39,866 nt of DNA from Sulfurospirillum tamanense. Its GTDB lineage: Bacteria > Campylobacterota > Campylobacteria > Campylobacterales > Campylobacteraceae. A model generated the notes under the pieces. The model was not told where the DNA came from, made no database searches, and worked only from the letters and a program-made list of their open reading frames with translations. This document shows, piece by piece, positions 1 to 39,866 of this stretch (positions within the stretch are counted from its first letter, which is position 1; each line of letters begins with the position of its first letter). Made by a program: the position numbers and the translations under genes. The stretch lies in the NCBI RefSeq assembly GCF_016937535.1, contig NZ_JAFHKK010000023.1, positions 1 to 39,866 on the forward strand. Direction: 5' to 3'.

Positions 1-33
1 AGAGCATGCTTGCAAAGTTAAATAATTTAAAGC

Positions 34-192
34 CTACGACTTAAGGTACGCTAGCGACAGATTGGCCATGAATTGGTGTATTGTGCTTTGGATGAAATCT
101 TGATACACCACCCCATTTTCAACACTTTCTAAAAGTTCTTGTTTGTAGGCATCTAAATCTCCTCTTTTGTTGTACTTTTTTATTGTCCACAA
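34..192 (-). CDS. Small hypothetical protein, 52 aa
   Basis: An open frame begins at a TTG (190-192) just after the stop of the upstream glycosyltransferase gene. An AGGAGG ribosome-binding site overlaps that stop codon and sits 12 nt before the TTG. It reads MWTIKKYNKRGDLDAY... and ends ...ANLSLAYLKS. The product is charged, probably helical, with no signal peptide or cysteine and no family I recognise. The strong Shine-Dalgarno and the overlap suggest translational coupling to the glycosyltransferase gene. The TTG start and short length keep confidence moderate; it could be a small regulator or partner of the membrane synthase, but nothing in the sequence proves that. Confidence 0.5.
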   Translation of the reverse strand: MWTIKKYNKRGDLDAYKQELLESVENGVVYQDFIQSTIHQFMANLSLAYLKS

Positions 193-208
193 AGACGCTA
201 CAAACCTC

Positions 209-2725
209 CTACGAAGAGCGTTTTTCCAACCCCCACATCACCACGGCTGAAAGGTACGGGATGCTTTGGATAACAAGCGTGACGGCGTAGACGTAGATTT
301 CGGTGATGCCACTGGTGTTGTGCGCGATGAGTGCGACGCAAGAAACAATCAAAGCGGCTCCTAGCATCATCTCATATTTGACGGGATTTTGGGTGCGTTT
401 TTTGCTGTTGCCACCTTTTTCCGTGCGCTTAAAGGGTAGGCCGTCTTTCACAAACCCATCGTACACGGCTTTGAAGATGATGAGTTGCAAACTCATGGAG
501 GCGATGGCACTAAGGAGCGTGTTTTTAAAACTCGTCTTTACCCGCAAGCGGTAGAGAATGAAGGTATGCAAGATGTTTACCAAAAACGCCGTGATGATGG
601 GAATCGTCAAAGCGATGGTCGGGATGGTTACCCCCACGAACAAAATCACGGGCACCCAGAGGATGTTCATCATCGCCATGAGTGGGCCCATGGCATCGCT
701 GAGCCAAAAGAACCACCCTGTGGCAAACTTGTGCTTTTGGGAAGGAGTAAGCGAGGTAGCTGAGAGCTTAAATTCGCGCCAGTGTTTTTTCAAAATCTGA
801 ATCGCCCCATAAGCCCAGCGGTGGCGTTGGGTTTTAAAGGCTTCAATGGTGTCAGGCAAAAGCCCGTACCCGTAACGGCGGTTGGTGTAGTGGGCCACAT
901 AGCCCGCCTCAAAGAGCCGAAGTCCTAGCTCACTGTCTTCGACGATGGTGTCTGTGCCCCACCCGCCCACTTCCATCATGGCACTGCGGCGTACCATCAC
1001 CATGGTGCCGTGTACGACGATGGCGTTTTCTTCGTTGCGGTCAATCATCCCGATGTCAAAAAACCCTGCGTATTCGGCGTTCATGGCCGCCTTGACGATG
1101 CTCTCGTTCCCATCACGGTGGTCTTGGGGTGCTTGGACGATGGCGACTTTTGGGTTATCAAACAGCGGCACCAAATCCACAAGCCACGGCCCTTTGACTA
1201 CATAATCCGCGTCAATCACCGCGATAATCTCCGCTTCTGGGTGGGTAAATTCCAACGCCCGATTGAGCGCACCCGCCTTGAAGCCTGTACATGTAATGTT
1301 CAAAAACACAAACCGCTCCCCTAGTTCTTGACACAGCGCTTCGATGGGTTTCCAGTAGTATTCTTCAGGGGTATTGTTGATGATGACGAGCACTTCAAAG
1401 TTCGGATACCGAAGCTGCGCCAAGGAGCGCAATGTCTCCTCCAGGACATGGGGTTGTTCTTTGTATGCAGGCACGTGGATAGAAACGAGCGGGATATTTT
1501 GCGAGGTTAAATTTATAGGCACCAATCGCCTTGGGGGCTGGCCAATAGAACAGCCAAAAAGTTCATTGGCCTTGGCCAGCGTAATGACCACCAGAGGAAT
1601 CATAAGCATCGTTCCCATGCCCCACATCACCCACATGCCCCCGTTCATGTAATTCACAAACGGATACGTTGCCGCCATGACAATCCCAAAGGCCATCCCC
1701 TGAGCCGTCACCGCGTAAGCAAGAGCATGGTTGATGTTAAGGCGTTGGTTTTTCAAGCCAAACAAGGTCAAAAGCACCCCAATCAACACCGCCCCGACCA
1801 TCTGGTATTTCCAGTGCTTGTTAAGCTGAATAATCTCCTCATCCAAGCTAAATTTTAGCCCGCGCTGAGAGTCAAAAATCCCCCAATACTGCCCAACATT
1901 TCCCTCATCTGCCCCTTTCCATGGCTGGTCGAAAGCTTCGATGATGTTGTACGTCCACGCCTTCTCTTTAGCAAGATTCAAAAACGAACGCACGGCGATG
2001 GCTTGGTTTTTGAGGCTCGGAACAGCTTTTTTGTTGTTGTATCCGTGGCTTGGCCACCCCGTCTCTCCGATGGCAAGGGAAACGCCAGGAAACAACGCTT
2101 CCATTGCAGTGTATTTTTCCTCCACAAAGGCGTTAAACCTCTCCACGGAAACCTTTTCCCAATAAGGCAAAATATGCACCGTGACATAATCCACCTGCTC
2201 TGCTAGCCACGGATTTTCCATCCACGTGTGCCACACTTCTGCGGTGGTAACGGGCTTGTCGGTTGCTTGGGAAACAAGGAAGATGTAACCTGCCAGTTCT
2301 TCAGGGCGAAGGTCTTTGCGTAAAAGGGTTTCGTTACCCACAATGACGGAGCGAATCCGATGGGGATAGCGTTGCAAAAGATACAAGGCCCGCTGAAATT
2401 CCACGTAGTTTTCTTCATAATCCCTGCCAAGCCACATCCCCAAGTCGATGGTTAAAGGCGTATGGCCGATGACTTCAAGCACCGCCATGGCATCTTGGGT
2501 CGCGTAGGTGCGCACGTTGTCCGCATAGGTGGCGATGAGCGACATATCTTTGGCGATTTGCGCGCGGGAAAGAAGGGTTTTGTCATTGCCGTCGTGGGGC
2601 GTGTAGGAAAGAGATTGGATGCGCTCATGTGACGCATGTACCACCACAACCTCACGGTCATGGGTAATCCAAAAAAATGTTTGAAACAATACAGCCAAAA
2701 TGAGGGCGAAAAAGAGGTATCTCAG
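209..2725 (-). CDS. GH17-like / glycosyltransferase family 2 membrane fusion (beta-glucan type synthase)
   Basis: Probable inner-membrane polysaccharide synthase. The N-terminal ~300 residues resemble glycoside hydrolase family 17: a GNE motif with a likely acid/base Glu (about residue 132 from the start used here) and GETGWPSHG with the likely nucleophile Glu. Membrane segments follow, then a GT2 domain with DAD, a TIVEDSELGLRL segment and QRHRW (the QxxRW signature), then several C-terminal membrane helices. The layout recalls NdvB-like beta-1,3-glucan synthases that carry hydrolase/transglycosylase modules. Start choice: an in-frame CTG at 2723-2725 has AAGGA seven nt upstream and adds MRYLFFALIL, which completes an N-terminal membrane anchor; the alternative TTG at 2698 cuts that helix and lacks a ribosome site. 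Substrate and linkage are inferred from family resemblance. Confidence 0.85.
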   Translation of the reverse strand: MRYLFFALILAVLFQTFFWITHDREVVVVHASHERIQSLSYTPHDGNDKTLLSRAQIAKDMSLIATYADNVRTYATQDAMAVLEVIGHTPLTIDLGMWLGRDYEENYVEFQRALYLLQRYPHRIRSVIVGNETLLRKDLRPEELAGYIFLVSQATDKPVTTAEVWHTWMENPWLAEQVDYVTVHILPYWEKVSVERFNAFVEEKYTAMEALFPGVSLAIGETGWPSHGYNNKKAVPSLKNQAIAVRSFLNLAKEKAWTYNIIEAFDQPWKGADEGNVGQYWGIFDSQRGLKFSLDEEIIQLNKHWKYQMVGAVLIGVLLTLFGLKNQRLNINHALAYAVTAQGMAFGIVMAATYPFVNYMNGGMWVMWGMGTMLMIPLVVITLAKANELFGCSIGQPPRRLVPINLTSQNIPLVSIHVPAYKEQPHVLEETLRSLAQLRYPNFEVLVIINNTPEEYYWKPIEALCQELGERFVFLNITCTGFKAGALNRALEFTHPEAEIIAVIDADYVVKGPWLVDLVPLFDNPKVAIVQAPQDHRDGNESIVKAAMNAEYAGFFDIGMIDRNEENAIVVHGTMVMVRRSAMMEVGGWGTDTIVEDSELGLRLFEAGYVAHYTNRRYGYGLLPDTIEAFKTQRHRWAYGAIQILKKHWREFKLSATSLTPSQKHKFATGWFFWLSDAMGPLMAMMNILWVPVILFVGVTIPTIALTIPIITAFLVNILHTFILYRLRVKTSFKNTLLSAIASMSLQLIIFKAVYDGFVKDGLPFKRTEKGGNSKKRTQNPVKYEMMLGAALIVSCVALIAHNTSGITEIYVYAVTLVIQSIPYLSAVVMWGLEKRSS

Positions 2726-2787
2726 GGGTGTTCCTTAGGTAATCTAGGAGTGCAATCATAGCACATTTTAGGGATTTTTACGGGGTC

Positions 2788-2816
2788 TTGTGCGTTGCAT
2801 TAATTGCTGTTACAAT
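2788..2816 (+). promoter_or_regulatory. Sigma70-type promoter for the C_GCAxxG_C_C gene
   Basis: TTGTGC (2788-2793), a 17-bp spacer and TACAAT (2811-2816), preceded by TG one base before the -10 (extended -10). It lies 27 bp before the start codon at 2843. The -35 is weak and the -10 good. Confidence 0.45.
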
Positions 2817-2842
2817 ACGCCAAATAAACCAAAGGATTTTTC

Positions 2843-3274
2843 ATGTCCAACACCCAAGAAGTTGCGTTAAAATACTTTCAAGAAGGCTACAATTGTGCCG
2901 AATCCGTCGTCCTTGCGACCACAAAAAACCCTGCCGCCACTGCCGTTGCTTCGGCATTTGGGAGTGGACTTTCCTGTACGGAAGGGATGTGCGGGGCACT
3001 TAGCGGAGGCGTGCTTGCCCTCTCTTTGACTAAAGGCAAAGGGGCGCGCCATGAGTCTGCAGAACTTGGCACAGAAGTCAAAGCCCTTGTAGAGGGGTTT
3101 CAAACCACCTTTGGCTCCACAGGCTGTTCAACACTGCTTGGATTTTCCCTCACCGACAAAGACGCGGGAGAAAAGTTCCAAGCCAAAGGTTGTTTTGAAA
3201 CCAAATGCTCTTTGTACGTCAAGTACATAATCGAAGAGCTAGATCACTTACTCAAACCTACACAACCCCTTTAA
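2843..3274 (+). CDS. C_GCAxxG_C_C family redox protein
   Basis: A 143-aa cytoplasmic protein of the C_GCAxxG_C_C family (named for its conserved Cys pattern). Visible are GYNCAES near the N-terminus, CTEGMCGALSGG in the middle, GSTGC, and CFETKCS near the end. The family is thought to bind a metal or Fe-S centre and often lies near radical SAM or redox genes; its biochemical role is not settled. The start ATG has AAAGGA 8 nt upstream. The gene converges on the ABC ATPase gene and overlaps its 3' end by 17 nt. The 988-aa fusion protein in the facing operon carries a similar CGxxGxCGAASG segment in its DUF5714 part, so the two may act in the same pathway; that link is inferred. Confidence 0.88.
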   Translation: MSNTQEVALKYFQEGYNCAESVVLATTKNPAATAVASAFGSGLSCTEGMCGALSGGVLALSLTKGKGARHESAELGTEVKALVEGFQTTFGSTGCSTLLGFSLTDKDAGEKFQAKGCFETKCSLYVKYIIEELDHLLKPTQPL

Positions 3275-4013
3275 GGGTTTCTAAAATAGCCTCGTGCATG
3301 GCACTAATCTCCAAGGCATGATGTCGCGAGGCTTTGGGTAGCGGGGGCGTGAGTGTAGAGAAAATCCGCCCTGGCTGGCTTGCCATCACCACCACCCTAT
3401 CAGAAAGCAACAACGCTTCACGAATCGCATGGGTTACCATCACCACGCCCATGTTTTTTTCCCTAAAAAAGCCCAACATAGCTTCATCCATCGCCTCTCT
3501 ACTGGCCTCATCAAGAGCTGAAAAAGGCTCGTCCATCAAGACCACATGAGATTCCATCGCCACAGCGCGCGCTAGAGCTGCACGTTGTTTCATGCCCCCA
3601 GAAAGCTGCCACGGATACGCCTTAGCAAAGGAGGCGATACCTGCGCGCTCCATGCACGCATAAGCTTTTTGGTGCTTTTGCGAAGCGGAAAAGCTCTTTA
3701 CATGTAAAGGCAACATGACGTTCTCTTCGATGCTTAACCACGGAAAAAGACCCGAATCTTGGGGAATAAAACTGCGCCGATAACTTGGACCATCCACGGG
3801 CATGCCACGGTGCAACACCACGCCGTCGCTTTTTTGCTCAAAACCCGCAAGCAACCGCAACAAGGTGGACTTTCCGCACCCGCTTGGCCCTACAATAGAG
3901 ACAAATTCCCCCACCTCCATGGAAAAATCAATCCGCTGCAAGGCCACCACACAGCGCTGTTCTTGGGGGAGACTGTACGCTTTACTCAACCCTTGAAGTT
4001 CAAATTCCAGCAC
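3258..4013 (-). CDS. ABC transporter ATP-binding protein (SsuB/TauB/NrtD type)
   Basis: A 251-aa ATPase with Walker A GPSGCGKST, a Q-loop IPQDSGLFPW, signature LSGGMKQRAALARA, Walker B VVLMDEP and an H-loop VTHAIREA. This is the nitrate/sulfonate/taurine importer subfamily. The start is GTG, with AAGGA upstream; it overlaps the end of the permease gene by 14 nt, so the two are translationally coupled. It is the last gene of the seven-gene operon that starts at 10857. A copy of the iterated palindrome (3697-3708) lies in the coding sequence and encodes the LHVK of MLPLHVKSF. The substrate cannot be read from the ATPase. Confidence 0.93.
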   Translation of the reverse strand: MLEFELQGLSKAYSLPQEQRCVVALQRIDFSMEVGEFVSIVGPSGCGKSTLLRLLAGFEQKSDGVVLHRGMPVDGPSYRRSFIPQDSGLFPWLSIEENVMLPLHVKSFSASQKHQKAYACMERAGIASFAKAYPWQLSGGMKQRAALARAVAMESHVVLMDEPFSALDEASREAMDEAMLGFFREKNMGVVMVTHAIREALLLSDRVVVMASQPGRIFSTLTPPLPKASRHHALEISAMHEAILETLKGVV

Positions 4014-4737
4014 TGCCCATCCTTACATGTAACAGACGCTCAACATAGCCAAAGAGGTATTTTTCGCTCACTATTCCTACCACGCAAATCAGCCCAATGG
4101 CAATAAACGCCGCTTCAAAATCCAGCGACCACCGCGACTGAATGATGGCAGACCCCAGTCCCACGCTACTACCCACAACCATTTCCGCCGCGATAAGCAC
4201 CCGCCACCCCACCGCAAGCCCCATGCGCATCCCTAGCAACAAAGAAGGGGCAAGAGCGGGTAAAACTACCATTCCCAAGGTGCGCATCCGTGAGAGGTTT
4301 AACATGCGTGCCATTTGCAAATGGTGTTGGGGAAATTGGCGCACGCTTGAAGCTGTATGGACAAATACGGGGCCAAAAGCGGTGATGACAATCATAAACA
4401 CCGTCGCCTTTTCGCCAATCCCAAAAAGCAACATGGCAAAGGGAATCCACGCAAGGCCAGGCATGAGCTGCAGCACCCCACCCACTTGCATCCCTGCTCC
4501 ATATAGCCACGACACCCTCCCGCAAAGCACCCCAAGCCCAAAGCCCAAGACAAGCGCTATGCCATAGCCCACGCCCCAGCGCTTCAAACTCATCCAAAAA
4601 TGCTCCCACACGGGTGATTGGTAGAGCAACTCCCCTTGCAAAAAGTGCCAAAACCGCTCAAACACCGCTGGAGGCAGAGGAAAGGGAATCCCGCGCGTCC
4701 ACTCTACCGTCCAACCCAAAAGGTACCACGCGCCCAA
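4000..4737 (-). CDS. ABC transporter permease (SsuC/TauC type), 5' end possibly frameshifted
   Basis: A binding-protein-dependent importer permease with five to six membrane segments. The coupling-helix region is ARMLNLSRMRTLGMVVLPALAPSLLLGMRMGL. The uninterrupted frame starts only at a TTG (4735-4737) with no ribosome site and a truncated first helix. Upstream, in the +1 frame, is a TTG at 4782-4784 with AGGGGAG four nt before it, reading MRLKALLAPFVGVLFF. One extra T in the T7 tract (4736-4742) would join that segment to ...LGAWYLLGW and rebuild a normal first helix. The longer form would overlap the binding-protein gene by 11 nt. Either a sequence error, a slippery tract or a real mutation is possible. 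Confidence 0.88.
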   Translation of the reverse strand: MGAWYLLGWTVEWTRGIPFPLPPAVFERFWHFLQGELLYQSPVWEHFWMSLKRWGVGYGIALVLGFGLGVLCGRVSWLYGAGMQVGGVLQLMPGLAWIPFAMLLFGIGEKATVFMIVITAFGPVFVHTASSVRQFPQHHLQMARMLNLSRMRTLGMVVLPALAPSLLLGMRMGLAVGWRVLIAAEMVVGSSVGLGSAIIQSRWSLDFEAAFIAIGLICVVGIVSEKYLFGYVERLLHVRMGSAGI

Positions 4738-4773
4738 AAAAACAACACTCCCACAAAAGGCGCGAGCAAAGCC

Positions 4774-5673
4774 TTAAGGCGCAACGCACTCCCCTAAGGG
4801 CCGCACACGCCCCAAGATGCCCTGAGCGACTAAAAATTCCCCCAAGGCTTCAAGGCTTTTTAGGTCCGCTTCTTCCCAGCCAACGCGGTAAAAATGGTAG
4901 GCCATCGCTTGCGTGGTCGCTTCTAGCGAAAGTCCCGTAGCAGCAGAAAGTATCTGGGCCGCTTCGTCAGGAAACGCGGCTATAAAGGCCGCACTTTGTG
5001 CCAAGGCCGCCTTAAGTGCAGGTAAAACCTTGGCGTGTTCTTTTAAACTACGCTCTTTGGCCATGAGCAAAAGCGGATAGGTATTGCCCGTGCCGCCAAG
5101 GCTCATCAGCCGTTTTCCCAAGCCTCTTTCCACTAATACCGAAGGGGTGGGTTCACTGGCCACCACCGCGTCTGCCTCACCGCTTGCTAGCGCTGTAGCC
5201 ATCAACGAAGGAGCCAAATCCATCATCTCTTTGTCTAATGAAAGGCCGAGGCTTTGGGTTTTTAGCAACAAGCCTCCATGGGTTGAGGTGCCAAATTTCA
5301 CCGCAACCCTCTTCCCTTGCAACTCCTCTAGGCCTGTAGCCAAAGAAGTTTTTGGCACCACCACCCAATGGCGCTCTTCACCTCCACCCAAAGGCATGAG
5401 CGCTTGTACCCTTGGGCAGTATTTTCCTAGGGCAATGAGCGCGGCGGTGTCTCCCATGGTGGCAAAATCCGCATCCCCAAACAAGAGCGCTTCACTGGTT
5501 GCAGGGCCGCTAGCAAAGCGTTTGGGGTTTATATGTAACCCTTGGGCTTCAAAAAACCCCTTGGCCACCGCCACAAGCATTACCCCATCCCCGATGCGGT
5601 CTTGATAGGCGATGGTAATGGGTTTTGCACATCCTAGCACCACACAAAAAAACATCCCCAACACACTCCGCAT
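4774..5673 (-). CDS. ABC transporter substrate-binding lipoprotein (NMT1/THI5-like)
   Basis: A 299-aa periplasmic binding protein of the NMT1/SsuA/TauA superfamily, with a signal peptide and lipobox VVLGC near residue 15, so it is probably a lipid-anchored receptor. Typical features are AKGFFEAQGL near the N-terminus, a GDADFATMGDTAAL segment and GKRVAVKFGTSTHGG. The ATG has AAAGGA upstream, inside the 12-nt gap to the fusion-protein gene. A degenerate copy of the iterated palindrome encodes LHINPK after AQG. It works with the permease and ATPase downstream. Ligand candidates in this superfamily include sulfonates, nitrate and pyrimidine precursors. The setting beside an ArsM-like fusion makes an organic thiol or metalloid compound worth considering, but that is conjecture. 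Confidence 0.88.
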   Translation of the reverse strand: MRSVLGMFFCVVLGCAKPITIAYQDRIGDGVMLVAVAKGFFEAQGLHINPKRFASGPATSEALLFGDADFATMGDTAALIALGKYCPRVQALMPLGGGEERHWVVVPKTSLATGLEELQGKRVAVKFGTSTHGGLLLKTQSLGLSLDKEMMDLAPSLMATALASGEADAVVASEPTPSVLVERGLGKRLMSLGGTGNTYPLLLMAKERSLKEHAKVLPALKAALAQSAAFIAAFPDEAAQILSAATGLSLEATTQAMAYHFYRVGWEEADLKSLEALGEFLVAQGILGRVRPLGECVAP

Positions 5674-5685
5674 GGTTTTCCTTTG

Positions 5686-8652
5686 CTAAAAAATAGGACA
5701 CTGCTTGCCATAGCAGTACTGGTTGAACTTTTTTTGATCGCATTTACTTAGTGCCGCGGCTTCAAGCTTTACATGTAAGAACGTTTCAGAGAGCTTAGCG
5801 GCGATGGTAAGGGCCGTCCACACTTCGCGGTTACAGCAGCGCGCCGCTTCATAAGTGGCGATTTCTCCTAGCACGGCGTGGGTGGCTTGTTGGGCCAGTT
5901 GTCTGCTTTGGGCTTTGACAGGCGAAGCACCCAAGCACACCGCAAACCCGATGCCCACTCCGCTTGCCGCGCCACACACTCCCAAAAATCCGCACGCGCC
6001 ACCCATCACGCTCGCACCGCGCGTTAGGGCTACATGTAAGGCATCTTGGGCCACGCTACCGCCACTGTTTTTAAAGGCGGTGACGATGATAGCAGGTACC
6101 ATGGCGTGGTGTTCGGGGCCATGTTTTGGCACGCTTGGATGCTTGCGGATGGTCTCATACAAAGCTAACATGTCTGTTGCGTTTGAATGGGCGCAAATAT
6201 GCTCGATGACTTCCAGTGCCTCTTTGGCATGGCAGGTGTCGCACACAAAGTGATTTTCCTTACATGTAACGCTGGTTTGCACGGTTTTACCGCAATAATA
6301 ACAGCGGTTTTCTTGGGAAACTTGGCTGTACACCAACCCCTCACCACACACCATGCAGTTGGCCGTTTTTTTGGTGAGGCTAAAACTCGGAACGGCTTTC
6401 GCGGGAGCCAAGCTGAACCCAGCGGGCTTGGGTTTTTCAGGGGGCACGGCGCACGCACAGCCTTGGCCTTCTTGGTTGCTTACAGCGCCCGTGCTATCAA
6501 AAATAAACAGTTCGCTCTCCAACGCTTTAGCGTAGTGGGCGGGAATGTTAGCTTTAACGCCTTTTAAAAGCACGGTGCCCTCTTCCAACACGAGGCGCGC
6601 TAGGGGGCCTTGGTACATCACCGTTTGCAAGGAACTGGTTTGAGGTTTGTGGGCTTCAAAGGTGAGCGAATAAAAACTGTGGCCTTGGACTTGGCGGTAA
6701 AAAAAGCGCTTAAGTAAGCGCACGTTTTCAAAACCGCTCTCACGCAACAAGCCTAGCAAGTGGGTGATGGTGAGCGCCCCGCCGATGCACTCGCCACTGA
6801 GCTTACTGTCGTTGCGAATGCTCGCACTTGGCTCTTCGTCGCACACCACATCCGAGACCACCAACCTGCCGCCATTTTTAAGCACCCGAAAAATCTCCCC
6901 AAAGAGTTTGCGCTTGTGAGAAGAGAGGTTGAGCACACAGTTTGAGGTGACCACGTCGTAGCTTTGGTCAGGTTCTGGCAAAGACTCTAGGTAGCCTTTC
7001 ACAAAAGAGAGGTTGTCATAGCCTAACTGTTGCGCCACCTCCTTTGCCCCTTTTGAGGCGATGGCAAGCATCGAGTCAAGCATGTCTACCCCGCGCACTC
7101 TGCCGCTCTCGCCGACTAATTTTGCGGCGATAAAACACTCTACCCCGCGCCCCGAACCTAGGTCCAACATGGCTTCATTTGGCACTAACGCAGCGTCTAA
7201 TACGGGGCTTCCACACCCGTAGCCTCGAAACCGCAAGGATTGGGGGATGTGGGAAAGGTACTGCTCTTCGTAGCACACGGGGTTAAGGATGTCTTCTTTG
7301 TCTTCCAAGGCCGCGTCGTGGTAAAAGTCCTTCACAAGGCGCAAAGACGCACTCTCACCCGTGGCCACAAGGCAATTGGAATGCACACACGCTACGCCCT
7401 CATTAGCTCCGCAACTGTAGAGAATCTCACCCATTTTCAGTTGCAACCCGACGCCTTCCACGGGGCTTTCTTTGGCGGCTTGGACGATGAGACTTAGGGC
7501 CAGTTTTTCCATCACGCGCTCATAGGGGTCATCACCCATAAAGGTGTTTGCGTGGGCAAAACTGTGGTCAAAGTCGCCTCCGCCAAGCAAAAAGCGCAAG
7601 GGAGTGGTGAGGTTAACAACAGAACTTTCACGGATGGCCTTAGCCACAGGACTTTGCAAGGCTTCGGCGATGCTTCGCCCTTCCATAAGGAGTGCCTTTT
7701 CGCCGACCATGGCGGCACTGGGGTAAAAACTGCCATCATACGCCAACGCCGTGCGCCCCGAACTTGACCCATCATGTACCGTGCCCGCGGGGGCGAAGAT
7801 TTGGGTTTTTAAAACTTCAAGGTTGTCGATGATGACCCCCTCTTTTTCTGCTTGGGCGCAAGCGCGCAAGAGGGCGTCAAAGAGGACTTTTTCGTCCATG
7901 AGTGGTTCTTGTTGGGCGCGCCCTCTGGAAAAGGGCCACATGAAATGCACATGGTTTGCCCCAAGACTCTTGGCAAGGCGCACCACTTCGGGGGTTTCGT
8001 GCACGTTTAGTGGGTGCAAACACAAGGAAAGGGAGTAGAGATAGCCCGCATTTTTAAGCCACACTAGATTGCGCTCTAGTTTTGTAAAACTTCCTTTACC
8101 GCGAATGGCTTCGTGGGCTTTAGGGAGTCCATCAAGACTGACTTGAAAATGCACGCGTGCTTTAGGGTAGTCCTTATATGTAAGGGTTTTTTCGAGCAAC
8201 AAGCCGTTGGTGAGTACCGCCACTTCGGTCTCTTTGAACGCCAAAATCGCTTCTACTAACGCGTTAAACTCAGGATGCACCGTGGGTTCGCCACCGCTTA
8301 GCACAAAAAGGCGTGCCCCAAGAGCGTACGCTTCTTCTACCAAAGGCAACAGCTTGGCTAAGCTCAGCGTGTCTTTTTCGCTAGGACTAGAGCTAAACAA
8401 ACAGTGGGTACATGTAAGGTTACAGCGGTTGGTGAGGTGAATCCAAAACTCTTGCAAGGGGACTTTTGCCTGTTTTTTGGGCGCGTACACCGCGGGGTTT
8501 GGGGTGCCGATGCGCGTGCGCAAGGTGCGAAGGGTGTCGCTCTCTTCCTCTAAACACAGGGCTTCATCGGCCTTGGGACTTGGCACAAACCAGTGGGCAC
8601 TTTGGGTGTGCACATACACAGGGGTATTTTCGTAAGTAAACCGTTTCCACAT
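5686..8652 (-). CDS. Radical SAM / ArsM-like methyltransferase / DUF5714 three-module fusion protein
   Basis: A 988-aa cytoplasmic enzyme. Module 1 (about 65-350) is a radical SAM domain with CNLTCTHC (C77, C81, C84) for the 4Fe-4S cluster and LSGGEPTVHP. The following SPASM-like stretch has serines (GSSSGR, FYPSAAM) where an auxiliary-cluster protein would usually have cysteines. A Cys-rich linker (413-427) precedes module 2 (about 435-670), a SAM methyltransferase very like ArsM: LDLGSGRG, GVDMLDSML, and the contexts SNCVLNLS and GECIGGAL, which match arsenic-binding cysteines of ArsM, plus GYGCGSP. Module 3 (about 760-988) has zinc-finger-like pairs (CMVCG, CYYCG, CDTC) and a DUF5714 region with CGFLGVCGAASG and RCC. 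It is preceded within 10 nt by the VTT gene and followed by the ABC importer. The methyl acceptor is unknown. Confidence 0.88.
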   Translation of the reverse strand: MWKRFTYENTPVYVHTQSAHWFVPSPKADEALCLEEESDTLRTLRTRIGTPNPAVYAPKKQAKVPLQEFWIHLTNRCNLTCTHCLFSSSPSEKDTLSLAKLLPLVEEAYALGARLFVLSGGEPTVHPEFNALVEAILAFKETEVAVLTNGLLLEKTLTYKDYPKARVHFQVSLDGLPKAHEAIRGKGSFTKLERNLVWLKNAGYLYSLSLCLHPLNVHETPEVVRLAKSLGANHVHFMWPFSRGRAQQEPLMDEKVLFDALLRACAQAEKEGVIIDNLEVLKTQIFAPAGTVHDGSSSGRTALAYDGSFYPSAAMVGEKALLMEGRSIAEALQSPVAKAIRESSVVNLTTPLRFLLGGGDFDHSFAHANTFMGDDPYERVMEKLALSLIVQAAKESPVEGVGLQLKMGEILYSCGANEGVACVHSNCLVATGESASLRLVKDFYHDAALEDKEDILNPVCYEEQYLSHIPQSLRFRGYGCGSPVLDAALVPNEAMLDLGSGRGVECFIAAKLVGESGRVRGVDMLDSMLAIASKGAKEVAQQLGYDNLSFVKGYLESLPEPDQSYDVVTSNCVLNLSSHKRKLFGEIFRVLKNGGRLVVSDVVCDEEPSASIRNDSKLSGECIGGALTITHLLGLLRESGFENVRLLKRFFYRQVQGHSFYSLTFEAHKPQTSSLQTVMYQGPLARLVLEEGTVLLKGVKANIPAHYAKALESELFIFDSTGAVSNQEGQGCACAVPPEKPKPAGFSLAPAKAVPSFSLTKKTANCMVCGEGLVYSQVSQENRCYYCGKTVQTSVTCKENHFVCDTCHAKEALEVIEHICAHSNATDMLALYETIRKHPSVPKHGPEHHAMVPAIIVTAFKNSGGSVAQDALHVALTRGASVMGGACGFLGVCGAASGVGIGFAVCLGASPVKAQSRQLAQQATHAVLGEIATYEAARCCNREVWTALTIAAKLSETFLHVKLEAAALSKCDQKKFNQYCYGKQCPIF

Positions 8653-8661
8653 ACTACACGC

Positions 8662-9348
8662 TCACGTTGAGGATTTTGCCCTAAGGGCTTTGATTTTTTT
8701 GACCGCTACGGGCAAGAGGGCAAGCAGGCCAAAAAGCACGAGTACCAAGGCCATCTCTTTGGTAAAAATATCGCCCAAGTGGTCGATGCGCGAAAGCTGA
8801 CTTCCCGCGTACGTGTAGGCAAATCCGCCGGGGATGATGCCGATAAACGTGGTGATAAAAAAGGTTTTAATATCGATGCGCGTCAGGCCGCAAAAGAGGT
8901 TGACCAAGAAAAACGGAAACACAGGGATGAGCCGCAAGGCAAAAAGGTAACTGTACCCATCGCGCTCTAGTTCGGTGTTGAACTTGGCCAACTCGTTGGC
9001 GTATTTTGCTTGCAAACTTTCCCCTAGCACAAAACGCGCCACGTAAAAACTCGCCACCGCCCCAAGGGTCGCGCCAAGGACGGCAAAAATAAGCCCAAAA
9101 AACGCCCCAAACATAAAACCCGCCGCGAGGGAAAGCACCGTGGCGATGGGAAACATGAGTGCCACCGAAAGGGCATACAGCGCCACAAGCCCAAGGGCGC
9201 TTAAGAAGTAGTGCTCTTGCACAAACAACAGCAAGGTTTCGCGCTTGGCTTTGAGCATTTCAAAGGAAACATACGCATCAAGTCCAAGGATGTTTACAAG
9301 CACAACAAGCCCTACCACGAGGGCAAGAAGGAGGAGTTTTTTCTTCAC
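8662..9348 (-). CDS. TVP38/TMEM64 (VTT-domain, DedA-like) membrane protein
   Basis: A 228-aa inner-membrane protein with an N-terminal helix and a VTT core: MFPIATVLSLAAGFMFG, then GATLGAVASFYVARFVLG, and RLIPVFPFFLVNLFCGLTRI with IIPGGFAYTYAGSQL, ending in a helix and basic tail. The start is GTG (9346-9348), one nt after the stop of the upstream gene, with AAAGGGA supplied by that gene's tail. VTT proteins move lipids or other substrates across membranes and are found in several arsenic and mercury gene clusters. Its place directly before the ArsM-like fusion gene fits a transport role, but the substrate is not evident. Confidence 0.88.
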   Translation of the reverse strand: MKKKLLLLALVVGLVVLVNILGLDAYVSFEMLKAKRETLLLFVQEHYFLSALGLVALYALSVALMFPIATVLSLAAGFMFGAFFGLIFAVLGATLGAVASFYVARFVLGESLQAKYANELAKFNTELERDGYSYLFALRLIPVFPFFLVNLFCGLTRIDIKTFFITTFIGIIPGGFAYTYAGSQLSRIDHLGDIFTKEMALVLVLFGLLALLPVAVKKIKALRAKSST

Positions 9349-9349
9349 A

Positions 9350-10417
9350 TTATCCCTTTAACGATGCAATCATGCGTTTGGTTTTGTAGCGGTTTATCCA
9401 AGAAGTAAGTGTGCCGTGTTTTGGCTGCGTCAAGGTTTTGGCGACCGTCTCATCAAAGAGCAAGTCTAGCAAATGCACCCCATTTTTGCCGCCGCGTGAC
9501 ATGGAGCTACAGCACTCTTGGCAGTAACTCACGATGGTTTCGCACTCGGTCTGGTGGGCGCGGGAGACCATCTGTTCACGGGCAAGTTTGGGGTTGGTGA
9601 GGGCTAGCATCCCGCCGCTTCCACAGCACTGGGTTTTGTCGCGGTTGAACTTGAACTCCTCAAAGGGGAGTTTGATAGTACGTAAAATCTGGCGTACCGC
9701 TTCGTGCAACGGCTTTTCGAGGCGCGTCGGACAGGGGTCGTGCAAGGCCACAGGCTTGGCCTCGCTAAAGTCCCGCTGAGGCACGCCAATCTGCGCTAAA
9801 AGCTTGTACAACGAGAGGGTTTTGACCTGTGGCGAGAGGGTTTTGAGGCTCATGTAACAGTTCTCACACGCGGTCACCACGGTCGTCACGCCAAGGCGGT
9901 CGATGTCGCGCTCTAGCAAACTGTAAAACCCTTCAAATCGGTCGATGTCGCCCAACACCCGCGTGGGTTTGCCACAGCACTGCATGAGCACGCTCATCCC
10001 TGGACACGCTTCTTGCAAATGCGCGATGATGGACTTCACAAGAGCGGGAGAATAGGAACTCAGGGCGCATCCGGGCATGAACGCCATGTGGGAAAAGTCG
10101 GTGGCACGGAATGTTTTGATGGTCGTAAGCGCTTTTGAAAAACTCAAGACTTGGTGAAACAACACCGCACGGTAGCCAAAATTTTTAAGCTCCGTAGGGG
10201 CAAGTTCCACTTTGCGCTTTACAAAATGCGCTTCAATGCTGATGTCTTTTGGGCACACATGGGCGCAATACCCACAGGCCGCGCAGGAAAAGGCCACAGA
10301 AGCGGGAGATTCTTTGATGGTTTCAAGAAGGGTTTTGGGAGAGTCCGTAAACTCCCCCATCATCAAACACCCCTTCATGCACGCTTTACAGTCGATACAC
10401 TCGGTTGAAGGGTTCAT
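9350..10417 (-). CDS. (Fe-S)-binding CCG-domain protein, HdrD/GlpC-like
   Basis: A 355-aa iron-sulfur oxidoreductase subunit. The N-terminus has two 4Fe-4S ferredoxin motifs (CIDCKACMKGC and CAACGYCAHVCP). Two CCG domains follow: one with MPGCAL ... QCCGKP, the other with HDPCPTR ... QCCGSGG and YCQECC. CCG domains bind a non-cubane cluster in heterodisulfide reductase HdrB and quinone-linked clusters in GlpC/LldE-type proteins. No membrane helix is seen, so it is probably cytosolic or peripheral. The ATG overlaps the rhodanese stop codon by one base (TAATG), so the two are coupled. It could supply or remove electrons for disulfide or persulfide chemistry in this operon. Confidence 0.88.
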   Translation of the reverse strand: MNPSTECIDCKACMKGCLMMGEFTDSPKTLLETIKESPASVAFSCAACGYCAHVCPKDISIEAHFVKRKVELAPTELKNFGYRAVLFHQVLSFSKALTTIKTFRATDFSHMAFMPGCALSSYSPALVKSIIAHLQEACPGMSVLMQCCGKPTRVLGDIDRFEGFYSLLERDIDRLGVTTVVTACENCYMSLKTLSPQVKTLSLYKLLAQIGVPQRDFSEAKPVALHDPCPTRLEKPLHEAVRQILRTIKLPFEEFKFNRDKTQCCGSGGMLALTNPKLAREQMVSRAHQTECETIVSYCQECCSSMSRGGKNGVHLLDLLFDETVAKTLTQPKHGTLTSWINRYKTKRMIASLKG

Positions 10418-10857
10418 TATTGTGCGAGTACGTCGCTGATTTTAGCACGTGGCCATTTTTCTTGACCCCCTTTGAGGGTAAACAGTTGGTCTTTGCTGAT
10501 GCCATTTTCAAGGTAAAAATCATAGGCGCGATCCGCTCCGCCACCGCCACGCGGGCACACGATGACCACTTTTTGGCCAGGCTTGATAGAAGGAAGCACT
10601 GCGGCAAGGGCTGCTTTTTCCGCGTCTGTTTTGACGGGGTACGCATACGTGTCTACAGCACCTTTGAGGTGTTCTTTGTCAAAGCCAGGTTTTTCTTGGA
10701 TGTCTACAATGACCACAGACTCAGGCGCCGTACGAATCAACGCTGCTGTTTCTTCTGCTGTGATGTAGTTGTATTTACCACCAAAAAACCCAAACAAAGT
10801 GCTGTTTAGCACCACCAACAAACCTAAAGCTACCGCTACCGTGCGAAGCATTTTCAT
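10417..10857 (-). CDS. Exported rhodanese-domain protein (first gene of the operon)
   Basis: A 146-aa protein with an N-terminal signal or anchor (MKMLRTVAVALGLLVVLNS...) and a single rhodanese domain. The active-site loop is CPRGGGGA, with the expected cysteine. The ATG has AGGAGT 7 nt upstream. It is close in sequence to the next rhodanese gene (11061-11501): both share the VVIVDIQ/VALVDIQ, EHLKGA, VIVCPxGGG and KINDIL/KISDVL blocks. Rhodanese proteins carry sulfane sulfur on the Cys; a periplasmic position suggests handling of sulfide, polysulfide or another thiophile outside the cytoplasm. The glycine-rich active loop is unusual compared with the common CxxGxR form. Confidence 0.9.
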   Translation of the reverse strand: MKMLRTVAVALGLLVVLNSTLFGFFGGKYNYITAEETAALIRTAPESVVIVDIQEKPGFDKEHLKGAVDTYAYPVKTDAEKAALAAVLPSIKPGQKVVIVCPRGGGGADRAYDFYLENGISKDQLFTLKGGQEKWPRAKISDVLAQ

Positions 10858-10950
10858 GAAAAACTCCTAAAAAGTGTTTACATGTAGGGAATGTACAACG
10901 GATAAAAAAGGAGGATGGTACAAAGAGGTATCATGCTGCCATTGTTGTAC

Positions 10951-10965
10951 GCTCAAGCCTTGAGC
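10951..10965 (-). promoter_or_regulatory. Leader inverted repeat upstream of the operon
   Basis: GCTCAAG, one base, CTTGAGC: a 7-bp perfect inverted repeat in the transcribed leader, between the -10 at 10983 and the gene at 10857. Flanking TGTAC and GTACA extend it with a two-base bulge. A matching hairpin lies at 11581-11595 in the leader of the second rhodanese gene. Confidence 0.5.
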
Positions 10966-10982
10966 CTGTACATGAGTGCGAA

Positions 10983-11011
10983 ATTATAAAGCGTGTATGC
11001 TTACATGTAAG
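10983..11011 (-). promoter_or_regulatory. Promoter of the seven-gene operon
   Basis: On the minus strand, TATAAT (10983-10988), a 17-bp spacer and CTTACA (11006-11011), four of six to the -35 consensus. The -35 overlaps a copy of the iterated palindrome (11001-11010). The 19-bp operator-like palindrome at 11015-11033 lies directly upstream. Confidence 0.5.
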
Positions 11012-11014
11012 TTA

Positions 11015-11033
11015 AAATGGTAAATTACCATTT
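11015..11033. promoter_or_regulatory. Operator-like palindrome AAATGGTAA-A-TTACCATTT
   Basis: A perfect 9-bp inverted repeat around one base. It is centred about 38 bp upstream of the -10 centre, a typical activator position. A degenerate version (AAATAGTAA at 11648-11656) sits at nearly the same distance from the -10 of the second rhodanese gene. The regulator is not in the window. Confidence 0.5.
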
Positions 11034-11060
11034 ACCGCTATTTTGTCACATTTGTTTCTC

Positions 11061-11501
11061 TTATTTGTAAGTGTCATCTTGCACTAAAATATCGTTTATT
11101 TTGTCTCTTGGCCATCCGTACTGCCCATCGGTCAAAATGAACACGCGCGCCTTTGGTATGCCATTTTTGACCAACACATCTACCGCACGCTCTGCGCCGC
11201 CGCCTTTTGGACACACGATGACTACCTTGTCTTCAGGCTGAATCTGCCCCATGATGGCTACCAAGCGCCCTGCTTCTTCGGCGGTATTTACCGGAAATGC
11301 GTAAGTAGGAATGGCACCTTTGAGGTGCTCTTCGTTAAAATCCTCTTCCACTTGAATGTCCACAAGTGCCACGGCACCGCCTTCACGCACCAGTTGCGCC
11401 ACTTCGGGGGCGTCGATGTAATTGTACGCCGCTTTTTTGCCGCCACACCCTACTAACACAAGACCAAGCAACACTGTTGCCATCACCAAACGAAACTGCA
11501 T
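11061..11501 (-). CDS. Rhodanese-domain lipoprotein
   Basis: Starts at ATG 11499-11501 with AGGAGT four nt upstream, giving 146 aa; the frame is open further upstream, but that part has no signal or ribosome site. The N-terminus MQFRLVMATVLLGLVLVGCGGKK has a lipobox LVGC, so it is probably lipid-anchored in the envelope. The rhodanese domain has active-site loop CPKGGGAE. It is a paralogue of the 10417-10857 protein, and promoter, leader hairpin and coding sequence all correspond, which points to a tandem duplication. It lies divergently from hcp across a regulatory region of about 400 bp (11502-11906). Confidence 0.9.
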   Translation of the reverse strand: MQFRLVMATVLLGLVLVGCGGKKAAYNYIDAPEVAQLVREGGAVALVDIQVEEDFNEEHLKGAIPTYAFPVNTAEEAGRLVAIMGQIQPEDKVVIVCPKGGGAERAVDVLVKNGIPKARVFILTDGQYGWPRDKINDILVQDDTYK

Positions 11502-11580
11502 AAGTACTCCTAAAAATGGGTTACATGTAAAGAAAAAAGGGGGTGACCACAAAAGCAGAAAGAGGTTGCATAAGATGGTC

Positions 11581-11595
11581 GCTTAAAACTTAAGC
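11581..11595 (-). promoter_or_regulatory. Leader inverted repeat of the rhodanese lipoprotein gene
   Basis: GCTTAA-AAC-TTAAGC, the counterpart of 10951-10965. Both are followed on the plus strand by a related CTGYA..CATG segment and both lie just downstream of the -10 of their gene. Confidence 0.45.
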
Positions 11596-11614
11596 CTGCA
11601 TTGCATGTGGCGGT

Positions 11615-11642
11615 ATTGTAAAGAAGATGGTCTTAATGTCTT
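11615..11642 (-). promoter_or_regulatory. Promoter of the rhodanese lipoprotein gene
   Basis: On the minus strand TACAAT (11615-11620), a 16-bp spacer and AAGACA (11637-11642). The arrangement mirrors the promoter at 10983-11011. Confidence 0.4.
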
Positions 11643-11671
11643 ATTAAAAATAGTAAATATTTTTTTACCCA

Positions 11672-11685
11672 TTGATTGAAATCAA
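11672..11685. promoter_or_regulatory. CRP/FNR-family binding site (TTGAT-N4-ATCAA)
   Basis: A perfect TTGAT-TGAA-ATCAA lies within a larger 8-bp inverted repeat, ATTGATTG-AAAT-CAATCAAT (11671-11690). This is the classic FNR half-site pair. A possible -10 (TAACAT, 11712-11717) lies about 36 bp beyond its centre, which suits activation of hcp. hcp genes are known to be controlled by CRP/FNR-type regulators under anaerobic or nitrosative conditions. It may also affect the divergent rhodanese gene. Confidence 0.65.
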
Positions 11686-11732
11686 TCAATGCTTTTCCCG
11701 CCCGCCCTTGGTAACATGCCGACAACTTTTAG

Positions 11733-11886
11733 CTTCTTGTGAACACGTGTTTGCAAGAAGGGGAAGCACCAAGGGTGCGCGAGCCCTCCGCTGAGGAGAA
11801 CTCAGCGCTCTCACAGAGAGTGCAAGCACAAGAGCGTAGCTTTTGGGGCTTTGCCCTAAAAGCGTATCAAAAGTTCTGCAAGAACT
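11733..11886 (+). ncRNA. Candidate structured 5' leader of hcp with consecutive hairpins
   Basis: Successive inverted repeats: CTTCTTG...CAAGAAG, nearly self-complementary with two G-U pairs (11733-11760); GCACC-AAG-GGTGC (11766-11778); CGCTGAG-GAGAA-CTCAGCG (11789-11807); GCGCTCTC-ACA-GAGAGTGC (11805-11823, one G-U pair); an 11-bp stem with loop TTT (11839-11863, one G-U pair); and AGTTCT-GCA-AGAACT (11872-11886). The third and fourth share 11805-11807, so their full stems are mutually exclusive. The stretch lies between the likely transcription start and the hcp ribosome site. It is GC-richer than other spacers and is open in the hcp frame but does not resemble Hcp. I do not recognise a known riboswitch class in it. 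Confidence 0.5.
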
Positions 11887-11906
11887 CTAATGAAAAAGGA
11901 GATAAT

Positions 11907-13238
11907 TTGTCTTTATCTATGTTTTGTGACCAATGCTCAATGAGCGCCATTAACGGATGCGGTGCCAAAGGCCAAGAAATCGGTACATGTGGCAAAGATG
12001 CCAATCTAGCTAAACTGCAAGATATTATGATTTACGGGCTTAAAGGTTTAAGCGCTTACCGCACCCACGCCGACCAACTGGGTGCTAACACCAAAGTCGT
12101 GGACGACGTACTGGCTGAAACCTTGTATTTCACCCTCACCAACAGCAACTTTAACTTCGACGAGCACATCGCGCAGCTCATGAAAATAGGCACAGCGGGC
12201 ATCGAGATGATGAACATCTTAAGCGACGCACACACGGGACACCTTGGCGTGCCAACGCCTGTCACCGTGCCCCAAAACAAGGCTGAGGGCAAGGCTATCT
12301 TGGTGAGCGGTCACAACCTTGACATGCTCCAAAAACTTTTAGAGGCCACCAAAGACAAGGGCATCAACATCTACACCCACTCCGAAATGCTCCCCGCCCA
12401 CGGCTACCCGGAACTGCGCAAATACGCCCACCTCAAAGGCAACATCGGCAAGGCGTGGTTTGACCAGACAACCCTCTTTGAAAAATGGAACGGTACCATC
12501 ATCGTCAACACCAACTGCATCGTGCCGCCGAAAAAAAGCTCCACCTACGTTGAGCGCCTTTACACCTACTCAATCGTAGGCATCGAAGAAGGCAAAAAAA
12601 TCATCAACGACGACTTCACGGATGTCATCGCCCAGACCTTGGCACTGCCTGATGTGACAGGATTTGAGAGTGATGAAACCCTCCAAACAGGCCACCACTA
12701 CAAAACCATCCTCTCGTTGGCACCGCAGGTTCTCGAAGCCGTAGCGGCAGGGAAAATCCGCCAGTTTTTTGTCATCGCAGGGTGCGACGCACCGGGAAAA
12801 GGGGGCGAGTACTACCGTGAATTTGCCAAAAACTTGCCAGAAGATTGTGTCATCATCACGTCAAGTTGCGGAAAGTTCCGCTTTAACGACATCGACTTTG
12901 GCACCATCGCCGACACGGGCATCCCCCGCTACCTCGACCTTGGCCAGTGCAACGACAGCGTAGGCGGCATCCACATCGCCCTAGCCGTATCGCAAGCACT
13001 CAACACGCCGGTCAACGACCTGCCTATCTCCATCGTGCTAAGCTGGATGGAGCAAAAAGCCGTACTCGTACTCCTCGCGCTCTTTAGCATCGGCATCCAA
13101 AACATCTACCTCGGCCCAAAACCACCACAATTTGTCAACGACGACATCTTCGCCTTCTTGCAAGAGCACTTCAACTTGCACCTCACAGGCGATGTGGAAA
13201 GCGACATGGAGAATCTTCTCATTAAGAAAACTGCGTAA
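11907..13238 (+). CDS. hcp: Hybrid cluster protein (hydroxylamine reductase)
   Basis: A cytoplasmic Fe-S enzyme that reduces hydroxylamine in vitro and is linked to nitric oxide/nitrosative stress. The N-terminal cluster motif is MFCDQC...GCG...GTCGK (C-x2-C-x7-C-x9-C). Later cluster-region segments are VSGHNLDML, NTNCIVPP, IAGCDAPGKGGEYY, SSCGKFRFN and LDLGQCNDSVGG. Start choice: TTG 11907 has AAAAGGAG five nt upstream; ATG 11919 is the alternative and would begin exactly at MFCDQC. The frame is open back to 11739, but that extension is the hairpin leader and does not look like Hcp. An FNR-type site and the rhodanese genes lie upstream. The 3' end is the reference for the decayed copy at 15033-15093. 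Confidence 0.95.
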   Translation: MSLSMFCDQCSMSAINGCGAKGQEIGTCGKDANLAKLQDIMIYGLKGLSAYRTHADQLGANTKVVDDVLAETLYFTLTNSNFNFDEHIAQLMKIGTAGIEMMNILSDAHTGHLGVPTPVTVPQNKAEGKAILVSGHNLDMLQKLLEATKDKGINIYTHSEMLPAHGYPELRKYAHLKGNIGKAWFDQTTLFEKWNGTIIVNTNCIVPPKKSSTYVERLYTYSIVGIEEGKKIINDDFTDVIAQTLALPDVTGFESDETLQTGHHYKTILSLAPQVLEAVAAGKIRQFFVIAGCDAPGKGGEYYREFAKNLPEDCVIITSSCGKFRFNDIDFGTIADTGIPRYLDLGQCNDSVGGIHIALAVSQALNTPVNDLPISIVLSWMEQKAVLVLLALFSIGIQNIYLGPKPPQFVNDDIFAFLQEHFNLHLTGDVESDMENLLIKKTA

Positions 13239-13256
13239 ATCTTTACATGTAAAGAT
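13239..13256. repeat. Iterated palindrome copy at the hcp 3' boundary
   Basis: An 18-bp perfect palindrome, ATCTTTACATGTAAAGAT, overlapping the end of hcp by none and following its stop codon directly. Together with seven preceding bases it forms a 23-mer (13234-13256) that recurs exactly at 18895-18917. Confidence 0.9.
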
Positions 13257-13259
13257 GAG

Positions 13260-13289
13260 GAAGCCTTGAGGGGCTTTCTCTATTTTTTT
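13260..13289 (+). terminator. Rho-independent terminator of hcp
   Basis: AAGCC (13261-13265), loop TTGAGG, GGCTT (13272-13276), then a T-rich tail ending in T7 (13283-13289). The T-run overlaps the stop codon of the convergent HipA gene. Confidence 0.65.
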
Positions 13290-14868
13290 AAGCGACCAAC
13301 CAACCAAACTCTTTTAATTTCTCTGCGCGTTCAAAAAACTTCTTTTCCAAAATATCTGAAAATTCCATCTCCTCTTTTAAGGCTCTTTTATCTTTAGAAT
13401 AAGAGCTTATGGGCTTGCGCGTAAAAAAAGGCATTGAGCCTAGCGTTTTGAGGCGTTCTATGTAGTGCGGCATTTTATCGACGTATATCAAAGCCGTTTC
13501 TCTAGCAAGTCTTAAAAAATCTGAAAAAGAGACATCTAACTTTTGACAAATAACTTTAAAATCATTGGGTCTGATGTTTTGTTGTTTGCCATTGATCGTT
13601 AAGTGTGATTCATGACCATAACATGAATCATAAAGAGCTGTTGTTGCAACATCGTAAAGTGGCGACATAAACGAGCGATTTTTTGTGTGCATGATGCTTA
13701 AATTTTTGGTGTGCATATCTTCATGGACGATTAAAAGTGAATAGAAAAGATAGTGTAAAAAAATCAACCGCTCTTTTTTATCTAAAAGCTCTTTGGCAAC
13801 CCTTTGCGCCATTTTTTCGGTTGAAGTATCGTATTTTGTTTCGCTATTGAGTCCCATCAAAGAAGAAACATTGGTTTTGGCAAAAACACTGTTTTGGTAC
13901 TTGTCAAATCGCTTGATGATGTAATGCCAATCTTCCCCATCTTTGATGATAGCAGACCATGGCACATCAAAGCCCAATTCGTTTTTAGCAAAACTCATAT
14001 GGAGGTGTTCGTTCACCGACAAATAGGGAATATATTTTTGTGCTTGTGGGTCAGTATACTCTTTGTTGTATGGCTTGATAAAATAGTATGTTGGCTCACT
14101 TTTTTGTGGTTCGCGCAAGACCCCATGAGCCTCATCCATAATAACATGCATTTTATGTTGTTGCCCCGATAAGCCAAATTGAACAGAAGGTTGCGTTGCT
14201 TTGGCTATATCTTTGATAAACAATTTTTCCTTATTGATTTTAATATCCAGCGCTAGCACATTGGGAAAGTCATGCTTGCCCAAAATCTCTTTTTTGTGCG
14301 TATGGTAAAAAATACCGACATCACTATTGGGCGTTAAAACACTCTTCTCTTTTGAAAAAGACAAATCTCCCACATTTTGTTCAAGTGCCAACAATAATGC
14401 AATCACCGAAGATGTTTTTTCTTGGTATTCCAATGCTTGCCTGTCTATTCCTTCAGGCAACAACTCTTCAAATACGGGAAATAACTCTGTCGATTCAATG
14501 AGTGCAAAAGGAGTGTCTAATGTTGGAATGATTTCGATGGGTTCAGAAAAAAGATAATTTATATCGTAGGAAAATATAAACTTTTCCAAAGATGCTGAAA
14601 ACCCAACGACGCCAGCATATCTTTTGTTCTTATACACATAGGCAAAAAAATCCATGATTTCTTCAGGGGAGCGAAGTCGATAGGTCGTACTTGAAGCACT
14701 GCCATAAGAGACAACTCTTCTTAAAGTGATTAACTCTTTGATGTGCCTTTGCAAAGTCCTTGGCTCAATTTTGTATTTTAAATTGCTCATTATTTCACTT
14801 AAGGATAGATTGGTTTTCTTGTCAGCAAATAGTTTTAAAATATCGATATATTCTCTTTTCAGCTTCAT
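13288..14868 (-). CDS. HipA-like kinase with fused N-terminal winged-helix DNA-binding domain
   Basis: A 526-aa protein. Residues 1-66 look like a winged helix-turn-helix (LSLSEIMSNL, EPRTLQRHIKEL, SYGSASSTTYRL wing). The rest matches HipA Ser/Thr kinases: AGVVGFSA, LLPEGIDRQAL, SGQQHKM (234-240), the ATP-site lysine in YFIKP (about 265), NEHLHMSFAKNELGFDVP, IKRFD, the catalytic HEDMHTKNLS (D384) and metal-binding SPLYDV (D406). Classical HipA needs a separate HipB antitoxin and repressor; here no hipB is adjacent and the DNA-binding part is fused. The ATG has AAGGA 6 nt upstream. Codon and base use is much more AT-rich than hcp, which suggests transfer. It may be a one-gene toxin/regulator or a defence kinase. 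Confidence 0.82.
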   Translation of the reverse strand: MKLKREYIDILKLFADKKTNLSLSEIMSNLKYKIEPRTLQRHIKELITLRRVVSYGSASSTTYRLRSPEEIMDFFAYVYKNKRYAGVVGFSASLEKFIFSYDINYLFSEPIEIIPTLDTPFALIESTELFPVFEELLPEGIDRQALEYQEKTSSVIALLLALEQNVGDLSFSKEKSVLTPNSDVGIFYHTHKKEILGKHDFPNVLALDIKINKEKLFIKDIAKATQPSVQFGLSGQQHKMHVIMDEAHGVLREPQKSEPTYYFIKPYNKEYTDPQAQKYIPYLSVNEHLHMSFAKNELGFDVPWSAIIKDGEDWHYIIKRFDKYQNSVFAKTNVSSLMGLNSETKYDTSTEKMAQRVAKELLDKKERLIFLHYLFYSLLIVHEDMHTKNLSIMHTKNRSFMSPLYDVATTALYDSCYGHESHLTINGKQQNIRPNDFKVICQKLDVSFSDFLRLARETALIYVDKMPHYIERLKTLGSMPFFTRKPISSYSKDKRALKEEMEFSDILEKKFFERAEKLKEFGWLVA

Positions 14869-14886
14869 ATTTTATCCTTAAGTTTA

Positions 14887-14900
14887 TTGCGACACATATT
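14887..14900. promoter_or_regulatory. Operator-like repeat, proximal copy
   Basis: TTGCGACACATATT. With the copy at 14955-14968 it forms a 14-bp inverted pair with one mismatch. It lies 18 bp before the HipA start codon and is a plausible autoregulatory site for the fused HTH. Confidence 0.5.
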
Positions 14901-14954
14901 TAGTTGTATTTAAGTTAATGCAAATACTATAGCCACTTTAATTAAAATAAGCTT

Positions 14955-14968
14955 AATATATGTCGCAA
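14955..14968. promoter_or_regulatory. Operator-like repeat, distal copy
   Basis: AATATATGTCGCAA, the inverted partner of 14887-14900. The 54 bp between them hold a possible minus-strand -10 (TATAGT), so a protein bridging both sites would cover the promoter. Confidence 0.5.
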
Positions 14969-15032
14969 AAACCTTGAGATGATTTTTGAGTTAAGTGGCT
15001 TTATATTTTCACCTAGAATAGCCCACAACCCC

Positions 15033-15093
15033 CACCCAATAGGCGACGTAGAAGGCGACATGGAAAATCTTCTCACTAAGAAACTGCGTAAAT
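15033..15093 (+). pseudogene. Remnant of the hcp 3' end
   Basis: This stretch aligns with the last ~60 nt of hcp (13182-13240) with about eight substitutions and one missing base. It still encodes GDVEGDMENLLTKK, where hcp has GDVESDMENLLIKK. Like hcp it is followed by the iterated palindrome. No other hcp sequence precedes it. It marks either a former second hcp copy or the far end of an insertion that duplicated the hcp 3' end. Confidence 0.8.
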
Positions 15094-15106
15094 TAGCTTT
15101 TTAACA

Positions 15107-15143
15107 CTTTACATGTAAAGCCTTTGGTGCTTTACATGTAAAG
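15107..15143. repeat. Two tandem copies of the iterated palindrome
   Basis: CTTTACATGTAAAG occurs at 15107-15120 and 15130-15143, nine bases apart. It separates the HipA segment from the STAND gene; the STAND stop codon follows within two bases. Confidence 0.9.
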
Positions 15144-15144
15144 A

Positions 15145-18100
15145 CTAACAGTTATCCATAAACTCCCTTTTTTTGGACCACTCGACTCGGCTTTTAATCG
15201 AAGCGCACTGTTTTTTGAGTATCTGAAAATGGTCTAATAAATCAATGTCATCTTTAAAGATCTCACCCAATAGTTCTAAATCTTCCAGTCTTTTGGTGAA
15301 ATACACAACGCTACTCCCCGACCATCCGTGGTTTGATGGCTCTAGTTTTAATCGCTTAAAGTCTTCAATATTTTTATTCACACAAATAAAGACCTTTAAA
15401 AGCCTTTTCTTTATCTTTCCGTCCATTTTGCAAACAACCATACGGAATAAAAAATCAATTTCATCTATGGTGTGCTCTTTGACATATTTCTCTAAAAACT
15501 CAATTTGTTTTTCTTTTGGCATTAGCGTATCGTTAAGCCTATCATTGCCTCCTTTGAAAAAAAGTTCTAGAGCCGACTCAGCAAAAGATGGAAAAACTTC
15601 TCTTTTTTTCTCAGTGGAATAAAATAATGAAAGTATGGATGTCACTATCGGAAAAATATCTTCTCTGGCCCATAAAAAATTAAAGTCCCGATATTGCGTC
15701 TTTCTTTTTTTAAGAGAAAACAAAAGGTGTTCTCCTAAAAAATTAGGTGCATGGTTTAGTAGTAAATTTAGTATTTTCCCATTGTGGTCAAAATGATCAC
15801 ACCGTTCACTTCCTAGATCGTATGCCCATTTCGTTAGATTCAAATCTTCCTTGATAAAGCATTTTATTTCGTCTTCTGAAAGCAAATCTAGTCGAAAAAT
15901 AGAATTACAAGAGCTTAGACAGTCTTCATTTTTTGACTCTCTTGCTTTTATAATCCTAAAAATTTCAACCAGAATTATCATCTCTTTTTGAATAAAATTT
16001 TCAATCCGAGACTTGTGGATACAAAGACAAGAAAGGTTTGCGGTTTGAAAAAAGGTTAGCAATTTTTCTTTTTCATTTCCATCAATTTCCCAAGATTCTA
16101 AAAAGGAAAAATAAGCCATCCGCAGCTGTTCGGCCGTTTTTGGTGACTGCTCTTCAATTAGTGACCATGTGGCATCTTTTCCAAAGCGCTTATAATAAAC
16201 TCTTACGGTATTGAAACAATACAGCCCAAAACCGTCTGCATGACTCAAATAAAAACAAACAACCGAATCAAGGATGGCATCAGAAAAATCATCCAACAAT
16301 GAAAAAAAGGTACAAAAATTTCTCTCAATTTCAAGACGAATACTTCCCCATTGAAGTGCTTCACCTATAAGCAAAATAAGTTGTTTAAAATCTTCTAATT
16401 CGAAGCCCTCAATGTACTCTCTTATATCTTCAGCTATCAACGCTTCAATCTCTTCATATTCTATATCTGAATGAGATTCCATAACATCGCGATGCCCCCT
16501 CGAAAAGAGTTGGTACGCTCTAACCGCTTCGTGAAAAAAATATATTGATAATTCAGTAGTTTCAACAGGGAGTCTTTCGTAATTGCAACATTCTATAAAA
16601 GCATTCACAAGATAACAGTGTCTATTGTTTCCAGGGTTTAATTTAGCATAAAAAAATGGTGGTAAAATCTTAATATCAAATCGCACAGTCCCGCGCCAAG
16701 GCGAACAGTAACTCCCTAATAACCCTAACACTTCCTGTTCTTTATTTGCAAGTTGTTTAAAAATATTTTCCCATATTTTTTTCCTAAAACCCTCATGTTC
16801 TTCTCCAAGAAAATGCTCAAGCCATGCTTGTGTTAATGAAAAAAATAGTGCATCTAGTTCGGGGTATATTTTCATTTTTTCAACTAACTTATCCAAAAAA
16901 AGTGCACATCTTTCTTGTGCTTGTATGACACTATCTTTGTCATGATATTCGGTTAATATTTCAATGATTTCGCTATTTTTACTTGGCCGCTTAATACAAT
17001 ATTCCAGCATCAAAGCTTGTGTCATGGAGCAAGAATCCGTTATTTTTAAAAGCTTTCCAAAAAAATAGAGATAAAGGCTTTCACTAAAACGACTTTCTTC
17101 TTCCAAATTATTGATTTTCTCTTTAAGATATTGAAGCGTTTCGAGAGGTTTTAAAAAACAAAAGAGCTCCAGCAGAGATTCTGTGCGTCTTTCGTTTACA
17201 CCAATAGACTCACTGTAAATTTCATTAATAGCCCCAATCAAAGCCCCCTCAACAGCTTCGCTCGAAAAATCTTCCAAAATTGGATAAAACGTATCCCTAA
17301 TGCGTTCTTGGTTTTTTTCTAGAAATGGCTCCAAGAAAGCTTTTACATGTAAAAGCTTTTTATTAAATACCATTTCATAAAAAAGATAAGTAGCGAGTAT
17401 TTGGTCGGAAACTTTAACTATCTCATCTTCATACATATCTGCAAGCTCAAGGCTGTGAAGTTTTTGCGCCGTACGCCAAAAGGATTCTACATCAACACCA
17501 AAAATAGACTGCACTTCCTGTATTTGCTCTAGATTATTTTTATCAACAGCACCATAAAAAGCAATGATTGCCGCAGCCTTTAAAAGTATTTCATCTTCTT
17601 CAATCTCAATATCTTCATCAACGGAGGCAAAAAATCTTTGGTAAATAGTGGAAATATTTTCCAAACCGACCAGCCCCTTATCTTGCTCAAGTAGTCGGAG
17701 CATCATTATCATAAAGCGAGGATTGCCTTTTGATACAGCCACAATTTTATCAATATGTCGCCAATCCCTCAGGCCATATTTCTCTAAAAAATACCTCATG
17801 TGTTTATGTTCAAATGGCTCTAAAGTTACAATATCCTCTGCAAGCCATTCGTAAGCTTCTAACAACTTTTTAATTTTTCCCATTGCATACCCGCGAACCG
17901 TGAGCACTAATTTAATATCACCATTTTTGATTTTCTCTGAGAAAAATTCTAAAAAATATTCTAATCCATAAGAAATACGATTCGCATCATCAATCAACAC
18001 TAAAAACTTTTCTTCAGAAGAAAAATAAGTGCGAATATCATCCATAATATCCACGCTTCCACGCTGAAGAATGCAATAAAGTTTGCGTTTTTCATTTGAC

Positions 18101-18780
18101 GCATATACTCTGCAACACTCTAGGGCTAATTTTGTTTTTCCAACCCCTGGAATTCCAGCCAGTGTTGTGATGGAATTTTTTTCAATAGATGCAAGGGTTG
18201 CTTTTTGCTCATTTTCACGAAAATACAGTTCTCCCTCTAAAGGAATTGCATAGCGAGTATTGGAGTAATGCTTCAGAAAATCATCAATTTCTAAAATTTG
18301 CCCCGTATCTGCCTCTACATGTAAAAATTCTTGGGCCAAATCAGGGTGGTGATTTAAAATTTCATTAGCAATAGCAGAAAGTGTCAGCACCGTGCAACTA
18401 ATATTTTTTTCTTGGCACTTTTTGCTTAATGTATTTATTTCTTTTGGTCCCAATTTGGCATTGCAAGCAAGGATAATTTCTTGAATATTGCTTATAGCAA
18501 TGCCTGTCTTTGAAGCATCAAAACATTTTTCCAAATCACCTAAAAACTTAGCCTTTACGCCACTCTTTTGAGTTGTATATTCGACAAATATATAATTGCC
18601 GTTGGAAAGAGTTATTAAGGTGTCTGGAGTTCCTGCGGTTGGCTTATCTTCACCGGACTTAGTACCTATAGAATGAATCAGATAGCCGTATTTCTTGCTT
18701 AAGTATCTATCTATGAGTTTATGAAAAACTGAATCATTTATGTTGGAAAGTTCTTTTTCTATTGCATTAATTTTAGACAT
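15145..18780 (-). CDS. Nuclease-like / STAND NTPase, Avs- or NLR-like defence protein
   Basis: A protein of about 1211 aa, starting at ATG 18778-18780 (MSKINAIEKELSNIND..., with AAGGTG upstream); the frame is open 30 codons further without a good start site. Residues 1-150 resemble a PD-(D/E)XK nuclease fold: GTPDTLITL (D53) and FVEYTTQK (E67). A P-loop STAND ATPase follows: Walker A GIPGVGKT (209-216), Walker B FLVLIDDAN, and LTVRGYAMGK. The C-terminal ~750 residues are helical with weak repeats, as in sensor regions. This order (effector, STAND, sensor repeats) is that of Avs/bNLR antiphage proteins, which oligomerise on sensing a phage protein. The gene is strongly AT-rich, and a 24-bp version of the iterated palindrome lies inside it. 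Antiphage function is inferred. Confidence 0.78.
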   Translation of the reverse strand: MSKINAIEKELSNINDSVFHKLIDRYLSKKYGYLIHSIGTKSGEDKPTAGTPDTLITLSNGNYIFVEYTTQKSGVKAKFLGDLEKCFDASKTGIAISNIQEIILACNAKLGPKEINTLSKKCQEKNISCTVLTLSAIANEILNHHPDLAQEFLHVEADTGQILEIDDFLKHYSNTRYAIPLEGELYFRENEQKATLASIEKNSITTLAGIPGVGKTKLALECCRVYASNEKRKLYCILQRGSVDIMDDIRTYFSSEEKFLVLIDDANRISYGLEYFLEFFSEKIKNGDIKLVLTVRGYAMGKIKKLLEAYEWLAEDIVTLEPFEHKHMRYFLEKYGLRDWRHIDKIVAVSKGNPRFMIMMLRLLEQDKGLVGLENISTIYQRFFASVDEDIEIEEDEILLKAAAIIAFYGAVDKNNLEQIQEVQSIFGVDVESFWRTAQKLHSLELADMYEDEIVKVSDQILATYLFYEMVFNKKLLHVKAFLEPFLEKNQERIRDTFYPILEDFSSEAVEGALIGAINEIYSESIGVNERRTESLLELFCFLKPLETLQYLKEKINNLEEESRFSESLYLYFFGKLLKITDSCSMTQALMLEYCIKRPSKNSEIIEILTEYHDKDSVIQAQERCALFLDKLVEKMKIYPELDALFFSLTQAWLEHFLGEEHEGFRKKIWENIFKQLANKEQEVLGLLGSYCSPWRGTVRFDIKILPPFFYAKLNPGNNRHCYLVNAFIECCNYERLPVETTELSIYFFHEAVRAYQLFSRGHRDVMESHSDIEYEEIEALIAEDIREYIEGFELEDFKQLILLIGEALQWGSIRLEIERNFCTFFSLLDDFSDAILDSVVCFYLSHADGFGLYCFNTVRVYYKRFGKDATWSLIEEQSPKTAEQLRMAYFSFLESWEIDGNEKEKLLTFFQTANLSCLCIHKSRIENFIQKEMIILVEIFRIIKARESKNEDCLSSCNSIFRLDLLSEDEIKCFIKEDLNLTKWAYDLGSERCDHFDHNGKILNLLLNHAPNFLGEHLLFSLKKRKTQYRDFNFLWAREDIFPIVTSILSLFYSTEKKREVFPSFAESALELFFKGGNDRLNDTLMPKEKQIEFLEKYVKEHTIDEIDFLFRMVVCKMDGKIKKRLLKVFICVNKNIEDFKRLKLEPSNHGWSGSSVVYFTKRLEDLELLGEIFKDDIDLLDHFQILKKQCASIKSRVEWSKKREFMDNC
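17336..17359. repeat. 24-bp perfect palindrome inside the STAND gene
   Basis: The core TTTACATGTAAA is extended symmetrically by AAAGCT on the left and AGCTTT on the right. It is the longest copy in the window and is translated as KKLLHVKAF. Confidence 0.9.
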
Positions 18781-18894
18781 AATATAACGCACCTTGTCTT
18801 CATAAAGATTTATTAAGATTTTACCATTATTTGCCAATAGCATTATTTCTAAAATTGTCTTCATTTTCAAAACAGTCGAAGGTTTTAATTCTCT

Positions 18895-18917
18895 CGTAAA
18901 TCTTTACATGTAAAGAT
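18895..18917. repeat. Palindrome copy between the STAND and Fic genes
   Basis: This 23-mer is identical to 13234-13256 at the hcp end. Bases 18902-18924 are also identical to 20025-20047. It lies in the 312-bp spacer between the divergent STAND and Fic genes, which otherwise holds a GTGGGCCCAC palindrome and the Fic promoter. Confidence 0.9.
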
Positions 18918-18969
18918 AAAAAGTGGGCCCACATCTTCCCTGTTTTGTTCTGAATCTTCTGATGGTTTT

Positions 18970-18978
18970 TGCTATAAT
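18970..18978 (+). promoter_or_regulatory. Extended -10 promoter for the Fic gene
   Basis: TG-C-TATAAT with no convincing -35 at 17 bp. It lies about 115 bp before the chosen Fic start. Confidence 0.45.
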
Positions 18979-19092
18979 CGCTGGGTGTGAATAAATAAGG
19001 CTTTAAACTCCAAATGATGCTAAATCAGGGTTGTTTTGGCAAGCAATAGTGTCCATCAAAAGATATACAAAACGACAGGAGAGCAACAAAAA

Positions 19093-19779
19093 ATGAAAAA
19101 TTTAAATGCACTATCCTTAAAACAAAGAGAAGAACTTTTTAGGCAACTTCGCATCTCCATCACCCACCACTCAAACGCCATGGAAGGGACTACATTATCA
19201 TACGGCGAGACGAAAGAATTACTTGAACTTGGACGCACTGCAGGACACAAGCCACTGGGCGAACAGCTTGTGATACTGGGGTTTGCAAAAGCATATGACG
19301 TCATAGTTCGCGAAGCTTCAAACAAGGAAAGTGTTATCGATAGCAGTTTTATTAAAGATATTCACGCCATCATGTTTGAGGACGCATTAAAAGTAGCACC
19401 TGAGTATGTATCTAAACCCATTGGGGCCTATAGACTGGATGAAAGGCATATAAAAGGGGTAGAGGTAAAACTCTCTTTACCCCATAGGATTTCAAACGAT
19501 GTTGAAAATCTACTCTATCGATTTTCTAGCAATAAAATGGACTTGCTAGATATAGCAGAATTTCATATTCTCTTTGAAAGAATCCATCCCTTTGCCGATG
19601 GCAACGGAAGAGTGGGAAGACTCCTAATGGCGCATCAAGCCATACAAAATAATATCGTCCCACCACTCATTGAAAATGAACACAGGGGTGATTATCTAAA
19701 AGCTATAAACAATAAAGACGACTTGTGTACATTTTTGGATGAGAGTATCACTAAAAGTTTAGCGTTGATAGACATTTAG
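19093..19779 (+). CDS. Fic family protein (probable AMPylase), class II
   Basis: A 228-aa protein from the ATG at 19093, which has AGGAG 11 nt upstream; the frame is open to a TTG at 19036 without a ribosome site. The Fic core HPFADGNGRVGR (about 165-176) is intact, with the catalytic His and the nucleotide-binding loop. An inhibitory motif SNAMEG, (S/T)xxxE(G/N), lies at 27-32 before the core, which makes it an autoinhibited class II Fic. Such enzymes transfer AMP or other nucleotides to target proteins. It is AT-rich, lies in the defence island, and is followed 7 nt later by an antitoxin-like fragment. The target is unknown. Confidence 0.88.
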   Translation: MKNLNALSLKQREELFRQLRISITHHSNAMEGTTLSYGETKELLELGRTAGHKPLGEQLVILGFAKAYDVIVREASNKESVIDSSFIKDIHAIMFEDALKVAPEYVSKPIGAYRLDERHIKGVEVKLSLPHRISNDVENLLYRFSSNKMDLLDIAEFHILFERIHPFADGNGRVGRLLMAHQAIQNNIVPPLIENEHRGDYLKAINNKDDLCTFLDESITKSLALIDI

Positions 19780-19786
19780 CATAATA

Positions 19787-19909
19787 ATGAAAACAAGTCG
19801 AGCAGTCGTCGATAGACTTTTAAACCCAAATCATGGCTCTTTAACACTCAGCACCCTCGAATCTGCAACAAGTGTTTTAGGCAAAAAACTCTCTGTTTTT
19901 ATATCATGA
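19787..19909 (+). pseudogene. C-terminal remnant of an XRE/HTH antitoxin-like protein, 40 aa
   Basis: An ORF reading MKTSRAVVDRLLNP...TLSTLESATSVLGKKLSVFIS. This is the second half of a common XRE-type helix-turn-helix repressor (SRxxVDRLLxP...TLxTLxxAxxxLGKxL). The first helices are missing, there is no ribosome site, and an in-frame TAG lies 15 nt upstream of the ATG. It is probably debris of a toxin-antitoxin unit rather than a working gene. Confidence 0.6.
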
Positions 19910-20024
19910 CATCTATTTTATATGTAATGCAATACATATAAAATCCCCCACTTCATAGGCGAGGCAAAAGGTGAAAAAACGCTAGGCAACTTAAAGCAAA
20001 CATCCTACCACGCGCCCAAAACAC

Positions 20025-20047
20025 CTTTACATGTAAAGATAAAAAGT
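20025..20047. repeat. Palindrome copy bounding the Fic segment
   Basis: CTTTACATGTAAAG plus ATAAAAAGT, identical over 23 bp to 18902-18924. The Fic gene and antitoxin remnant therefore lie between 23-bp direct repeats. The 287-bp spacer from 19780 otherwise holds only that remnant and a weak hcp-end-like stretch near 19950. Confidence 0.85.
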
Positions 20048-20066
20048 AAGATTGTGTTTCTCTGTC

Positions 20067-20393
20067 CTACAGCCCGTTTTCTCTTAGTATCTTCACTATT
20101 TTTTCATCACTGATATTCTCTAGCTCTATTTTGGAATATATCTCCAAAAGATAGATTTTTTCGGCTATTTTTTTGAAAAAAACCACCCTAAATCCGCCGC
20201 TTTTTCCTGTGGGGATGGAGGCGTTTGCAAGCCGTATTTTGAAGCAATGACTCCCCAATTCGACTGCCGTGTAGGTTTCTTGGGTGAGTTCATGCTGTAG
20301 TGCTTGGAGGTCTTGGGCTATGCGTTTGTACTTTTTGGCAAGTTTCTTGACGGACTTGATGAAATTAGGCGTTGGGATTATGGTTAAGTTCAT
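20067..20393 (-). CDS. RelE/ParE-superfamily toxin
   Basis: A 108-aa small basic protein beginning MNLTIIPTPNFIKSVKKLAKKYK, a typical RelE/YafQ-like opening, then a beta-sheet core with CFKIRLAN, GFRVVFFKK and IYLLEIYSK. Members of the fold cleave ribosome-bound mRNA or inhibit gyrase; which applies here is not clear. It overlaps the antitoxin gene by 29 nt, the usual type II order of antitoxin first. Confidence 0.85.
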   Translation of the reverse strand: MNLTIIPTPNFIKSVKKLAKKYKRIAQDLQALQHELTQETYTAVELGSHCFKIRLANASIPTGKSGGFRVVFFKKIAEKIYLLEIYSKIELENISDEKIVKILRENGL

Positions 20394-20643
20394 CGATTAG
20401 CTCGCCTAGTGTGCCCTCTTTGAGTTCGCCTTTTTGCATCTGCACCACTTCCTTGCACGCACTGTCAAAGCCCTCGTAAAACATCTTTTCTTTTTGTGCG
20501 ACTAGGTAGGACTTGATCGCTTCGGTGATGATATCTGTCCTGTTGAGCGCAAATTGCTTGGTAAATTCATCCATCTCCTCCACAAGATACGCCGGCAACC
20601 TTAGTCCCACTTGTTGCTTTTCTAGCTGTTTTAAACTGTGCAC
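20365..20643 (-). CDS. Ribbon-helix-helix antitoxin
   Basis: 92 aa from a GTG at 20641-20643 with AAGGAGG five nt upstream. The longer open frame (to 20745) runs through the promoter and into the neighbouring AsmA gene, so it is rejected. The sequence LEKQQVGLRLPAYLVEEMDEFTKQFALNRTDIITEAIKSYL is a CopG/RHH DNA-binding domain. The acidic tail (GELKEGTLGELIDELN) would bind the toxin. It probably represses its own promoter at 20668-20696. Confidence 0.87.
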   Translation of the reverse strand: MHSLKQLEKQQVGLRLPAYLVEEMDEFTKQFALNRTDIITEAIKSYLVAQKEKMFYEGFDSACKEVVQMQKGELKEGTLGELIDELNHNPNA

Positions 20644-20667
20644 CTTGACCTCCTTTTGTTTGACAAT

Positions 20668-20696
20668 ATTATATATACTTGATATACGAAAGTCAA
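20668..20696 (-). promoter_or_regulatory. Strong sigma70 promoter of the toxin-antitoxin module
   Basis: TTGACT (20691-20696), a 17-bp spacer and a perfect TATAAT (20668-20673) on the minus strand. The spacer holds TATATACTTGATATA, a likely RHH operator. It lies directly against the AsmA stop codon. Confidence 0.7.
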
Positions 20697-20702
20697 GAAC
20701 AC

Positions 20703-22139
20703 CTACAAAGGATGCACTACCTTGCCCTCGTAAAAAGGTTGGCAAGCTCCTTTGTTTTTTGGTACCCTCGCCACGTCTGTTACTTTTCCAAAAAGCGATG
20801 AGGCCATGTTTACTACTGTGTTGAGCGTGGTTTGGGTTACTTTGATGCTTGGTTTAGAAAGCGCGCCTTCGATTTCTTGTTCGTATTTGGCGCAGCCGTT
20901 TTTTTCCAAAATCCCAAAGCTCACCCCCAAAAAGCGCTCGTTGACCATGTCAATCTCCCCTTTGGTGGCCACGAGGTTTTTGCCCGTGGACATCGCCACA
21001 TCTTCGAGGGTTGCGATGCCTTTTCCCAAAGGAACCTTTACATGCAAATGGTTGATGGCCGTTGTGCCGCCCTTCATGCCCTCGTACGCTTTAGCCCCTT
21101 TTGCGGAACTTGAAAGCATAAACCCCAACGGCCCCGCCACCAAAAAAGAGCCTACATCCATGAGTCCGACGTTTTGCGTACCCTCGTAGCCTGAGAGAAT
21201 TTTGTCCACATCATACCCCTTGATGCCCATGCTTTTTCCCTCAAACACCACCGTTCCTTTCAGGCTTTGGCGTACCTGTTTTTGGGTTCCTGCGATAAAA
21301 TCAAGATCCATCTGCATGTCTAGCACGCCCTCTAAGAGGTCATTTCCCAAAATTTCTTTGGAAAAATTGGCCAATTTTAGTTGGGGAACATGCTCTTTTA
21401 GGCTCACTTTTGGCGCGGCCAAGTTCAGGTCTACTGTTGCGCTTCCTTTAGCCCTAGAATCAAAAAGTGTATAGTCCATTTGCGAGATGTTCACAAAGCC
21501 CTCTTTTAGGCTTCCCGCCACGTCAATGTTGTGAAGGCTGTATGCCTCATAGCTTGCCTTCTTGATGCTTCCCTTGGCGTCCAAACTTAATGCCCCTGCG
21601 CCTTTTTTGGTGCTATCGTATGTGATAGCCGTGAGGGTCATGTTCAAATTTTCCACCGTTGCCCTAGTGGACGTTTGGGTATCCACATAGGAGATGTTGG
21701 CATTTTCCACATTCACCCGTGCAACCTCCACAGGGGGTGTTTGGCCTTGGGCGGTTGGGTCTTTGGGTGCGCTTGGTGCTTGGGCACTAGGTTTGCTATT
21801 TTCGTCTTTTTGGATGTTGACATCCACGTCTTTTAGGGTGAGGTAGCTGACCTTGATCTCTTTAGACAAAAGCGGCAGCACTTCTAGCGCGATGGCAAAC
21901 TCCCCAACACTCATGGCATTGCCCTCTTGACTAAGGTGAATCTTCCCCACGCTCACCCCAACAGGCGTCAAAGAGAGCGTGATGTCCCCTTCAATGCGCG
22001 TGTCGTAGCCAGAAGCATCTTTAATGCTAGCTTCAAGGGGTTGCTTGTACTCGTTCAAATCCACCACCATCACAGCAACCACAAGCCCCACAACAATGAC
22101 AGCCAAAAAGGCGGCTAGACCTATGAGAATTTTACGCAT
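20703..22139 (-). CDS. AsmA family protein
   Basis: 478 aa with one N-terminal membrane helix (ILIGLAAFLAVIVVGLVVAVMVV) and an AsmA-type periplasmic part: DLNEYKQPLEASIKDASGYDTRIEGDITLSLTPVGVSVGKIHLS. AsmA-like proteins form long beta-rich grooves and move phospholipids between membranes. A Pro/Ala-rich stretch lies near residues 115-138. A -10-like TATAAT lies upstream (minus strand, 22164-22169). It precedes the toxin-antitoxin module and follows the Lol-like operon, with a palindrome copy at 22199-22210 between them. Confidence 0.85.
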   Translation of the reverse strand: MRKILIGLAAFLAVIVVGLVVAVMVVDLNEYKQPLEASIKDASGYDTRIEGDITLSLTPVGVSVGKIHLSQEGNAMSVGEFAIALEVLPLLSKEIKVSYLTLKDVDVNIQKDENSKPSAQAPSAPKDPTAQGQTPPVEVARVNVENANISYVDTQTSTRATVENLNMTLTAITYDSTKKGAGALSLDAKGSIKKASYEAYSLHNIDVAGSLKEGFVNISQMDYTLFDSRAKGSATVDLNLAAPKVSLKEHVPQLKLANFSKEILGNDLLEGVLDMQMDLDFIAGTQKQVRQSLKGTVVFEGKSMGIKGYDVDKILSGYEGTQNVGLMDVGSFLVAGPLGFMLSSSAKGAKAYEGMKGGTTAINHLHVKVPLGKGIATLEDVAMSTGKNLVATKGEIDMVNERFLGVSFGILEKNGCAKYEQEIEGALSKPSIKVTQTTLNTVVNMASSLFGKVTDVARVPKNKGACQPFYEGKVVHPL

Positions 22140-22198
22140 TTAGGCTCCTTGGATTAAAGCAGTATTATACCAAGGCGTGGTAACAACTCGTTAACTTC

Positions 22199-22210
22199 TT
22201 TACATGTAAA
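22199..22210. repeat. Iterated palindrome copy
   Basis: A perfect TTTACATGTAAA in the 73-bp spacer between the beta-barrel gene end and the AsmA start. Confidence 0.9.
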
Positions 22211-22212
22211 CC

Positions 22213-23319
22213 CTAAAAGTACCAATTCACCTTCGTCCACAGCACATCTTCTACGAGCTTTCCGCCGTATTCGGTGCCTTTGTTTCCGCTGTTATTCGTG
22301 TAGGAAATGTCGAGGCTTGTGTTGTTTTTGAAGCTATACGTTGCGCCAAAAACATTTTGCATAGAGCGGTCTTCGAGGTTGTAGCTGTTTTTGTAGTACA
22401 CAGAGCTGTACAAGAGGCCAAAGGGTTCTTTTTGGGCGATTTTGGTGATGAGGTACTGCTTATCCCAAAAAGGCTCCTTGGGGGAAGTTTTGTTTTTTTG
22501 GTAAAAATACTCACCCGTAATAGAGAGCTCTTGTGCGGTCAAATACTTAAATCCCACCAGATACGCATAATCATCCACCCCTAAAGTTTTGGCAAATTCG
22601 CCGTGGATTTCAAAGTTGCTTTGGAGGTTTTTAGAAAAATCAAAACCGATTTTATCGTGGTCATCGCTAGCGTACATGTAAAGAAATTCGATGTCTGTAT
22701 CGTGGTAAAGCATGTAGAGCTTTGCGCCCAAATACGTCCCTTCGCTGCCTTCAAACTCCTCATTTAAGCCTCGCTCTTTTTTGAGCCCCAATAGGTCAAA
22801 GGTGATGTTTTGCACGTCACCACTGTAGCTTTTGTTGTAGCGGTAATTAGCGAGGATGTAGCCTTCTCTGGAGACTTCTGGGTCATCAGGATTTTTTTTG
22901 CGGTCAAAAAAAGCAATCGGGTTCACAAAATACCCCTTGCCCCATTTGGGCGTCTTTTTGCCCACTTCCACAAGGTGATTGGTGTCAAATTTGTATTGGC
23001 CATAGAGTTGCGCGAGGGTAACGCCTCTTTCTACCGTCCCGTCGATGTCACTGTAATTAGCGATGGCTTCGCTGTCGATTTTCCACGCGTCTTTAAAGTA
23101 GGCAAACTTCACATTAGCCTCACCCAGATACGTCTGCATGCTCTCTTTGTTTTTACTGGGGTACATGGGCGAATCAGGATTGAGCCACTGGTGCTTTGCT
23201 TCGCCCTTGAGGTAGCCACTCAGCGTGTAGGGCTTCACCTCAATAGCACTCATATCAAAATCATAATCGCTCGCCCATACGCACACGCCAAGCAACAAAC
23301 ACGCACAAACCCGTTTCAT
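22213..23319 (-). CDS. Outer-membrane beta-barrel protein, last gene of a Lol-like operon
   Basis: 368 aa with a short signal peptide (MKRVCACLLLGVCVWAS) and alternating amphipathic strands rich in aromatic residues. It ends in VNWYF, the terminal aromatic expected by the BAM machinery. It resembles DUF1302-type or porin-like barrels, but I cannot name a family with certainty. Its ATG directly follows the stop of the LolA-like gene (TAGATG). Presence with an ABC permease, ATPase and LolA-like carrier suggests an envelope export route ending at an outer-membrane component. Confidence 0.75.
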   Translation of the reverse strand: MKRVCACLLLGVCVWASDYDFDMSAIEVKPYTLSGYLKGEAKHQWLNPDSPMYPSKNKESMQTYLGEANVKFAYFKDAWKIDSEAIANYSDIDGTVERGVTLAQLYGQYKFDTNHLVEVGKKTPKWGKGYFVNPIAFFDRKKNPDDPEVSREGYILANYRYNKSYSGDVQNITFDLLGLKKERGLNEEFEGSEGTYLGAKLYMLYHDTDIEFLYMYASDDHDKIGFDFSKNLQSNFEIHGEFAKTLGVDDYAYLVGFKYLTAQELSITGEYFYQKNKTSPKEPFWDKQYLITKIAQKEPFGLLYSSVYYKNSYNLEDRSMQNVFGATYSFKNNTSLDISYTNNSGNKGTEYGGKLVEDVLWTKVNWYF

Positions 23320-24036
23320 CTAGCGAAGCTCCTGCACTTTGCCCATATTTTCAATGGTAAACACCTCATCTGCCAACACCTTTGGGTCCATTTTTCCGAT
23401 GACCAAGATGGACTTATACCCTTTGTACAAAGGCGAGTCTGTTTCAATCACCGCAGGTCGCACGATGCCACCACCAAATTCTTTGATGTCTTTAAAATAG
23501 AGGGTTTTAATGAGCATCCCCGTAGACGTGTAGCAGATGATTTTCGTGGGCGTCAGGGTTGCTGGGTCTACGTGCATGATGAGTTTATCGTAGGCGATGG
23601 TGTCGTTTTTGGCCTGAAGGTCAAGGACAATCTCCCCCGCTTCTTCGCGTTGATTTATCACGTCGTACTCCACCGCGTAATCCACTTGCATGATGTCGCT
23701 GTTGTTAAACACACCGCCCGTGACGCTTTGCATGGACGTGATGCGGATGGGCTTACCCACATCGGGCAAATACAGCCACATGTTTTCCCCAAGGCGCAAG
23801 GTACTGCGCCCTTTTTCGCTATCGGGCTGTAAAAAAAGAGAAAGCATTTTGTCTTTGTCTTTTTTGAGTTGGTAAAGTAAAAACTCTTTTTTAGACCCAT
23901 CGGGTTCAATGTTGACAAGTTTTCGGTAGGTTTCAGTGGAACTTGGCGCCATTTTAGCGTCGATTTTTTCCAAAATGCTTGGCTCACCAAAGGCCGCGAC
24001 CGCGACCAACAGTGCCGTGAATAAGGTTTTTTTCAT
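23320..24036 (-). CDS. LolA-like outer membrane lipoprotein-sorting protein
   Basis: 238 aa with signal peptide MKKTLFTALLVAVAAFG. The body matches the lipoprotein-sorting family often paired with LolCE-like ABC transporters: EKGRSTLRLGENMWLYLPDVGKPIRI, SVTGGVFNNSDIMQVDYAVEYDV and TGMLIKTLYFKDI. It would be a periplasmic carrier for a hydrophobic cargo released by the ABC complex. The gap to the permease gene is 10 nt. Confidence 0.85.
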   Translation of the reverse strand: MKKTLFTALLVAVAAFGEPSILEKIDAKMAPSSTETYRKLVNIEPDGSKKEFLLYQLKKDKDKMLSLFLQPDSEKGRSTLRLGENMWLYLPDVGKPIRITSMQSVTGGVFNNSDIMQVDYAVEYDVINQREEAGEIVLDLQAKNDTIAYDKLIMHVDPATLTPTKIICYTSTGMLIKTLYFKDIKEFGGGIVRPAVIETDSPLYKGYKSILVIGKMDPKVLADEVFTIENMGKVQELR

Positions 24037-24046
24037 AAGAGGCTCC

Positions 24047-25285
24047 TTAAAATGTTCGTAGTGCTTCGACGGGGTCTAGCCGTGAAGCTTTGAGTGCGGG
24101 AGAAATCGACGCCACAAGGGAAATGAAGATGACGATAATCCCCACACTCACCGCCTCACTCATGCCAAGACTAGGGCTTAACACCAACCCGCTCTCCCTG
24201 CCAAAGCTGTAGGTAATCTTGACCACATTGAGCACCGCAACAAGGCCAAAAGAGACCACGCCGCCCACGATAGCCCCAAAAATCCCTAGCATCAATCCTT
24301 CTGCCAAAAACAGCTTCACAATCGTAGAAGGCCGCGTCCCCATGGCAGCGATAGTCCCAATCTCCCTAACCCGCTCATACACACTCATTACCATCACATT
24401 AAGGATGGAAATAAGAACGATGGAAATCAAGATAATTTTCATGGATAAATTCATCACATCAAGCATCCGAATGATGTTATAAAAAGGGCTCAACTGTTCC
24501 CAGGTGTGCACTTCAAAAGAAGGCTTGCCCTCTTTGTTTTGTTTTTCAAGAATTGGCGCTAAAGAGACTTTGGCTTTTTCAAGGGTGCTTAAGTCTTTGA
24601 GTCGAATCACAATCTCGCTTACTTCCATCATTTCACCCATGCGCAGAACTTTTTTGGCATCTTCAAGGGTGATGTAGCCGTCTTTTCCCCCAGGCCCTGA
24701 GATTTGGCCTACAATGCCGCCGACTTTGACGTTGATGCCATTCACCGAACCTGCTTTGTTGTTCGCCACAAGCACGATAGTATCGCCGATTTTTGTTTTC
24801 ATGCCATTGGCAAGAAGCTCAGGAACAAGCACCTCACCGCCACTAAGTTCGCCCTTAAGGCCTGTAATTCTTTGCTCTAATGCAGGAAGTGTTTTAAACT
24901 CTTGTTCGGGGATGATAGCGTTAAGCCTGATGTTGGTGGTGCTTTCAAAGTTGGAAAACATGGCACCAAACTTGATTTTAAACGCGTAACTCTCGACATA
25001 GGGATTGTCTTTGAGTTCTTTTTCGATGAAATCAATGGCCGTTTGATTGAGGTTCTTATCTAGCGGCAAAGTATCCACCGATGCCACGTAGCCTTTTTTG
25101 TGAATCTGAATATGCCCCATGTTAGAATCTGTAATCTGCCCTATCATGTAGCCCTTAAAGCTCCCAGAAAGTGCCGTGTACAAAAGCACAAACACCACAC
25201 CAAGGGTGATGAGTGACGCGGTTAAAAGGGTTCTTCTACTGTTTCTTTTGAGGTTTCTAAACGAGATTTTGAGGATATTGTTCAT
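24047..25285 (-). CDS. ABC transporter permease, FtsX/LolC-MacB type
   Basis: 412 aa: an N-terminal helix (ILKISFRNLKRNSRRTLLTASLITLGVVFVLLYTA), a large periplasmic MacB_PCD-like domain, then three C-terminal helices of the FtsX domain (MSVYERVREIGTIAAMGTRPSTIVKLFLAEGLMLG; LDPVEALRTF end). These permeases extract lipoproteins or other hydrophobic cargo mechanically. Its ATG overlaps the ATPase stop (ATGA). Confidence 0.92.
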   Translation of the reverse strand: MNNILKISFRNLKRNSRRTLLTASLITLGVVFVLLYTALSGSFKGYMIGQITDSNMGHIQIHKKGYVASVDTLPLDKNLNQTAIDFIEKELKDNPYVESYAFKIKFGAMFSNFESTTNIRLNAIIPEQEFKTLPALEQRITGLKGELSGGEVLVPELLANGMKTKIGDTIVLVANNKAGSVNGINVKVGGIVGQISGPGGKDGYITLEDAKKVLRMGEMMEVSEIVIRLKDLSTLEKAKVSLAPILEKQNKEGKPSFEVHTWEQLSPFYNIIRMLDVMNLSMKIILISIVLISILNVMVMSVYERVREIGTIAAMGTRPSTIVKLFLAEGLMLGIFGAIVGGVVSFGLVAVLNVVKITYSFGRESGLVLSPSLGMSEAVSVGIIVIFISLVASISPALKASRLDPVEALRTF

Positions 25286-25968
25286 TTTTCAATCCTTTCA
25301 TCTGACACAATCAAACCATCCACAAGTGTGATAATCCTGTCTACATTGGAAACAATCTTTTCATCGTGCGTTGCAAACACAAAGGTCGTGCGGAACTCTT
25401 TTTGAATCGCTTTCATGAGCTCGATGATTTTATGGGCTGTTTTGGTATCTAAGTTTGCCGTAGGCTCGTCGGCAAAGACGATTTTAGGATTGGTTACCAA
25501 AGCCCTTGCGATGGCAACCCGTTGCATTTGACCACCCGAGATTTTATCGGGCGTTTTGTCTTTGTGCTCTTCCATGCCCACCGCGCGAAGGAGTTTCATG
25601 ACCCGCTCTTTTCGCTCCTCTTGGGGAAGGTTTAAAATCATAATGAGGGGGTATTCTACGTTTTCGTACACGCTTAACACAGGGATAAGATTGAAACTTT
25701 GAAAAATAAACCCAATGTTTGCGCCTCTAAAATCCGCCCTTTTGCTTCTACTAAGCCCAGTAACCTCGGTGTCGCCGATGGAAATTTTCCCTTTGGTGGG
25801 CGTGTCAAGACAGCCTAACATGTTAAGTACCGTGCTTTTACCACTCCCGCTTGGCCCCACTAAGGAGATAAACTCCCCCTGCCCAATGCAGAGTGAAAAA
25901 TCTTTGATGACCTCTTGTTCCAACTCTCCTACTTTATACACTTTTTGAAGGTTTTTTGCCTCAACCAT
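25282..25968 (-). CDS. ABC transporter ATP-binding protein, LolD/MacB type
   Basis: 228 aa with Walker A GPSGSGKST, Q-loop FIFQSFNLIPVLSVYENVEYPL, signature KISGGQMQRVAIARALV, Walker B KIVFADEPTANLD and H-loop FATHDEKI. It is the first gene of a four-gene operon with the permease, LolA-like protein and beta-barrel. The ATG has AGGAAA upstream, and an 8-bp inverted repeat at 25982-25998 lies just before the gene. Confidence 0.94.
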   Translation of the reverse strand: MVEAKNLQKVYKVGELEQEVIKDFSLCIGQGEFISLVGPSGSGKSTVLNMLGCLDTPTKGKISIGDTEVTGLSRSKRADFRGANIGFIFQSFNLIPVLSVYENVEYPLIMILNLPQEERKERVMKLLRAVGMEEHKDKTPDKISGGQMQRVAIARALVTNPKIVFADEPTANLDTKTAHKIIELMKAIQKEFRTTFVFATHDEKIVSNVDRIITLVDGLIVSDERIEK

Positions 25969-25981
25969 AAGGATGTTTCCT

Positions 25982-25998
25982 TTCCCAAATTTTGGGAA
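25982..25998. promoter_or_regulatory. Operator-like inverted repeat TTCCCAAA-T-TTTGGGAA
   Basis: A perfect 8-bp repeat around one base, 14 bp before the ATPase start. A weak minus-strand -10 (TATACT) abuts it, so it could be a repressor site for the Lol-like operon. The divergent spacer to 26221 also holds a palindrome copy. Confidence 0.4.
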
Positions 25999-26059
25999 GT
26001 ATAAGCCCCATACCTTAACGCCTTGTTAACCTTTGGTAGATGAAATCTTCAGTGGTTTT

Positions 26060-26077
26060 TTCTTTACATGTAAAGAA
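26060..26077. repeat. Iterated palindrome copy
   Basis: An 18-bp perfect palindrome, TTCTTTACATGTAAAGAA, in the spacer between the divergent Lol-like operon and the diguanylate cyclase gene. Confidence 0.9.
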
Positions 26078-26221
26078 GGGTGAATTGGGTTATTGGCTCT
26101 TTTCTTCACACTCTGTCACACATATTACAAAACATTTTTTCACTTTTACGTTGCTTTTATTTCAACTAGCCTATACTCACTTGAATGCCAAACCCTAGTG
26201 GCACAAGCTAAGGAATTACAT

Positions 26222-26291
26222 GTGAACACAAGGCTACTGTTTTTGCTCTTTTTTTCTCACCCTTGCCCAAGCTCAGGCTTCACTTAAAAAA
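26222..26291 (+). other. Out-of-frame signal peptide of the diguanylate cyclase (T7 tract)
   Basis: A GTG at 26222 has AAGGA 7 nt upstream. Removing one T from the T7 tract at 26249-26255 gives MNTRLLFLLFFLTLAQAQA followed by SLKKVTLQLSWF, a textbook signal peptide and cleavage site running directly into the binding domain. As given, the frame ends at a TAA (26285-26287). Confidence 0.75.
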
Positions 26292-28826
26292 GTGACTTTG
26301 CAACTTTCATGGTTTAATCAGTTTCAGTTTGCAGGCTACCACATGGCAAAAGAAAAAGGATTCTACAAAGACGCGGGTCTGGATGTTGAGATTGTCCCTT
26401 TTGTCTTTGGACTAGACATTCCCAGTAGTGTTGAGCAAGGCTTGGTGGATTTTGCAGTGGGGCGTGAATCCCTCATTATCGAGCGCGCGCGGGATCGGAA
26501 AATCGTCGCCTTGTACGCGTTGTTTCAAGTGAGTCCTTTTGTCTTTCTTACCACCGAAGCTTCAGGCATTCGCTCAGTAGAAGATTTTAAACACAAGCGC
26601 ATCATGGCCACCAAAGATGACACCGAAGAGGCTTCTTTACAGGCTTTGTTCCACTCTCATCACATTAGCACCACCGATTACACATCTCTTGCCCACACAC
26701 ACGACATTCTCTCTTTAGTCGAAGGCCATACCGATGTCATCTCTGCATACCTTTCTAAAACCCCTTTTGAGCTAGAGCGCATGGGAATTTCTTACCGCGT
26801 GTTTTACCCTAAAGATTATGGCTTTGATATGTACAGCGATTTTCTCTACACCAGTGAGGCATTAATTGAACGTGATATTGTTACAGTAAATGCCTTTAAA
26901 GATGCCTCCTTAAAGGGGTGGGAATACACATATGCCAACATAGAAGAAGCGGCAAAATATATTTTTGATCATGACAACACGCAAAATCTCTCTTTAGATG
27001 CGCTCCTTTATGAGGGAAAAGTGCTCAAAGAGCTCTCCTACTATCAAAACAAAACCTTGGGACACATCGACAAAAACAAACTCCAGCGCATGTACGATTT
27101 GTACAATGTCATGGGGCGCATTCCAAACCAAGTCGCCATTAGTGATTTCGTTTTGCACCATTTTGGACTGCTTACCCCTGAGGAAAAATCTTATCTTAAA
27201 GAAAAAGGACACATCACCGTATGTGCCGACCCTGCATGGATTCCCTACGAGCGCATTCAAGAGGGCGAATTGATTGGGGTAAGTGCGCAGTATTTAGACC
27301 TCATTGAGTCTCTCATTGGCACCTCTTTCAAGCTACTTCCCACCCACAGCTGGGAAATGTCCCTTGCTTATGCCAAGAACCGCCATTGTGACATTCTCAC
27401 CCTCGCTGCACACACACCAGAACGCACGGCTTATCTTGATTTTACAAGTCCCTATTTCACCACACCTTTTGTAATCACCACTGCCAATAGCACGCCTTTT
27501 GTTACTGATTTTGCAGATGTGGCCCAAAACCCCATTGGCGTGGTAGCAGATTATGCTGTAGGCGATATTTTAAAAGCCAAATACCCAGAAGTGAACCTCA
27601 TTAAGGTCGAAAGCATTGCCGAGGGCTTAAAATTGGTCGCCAAGGGAGAACTGTTTGGGTTTGTTGATAGCCTTGTGACGGTAAATTATGTTCTCCAGCA
27701 AGAGTACATGGGCATGCTAAAAATCGCAGGGAAAGTGGACGGACAATACGCCCTTGGTTTTGGAACACGAAACGATGAGCCTCTTTTGCATGCTATTTTA
27801 GAGAAAGCCTTGCACACCATCGACAATAAAACCAAACAAAGCATCAGTGCCCAATGGTCAAACATAGAATACAAAAAAGGATTTGACTACCGCCTGTTTT
27901 GGAAGATTTTCTTGGCCTTTGGATTTGTTTTTGCTCTTGTGGTGATACGGTATCGCATCGTGCACTCTTACAACACAGAAATCACCAAAAACTTAAATAT
28001 TATCGACAAGTACGTTATCTTTTACCGCATTAACACGCGTGGCATCATCACCCATGTCAGTAGCGCACTGTGTGAAATGTGCGGCTACACCAAAGCTGAA
28101 CTTCTTGGCAAACCCCAAGAGTTTTTTCACCATCCCGACATGGATTTAGAAAATTTTAAAACCGCTTGGCATCACCTTCTTGATGGAAAAAGTTGGCAGG
28201 GTGAATTTCACAACAGACACAAAGATGGTTCTGATTATTGGGTGGATGCGCATATTTCGCCTATTTTTGACAAATACGGAACCATAGATGGGTACAATGT
28301 TTTTCAATACAATATCACCGACAAAAAACACATCGAAACACTCTCTAACACCGATGCCCTCACACAGATCCCAAACCGTCTCTACCTTGACACGTGCTAC
28401 AACGAAAAGCTCAAACGTGCCAGGCGCTACAAAGAGATTTTTTCCATCATCATGATTGATGTGGATTATTTCAAAGCAGTTAACGATACATTTGGGCACA
28501 GTGCGGGCGACCAAGTCTTGATAGAAGTGGCTAACTTTTTACACGCATCCGTAAGAGAGAGCGACATTTTGGGTCGCTGGGGTGGTGAAGAATTTGTCAT
28601 CATTTGCCCCAACACCAACAAGCACGAGGCTGCCATCCTTGCAGAAAAAATACGAAAGACCGTTCAAATTTCCCCTTTCAAAAAAGGTACTATTCGCCTT
28701 ACATGTAGCATTGGCGTTTCAGATTTTGAACCCAATGATAATGCTATCGACACCCTCGACCGTGCTGACAAGGCTTTATACCAAGCCAAAAATGACGGGA
28801 GAAACCAAGTAGTTATAAGTGCTTGA
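26292..28826 (+). CDS. Diguanylate cyclase with two periplasmic binding domains and PAS
   Basis: 844 aa in the open frame; the real start is probably 26222 through a frameshift. Order: an NMT1/THI5-like binding domain (SWFNQFQFAGYHMAKEKGFYKDAGLDVEI), a second SBP_bac_3-like domain (HITVCADPAWIPYER... to about 520), one membrane helix (about 533-552), a PAS domain (YFYRINTRGIITHVSS-like, about 570-680) and a GGDEF domain with intact GGEEF and an RESD inhibitory site five residues before it. It should sense a periplasmic ligand and make cyclic-di-GMP in the cytoplasm. The open-frame GTG at 26292 has no ribosome site and starts inside the binding domain, without signal peptide. The stop overlaps the convergent flavoprotein gene by 14 nt. 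Confidence 0.92.
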   Translation: MTLQLSWFNQFQFAGYHMAKEKGFYKDAGLDVEIVPFVFGLDIPSSVEQGLVDFAVGRESLIIERARDRKIVALYALFQVSPFVFLTTEASGIRSVEDFKHKRIMATKDDTEEASLQALFHSHHISTTDYTSLAHTHDILSLVEGHTDVISAYLSKTPFELERMGISYRVFYPKDYGFDMYSDFLYTSEALIERDIVTVNAFKDASLKGWEYTYANIEEAAKYIFDHDNTQNLSLDALLYEGKVLKELSYYQNKTLGHIDKNKLQRMYDLYNVMGRIPNQVAISDFVLHHFGLLTPEEKSYLKEKGHITVCADPAWIPYERIQEGELIGVSAQYLDLIESLIGTSFKLLPTHSWEMSLAYAKNRHCDILTLAAHTPERTAYLDFTSPYFTTPFVITTANSTPFVTDFADVAQNPIGVVADYAVGDILKAKYPEVNLIKVESIAEGLKLVAKGELFGFVDSLVTVNYVLQQEYMGMLKIAGKVDGQYALGFGTRNDEPLLHAILEKALHTIDNKTKQSISAQWSNIEYKKGFDYRLFWKIFLAFGFVFALVVIRYRIVHSYNTEITKNLNIIDKYVIFYRINTRGIITHVSSALCEMCGYTKAELLGKPQEFFHHPDMDLENFKTAWHHLLDGKSWQGEFHNRHKDGSDYWVDAHISPIFDKYGTIDGYNVFQYNITDKKHIETLSNTDALTQIPNRLYLDTCYNEKLKRARRYKEIFSIIMIDVDYFKAVNDTFGHSAGDQVLIEVANFLHASVRESDILGRWGGEEFVIICPNTNKHEAAILAEKIRKTVQISPFKKGTIRLTCSIGVSDFEPNDNAIDTLDRADKALYQAKNDGRNQVVISA

Positions 28827-29403
28827 GCAGGTGCTTAATCTCATCACACTGCTTTGGTGTCAATGTGTATGTTGGCGTTAACGCACAAGAGCCTATCATT
28901 TTTTTTCCCACCACGCGCGCGCCTAATAATTTTGCGCATTTTCGCAAAGAACCAAAAGTCCAATACAGCATTTTTCCAAAGAACGCAGGAGCCGCGCACG
29001 AACTAAAAAGTACAGCGCGTTTTCTCATAGTGGTGTTGCGGTATTTTGGCGCACGTGCACCCCATGGCCAGTAGCCAAACACCGCCATGCGCTCCAAGAG
29101 GCGCTTAAACAATGCTGTAACATCCCCCATGTTGGTAGGGCTAATAAACACATACGCACTTGCCTCTTCTAAATCTTTCATAATAACATGAAAGTCATCT
29201 TCAATCACACAACCAAGAGACTGGACCGAGAGCATACACGCACGGCAGTTGGTGCAAAATGCCAAAGGAATATCACGAAGCACTATGGTTTTTGTGCGTA
29301 CTCCCTCAGAAGCAAAATACTCCGCGGCAAGCTGTGCTATCTGGTCGCCCACGCCTCCTGCGCGGTAGGAACCATTGATGATACACACATCAAAAGAGGC
29401 CAT
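28813..29403 (-). CDS. NADPH-dependent FMN reductase-like / iron-sulfur flavoprotein
   Basis: 196 aa from ATG 29401-29403 (MASFDVCIINGSYRAGG); a longer open frame to 29499 lies inside the upstream peptidase gene and is rejected. The fold is flavodoxin-like: NGSYRAGG for FMN phosphate and FISPTNMGDVTALFKRLLERM. A cluster CTNCRACM...GC (C-x2-C-x2-C-x8-C) resembles the compact cysteine motif of iron-sulfur flavoproteins, so a 4Fe-4S centre is possible. It overlaps the M23 peptidase gene by 14 nt. Confidence 0.82.
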   Translation of the reverse strand: MASFDVCIINGSYRAGGVGDQIAQLAAEYFASEGVRTKTIVLRDIPLAFCTNCRACMLSVQSLGCVIEDDFHVIMKDLEEASAYVFISPTNMGDVTALFKRLLERMAVFGYWPWGARAPKYRNTTMRKRAVLFSSCAAPAFFGKMLYWTFGSLRKCAKLLGARVVGKKMIGSCALTPTYTLTPKQCDEIKHLLKHL

Positions 29404-30193
29404 TAATTTTTTCCATAAAATCCAACGGGTCGATGGGCACGCCTTGCACCATGAAGCCAAAGTGCAAATGCGGGCCTGTGACACGTCCGCTTGCTCCACT
29501 TAGGCCAATCACTTCCCCTTTTTTCACAGGGGCTCCTACAGGATGCGGCAAGGAGCTGAGGTGATAATAAACACTGTACACCCCTTCCCCGTGGTCAAGG
29601 ATAACCGACCCGCCAGCGTAGTAGCGGTCTTTGGCAAGCACCACCACACCATCGTTTGTCGCGACAATGGGTGTGCCCACAGGAGCGCGAAAATCCGTCC
29701 CTGAATGGTAGCTTTTAAGGGTGTCGTTAAAGACCCGCGCATTGCCAAAATCGCTCGTGATGGCACTTTGTATGGGGAATTCAAAAGGGACATTCCAGTA
29801 CCGCGTTGGCGTAAAGGTAGCGTATAGAGCCATAGCTTCTTCTCGCTCAGCCTGAATGCGTGGCAAGGCTTCTTTGGGTGGTGAGACATGGGCAGGGTCA
29901 ACGCTCAGGGTCTCTTTTTTGTAGTCCCCTTGCTTTACATGTAAACGCACCAACTCTTTTTTGTCGCCCACAATACGCACAAGGTCGATGTCCTCACTGT
30001 GGCGGTAAGGCACTGCCACAAAAGCGATGCGTTTGCTGGGGTCTTTAGGGTGAGCTAAAAGGGGCAATGGCCCACTCTCTTTGAGGAGTGTTTGGGTGCT
30101 TCCATCAAACTCCAACACCGCCACCGTGCCATTTACTGCTTCAAACCCATAAGAAAACACAACACATAAAAGTATTTGCACTAAAATCTTCAT
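29390..30193 (-). CDS. M23 family metallopeptidase (LytM-type endopeptidase)
   Basis: 267 aa with a signal peptide, a beta-rich N-terminal part and a C-terminal peptidase domain. Zinc ligands and catalytic residues are visible: HSGTDFRAP (HxxxD), VYYHLSSL and HLHFGF (HxH). The family cleaves peptidoglycan cross-links and shapes the wall in Campylobacter and Helicobacter (Csd/Pgp proteins). A palindrome copy (29934-29945) is translated as RLHVKQGDY. It is transcribed together with the flavoprotein gene. Confidence 0.92.
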   Translation of the reverse strand: MKILVQILLCVVFSYGFEAVNGTVAVLEFDGSTQTLLKESGPLPLLAHPKDPSKRIAFVAVPYRHSEDIDLVRIVGDKKELVRLHVKQGDYKKETLSVDPAHVSPPKEALPRIQAEREEAMALYATFTPTRYWNVPFEFPIQSAITSDFGNARVFNDTLKSYHSGTDFRAPVGTPIVATNDGVVVLAKDRYYAGGSVILDHGEGVYSVYYHLSSLPHPVGAPVKKGEVIGLSGASGRVTGPHLHFGFMVQGVPIDPLDFMEKINGLF

Positions 30194-30264
30194 GAAACCC
30201 CTTTTTATCAGCCCTATTTTACATAGTTTTGTTAGAATGATACCAAACGCTACAAAGATTTGCC

Positions 30265-31659
30265 ATGAACCAACACTTCACCGAACAAGCCGTCGTCTTC
30301 ACCTCTGTTTCTAAATGGATTTTTCTCTCTGCCTTAGTGGGCGCTTTGTGCGGTGCTATTATTGTGCAATTCTTGCGCGCCTTGCATTGGGCGGAAAGTG
30401 CGCGCACTGATGTGGGGTTTCCCTATTATTTTTTGCTTCCTTTTGCTTTGGTGCTGACGGTGTGGCTCGTGCGCAAAGTCGCCCCAAATGCCGAAGGACA
30501 TGGCACAGAAAAGGTCATCGAAGCCATCCATAAACACAAAGGCGACATCGACAGCAAGGTCATTCCCGTTAAAGTCCTAGCTACTATCTTGACCATTGGC
30601 ACGGGTGGTTCTGTGGGCAAGGAAGGCCCTGGGGCGCAAATCGGGGCGGCAACGGCTTCGTTGTTTAGCAAACTGTTTCGGTTTTCGCCAGATGACCGCA
30701 AAAAACTGGTGATTTGTGGCATTAGTGCGGGGTTTGCGACCGTGTTTGGCACGCCCCTAGCCGGAGCCATTTTTGGAGTAGAAATCTTAGTGGTAGGCAC
30801 CATCATGTACAGCGTCTTACTTCCCTCCATTGTAGCGGGGCTTTCAGCCTACACCGTGGCACAATTTTTGGGTCTTGAATACACCCTCATTAAAACCAGC
30901 CATTTTGTTCTTCCCAGTTTTGACATCACCGTTGCGTTGTGGGTGTTGGTGGCAGGGGTCTTTTTTGGGCTCATCGCCGATATTTTTATTAATGTCGTCC
31001 AAAAGGTACACCAGTGGATTAAGGCCATCAAATGGCACTACTTACTCACGCCTCTTGTGGGTGGCGTTGTCATTGCTGCTTTGGCACATTTTACCTCGAC
31101 GCGCTACCTTGGCCTTGGCATGGAGAGCATTTGGCTCTCTTTGAGCAATGAGGCTATTTTGCATCAAAACATCCAATGGTACGACGCGCCCATGAAGCTT
31201 TTGTTTACCGCGCTTTCTTTAGGCAGTGGGGGAAGTGGCGGGATACTCACGCCCTTGTTTTTTGTGGGTGCTACCAGTGGCAATGTATTTGGACACTTGG
31301 TGGATGGATACATTCCCTTCTTTGCGGCCCTTGGACTCGTGAGCTTGCTAGCAGGTGCCACCAATGCGCCCATCGCGGCTATCATCATGGCGGGGGAACT
31401 TTTTGGGATGGACATCTTGCACTACGCAGCCCTTTCGTGCATCGTGGCGTTTTTGATGACAGGACACCGCAGTGTGTTTCCTTCGCAAATTTTAGCGATG
31501 ACCAAAGGAGACCATTTGGATGTGGAACTTGGGGAAGAGATTCAAAAAACGCGGGCAACCTACACCGGAGGGCTAGAGCCTGACACCGTGCGCGACATCA
31601 GACTACGCATGGCATTGCGCCGTCGCGCCCTTAGAGAAAAACGACGCCTTAAAAAATAA
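30265..31659 (+). CDS. ClC-type chloride channel/antiporter
   Basis: 464 aa with about ten membrane segments. ClC motifs: GTGGSVGKEGPGAQIGAA (the GKEGP filter loop), GTPLAGAIFGVEI and GSGGSGGILTPLFFVGA. The cytoplasmic tail is short and basic, without CBS domains. The filter begins GTGGS rather than GSGIP, as in many bacterial ClC subfamilies of uncertain ion preference. The stop lies one nt from the convergent DUF3817 gene. Confidence 0.92.
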   Translation: MNQHFTEQAVVFTSVSKWIFLSALVGALCGAIIVQFLRALHWAESARTDVGFPYYFLLPFALVLTVWLVRKVAPNAEGHGTEKVIEAIHKHKGDIDSKVIPVKVLATILTIGTGGSVGKEGPGAQIGAATASLFSKLFRFSPDDRKKLVICGISAGFATVFGTPLAGAIFGVEILVVGTIMYSVLLPSIVAGLSAYTVAQFLGLEYTLIKTSHFVLPSFDITVALWVLVAGVFFGLIADIFINVVQKVHQWIKAIKWHYLLTPLVGGVVIAALAHFTSTRYLGLGMESIWLSLSNEAILHQNIQWYDAPMKLLFTALSLGSGGSGGILTPLFFVGATSGNVFGHLVDGYIPFFAALGLVSLLAGATNAPIAAIIMAGELFGMDILHYAALSCIVAFLMTGHRSVFPSQILAMTKGDHLDVELGEEIQKTRATYTGGLEPDTVRDIRLRMALRRRALREKRRLKK

Positions 31660-31660
31660 C

Positions 31661-31966
31661 CTACGCTTGCCTTGTTTCGCGCTCTTTTAGCTTGCCTTCC
31701 AGCCAGAAGGGAGCAAAAGGCACAAGCGAACAGGCAAAACAAAAAAGAAGAAACTTCAGACTCCAACGGTGCTTGTACCACACATCAAAAAGTGCAAGAA
31801 CAAAAACGATAAACAACACCCCATGGGCCATCCCTACGATGCGCACAGGCTCAGGGTCGCCCGCCATGTATTTAATAGGCATGGCAAACGTTAAAAGCGC
31901 CAGATAAGAAATCCCCTCCAAAATACTAATCATCCGCAATCGTCCAATACTTGAAAACAACATCAT
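31661..31966 (-). CDS. DUF3817 integral membrane protein
   Basis: 101 aa with three membrane segments: RMISILEGISYLALLTFAMPIKYMAG, VRIVGMAHGVLFIVFVLALFDVW and a third before ...LEGKLKERE. The EGxSYLxLLxxAMPxKY and GxxHGxLF blocks are the DUF3817 signature. GGGAGAA precedes two adjacent ATGs; the second (31961-31963) has better spacing. Function unknown. Confidence 0.85.
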   Translation of the reverse strand: MMLFSSIGRLRMISILEGISYLALLTFAMPIKYMAGDPEPVRIVGMAHGVLFIVFVLALFDVWYKHRWSLKFLLFCFACSLVPFAPFWLEGKLKERETRQA

Positions 31967-32003
31967 TTCTCCCTTAATAAAACAGCCATAGTAGCGGAGT
32001 TTT

Positions 32004-32582
32004 TTAAATTCTTGGTAAATTTCCTTTACATGTAAAGGCGCGAATAATCAAAAAAAGAATAAGGCACTGTAAGGCAAAAAGTCCGAAGTGCAGCACATAC
32101 ACTTGCATTTGCTTGTCCTCTATCCCTTGCCACTCTAAGGCTTTGTAAAACCCATACGCCAACACCATGCCTACCAAATAGCCTTTTTGCTTGGCTACAT
32201 CGATAAATCCCATGAGTTTACTGCGCCTTAGCGCCACCGTTTCCACGCGCACCAAATACCCCCCAAACATAAAAGTAAATTGATAACTGGCATAGATAAA
32301 CAGCGCGGTCATGTGGCTGTAAGAAAAGAGCAAAAACCCCGCCACCATGACAAGCGTCACGCACTCCACCATGAGGGTGATGGCAAAAAACACCCGCGCA
32401 TTCATCATGCGCTCGTAAAATTTCGCCACCACCAAAAGCCCAAGAGCCAAGACAATCCCGCCCAGACTATACACCGAAGGCTCAAGAGGTGCGTAAAGTA
32501 CAAATACGCTCCCCGTCGAAAGCCCAAAAAAAAGGGAGTTTAAGAGCTTAAACCACAGGTACGGTCGCAGGCGGGATATCAT
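32004..32582 (-). CDS. Small MFS-like membrane protein after the TonB receptor
   Basis: 192 aa with about six membrane helices, half the size of a normal MFS carrier. It begins MISRLRPYLWFKLLNSLFFGLSTGSVFVLYAPLEPSVY, like an MFS first helix. Its ATG overlaps the receptor stop (TAATG), so the two are coupled and probably handle the same substrate. The palindrome copy at 32023-32038 falls near the C-terminus and is read as FTCK. It could be a real six-helix protein or a shortened transporter. Confidence 0.7.
   Translation of the reverse strand: MISRLRPYLWFKLLNSLFFGLSTGSVFVLYAPLEPSVYSLGGIVLALGLLVVAKFYERMMNARVFFAITLMVECVTLVMVAGFLLFSYSHMTALFIYASYQFTFMFGGYLVRVETVALRRSKLMGFIDVAKQKGYLVGMVLAYGFYKALEWQGIEDKQMQVYVLHFGLFALQCLILFLIIRAFTCKGNLPRI
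32023..32038. repeat. Iterated palindrome copy
   Basis: A 16-bp perfect palindrome, CCTTTACATGTAAAGG, within the last codons of the MFS-like gene. Confidence 0.9.
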
Positions 32583-34594
32583 TAAAAGGTCGCTTTCACG
32601 CCGACAAGAAAGCGGCGCTCGTAGTTAACAGGGTAAACGCCCAAAGAGAAACCATCATCTGCAAAAACAGCATTGGGACGGTCAAACAAGTTGGTGATTT
32701 GTGCAAAAAATTCATACTGCTTAAAACGGTACGAACCACTCAAGTCTGTTGAATGGTACGCTTCCATTTTCCCAAAACTGTGGTCAATGTCATCGGCCGC
32801 ATAAGCTCCAGATTTATAATGGTGTGAAAGGGTTAGAGCACTATGAAAAGTGGGCTGGAAGGTAAAGGCTATCTTGGCATTGTGTCTTGCAACACCAGGG
32901 GTTTCATTGCCCATGATAGCCGCGTTGGCATCTTTCGTAATCTCGCTTTTAACATAAGCATAGTTGAGTGTCGAATACACGTTGTACATAATCTGATACC
33001 GCCCAGAAAGCTCCACCCCTTGTTTTTTAGTTTCATCAAAGTTTGTGTTTGCTCCAGTAAAAGCATTGTAGTAGATCTCATTGTCAACACGCGCATGAAA
33101 GAGAGCTGTTTTAAACTCAAACGGATACCCTTTATAGCGGTAACCAACATTGAAAGTTTTTGTTTTCATAGGGTCAATAAATCCGTTAAATCCACCACCA
33201 AAAGCAAAAAAACGGTCTATGTCGGGGGCTTGAAATCCGTGATTATAGTTAGCAAAAAAGGAAGAGGCGCTATTAAGTTGAAAGCTATAGCCTACATCAT
33301 AAGCATTTAAGGAGCGTGTTCTTTCAAGATGGGAAGTGGTGTCCTTGTACGTGTAACGGACACGCTCATCCCTCACACCACTTGAAAAAGTGTGTTGCCC
33401 TAAAGAGTAATCCGCTTTTGCGTAAGCCCCTTGGTTTTTTTTCGTTGTTGTTGTTAGGCCACCCTTGCGATCGCCATCAAAAAGATCGCCCCCAAGAACC
33501 GCCTTAAGGCTATCTCCCCCATAAGAAAGCTTCGCCCCGTAGCTGTCATAATGGTAGCGGTTACGTGACCCGTAAGTTACAAATTCTGATGTTTTTCGCT
33601 CTTGGTTTGCCTCAATAGAGACTTTCCATGCCTGTGTTAGCGCATAGTCCAAGCCATAAGAGAGCACATCTGAGGTGTAGTATTGTTCATTGTAAAGCGT
33701 ACCCCATGAGGGAGCGGGAATTGTTTTTGGGTTGTTTTTATACTCTTCTAAGGTTAAGGCATTGGGGTAAAAAATGCGCATTTTTGAGGATTGCGCGCCC
33801 AAAGACAAACTCAAACCTTCAACAGGACGTACGCTTCCCTTGAACCCTTTGTTTGTGCTGGATGCCTCATCTTTTTTACCATCACTACCAATAGTCTTAA
33901 AACCATCTTGTCGATACTCTTCCACAAAGCCTGAAAGGGAAAAATACTCTTCTTCAACGCCAAGCATCAAAGAGCCAAATTTTCTCCCTCCATTGCCAAG
34001 ATAGGTCATTGCACTTGCGCCGCTAAACTCTTTTGTGACAATATTTACCACGCCTGCCGTTGCCCCATCGCCATATTCAACAGAACCGCTTCCCTTTAAA
34101 ATCTCGATTTTATCAACAGTTTCAAGAGGAATTGAGGCGAGCAGTTGCGGACTCATGTCAATATTATTAAGACGTCTGCCATTTACTGTCACCACGACGT
34201 TTTGGTAGCCATTTTCGGCACCAAAGCCACGCAAATCAAGCTTTTGGGCAAAAGGATTGCCATAATGAGGAAAAGCATTTAAAGAGGTTTGGGAGTTCAA
34301 AAAATCGTAAATATTTTTTGCGCGAGAACGCTCAATGTGAGACTTCGTATAAATTTCTGTTGCAAAAGGAGCTTTTGCTTCGCTCACAACAATTTTTTTC
34401 GAGATGACAACAACGGGTGCTTCATCCACCTCTAGCAACACGTCTTCTTCGTGTGCCTCCTTGGTGTATTCTTGACTTGCTTGCGTGACCTGCTGTGCGC
34501 TGACCGTTTGGGCTTGGAGCGTCACGGTTGCCACAGTGGCAGTAATGGCAGCAAGAGAAAAATACTTGCCTTTGAAACCTTTGGGTGATTTCAT
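32582..34594 (-). CDS. TonB-dependent outer-membrane receptor
   Basis: 670 aa with a long signal region (cleavage probably near TVSAQ), a possible TonB box in DEAPVVVIS, a plug domain (YDFLNSQTSLNAFPHYGNPFAQKLDLRGFG; VVTVNGRRLNNIDMSPQLLASIPLETVDKIEILKGSGSVEYGDGATAGVVNIVTK) and a 22-strand-type barrel ending in KATF. Such receptors import siderophores, cobalamin, metals or similar ligands. The neighbouring MetH raises cobalamin as a candidate ligand, but I see no cobalamin riboswitch before the gene. The leader holds a 119-bp imperfect palindrome. Confidence 0.92.
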   Translation of the reverse strand: MKSPKGFKGKYFSLAAITATVATVTLQAQTVSAQQVTQASQEYTKEAHEEDVLLEVDEAPVVVISKKIVVSEAKAPFATEIYTKSHIERSRAKNIYDFLNSQTSLNAFPHYGNPFAQKLDLRGFGAENGYQNVVVTVNGRRLNNIDMSPQLLASIPLETVDKIEILKGSGSVEYGDGATAGVVNIVTKEFSGASAMTYLGNGGRKFGSLMLGVEEEYFSLSGFVEEYRQDGFKTIGSDGKKDEASSTNKGFKGSVRPVEGLSLSLGAQSSKMRIFYPNALTLEEYKNNPKTIPAPSWGTLYNEQYYTSDVLSYGLDYALTQAWKVSIEANQERKTSEFVTYGSRNRYHYDSYGAKLSYGGDSLKAVLGGDLFDGDRKGGLTTTTKKNQGAYAKADYSLGQHTFSSGVRDERVRYTYKDTTSHLERTRSLNAYDVGYSFQLNSASSFFANYNHGFQAPDIDRFFAFGGGFNGFIDPMKTKTFNVGYRYKGYPFEFKTALFHARVDNEIYYNAFTGANTNFDETKKQGVELSGRYQIMYNVYSTLNYAYVKSEITKDANAAIMGNETPGVARHNAKIAFTFQPTFHSALTLSHHYKSGAYAADDIDHSFGKMEAYHSTDLSGSYRFKQYEFFAQITNLFDRPNAVFADDGFSLGVYPVNYERRFLVGVKATF

Positions 34595-34666
34595 TGGTAT
34601 CCTTATTGTGTAATATGAGGGTGAACCTCTAGGCTAGCTACTACCACCCTACAAATTCACACTAAA

Positions 34667-34785
34667 GGGAAAATCTTCCATGCGATACTGCGAAACAATT
34701 TTCCCCGTTGGGTCAAAGCTTTAGCTTTGGGGCACCCATCGTGGGAAACTCTTGTTGAGAAGTGTTGCTTGGAAGATTTTGCCCC
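34667..34785. repeat. 119-bp imperfect palindrome between metH and the TonB receptor gene
   Basis: Nested pairs on the minus strand: AAAATCTTCCA/TGGAAGATTTT (11 bp, 34770-34780 and 34670-34680), TTTCCC/GGGAAA, TGGGT/ACCCA and CAAAGC-TAAA-GCTTTG, with GGG/CCC outside. It fills most of the 194-bp gap. It could be a structured leader of the receptor mRNA or a MITE-like relic. It is not a simple terminator, since no T-run follows. Confidence 0.65.
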
Positions 34786-34788
34786 CAG

Positions 34789-37700
34789 CTAGACCGAAAA
34801 ATACAACGCTTCAGGATGGTACGTCGCCATCGCCGTGGTGCTTTGTTCGGGGTGAATCTGAAACGTTTCACTCAGCTCAATCCCAAAGCGTTCAGGCTTC
34901 AACAGGTCAAAAATGACCTTCGTATCGGCAATTTCAGGGCACGCAGGATACCCAAAAGAGTAGCGGCACCCTTGGTAGCGCGCCATGCGCACATCCCGCA
35001 AACTCTTGCCTTCGTTTTTCGCGATGCCCAAATCCAAACGAATCTGCTTATGGACAATCTCCGCCAACGCTTCAGCAAGTTCTACCCCAAGCCCGTGGAG
35101 GAAAAAATACTCCTGATACTGCCCCGCGTCGTACAGCGCAGCTTCGTACTCGCTAAATTTCTTACCCGCACTCACGCAGGTAAACGCTACCACATCATCA
35201 TGCGCGCTGTGGTAAAAGTCACTCAAACACCGATGAGGCTTGCGATTTTGACGTGGGAAACTTAGTACATGTAAAGCCTCGCCAAGGTCGCTCTTAGCGG
35301 GGGTTTGCCCCGGCAACCACCCGCGCTCCTCATCAAAAATATACAAACTTTCCCCCTCGCTTCGGCAAGGAAAAAAGCCATACAACAAGGTCGGTTCAAA
35401 CAAACCAAGACGCTCGATGTCCGCTTTTAGCCTCTCAAACAGTGGCCATAAAATATCGCGCTGTTGGGTGGCTTTTTCTTCTTTACTAAGGCCCTTACCG
35501 CTGTACCCCCACCGCTGGGAAAACAACAATTTGTGGTTTATCCACTCGTACGCCAAAGCGCGCACGTCGGTTTTAAGCTCGCGCACTCCCCAAAAAGGCG
35601 GTGTGGGCACAGGGATGTCACGGCGGGGCATGGTGATGTTTTCAGGCAAAATGGGTTCGCGTTTGGGTTTAGGTAAAGGAATCTCTTTTTTGACATCACT
35701 GAGCTTGGTGTCATGGTTGCCTTTTTCAATGCGGCTCATCGCTACGATGCCCTCAAAAGCATCCTTGCAGTAAAACACAGGCCCCTCGTAAGAAGGTCTG
35801 CAATACTCTTCCACAAAAGCATCATTAAGCGCAGCACCTCCCAAGATGACGGGCACATGAATCCCCTCGGCCTTTAAGATTTCCAAGTTTTCTTTCATGA
35901 CGGCGGTAGATTTGACCAGCAAACCGCTCATACCAAGGGCGTCGGCGTCATGCTCACGGTACGCGTCGATGAAGGCGCGGATGTCGGCTTTGATGCCGAT
36001 GTTGATGACCCGAAAACCGTTATTGGTGAGGATGATGTCCACGAGGTTTTTGCCCACATCGTGCACGTCTCCTTTGACGGTGCCCAAAATCAGCGTGGTT
36101 TCGCTTTGCTTGTCGGTTTTGGGTAAAAAAGGTTTGAGGTAATCCACCGCCGCTTTCATCACTTCGGCCGATTGGAGCACGAAGGGGAGTTGCATTTTTC
36201 CTGAGCCAAAGAGTTCACCCACCTCTTTCATGGCGCCAATAAGCACTTCGTTGATGATGGTCGCAGGGTCGATAAGCTCTTTAATGCCCACCAACTCTTC
36301 CAACATCCGCGCCTTGTTGCCATCAATCAACAACTTGTGTACCAAGGGGGCGGGCTCTAGCCCTTCGTAAGGGTCTTTGCCTCCGCTTGTGTCTGCGACT
36401 ACCCCCTCAAAATGGCGGATAAACGCAAACAGCGGGTCGCCCGCTTCATGGTTGTTGAAGAGCAAGTCTTCGCACATCTTGCGTTCCACTTCACCAATCT
36501 TATGCAAAGGCAAGGTGTTTTTTACGTTCACGATAGCCATAGAAAGCCCCGCTTCCACGCAATAATGCAAAAAGATGGAGTTGAGGTATTCCCTAGCGTG
36601 TTTGTCTAGTCCAAAAGAGATGTTAGACACCCCAAGTACAAAGCCCACTTCAGGGTGCAAACGCCCAAACTCACGGATGGCTTCGATGGTCTCCGTGGCG
36701 GCGGTGCGGTACTCTTCGTCCCCGCTTCCTACCGTAAAGGTGAGTAAGTCAAAGACCAAATCGCTAGGGCGAAACCCGTGCAACTCCACAGCGCGCTCTA
36801 GCATCCGCCCCGCAATGGCGATTTTTTGTTCCTTAGTTTTAGCCATGCCCACTTCGTCGATGGCTAAACACACCAAGGCGGCACCAAAACGCTTTGCTAA
36901 GGCGCAGACTGCGTCAAATTTTTCGATACCGTCCTCTAGATTTACCGAGTTAATGATAGGCCGCCCACCAATGCACTTCAGGCCCGCTTCAAGGGCAGGA
37001 AGTTGGGTGGTGTCCACCATGAGCGGCAGGGGAGTTTTTTGAGAATACAGCGCGATAATCTTCGCCATGTCCGCCGCTTCATCACGTCCCGCAAAACCCA
37101 CACTCACGTCCAGCCCGTGCGCCCCACTGCGCACTTGCTCACCCGCAACGCTGAGCGTGCCTTCAAAATCTTGGGCTAAAAGCAACTCGCGAAAGGCCTT
37201 GGAGCCCGTGGCGTTACTGCGCTCACCGATGAGAAAAGGGGCGGGGTTTTGCACTAAAGATTTGGCTTCAAATAGCGACGCGATGGCGGGTGTGCACACG
37301 CCTGTGGGAGGTTTTGGGGTTTTAGAGCGCAGGGTAAATTCAAGAGCGCGGATGTGTTCTGGCGTCGTCCCGCAACACCCACCCAAAATCGCTACTCCGT
37401 CGATGTCGGCAAATTTGGCTTGTTCGTTAGCAAAAACCACTTCGCCCATGGGGTAAAAGGTCATGCCCCCACGGTTTTGGGGAAGCCCCGCGTTAGCGTG
37501 AACACTGATGGGGCCTGGCCACACTTGTGAGAGGGTTTTGACATGGTGGTACACTTGTTCTGGCCCCGTGCCACAGTTAAACCCAAGACTAAAGAGCTCA
37601 AATGGTTCTAAAATGCTTGCAATCGCCGCCGCGTCAGTGCCGATGAGCATGGTGCCTGAGAGTTCGATGGTCACGGAAACCATCACCGGAAGCTTTACAT

Positions 37701-38235
37701 GTAAGGCTTCCATGGTGTCAAAAAGAGCATGCAACGCCGCTTTGATTTGCAGGGGGTCTTGGGCTGTTTCGATGAGAAACAGATCCACCCCGCCTTCAAT
37801 CAGTCCGCGCGCGGCTTCTCCGTACCCTTGGTACATAGGTTCATATCCCATGTGTCCCAACGAGGGCAGTTTTGTTCCTGGCCCTAGGGCGCCCGCTACG
37901 TAACGGGGTTTGAGGTGGGTGTACTGCGCGCACGCTTCTTTGGCGATTTTAGCACCCAAAAAGGAGAGCTCATAGGCACGGCTTCCAAGGTTGTATTCGT
38001 CCAAAACCCAGTTCATGGAACCAAAGGTGTTGGTTTTGATAATGTCCGCTCCCGCCGCGCAATAGGCTCTTTGGATTTCTAAAATCACCTCAGGCGCTGT
38101 GGCATTTAACAGCTCGTTGCACCCCTCGTTCTCACCCCACGCTTCGGGCGGGACAATGGCATTTTGAATCTGTGTGCCCATAGCACCGTCGATGATAAGA
38201 AAACGTTCTTTGATGGCGTCGTGTAATGTTTGCAT
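34789..38235 (-). CDS. metH: Cobalamin-dependent methionine synthase
   Basis: 1148 aa from ATG 38233-38235 (MQTLHDAIKERFLIIDGAMGTQIQ); a 15-codon upstream extension lacks support. All four modules are present: homocysteine-binding with zinc ligands GFNCGTGP (C221) and GGCCGTTP (C287, C288); a pterin-binding domain starting LIGERSNATGSKAFRE; a cap and B12 domain with GDVHDVGKN (DxHxxG); and the AdoMet activation domain with RYSFGYPACPE near the end. It makes methionine from homocysteine and methyltetrahydrofolate in the cytoplasm. A palindrome copy (37694-37704 region) is translated as EALHVKLP. No B12 riboswitch is evident upstream. Confidence 0.97.
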   Translation of the reverse strand: MQTLHDAIKERFLIIDGAMGTQIQNAIVPPEAWGENEGCNELLNATAPEVILEIQRAYCAAGADIIKTNTFGSMNWVLDEYNLGSRAYELSFLGAKIAKEACAQYTHLKPRYVAGALGPGTKLPSLGHMGYEPMYQGYGEAARGLIEGGVDLFLIETAQDPLQIKAALHALFDTMEALHVKLPVMVSVTIELSGTMLIGTDAAAIASILEPFELFSLGFNCGTGPEQVYHHVKTLSQVWPGPISVHANAGLPQNRGGMTFYPMGEVVFANEQAKFADIDGVAILGGCCGTTPEHIRALEFTLRSKTPKPPTGVCTPAIASLFEAKSLVQNPAPFLIGERSNATGSKAFRELLLAQDFEGTLSVAGEQVRSGAHGLDVSVGFAGRDEAADMAKIIALYSQKTPLPLMVDTTQLPALEAGLKCIGGRPIINSVNLEDGIEKFDAVCALAKRFGAALVCLAIDEVGMAKTKEQKIAIAGRMLERAVELHGFRPSDLVFDLLTFTVGSGDEEYRTAATETIEAIREFGRLHPEVGFVLGVSNISFGLDKHAREYLNSIFLHYCVEAGLSMAIVNVKNTLPLHKIGEVERKMCEDLLFNNHEAGDPLFAFIRHFEGVVADTSGGKDPYEGLEPAPLVHKLLIDGNKARMLEELVGIKELIDPATIINEVLIGAMKEVGELFGSGKMQLPFVLQSAEVMKAAVDYLKPFLPKTDKQSETTLILGTVKGDVHDVGKNLVDIILTNNGFRVINIGIKADIRAFIDAYREHDADALGMSGLLVKSTAVMKENLEILKAEGIHVPVILGGAALNDAFVEEYCRPSYEGPVFYCKDAFEGIVAMSRIEKGNHDTKLSDVKKEIPLPKPKREPILPENITMPRRDIPVPTPPFWGVRELKTDVRALAYEWINHKLLFSQRWGYSGKGLSKEEKATQQRDILWPLFERLKADIERLGLFEPTLLYGFFPCRSEGESLYIFDEERGWLPGQTPAKSDLGEALHVLSFPRQNRKPHRCLSDFYHSAHDDVVAFTCVSAGKKFSEYEAALYDAGQYQEYFFLHGLGVELAEALAEIVHKQIRLDLGIAKNEGKSLRDVRMARYQGCRYSFGYPACPEIADTKVIFDLLKPERFGIELSETFQIHPEQSTTAMATYHPEALYFSV

Positions 38236-38242
38236 TGGTTTC

Positions 38243-38254
38243 TTTACATGTAAA
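38243..38254. repeat. Iterated palindrome copy upstream of metH
   Basis: A perfect TTTACATGTAAA, 7 bp before the metH start codon, occupying the place of the ribosome-binding region. Confidence 0.85.
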
Positions 38255-38367
38255 AGATAAAAGGGTGTAGATGGTAGCAAATTTTAGGTAAGAGTTTGGT
38301 AAACGCTAGGCTTGGAACATTTATTGCTCCTTCTTTTTAATATTCCAACCCAACACCAAGGTGTGTG

Positions 38368-38691
38368 ATGCGTAATAAACTAAGCGGTGCCCTACTAGCC
38401 CTCCTTCTCTTTGCCCCACTGCTTTATGCCCATTCTCCAAGGAAAAACATAGGCGGGATGTACCAACACCACACAACCCTCAACACTCCCGTGTACAAAC
38501 AAGCCACAGGAACGATTAGCGAGGGGTATTTGGGGCATCCTGCAACCTTGTACGCCCGAAGAATGAACGCCACAGGTGTTATTACGCTGTGGATTCGCTA
38601 CACCTCAGACAGCCACACGCACCAAGCCAATGGTCCCGAAGCGACCCGTTTGATTAACCTATACAAACACAAAGCATTATCACACCTGTAA
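38368..38691 (+). CDS. Small secreted hypothetical protein
   Basis: 107 aa from ATG 38368, with AAGGTG upstream. A clear signal peptide (LSGALLALLLFAPLLYAHS) is followed by a basic, His-rich and Tyr-rich mature part (MYQHHTTLNTP, YTSDSHTHQA). No cysteine remains in the mature protein and no family is recognised. The His-rich region might bind metals. It is divergent from metH. Confidence 0.7.
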   Translation: MRNKLSGALLALLLFAPLLYAHSPRKNIGGMYQHHTTLNTPVYKQATGTISEGYLGHPATLYARRMNATGVITLWIRYTSDSHTHQANGPEATRLINLYKHKALSHL

Positions 38692-38751
38692 CACAACCCC
38701 CTAAAGGATTAGCGCTTTAAGCCGATGTGCTTGGCATTAAAAGGAAGCATT

Positions 38752-39774
38752 ATGGCAATACATGTAAACCCCGAACGCTTTCACGCAGTGGCTAGCAAGC
38801 CCTTAACTGGTTCCCAATACCTCCAATCCAAAGAACGCGAAACACTCCTAGAATCTGGTGTCAAAACCCGCATAGAAGGGGATATTTACACCAAAGAAGG
38901 CGTGCAATTTGACCGCCTCTCCAAAGCAGCGTTGCACAGCGAAACCCTTATCAAACCCCAAGCCAAACCCGACGAAGGCCAACACTTTGTCGCTTTTCGC
39001 AATCCCGATGATGACAAGAACATCCTTGTCATCCAACTTGACAAAGAGACCTTAGCCGACTTAAAAAATGCATTTAGTAAAGAGGATTTTTTCGTGCGTG
39101 AGGATGGCATCGTTCGTCTTAACGGCACGGCTGAACGCTACGTGGCAGGCTGGCTTAAAGAAATCGTCCACACGCGAGGTTACGGCGAGGCGGATGGTAA
39201 CAAAGACGGCACTATCGATGAGAGCGAACAGCACGCGTTGCGCCTTGGTTTTGACCACGATGTGGTGTACGAACACGCAGGCGAAGACGTCACAGCCATC
39301 AACACCAGCGTGGGCGCGCGCCGCTATCAAGCCTATGGCGACACCTTTAATGCACGCAATTCCACCGACATCATCACCACTCAAGCCCTTGCCTTCGAGC
39401 GTACGGTGTACGAAGAACTTAACCACACGATCGATTTAGATCAAGACAAAAACGGCGCAGTGAGCTTGGAAGAAGGACTTGCCACCTATGCTAACGAAGA
39501 TAAAAATGTCCACGAAACCCTCACCAGTGCCGTTCAAAACGCCCACCGTGTTTGGATAGACCAAGACAACCCCACCCTAGAGCCCAATCGTCTCGCGTAC
39601 CGCGACCTTTCGATGCTTGAAATCCAAACCCAAGAAGAGCGCGAACAGACATTGGAATACTTTAAGATTGACGCAAAAACCGCGTTGAAAGCCTTTGAGG
39701 AGCATGCTCTCTTCTTTAAAACAACCCTCGCTGCCATGCCCTTTGAAAAAAAGGAAGAGCCTCTTTACATGTAA
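38752..39774 (+). CDS. EF-hand calcium-binding protein of unknown function
   Basis: 340 aa from ATG 38752 with AAAGGA upstream; the open frame to 38725 lacks a ribosome site. There is no signal peptide. Two EF-hand loops are intact: DGNKDGTIDESE (about 148-159) and DQDKNGAVSLEE (230-241). The remainder is charged and helical. A palindrome copy gives MAIHVNPERF at the N-terminus, and another contains the stop codon. It may sense calcium or be a type I-secreted or surface protein, but no export signal is seen. Confidence 0.75.
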   Translation: MAIHVNPERFHAVASKPLTGSQYLQSKERETLLESGVKTRIEGDIYTKEGVQFDRLSKAALHSETLIKPQAKPDEGQHFVAFRNPDDDKNILVIQLDKETLADLKNAFSKEDFFVREDGIVRLNGTAERYVAGWLKEIVHTRGYGEADGNKDGTIDESEQHALRLGFDHDVVYEHAGEDVTAINTSVGARRYQAYGDTFNARNSTDIITTQALAFERTVYEELNHTIDLDQDKNGAVSLEEGLATYANEDKNVHETLTSAVQNAHRVWIDQDNPTLEPNRLAYRDLSMLEIQTQEEREQTLEYFKIDAKTALKAFEEHALFFKTTLAAMPFEKKEEPLYM

Positions 39775-39778
39775 AGAG
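39761..39778. repeat. Iterated palindrome carrying the stop codons of two convergent genes
   Basis: CTCTTTACATGTAAAGAG. The plus-strand EF-hand gene ends CTT-TAC-ATG-TAA, and the minus-strand neighbour ends with the same four codons read from the other strand. Confidence 0.9.
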
Positions 39779-39866
39779 TTTTACACGCCGCCCTCCGCCC
39801 CCGCACATACCCCGCCACCGACAACACCACCATCCCAAGAGCAATCACAGGGACAAAAGTAGGAAC
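39765..39866 (-). CDS. 3' end of a gene for a C-terminally membrane-anchored protein (partial)
   Basis: An open frame from the window edge, reading VPTFVPVIALGMVVLSVAG then YVRGRRAACKTLYM and a stop. It has one hydrophobic helix followed by an Arg cluster, the shape of a C-terminal membrane anchor and reminiscent of PEP/IPTL-CTERM sorting tails. Only 33 codons are visible, so the family is open. It overlaps the EF-hand gene by 10 nt in the palindrome. Confidence 0.5.
   Translation of the reverse strand, partial: VPTFVPVIALGMVVLSVAGYVRGRRAACKTLYM

Follow-up and report, generated by a model that had tools for sequence, protein, structure and literature searches.

A radical SAM/ArsM/DUF5714 fusion operon in Sulfurospirillum tamanense as a probable carbon-arsenic bond-forming module

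The question raised by this locus is what pathway is served by an operon built around a protein that joins radical SAM, ArsM-type methyltransferase and Cys-rich DUF5714 parts in one chain. The DNA analyzed here (the window) is a 39,866-nt stretch of Sulfurospirillum tamanense contig NZ_JAFHKK010000023.1, and at 2843-10857 it carries a compact minus-strand operon of seven genes and one convergent gene (Table 1). Two radical SAM enzymes, ArsS and ArsL, are already known to make C-As bonds (PMC12159101, PMC8552651). We consider it probable that the operon is the C-As-bond-forming module of an arsenosugar-type organoarsenic pathway, in which the best reading of the fusion is that it substitutes for ArsS plus ArsM.

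Table 1. Coordinates, strands and supporting matches of the features at the S. tamanense locus (fusion parts are given in residues).
Feature	Position	Strand	Support
Second exported rhodanese, lipoprotein-type signal	11061..11552	-	PF00581 39 bits
Rhodanese-like protein, 146 aa, first gene of operon	10417..10857	-	PF00581 36.5 bits
CCG/HdrD-like protein, 355 aa, 4Fe-4S dicluster and CCG domains	9350..10417	-	PF02754 46.5 bits, Fer4_17
VTT/TMEM64-type membrane protein, 228 aa	8662..9348	-	PF09335 97 bits
Radical-SAM/ArsM/DUF5714 fusion, 988 aa	5686..8652	-	radical SAM 76, Methyltransf_31 103, DUF5714 186 bits
Fusion: RRE-like N-terminus	residues about 1-60		
Fusion: radical SAM core and twitch/SPASM-like C-terminal part	to about residue 400		
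Fusion: ArsM-type methyltransferase	residues about 441-735		
Fusion: Cys-rich DUF5714	residues about 762-988		
ABC importer substrate-binding lipoprotein, NMT1/SsuA superfamily	4774..5673	-	PF13379/PF09084 50 bits
ABC importer permease, start uncertain	4000..4737	-	PF00528 65.7 bits
ABC importer ATPase	3258..4013	-	PF00005 104 bits
C_GCAxxG_C_C redox-type protein, convergent with operon	2843..3274	+	PF09719 65 bits vs gathering 27

Gene content was observed directly: all eight genes were confirmed at these coordinates, and each of the named domains scored above its Pfam cut-off. The operon runs from rhodanese through CCG, VTT, fusion, binding protein and permease to ATPase. The rhodanese and CCG genes overlap by 1 nt, gaps of 1, 9 and 12 nt separate CCG from VTT, VTT from fusion and fusion from binding protein, a 36-nt gap precedes the permease in the window as read, the permease and ATPase genes overlap by 14 nt, and the convergent gene shares 17 nt with the 3' end of the ATPase gene. 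These spacings confirm the tight packing (overlaps or gaps of 1-36 nt) described in an earlier reading of the sequence alone. The ancestral arrangement probably had no such 36-nt gap: in a sister genome (L022) the permease has 16 additional aa and its gene shares 11 nt with that of the binding protein, and a T-run at about 4736-4744 is one base shorter in the window than in L022. Promoter and terminator scans performed no better than shuffles, and at that level a single 10/12 site was seen at 11011-10983, ahead of the rhodanese gene. Searches for the fusion on plasmids gave no match at E <= 1e-60.

Several parts of the fusion resemble characterized proteins. Its CX3CX2C motif (C77/C81/C84) is invariant in 15 Campylobacterota homologues and near-invariant across 26 homologues, some of them truncated in the alignment by the end of a contig. 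In the alignment, the As(III)-binding residues C72/C174/C224 of CmArsM correspond to C480/C572/C622 of the fusion, and all three are invariant in the 26 homologues, a conservation that was observed directly. The predicted model of the methyltransferase domain superposes on CmArsM (4fr0) with Z 26.9 and rmsd 2.1 over 215 residues at 42% identity. Against NCBIfam PRK11873 the fusion scores 197.9 bits, under the curated 263-bit cut-off, and it is therefore ArsM-like, not a curated member. By fold, the radical SAM part comes nearest to RiPP and sulfatase maturases; in the predicted model, residues 1-396 match CteB 3-450 (Z 28.0, rmsd 3.6), and other RiPP maturases rank just under it. Predicted strands and helices in residues 2-47 are compatible with an RRE. 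A split form of the fusion in one genome (G055) was considered as a conserved two-gene arrangement and rejected, as it resembles a frameshift within the linker.

DUF5714 (PF18978) matches residues 816-987 at 186 bits (gathering 26.2), and the literature searched does not mention it. Its predicted model is confident (pLDDT 85.8, pTM 0.86); comparison with the PDB gave no usable match (best VIA Z 3.7; Foldseek E 1.1), which does not imply a new fold, and sequence searches found no solved structures related to DUF5714 or to the C_GCAxxG_C_C protein. The sequence-only reading had proposed that the facing gene and DUF5714 share a CG-rich cysteine motif. Profile comparison of DUF5714 with C_GCAxxG_C_C (PF09719) lends this weak support: the match is weak (hhalign P 0.014), no score among 150 column shuffles attains it, and the alignment is collinear across the CG motif and the C-terminal cysteines.

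Of the 19 other Campylobacterota genomes whose DNA upstream of the fusion could be read, 18 have rhodanese, CCG and VTT genes there, and the grouping therefore exceeds chance. This linkage, observed directly, upholds the earlier proposal that the set works as a single functional unit; the outcome named as counting against that proposal, rare co-occurrence in other genomes, does not hold for these three genes and the fusion. It does not extend to the rest of the locus: because the ABC importer was found in just 5 and the C_GCAxxG_C_C gene in just 4 of 20 other fusion genomes, both are accessory parts.

The distribution of the fusion is complementary to that of ArsS. Among 397 Campylobacterota genomes, 15 carry the fusion and 17 carry ArsS with zero overlap, and the two groups combined coincide exactly with the set of 32 genomes that strongly match the TIGR04283 "arsenosugar" glycosyltransferase, although the TIGR04282/TIGR04283 label is database naming that is itself mostly derived from context. 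The probability of all 15 fusion genomes falling inside these 32 of 397 by chance is 1e-18 if genomes are taken as independent, which Campylobacterota species are not. Two genera (g59 and g64) each contain fusion species as well as ArsS species, and the glycosyltransferase of an ArsS genome (G220) clusters with those of two fusion genomes (G395 and G191) with support of 100/100. Outside Campylobacterota, 15 of 17 fusion genomes have TIGR04283 (E <= 1e-40) and one has ArsS. The complementarity was observed directly and, together with the gene neighborhoods, strongly supports the arsenosugar hint of the sequence-only reading. What it took for a possible new pathway is more aptly described as a new enzyme architecture within a pathway of known type.

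Sugar-handling genes accompany the fusion in related genomes. In most Sulfurospirillum, a bifunctional TIGR04282/TIGR04283 protein and a methylthioribose-kinase-like gene adjoin the fusion, and in one locus (L055) the glycosyltransferase gene is the immediate neighbor of the fusion on the same strand. In the genome of the window, the bifunctional protein (TIGR04282 153 bits, TIGR04283 205 bits, both above cut-off) and the kinase lie together on another contig (C32). Within the window's family, the CofC-like protein of ArsS clusters is joined to an APH-type kinase in 11 of 11 cases, so these three functions, kinase, nucleotidyltransferase and glycosyltransferase, stay linked. An ars operon (ACR3, ArsR, ArsC-like and ArsP-type genes) and a separate ArsM (332 bits) are also present in the genome. 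Counting against the arsenosugar reading, the sugar genes are absent from the operon of the window, no arsenic regulator gene adjoins the operon, the radical SAM part is not ArsS by model and is nearest in fold to maturases, and the RRE-like N-terminus is a feature that ArsS-type chemistry would not require.

Among known systems close to the fusion is ArsS (TIGR04167) plus ArsM. Both sets combine a radical SAM enzyme and an arsenite methyltransferase with TIGR04282/TIGR04283 glycosyltransferases, some genomes also encode ArsS and ArsM as one chain (705 aa in L094), and ArsS clusters in the window's family have the same accessory kinds, CCG (adjoining ArsS), VTT and C_GCAxxG_C_C. The VTT protein of the window is 51-52% identical to those of two ArsS-ArsM clusters (L094 and L096), and in 12 fusion-free, ArsS-bearing genomes of the family PF09719 and TIGR04283 are no more than about 3 kb apart. 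The PF09719 gene of the window is the single match to that model in its genome. However, the window's genome has no TIGR04167 match (E <= 1e-40; model cut-off 300 bits) despite the fusion, TIGR04167 is not among the models listed for the fusion, the fusion has the RRE-like N-terminus and DUF5714, and the C-terminal half of its radical SAM part is unrelated to ArsS. In arsinothricin synthesis, ArsL and an ArsM-type methyltransferase likewise act sequentially on arsenic (PMC8552651), whereas the window lacks an arsQ-like exporter and has kinase and glycosyltransferase linkage in its place. The Sao and MbdU comparisons are based on model scores and one review. Against MbdU (NF045648) the last 230 residues of the fusion score 139 bits, the cut-off being 600, but the fusion has Cys only, and its radical SAM and methyltransferase parts lie beyond the matched range. 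The ATPase scores best against SaoA (199 of 360 bits) and other importer subunits also match Sao models (SaoP 89/295, SaoX 27/300), but the binding protein is nearest the SsuA family (TIGR01728 115 bits, under the 163.5 cut-off). A Sao/selenoprotein system was dropped, every subunit being far under NCBIfam cut-offs.

Other functions could be served by such a gene set. Arsenic detoxification without sugar, in which the fusion methylates arsenite, its radical SAM part carries out repair or adds another group and the glycosyltransferase link reflects shared habitat, would suit the intact ArsM domain and the ACR3 and ArsP-type genes; we consider it unlikely, as a separate ArsM is already present and this view would leave unexplained both why fusion and ArsS divide the TIGR04283 genomes exactly between them and why the fusion is physically linked to kinase and glycosyltransferase. 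The same logic applied to selenium, tellurium, antimony, mercury or a thiosugar appears quite improbable. MbdU and ArsM_AhpD_UU, which represent related Cys-rich and methyltransferase families, are selenoproteins, the rhodanese and CCG proteins are of sulfur type and the kinase is similar to methylthioribose kinase, but ArsS, which acts on arsenic (PMC12159101), fills the place of the fusion in the same gene set, and the conservation of all three predicted ArsM arsenic ligands also argues for arsenic.

The RRE-like N-terminus and the SPASM-type fold might instead bind a peptide as the substrate of the radical SAM, methyltransferase and Cys-rich parts, and the match to CteB and other maturases favors such RiPP or protein maturation. 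We regard it as very unlikely: the locus searched has no plausible precursor-peptide ORF within or beside the operon, the gaps flanking the fusion are too small for a peptide gene, RiPP exporter and protease genes are lacking, and the ArsM-type arsenic ligands are invariant.

Under the arsenosugar-type reading, we infer the chemistry, the sequence of reactions and the parts played by DUF5714, CCG, VTT, rhodanese and importer as follows. The ArsM-type domain would methylate arsenite held by C480/C572/C622, and the radical SAM domain would couple the methylated arsenic to a SAM fragment, likeliest 5'-deoxyadenosyl as in ArsS. The DUF5714 cysteines may hold arsenic and thiols reduced, with electrons supplied by the CCG protein (233.7 bits against NF045663, under the 530 cut-off), or may shuttle As(III) between sites. 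Adenine would then be cleaved off by a nucleosidase, and the 5-substituted 5-deoxyribose would be phosphorylated by the methylthioribose-kinase-like protein, then activated and transferred by the TIGR04282 (CofC-like) and TIGR04283 parts of one protein; the genes for these last two steps sit on a different contig of the same genome. The accessory importer may take up a precursor, for example a sulfonate-like aglycone. VTT and the exported rhodanese would act at or outside the membrane. Sulfur transfer from rhodanese to the fusion in the cytosol is unlikely because the rhodanese carries an N-terminal hydrophobic signal, read from its sequence. A second rhodanese gene is separate, lying about 200 nt away from the operon, and may be related; some Sulfurospirillum have two rhodaneses at the corresponding place.

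A further, tentative idea, which we hold more doubtful than not, is that C-As bonds in sugar-type arsenicals are formed by two independent enzyme types, of which the fusion would be the second, its radical SAM part coming from a RiPP-maturase-like branch and not from ArsS; a different SAM fragment might be added, or DUF5714 might carry arsenic within the molecule, giving a new organoarsenical class.

If the reading is true, the operon would point to an unstudied route of C-As bond building in anaerobic bacteria, culturable anaerobes (Sulfurospirillum) would have a single-polypeptide C-As-forming enzyme, and DUF5714, C_GCAxxG_C_C and CCG proteins would gain a candidate role in arsenic handling. 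The later route would run from kinase to CofC-like nucleotidyltransferase to glycosyltransferase, parallel to methylthioribose salvage, and Campylobacter-type species with ArsS clusters would be predicted to produce arsenosugar-type compounds.

The sequence-only reading described a seven-gene operon and a facing C_GCAxxG_C_C (PF09719) gene, and all eight genes are confirmed as described. The 2.46 Mb genome carrying the window belongs to the Campylobacterota, and the window is its contig C23. A sister genome (G001, a Campylobacterales MAG) has the same gene arrangement, with a fusion (radical SAM, ArsM-type methyltransferase, and DUF5714) 95% identical to that of the window. In the sister genome the permease has 16 more codons at its 5' end, which produce an overlap with the binding-protein gene. 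A T-run at 4736-4744 near the permease start is one base shorter in the window than is needed to keep the frame when the two genomes are aligned; the missing base is either a real change that truncates the permease N-terminus or an assembly error.

Coordinates of features in the window and in extracted loci (window positions unless a locus is named)
Feature	Position	Strand	Remark
Rhodanese	10857-10417	minus	first in transcription order
CCG Fe-S protein	10417-9350	minus	second
VTT protein	9348-8662	minus	third
988-aa fusion	8652-5686	minus	fourth
NMT1/SsuA-type binding protein	5673-4774	minus	fifth
Permease	4737-4000	minus	sixth
ATPase	4013-3258	minus	seventh
C_GCAxxG_C_C gene	2843-3274	plus	convergent with operon; 17-nt overlap with ATPase end
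Palindrome TTACATGTAA	across whole window, e.g. 3698, 4023, 5769, 6260, 11001, 11521, 13243		often intragenic
HipA-like protein, 1241-aa putative NTPase, Fic-type protein	within 13288-19779		names from reading translations
844-aa protein (NMT1/THI5-like part, solute-binding part, PAS, GGDEF)	26292-28826		domains judged by eye
TIGR04282/DUF2064-APH-type kinase fusion	L088 6134-7645		equivalents in L084-L093, L102
ArsS-ArsM fusion and salvage set	L094 1798-12204; L096 7080-15353

The palindrome TTACATGTAA is highly iterated, with 19 copies in 39.9 kb against the 0.05-0.16 predicted by Markov models, and is possibly an uptake-like or HIP1-like signal. Its density is similar in most Sulfurospirillum loci, and such density was not found in Sulfurospirillum G173, Campylobacter-type loci, or Desulfuromonadales loci. 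Region 13288-19779, with a low GC content (~35% from about 14000, against 43-54% elsewhere in the window), resembles a mobile or defence island. The 844-aa protein is another NMT1-type sensor within the window.

As a single unit, the eight genes hold only in part. Of 19 other Campylobacterota genomes whose DNA 5' of the fusion can be read, 18 have rhodanese, CCG, and VTT genes upstream of it in the same orientation; S. arcachonense (G191) is the sole exception. Many Sulfurospirillum fusion loci contain two VTT genes, and some contain two rhodaneses. Where downstream DNA is readable (20 genomes), the ABC importer is present in five and a convergent C_GCAxxG_C_C gene within 2.5 kb in four. The unit is therefore rhodanese-CCG-VTT-fusion, and the importer and C_GCAxxG_C_C gene are accessory. 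Full-length fusions (45-49% identity) are also found in Desulfuromonadales, Desulfobulbaceae, and their kin, and there VTT is the only recurrent close neighbour (L055, L060, L061, L066, L069). In G055 a frameshift in the linker ahead of DUF5714 breaks the fusion in two (L036 10080-10160), and G397 has a split CCG gene (L025 6624-7726), each through sequencing error or real decay.

In the predicted structure of the fusion (pLDDT 79.5), residues 1-396, including an RRE-like N-terminus, match the sactipeptide maturase CteB (Z 28.0, rmsd 3.6), and residues 458-690 match the arsenite methyltransferase CmArsM (Z 26.9, 42% identity). The CmArsM arsenic ligands C72, C174, and C224 correspond to fusion C480, C572, and C622, which are invariant in 26 homologues. 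The radical SAM part is alignable with ArsS, the known radical SAM arsenosugar enzyme, over the general core only (fusion 71-211), and the Cys of the ArsS motif DGKIYNC is Ser312 in the fusion, nearly invariant among its homologues. DUF5714 and its N-terminal Cys-rich lead have 14 invariant Cys within an aligned 227-residue region. DUF5714 modelled alone gave a confident prediction, and no resembling structure was found among solved structures; its resemblance to C_GCAxxG_C_C, although weak, is collinear.

The fusion and ArsS occur in complementary sets of Campylobacterota genomes. The same 397 Campylobacterota genomes were surveyed three times, for the fusion (15 genomes), ArsS over cut-off (17), and the glycosyltransferase model TIGR04283 (32 strong matches, of which 29 exceed the cut-off and three score 170-180 bits; the next match reaches 109 bits). 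No genome has both the fusion and ArsS, and the two sets combined coincide exactly with the 32 strong-TIGR04283 genomes. The naive chance of all 15 fusion genomes falling within 32 of 397 is 1e-18, a figure that is truly much larger because the genomes are related. The pattern is phylogenetically broken up despite this relatedness: both states occur within family f1, to which the window belongs, and genus g59 and genus g64 are each divided between fusion species and ArsS species. In the glycosyltransferase tree, G220 (ArsS, genus g64) groups with fusion genomes G395 and G191 (support 100/100). A swap of the C-As-forming enzyme in genomes that retained their sugar genes would give such a grouping. 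Outside the Campylobacterota, TIGR04283 is matched at E <= 1e-40 in 15 of 17 fusion genomes (nine over cut-off), and ArsS is present in only one.

In most Sulfurospirillum, two genes adjoin the fusion operon on the opposite strand, encoding a bifunctional TIGR04282/TIGR04283 protein that exceeds both cut-offs (in S. diekertiae 169 bits, cut-off 134, and 240 bits, cut-off 182, respectively) and a protein resembling S-methyl-5-thioribose kinase (235 bits against a cut-off of 275). The 'arsenosugar' in the title of both models ('arsenosugar biosynthesis glycosyltransferase') is a database name. The two genes remain with the fusion in L050, where the other operon genes are gone, and lie between VTT and fusion in L047; in L055 the glycosyltransferase gene comes immediately after the fusion in the same orientation. 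In the window's genome they are adjacent to each other on contig C32, and the kinase retains a motif of true methylthioribose kinases, HGDLHTGS...D.EF..FGP..FD.G.

ArsS clusters of family f1 (genera g3, g4, and g6, probably Campylobacter) have a similar content in tight order: TIGR04282 protein, usually two VTT, TIGR04283, CCG, ArsS, and usually C_GCAxxG_C_C. That of G239 additionally has ArsM, an aquaporin-type channel, and an exported-looking rhodanese. PF09719 lies within ~3 kb of TIGR04283 in 12 of the f1 ArsS-cluster genomes. The TIGR04282/DUF2064 protein of these clusters is fused to a C-terminal APH-type kinase in 11 of 11 cases (Pfam for one, BLAST for the others), which suggests consecutive steps. 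In L094 and L096, ArsS is fused to ArsM and adjoins TIGR04282, TIGR04283, and a VTT 51-52% identical to that of the window, near a true methylthioribose kinase, MtnA, and class II aldolase, a methylthioribose/5-deoxyribose salvage set. Kinase, CofC-like nucleotidyltransferase, and glycosyltransferase are thus found together in three architectures, and this linkage suggests that the intermediates follow the order sugar-1-phosphate, activated sugar, glycoside.

No arsenic regulator gene adjoins the fusion operon in the window. An ars operon on contig C39 (L120 2180-6243) has ACR3 (377 bits), ArsR-type, ArsC-like, ArsP-type, thioredoxin, and rhodanese genes. Its exported-looking rhodanese and small thioredoxin adjoin the ArsP-type and ACR3 permeases, a second site where rhodanese and arsenic genes meet in this genome.

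The gene linkage, the complementarity with ArsS, and the conserved arsenic ligands are observed, and we infer all reactions of the arsenosugar-type pathway proposed here. The ArsM-type domain would methylate As(III), and the radical SAM part would couple the methylated product to a fragment of SAM; the simplest choice is 5'-deoxyadenosyl, the group that ArsS uses. Together with the heterodisulfide-reductase-like CCG protein, the DUF5714 cysteines may hold arsenic in the trivalent state and thiols in the reduced state, or pass arsenic between sites. A nucleosidase step, which has been suggested for algal arsenosugars (PMC10456119), would come next. A 5-substituted 5-deoxyribose would then be the substrate of the kinase, much as methylthioribose is that of methylthioribose kinase, and activation of the phosphorylated sugar and glycosyl transfer would follow. 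One possibility, a speculation, is that the importer brings in a sulfonate aglycone, which is conceivable because sulfonate arsenosugars exist and the importer is a member of the sulfonate/NMT1 superfamily.

Follow-up and report, generated by a model that had tools for sequence, protein, structure and literature searches.

The window analysed here, a 39,866-nucleotide stretch of DNA from Sulfurospirillum tamanense, contains an open reading frame with an ATG start and no internal stops, whose product of 988 amino acids joins a PqqD/RRE-like N-terminus and a radical SAM/SPASM-like part to an ArsM-type methyltransferase and then to a zinc ribbon and DUF5714 (Table 1). Pfam places Radical_SAM at residues 72-226, Methyltransf_31 at residues 491-633 (1.9e-29) and DUF5714 at residues 816-987, the last with 186.2 bits against a gathering score of 26.2; none of the 25 NCBIfam models shown reached its own cut-off. 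Full-length relatives are found across many genomes, at about 61-69% identity in Sulfurospirillum, 95% in a near-identical Campylobacterales genome, and 46-50% in Desulfobacterota (for example Desulfovibrionales, Desulfosoma and Pelobacter). A chance or assembly fusion is ruled out because these full-length relatives exist at 46-95% identity, and the fusion belongs to a family conserved in Sulfurospirillum and in many Desulfobacterota. The first-pass annotation had read radical SAM, ArsM-like methyltransferase and DUF5714 on one protein, and the intact reading frame, the Pfam domains and the relatives bear this out.

The operon runs from position 10857 down to 3258 in the order rhodanese, dicluster Fe-S protein, VTT protein, fusion, SsuA-like lipoprotein, permease and ATPase, with overlaps or gaps of at most 36 bases between genes. 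The arrangement in Sulfurospirillum is rhodanese-(VTT)-dicluster-VTT-fusion, with the transporter present or absent, and divergent to it lie genes for an MtnK-like kinase and for a fused TIGR04282-TIGR04283 protein, both halves of which exceed the NCBI cut-off. The window genome carries this pair on its contig C32, where the two genes overlap by 4 bases; the TIGR04283 match scores 205 bits and the TIGR04282 match 153 bits, each above its cut-off. In a near-identical relative the pair and the fusion share a contig. An MtnK-like gene near the fusion was seen in Campylobacterota only. The window genome also encodes a nucleosidase over its cut-off, and ArsS was not found there with the TIGR04167 profile (cut-off 300). 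Speculatively, the cargo brought in by the SsuA-like transporter might be a sulfonate acceptor or else an arsenical.

Table 1. Features of the fusion gene and its operon, with positions in the window
Feature	Positions	Strand	Basis or remark
Second rhodanese-like lipoprotein	11061..11552	-	
Exported rhodanese-like protein, first gene of the operon	10417..10857	-	
4Fe-4S dicluster/CCG protein, upstream in the fusion operon	9350..10417	-	also adjoins the fusion in Sulfurospirillum, L086 and L101
VTT-domain membrane protein, upstream in the fusion operon	8662..9348	-	PF09335, 1.3e-27
Fusion gene, 988 aa	5686..8652	-	PqqD/RRE-like N-terminus, radical SAM/SPASM-like, ArsM-type methyltransferase, zinc ribbon/DUF5714
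Residues 1-50, PqqD/RRE-like	8503..8652	-	model match to TigE/CteB; alignment to L107
Radical SAM core, residues 72-226	7975..8439	-	PF04055, 5.7e-21
C77-x3-C81-x2-C84, [4Fe-4S]/SAM motif	8401..8424	-	invariant in 32/32 sequences
SPASM-like region, residues 284-396	7465..7803	-	cluster cysteines replaced by Ser, Thr, Asp or others (HDGSSSG, YPS, LLGGGDFDHS, GDDPY)
C414 and C427, linker between radical SAM and methyltransferase parts	7372..7413	-	invariant in 32/32; kept in L107
ArsM-type methyltransferase and C-terminal ArsM-like region, residues 458-735	6448..7281	-	NF008823, NF040538, CmArsM 4fr0
C480	7213..7215	-	aligns with CmArsM As(III) cysteine C72
C572	6937..6939	-	aligns with CmArsM As(III) cysteine C174
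C622	6787..6789	-	aligns with CmArsM As(III) cysteine C224
Double zinc-ribbon-like segment (C766-C807) and DUF5714	5689..6375	-	PF18978, 4.6e-55; cysteines 31/31
Lipoprotein ABC substrate-binding protein, SsuA/NMT1-like	4774..5673	-	same place in L006, L010, L013, L014 and L023
ABC permease	4000..4737	-	
ABC ATPase	3258..4013	-	

The radical SAM part

Residues 1-400 of an AlphaFold2 model of the fusion (pLDDT 71, 15 sequences) match enzymes of the RRE-radical SAM-SPASM type, namely TigE (1-401), CteB (1-396) and SkfB (61-437), with Z of about 21. Pfam finds PqqD in the sister protein L107, which aligns with fusion residues 1-50, and the Pfam families listed for the set of fusions do not include PqqD. 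L107, of 828 amino acids, has the order PqqD-radical SAM-SPASM-ArsM, lacks DUF5714, and retains its SPASM cysteines (CNCC, YPC, ECNNC, CGGGC, DPYC). These cysteines are gone in all 31 fusions, where the traces HDGSSSG, DGxxYPS, LLGGGDxDHS and GxDPY are left. The CxxxCxxC motif and the serines at SPASM-like cysteine positions that the first reading had described are both present, S296-S298 and S312 of the fusion occupying cysteine positions of L107, and D360 can be added to them.

A tree of radical SAM cores unites the fusions (98/98) and makes them sister (92/94) to stand-alone PqqD-radical SAM-SPASM proteins of the same group, whose genes adjoin TIGR04283 or TIGR04282 genes in L135-L140, and ArsS stands apart from the fusions (100/98); two distant radical SAM rows from the window genome were not used for placement because their branches are long. 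Against the ArsS model TIGR04167 the window protein scores 54.9 bits over 6-153 of 303, and the radical SAM parts of the fusions about 50-58 bits over positions ~4-153 of 303, where the cut-off is 300. DUF3641, which the ArsS fusions L119 and L120 contain, is absent from the Pfam matches of the fusion, whose C-terminal radical SAM half is instead SPASM-like. The sub-cut-off score and the separate tree groups rule out that this part is ArsS or close kin. Since the fusions group with SPASM proteins, it is an independent recruit, apparently drawn from RRE-radical SAM-SPASM proteins with loss of the auxiliary clusters.

Such a pedigree raises the possibility that the radical SAM part is a RiPP peptide maturase with an RRE, and that the methyltransferase modifies the same peptide or shields the enzyme from arsenic. 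Residues 1-400 share architecture and fold with SkfB, CteB, TigE and PqqE, of which the first three provide the closest folds, and the PqqD match in L107 points the same way. We nevertheless regard a peptide substrate as distinctly improbable: in contrast to these maturases, all the fusions lack the auxiliary-cluster cysteines and are joined to an ArsM; their partner genes are sugar enzymes; and no precursor peptide was found in the window operon, whose close spacing leaves no room for its gene. Nor does this tightly packed operon hold a gene for the small thiol or thiocarboxylate carrier that had been offered as an alternative substrate, which leaves that suggestion unsupported.

The methyltransferase and DUF5714 parts

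The arsenite methyltransferase model NF008823 matches residues 451-653 with 197.9 bits, under its cut-off of 263. A PDB sequence search ranks ArsM structures first (2e-37), with GCGS, SNCV and GECxGGAL aligned, and the AlphaFold2 model superposes on CmArsM (4fr0) with Z 28.1 and 2.1 Å over 214 residues at 42% identity. The three cysteines of the fusion that align with the As(III) cysteines lie in GYGC(480)GSP, SNC(572)VLNLS and GEC(622)IGGAL, the same motifs as in CmArsM, and they are invariant, with C77, C81, C84, C414, C427 and C506, in 32/32 sequences. The fusion shares with CmArsM, CrArsM and AS3MT (NF008823) the fold, the trio of As(III) cysteines and an ArsM-like region at the C-terminal end of the methyltransferase; it differs from these in that its methyltransferase follows a radical SAM part and precedes DUF5714, makes up a separate clade, falls below the NCBIfam cut-off, and is accompanied by the extra invariant cysteines C414, C427 and C506.

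In the methyltransferase tree the fusions form one group (100/98) inside the set of ArsM proteins, and stand-alone ArsM proteins of other genomes, with the window genome's own, form another (100/100). The first-pass annotation had tied its proposal to ArsM-like cysteine contexts, to ArsM kinship and to the retention of these cysteines among orthologues, all of which were found. Most ArsM proteins from ArsS-bearing genomes sit close by; the exact sister is left undecided because the tree is unrooted, and only the shorter path to the group from ArsS genomes hints that the fusion methyltransferase may be nearer to the ArsM partners of ArsS than to stand-alone ArsM. In the Desulfobacterota sample described below, G269, G478, G457 and G362, all of which carry ArsS, supply strong non-fused matches that cover residue 438 onwards at ~40-44% identity.

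The arsinothricin ArsM model NF040538 matches as far as residue 733, with 167 bits against a cut-off of 500, and this draws attention to ArsL, the radical SAM enzyme of arsinothricin biosynthesis, which has the CX3CX2C cysteines only, is partnered with an ArsM to form a C-As bond, and transfers a 3-amino-3-carboxypropyl group (PMC8552651). If the fusion acted likewise its product would be an aminocarboxypropyl arsenical. ArsL differs in being unfused and in having no sugar enzymes in its arsQML cluster (PMC8552651). An ArsL-like reaction is unlikely, in that TIGR04282, TIGR04283 and the MtnK-like sugar kinase suit a ribose-bearing product and not an amino acid; the partners of the fusion also match those in ArsS operons, and none of the neighbourhoods read showed an ArsQ-type permease.

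In the zinc-ribbon-like segment C766, C769, C784, C787, C797, C804 and C807, and further on C887, C893, C939, C940, C971, C980 and C985, are invariant in 31/31 sequences. Of the zinc finger and C_GCAxxG-like tail proposed at first reading, the former stands, as a double zinc-ribbon-like segment, but homology of DUF5714 to C_GCAxxG is unsupported: the hhalign probability is 4% over 22 columns with shallow profiles, C_GCAxxG is not among the Pfam matches listed for the fusion, and the resemblance is one of motif only. For the DUF5714 end modelled alone (pLDDT 83), Foldseek returned nothing significant from the PDB (best E 1.0), which does not by itself establish the fold as new; no paper on DUF5714 was found in the literature searched. 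Since it is encoded by a separate adjoining gene in L099 and L101, DUF5714 is a detachable third module. The stretch of zinc ribbon and DUF5714, residues 758-988, is shared with MbdU, a metal-binding double selenoprotein (NF045648; 139 bits, cut-off 600), but the fusion covers about half of the MbdU model and has Cys throughout, with no selenocysteine. A 'CU' selenocysteine motif is given for MbdU (PMC13188914), and by analogy there is a hint that C939-C940, the sole Cys-Cys pair of DUF5714, could be an active pair. Selenocysteine was also considered for the DUF5714 relative L147, which has stops nearby, and was rejected, as there is Cys at the aligned sites and the aligned part is stop-free.

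Gene company and co-occurrence with ArsS

ArsS adenosylates arsenic in oxo-arsenosugar biosynthesis, arsenic being its known substrate (PMC12159101). It has in common with the fusion the CxxxCxxC motif, the partnership with ArsM, and the operon partners VTT, rhodanese, TIGR04282 and TIGR04283, where the 'arsenosugar' label of the last two is NCBI's own annotation. Genes for TIGR04282 and TIGR04283 adjoin the fusion in Desulfobacterota loci L087, L092, L093 and L094, and L101 reads dicluster-VTT-TIGR04282-TIGR04283-[rSAM-MT]-[DUF5714]; the ArsS loci L118 and L120 read, respectively, VTT-ArsS-TIGR04283-TIGR04282 and TIGR04283-rhodanese-[ArsM-ArsS]-VTT-TIGR04282, and VTT genes flank ArsS genes in L117 and L044 as well. 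Natural fusions of the two occur as well, ArsS-ArsM in L119 and ArsM-ArsS in L120, so that the joining of both activities has happened more than once.

Among 297 genomes of the Desulfobacterota phylum, 24 have the fusion, whole or as a clearly recognisable part, and 86 have ArsS, and none has both. TIGR04283 is present in 23/24 fusion genomes, in 79/86 ArsS genomes and in 30/187 with neither; the sole fusion genome without it, G443, has a TIGR04282-like gene near a contig end. Fisher tests give p = 4e-15 for association of the fusion with TIGR04283 among ArsS-free genomes and p = 2e-11 for mutual exclusion of fusion and ArsS among TIGR04283 carriers, values that are optimistic because shared ancestry is uncorrected. 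The SPASM type was found in 7 of the 30 leftover TIGR04283 genomes. In the fusion genomes found first, TIGR04283 exceeds its cut-off of 182 in 13/17, with two more at 176-177 bits. Outside the sample, the bin G204 contains both fusion and ArsS; it is probably a mixed bin, with two different fusion contigs, L010 and L018. The idea put forward in the first-pass annotation, that the enzyme methylates and then modifies a metalloid, is well supported by this genomic context of TIGR04283, ArsS exclusion and shared operon partners.

It might be argued that the chain carries two independent activities, arsenite methylation for resistance and an unrelated radical reaction, because its parts can be uncoupled, as the separate DUF5714 genes of L099 and L101 attest. 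But the radical SAM and methyltransferase parts are never apart in the full-length set examined, analogous ArsS-ArsM fusions are known in both orders, and a stand-alone ArsM scoring above the NCBI cut-off (332 bits) is already encoded in the window genome, all of which make such independence very improbable. The same chemistry might alternatively be directed at selenium, tellurium, antimony or mercury and not at arsenic: the DUF5714 end matches the selenoprotein family MbdU, albeit under cut-off, and the ABC transporter subunits of the window are weakly similar to the SAO organometal transporter. Given that the Sao scores are far under cut-off, that the As(III) cysteines of ArsM are invariant, and that the fusion excludes ArsS, whose known substrate is arsenic (PMC12159101), another element seems a poor candidate, on a par with a peptide substrate.

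A proposed role in organoarsenic biosynthesis

The genomic context suggests biosynthesis of the arsenosugar type. The explanation we favour, with a probability of roughly 0.6, is that the fusion is a one-polypeptide counterpart and non-orthologous replacement of the ArsM and ArsS that start arsenosugar biosynthesis. It is based on what was observed of the order of the domains, the invariance of the cysteines, the neighbouring genes, and the patterns of co-occurrence and exclusion among genomes; from these we infer arsenic as substrate, a radical reaction, the order of the steps, and roles for the kinase and DUF5714. Weighing against it are the low ArsS scores of the radical SAM part, its lack of DUF3641, its descent from a peptide-modifying lineage and the RRE-like N-terminus that it retains.

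In the proposed pathway, arsenite held on C480, C572 and C622 of the ArsM part would be methylated with SAM, and a single [4Fe-4S] cluster on C77, C81 and C84 of the radical SAM part would cleave a second SAM, the resulting carbon radical (most likely 5'-deoxyadenosyl) being joined to the trivalent methylarsenical held nearby. The nucleosidase would then take adenine off the arsenic-bearing product, and the MtnK-like kinase would phosphorylate the arsenic-bearing 5-deoxyribose at C1. In known relatives of MtnK the sugar phosphorylated at C1 is 5-methylthioribose. Activation of the arsenic-bearing sugar and its transfer to an acceptor would fall to the fused protein of TIGR04282 (CofC-like) and TIGR04283 (GT2-like), which would build a glycoside; the end product would be an arsenosugar or an arsenolipid. 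Binding or relay of As(III) is one possible task for DUF5714 and its zinc ribbon, and the supply of electrons from thiols is another. No usable account of arsenolipids in anaerobes was found in the literature searched.

It is an evenly balanced question whether the family is a second, independently evolved radical SAM enzyme for C-As bond formation, in which a SPASM scaffold stripped of its clusters, an ArsM and a new arsenic-handling domain, DUF5714, make arsenic-ribose compounds in anaerobic Campylobacterota and Desulfobacterota. If the proposal is correct, anaerobic bacteria would own a separate route to complex organoarsenic compounds, one overlooked by current annotation because its key enzyme is not ArsS and is unnamed by any NCBIfam model. 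One natural chain would then combine methyl transfer with radical transfer, both of them SAM chemistries, as a convergent solution for forming the C-As bond, and DUF5714 would acquire its first testable role.

Genes in the window and its genome

The 3' end of the C_GCAxxG_C_C protein gene overlaps that of the ABC ATPase gene, and the C_GCAxxG_C_C gene is retained at three other loci (L006, L010 and L011). The HipA-like and 1241-aa ORFs, which adjoin each other, form a possible toxin or defence island, judged by eye; the 844-aa ORF, whose N-terminal start resembles an NMT1/THI5-type substrate-binding protein, is by the same means perhaps a sensor fusion. The window's own genome also encodes, separately from the fusion, an arsenite methyltransferase whose score of 332 bits exceeds the cut-off (263).

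Features in the window and at other loci (L)
Feature	Location	Strand	Remark
C_GCAxxG_C_C protein gene	window 2843-3274	+	
HipA-like ORF	window 13288-14868	-	by eye
1241-aa ORF	window 15145-18870	-	P-loop-like motif GIPGVGKT, by eye
844-aa ORF	window 26292-28826	+	by eye
Stand-alone arsenite methyltransferase gene	L060:6302-7069		window genome, contig C2
AhpD-like small protein gene	L115:5818-6150		likeness by eye
AhpD-like small protein gene	L116:1447-1779		likeness by eye
ArsS/ArsM fusion gene	L119:3796-5802		
ArsS/ArsM fusion gene	L120:5201-7267		
Stand-alone PqqD-rSAM-SPASM gene	L135:1698-3248		
Stand-alone PqqD-rSAM-SPASM gene	L136:2011-3567		
Stand-alone PqqD-rSAM-SPASM genes	L137-L140		

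ArsS in the Desulfobacterota sample

In two genomes a true ArsS, with DUF3641 present, is joined to ArsM, the halves being arranged oppositely in L119 and L120. Many Desulfobacterota ArsS genes carry a single in-frame TGA (for example on contigs C259 of genome G350 and C268 of G387), which is consistent with a selenoprotein ArsS.

Stand-alone PqqD-rSAM-SPASM proteins

These proteins retain all their cluster cysteines; their genes adjoin TIGR04283 and/or TIGR04282 genes, and the genomes that carry them are without ArsS. A small AhpD-like gene, which at L115 and L116 lies immediately upstream of ArsS, also adjoins several of them. The stand-alone proteins are possibly a third kind of arsenosugar-type radical SAM enzyme.
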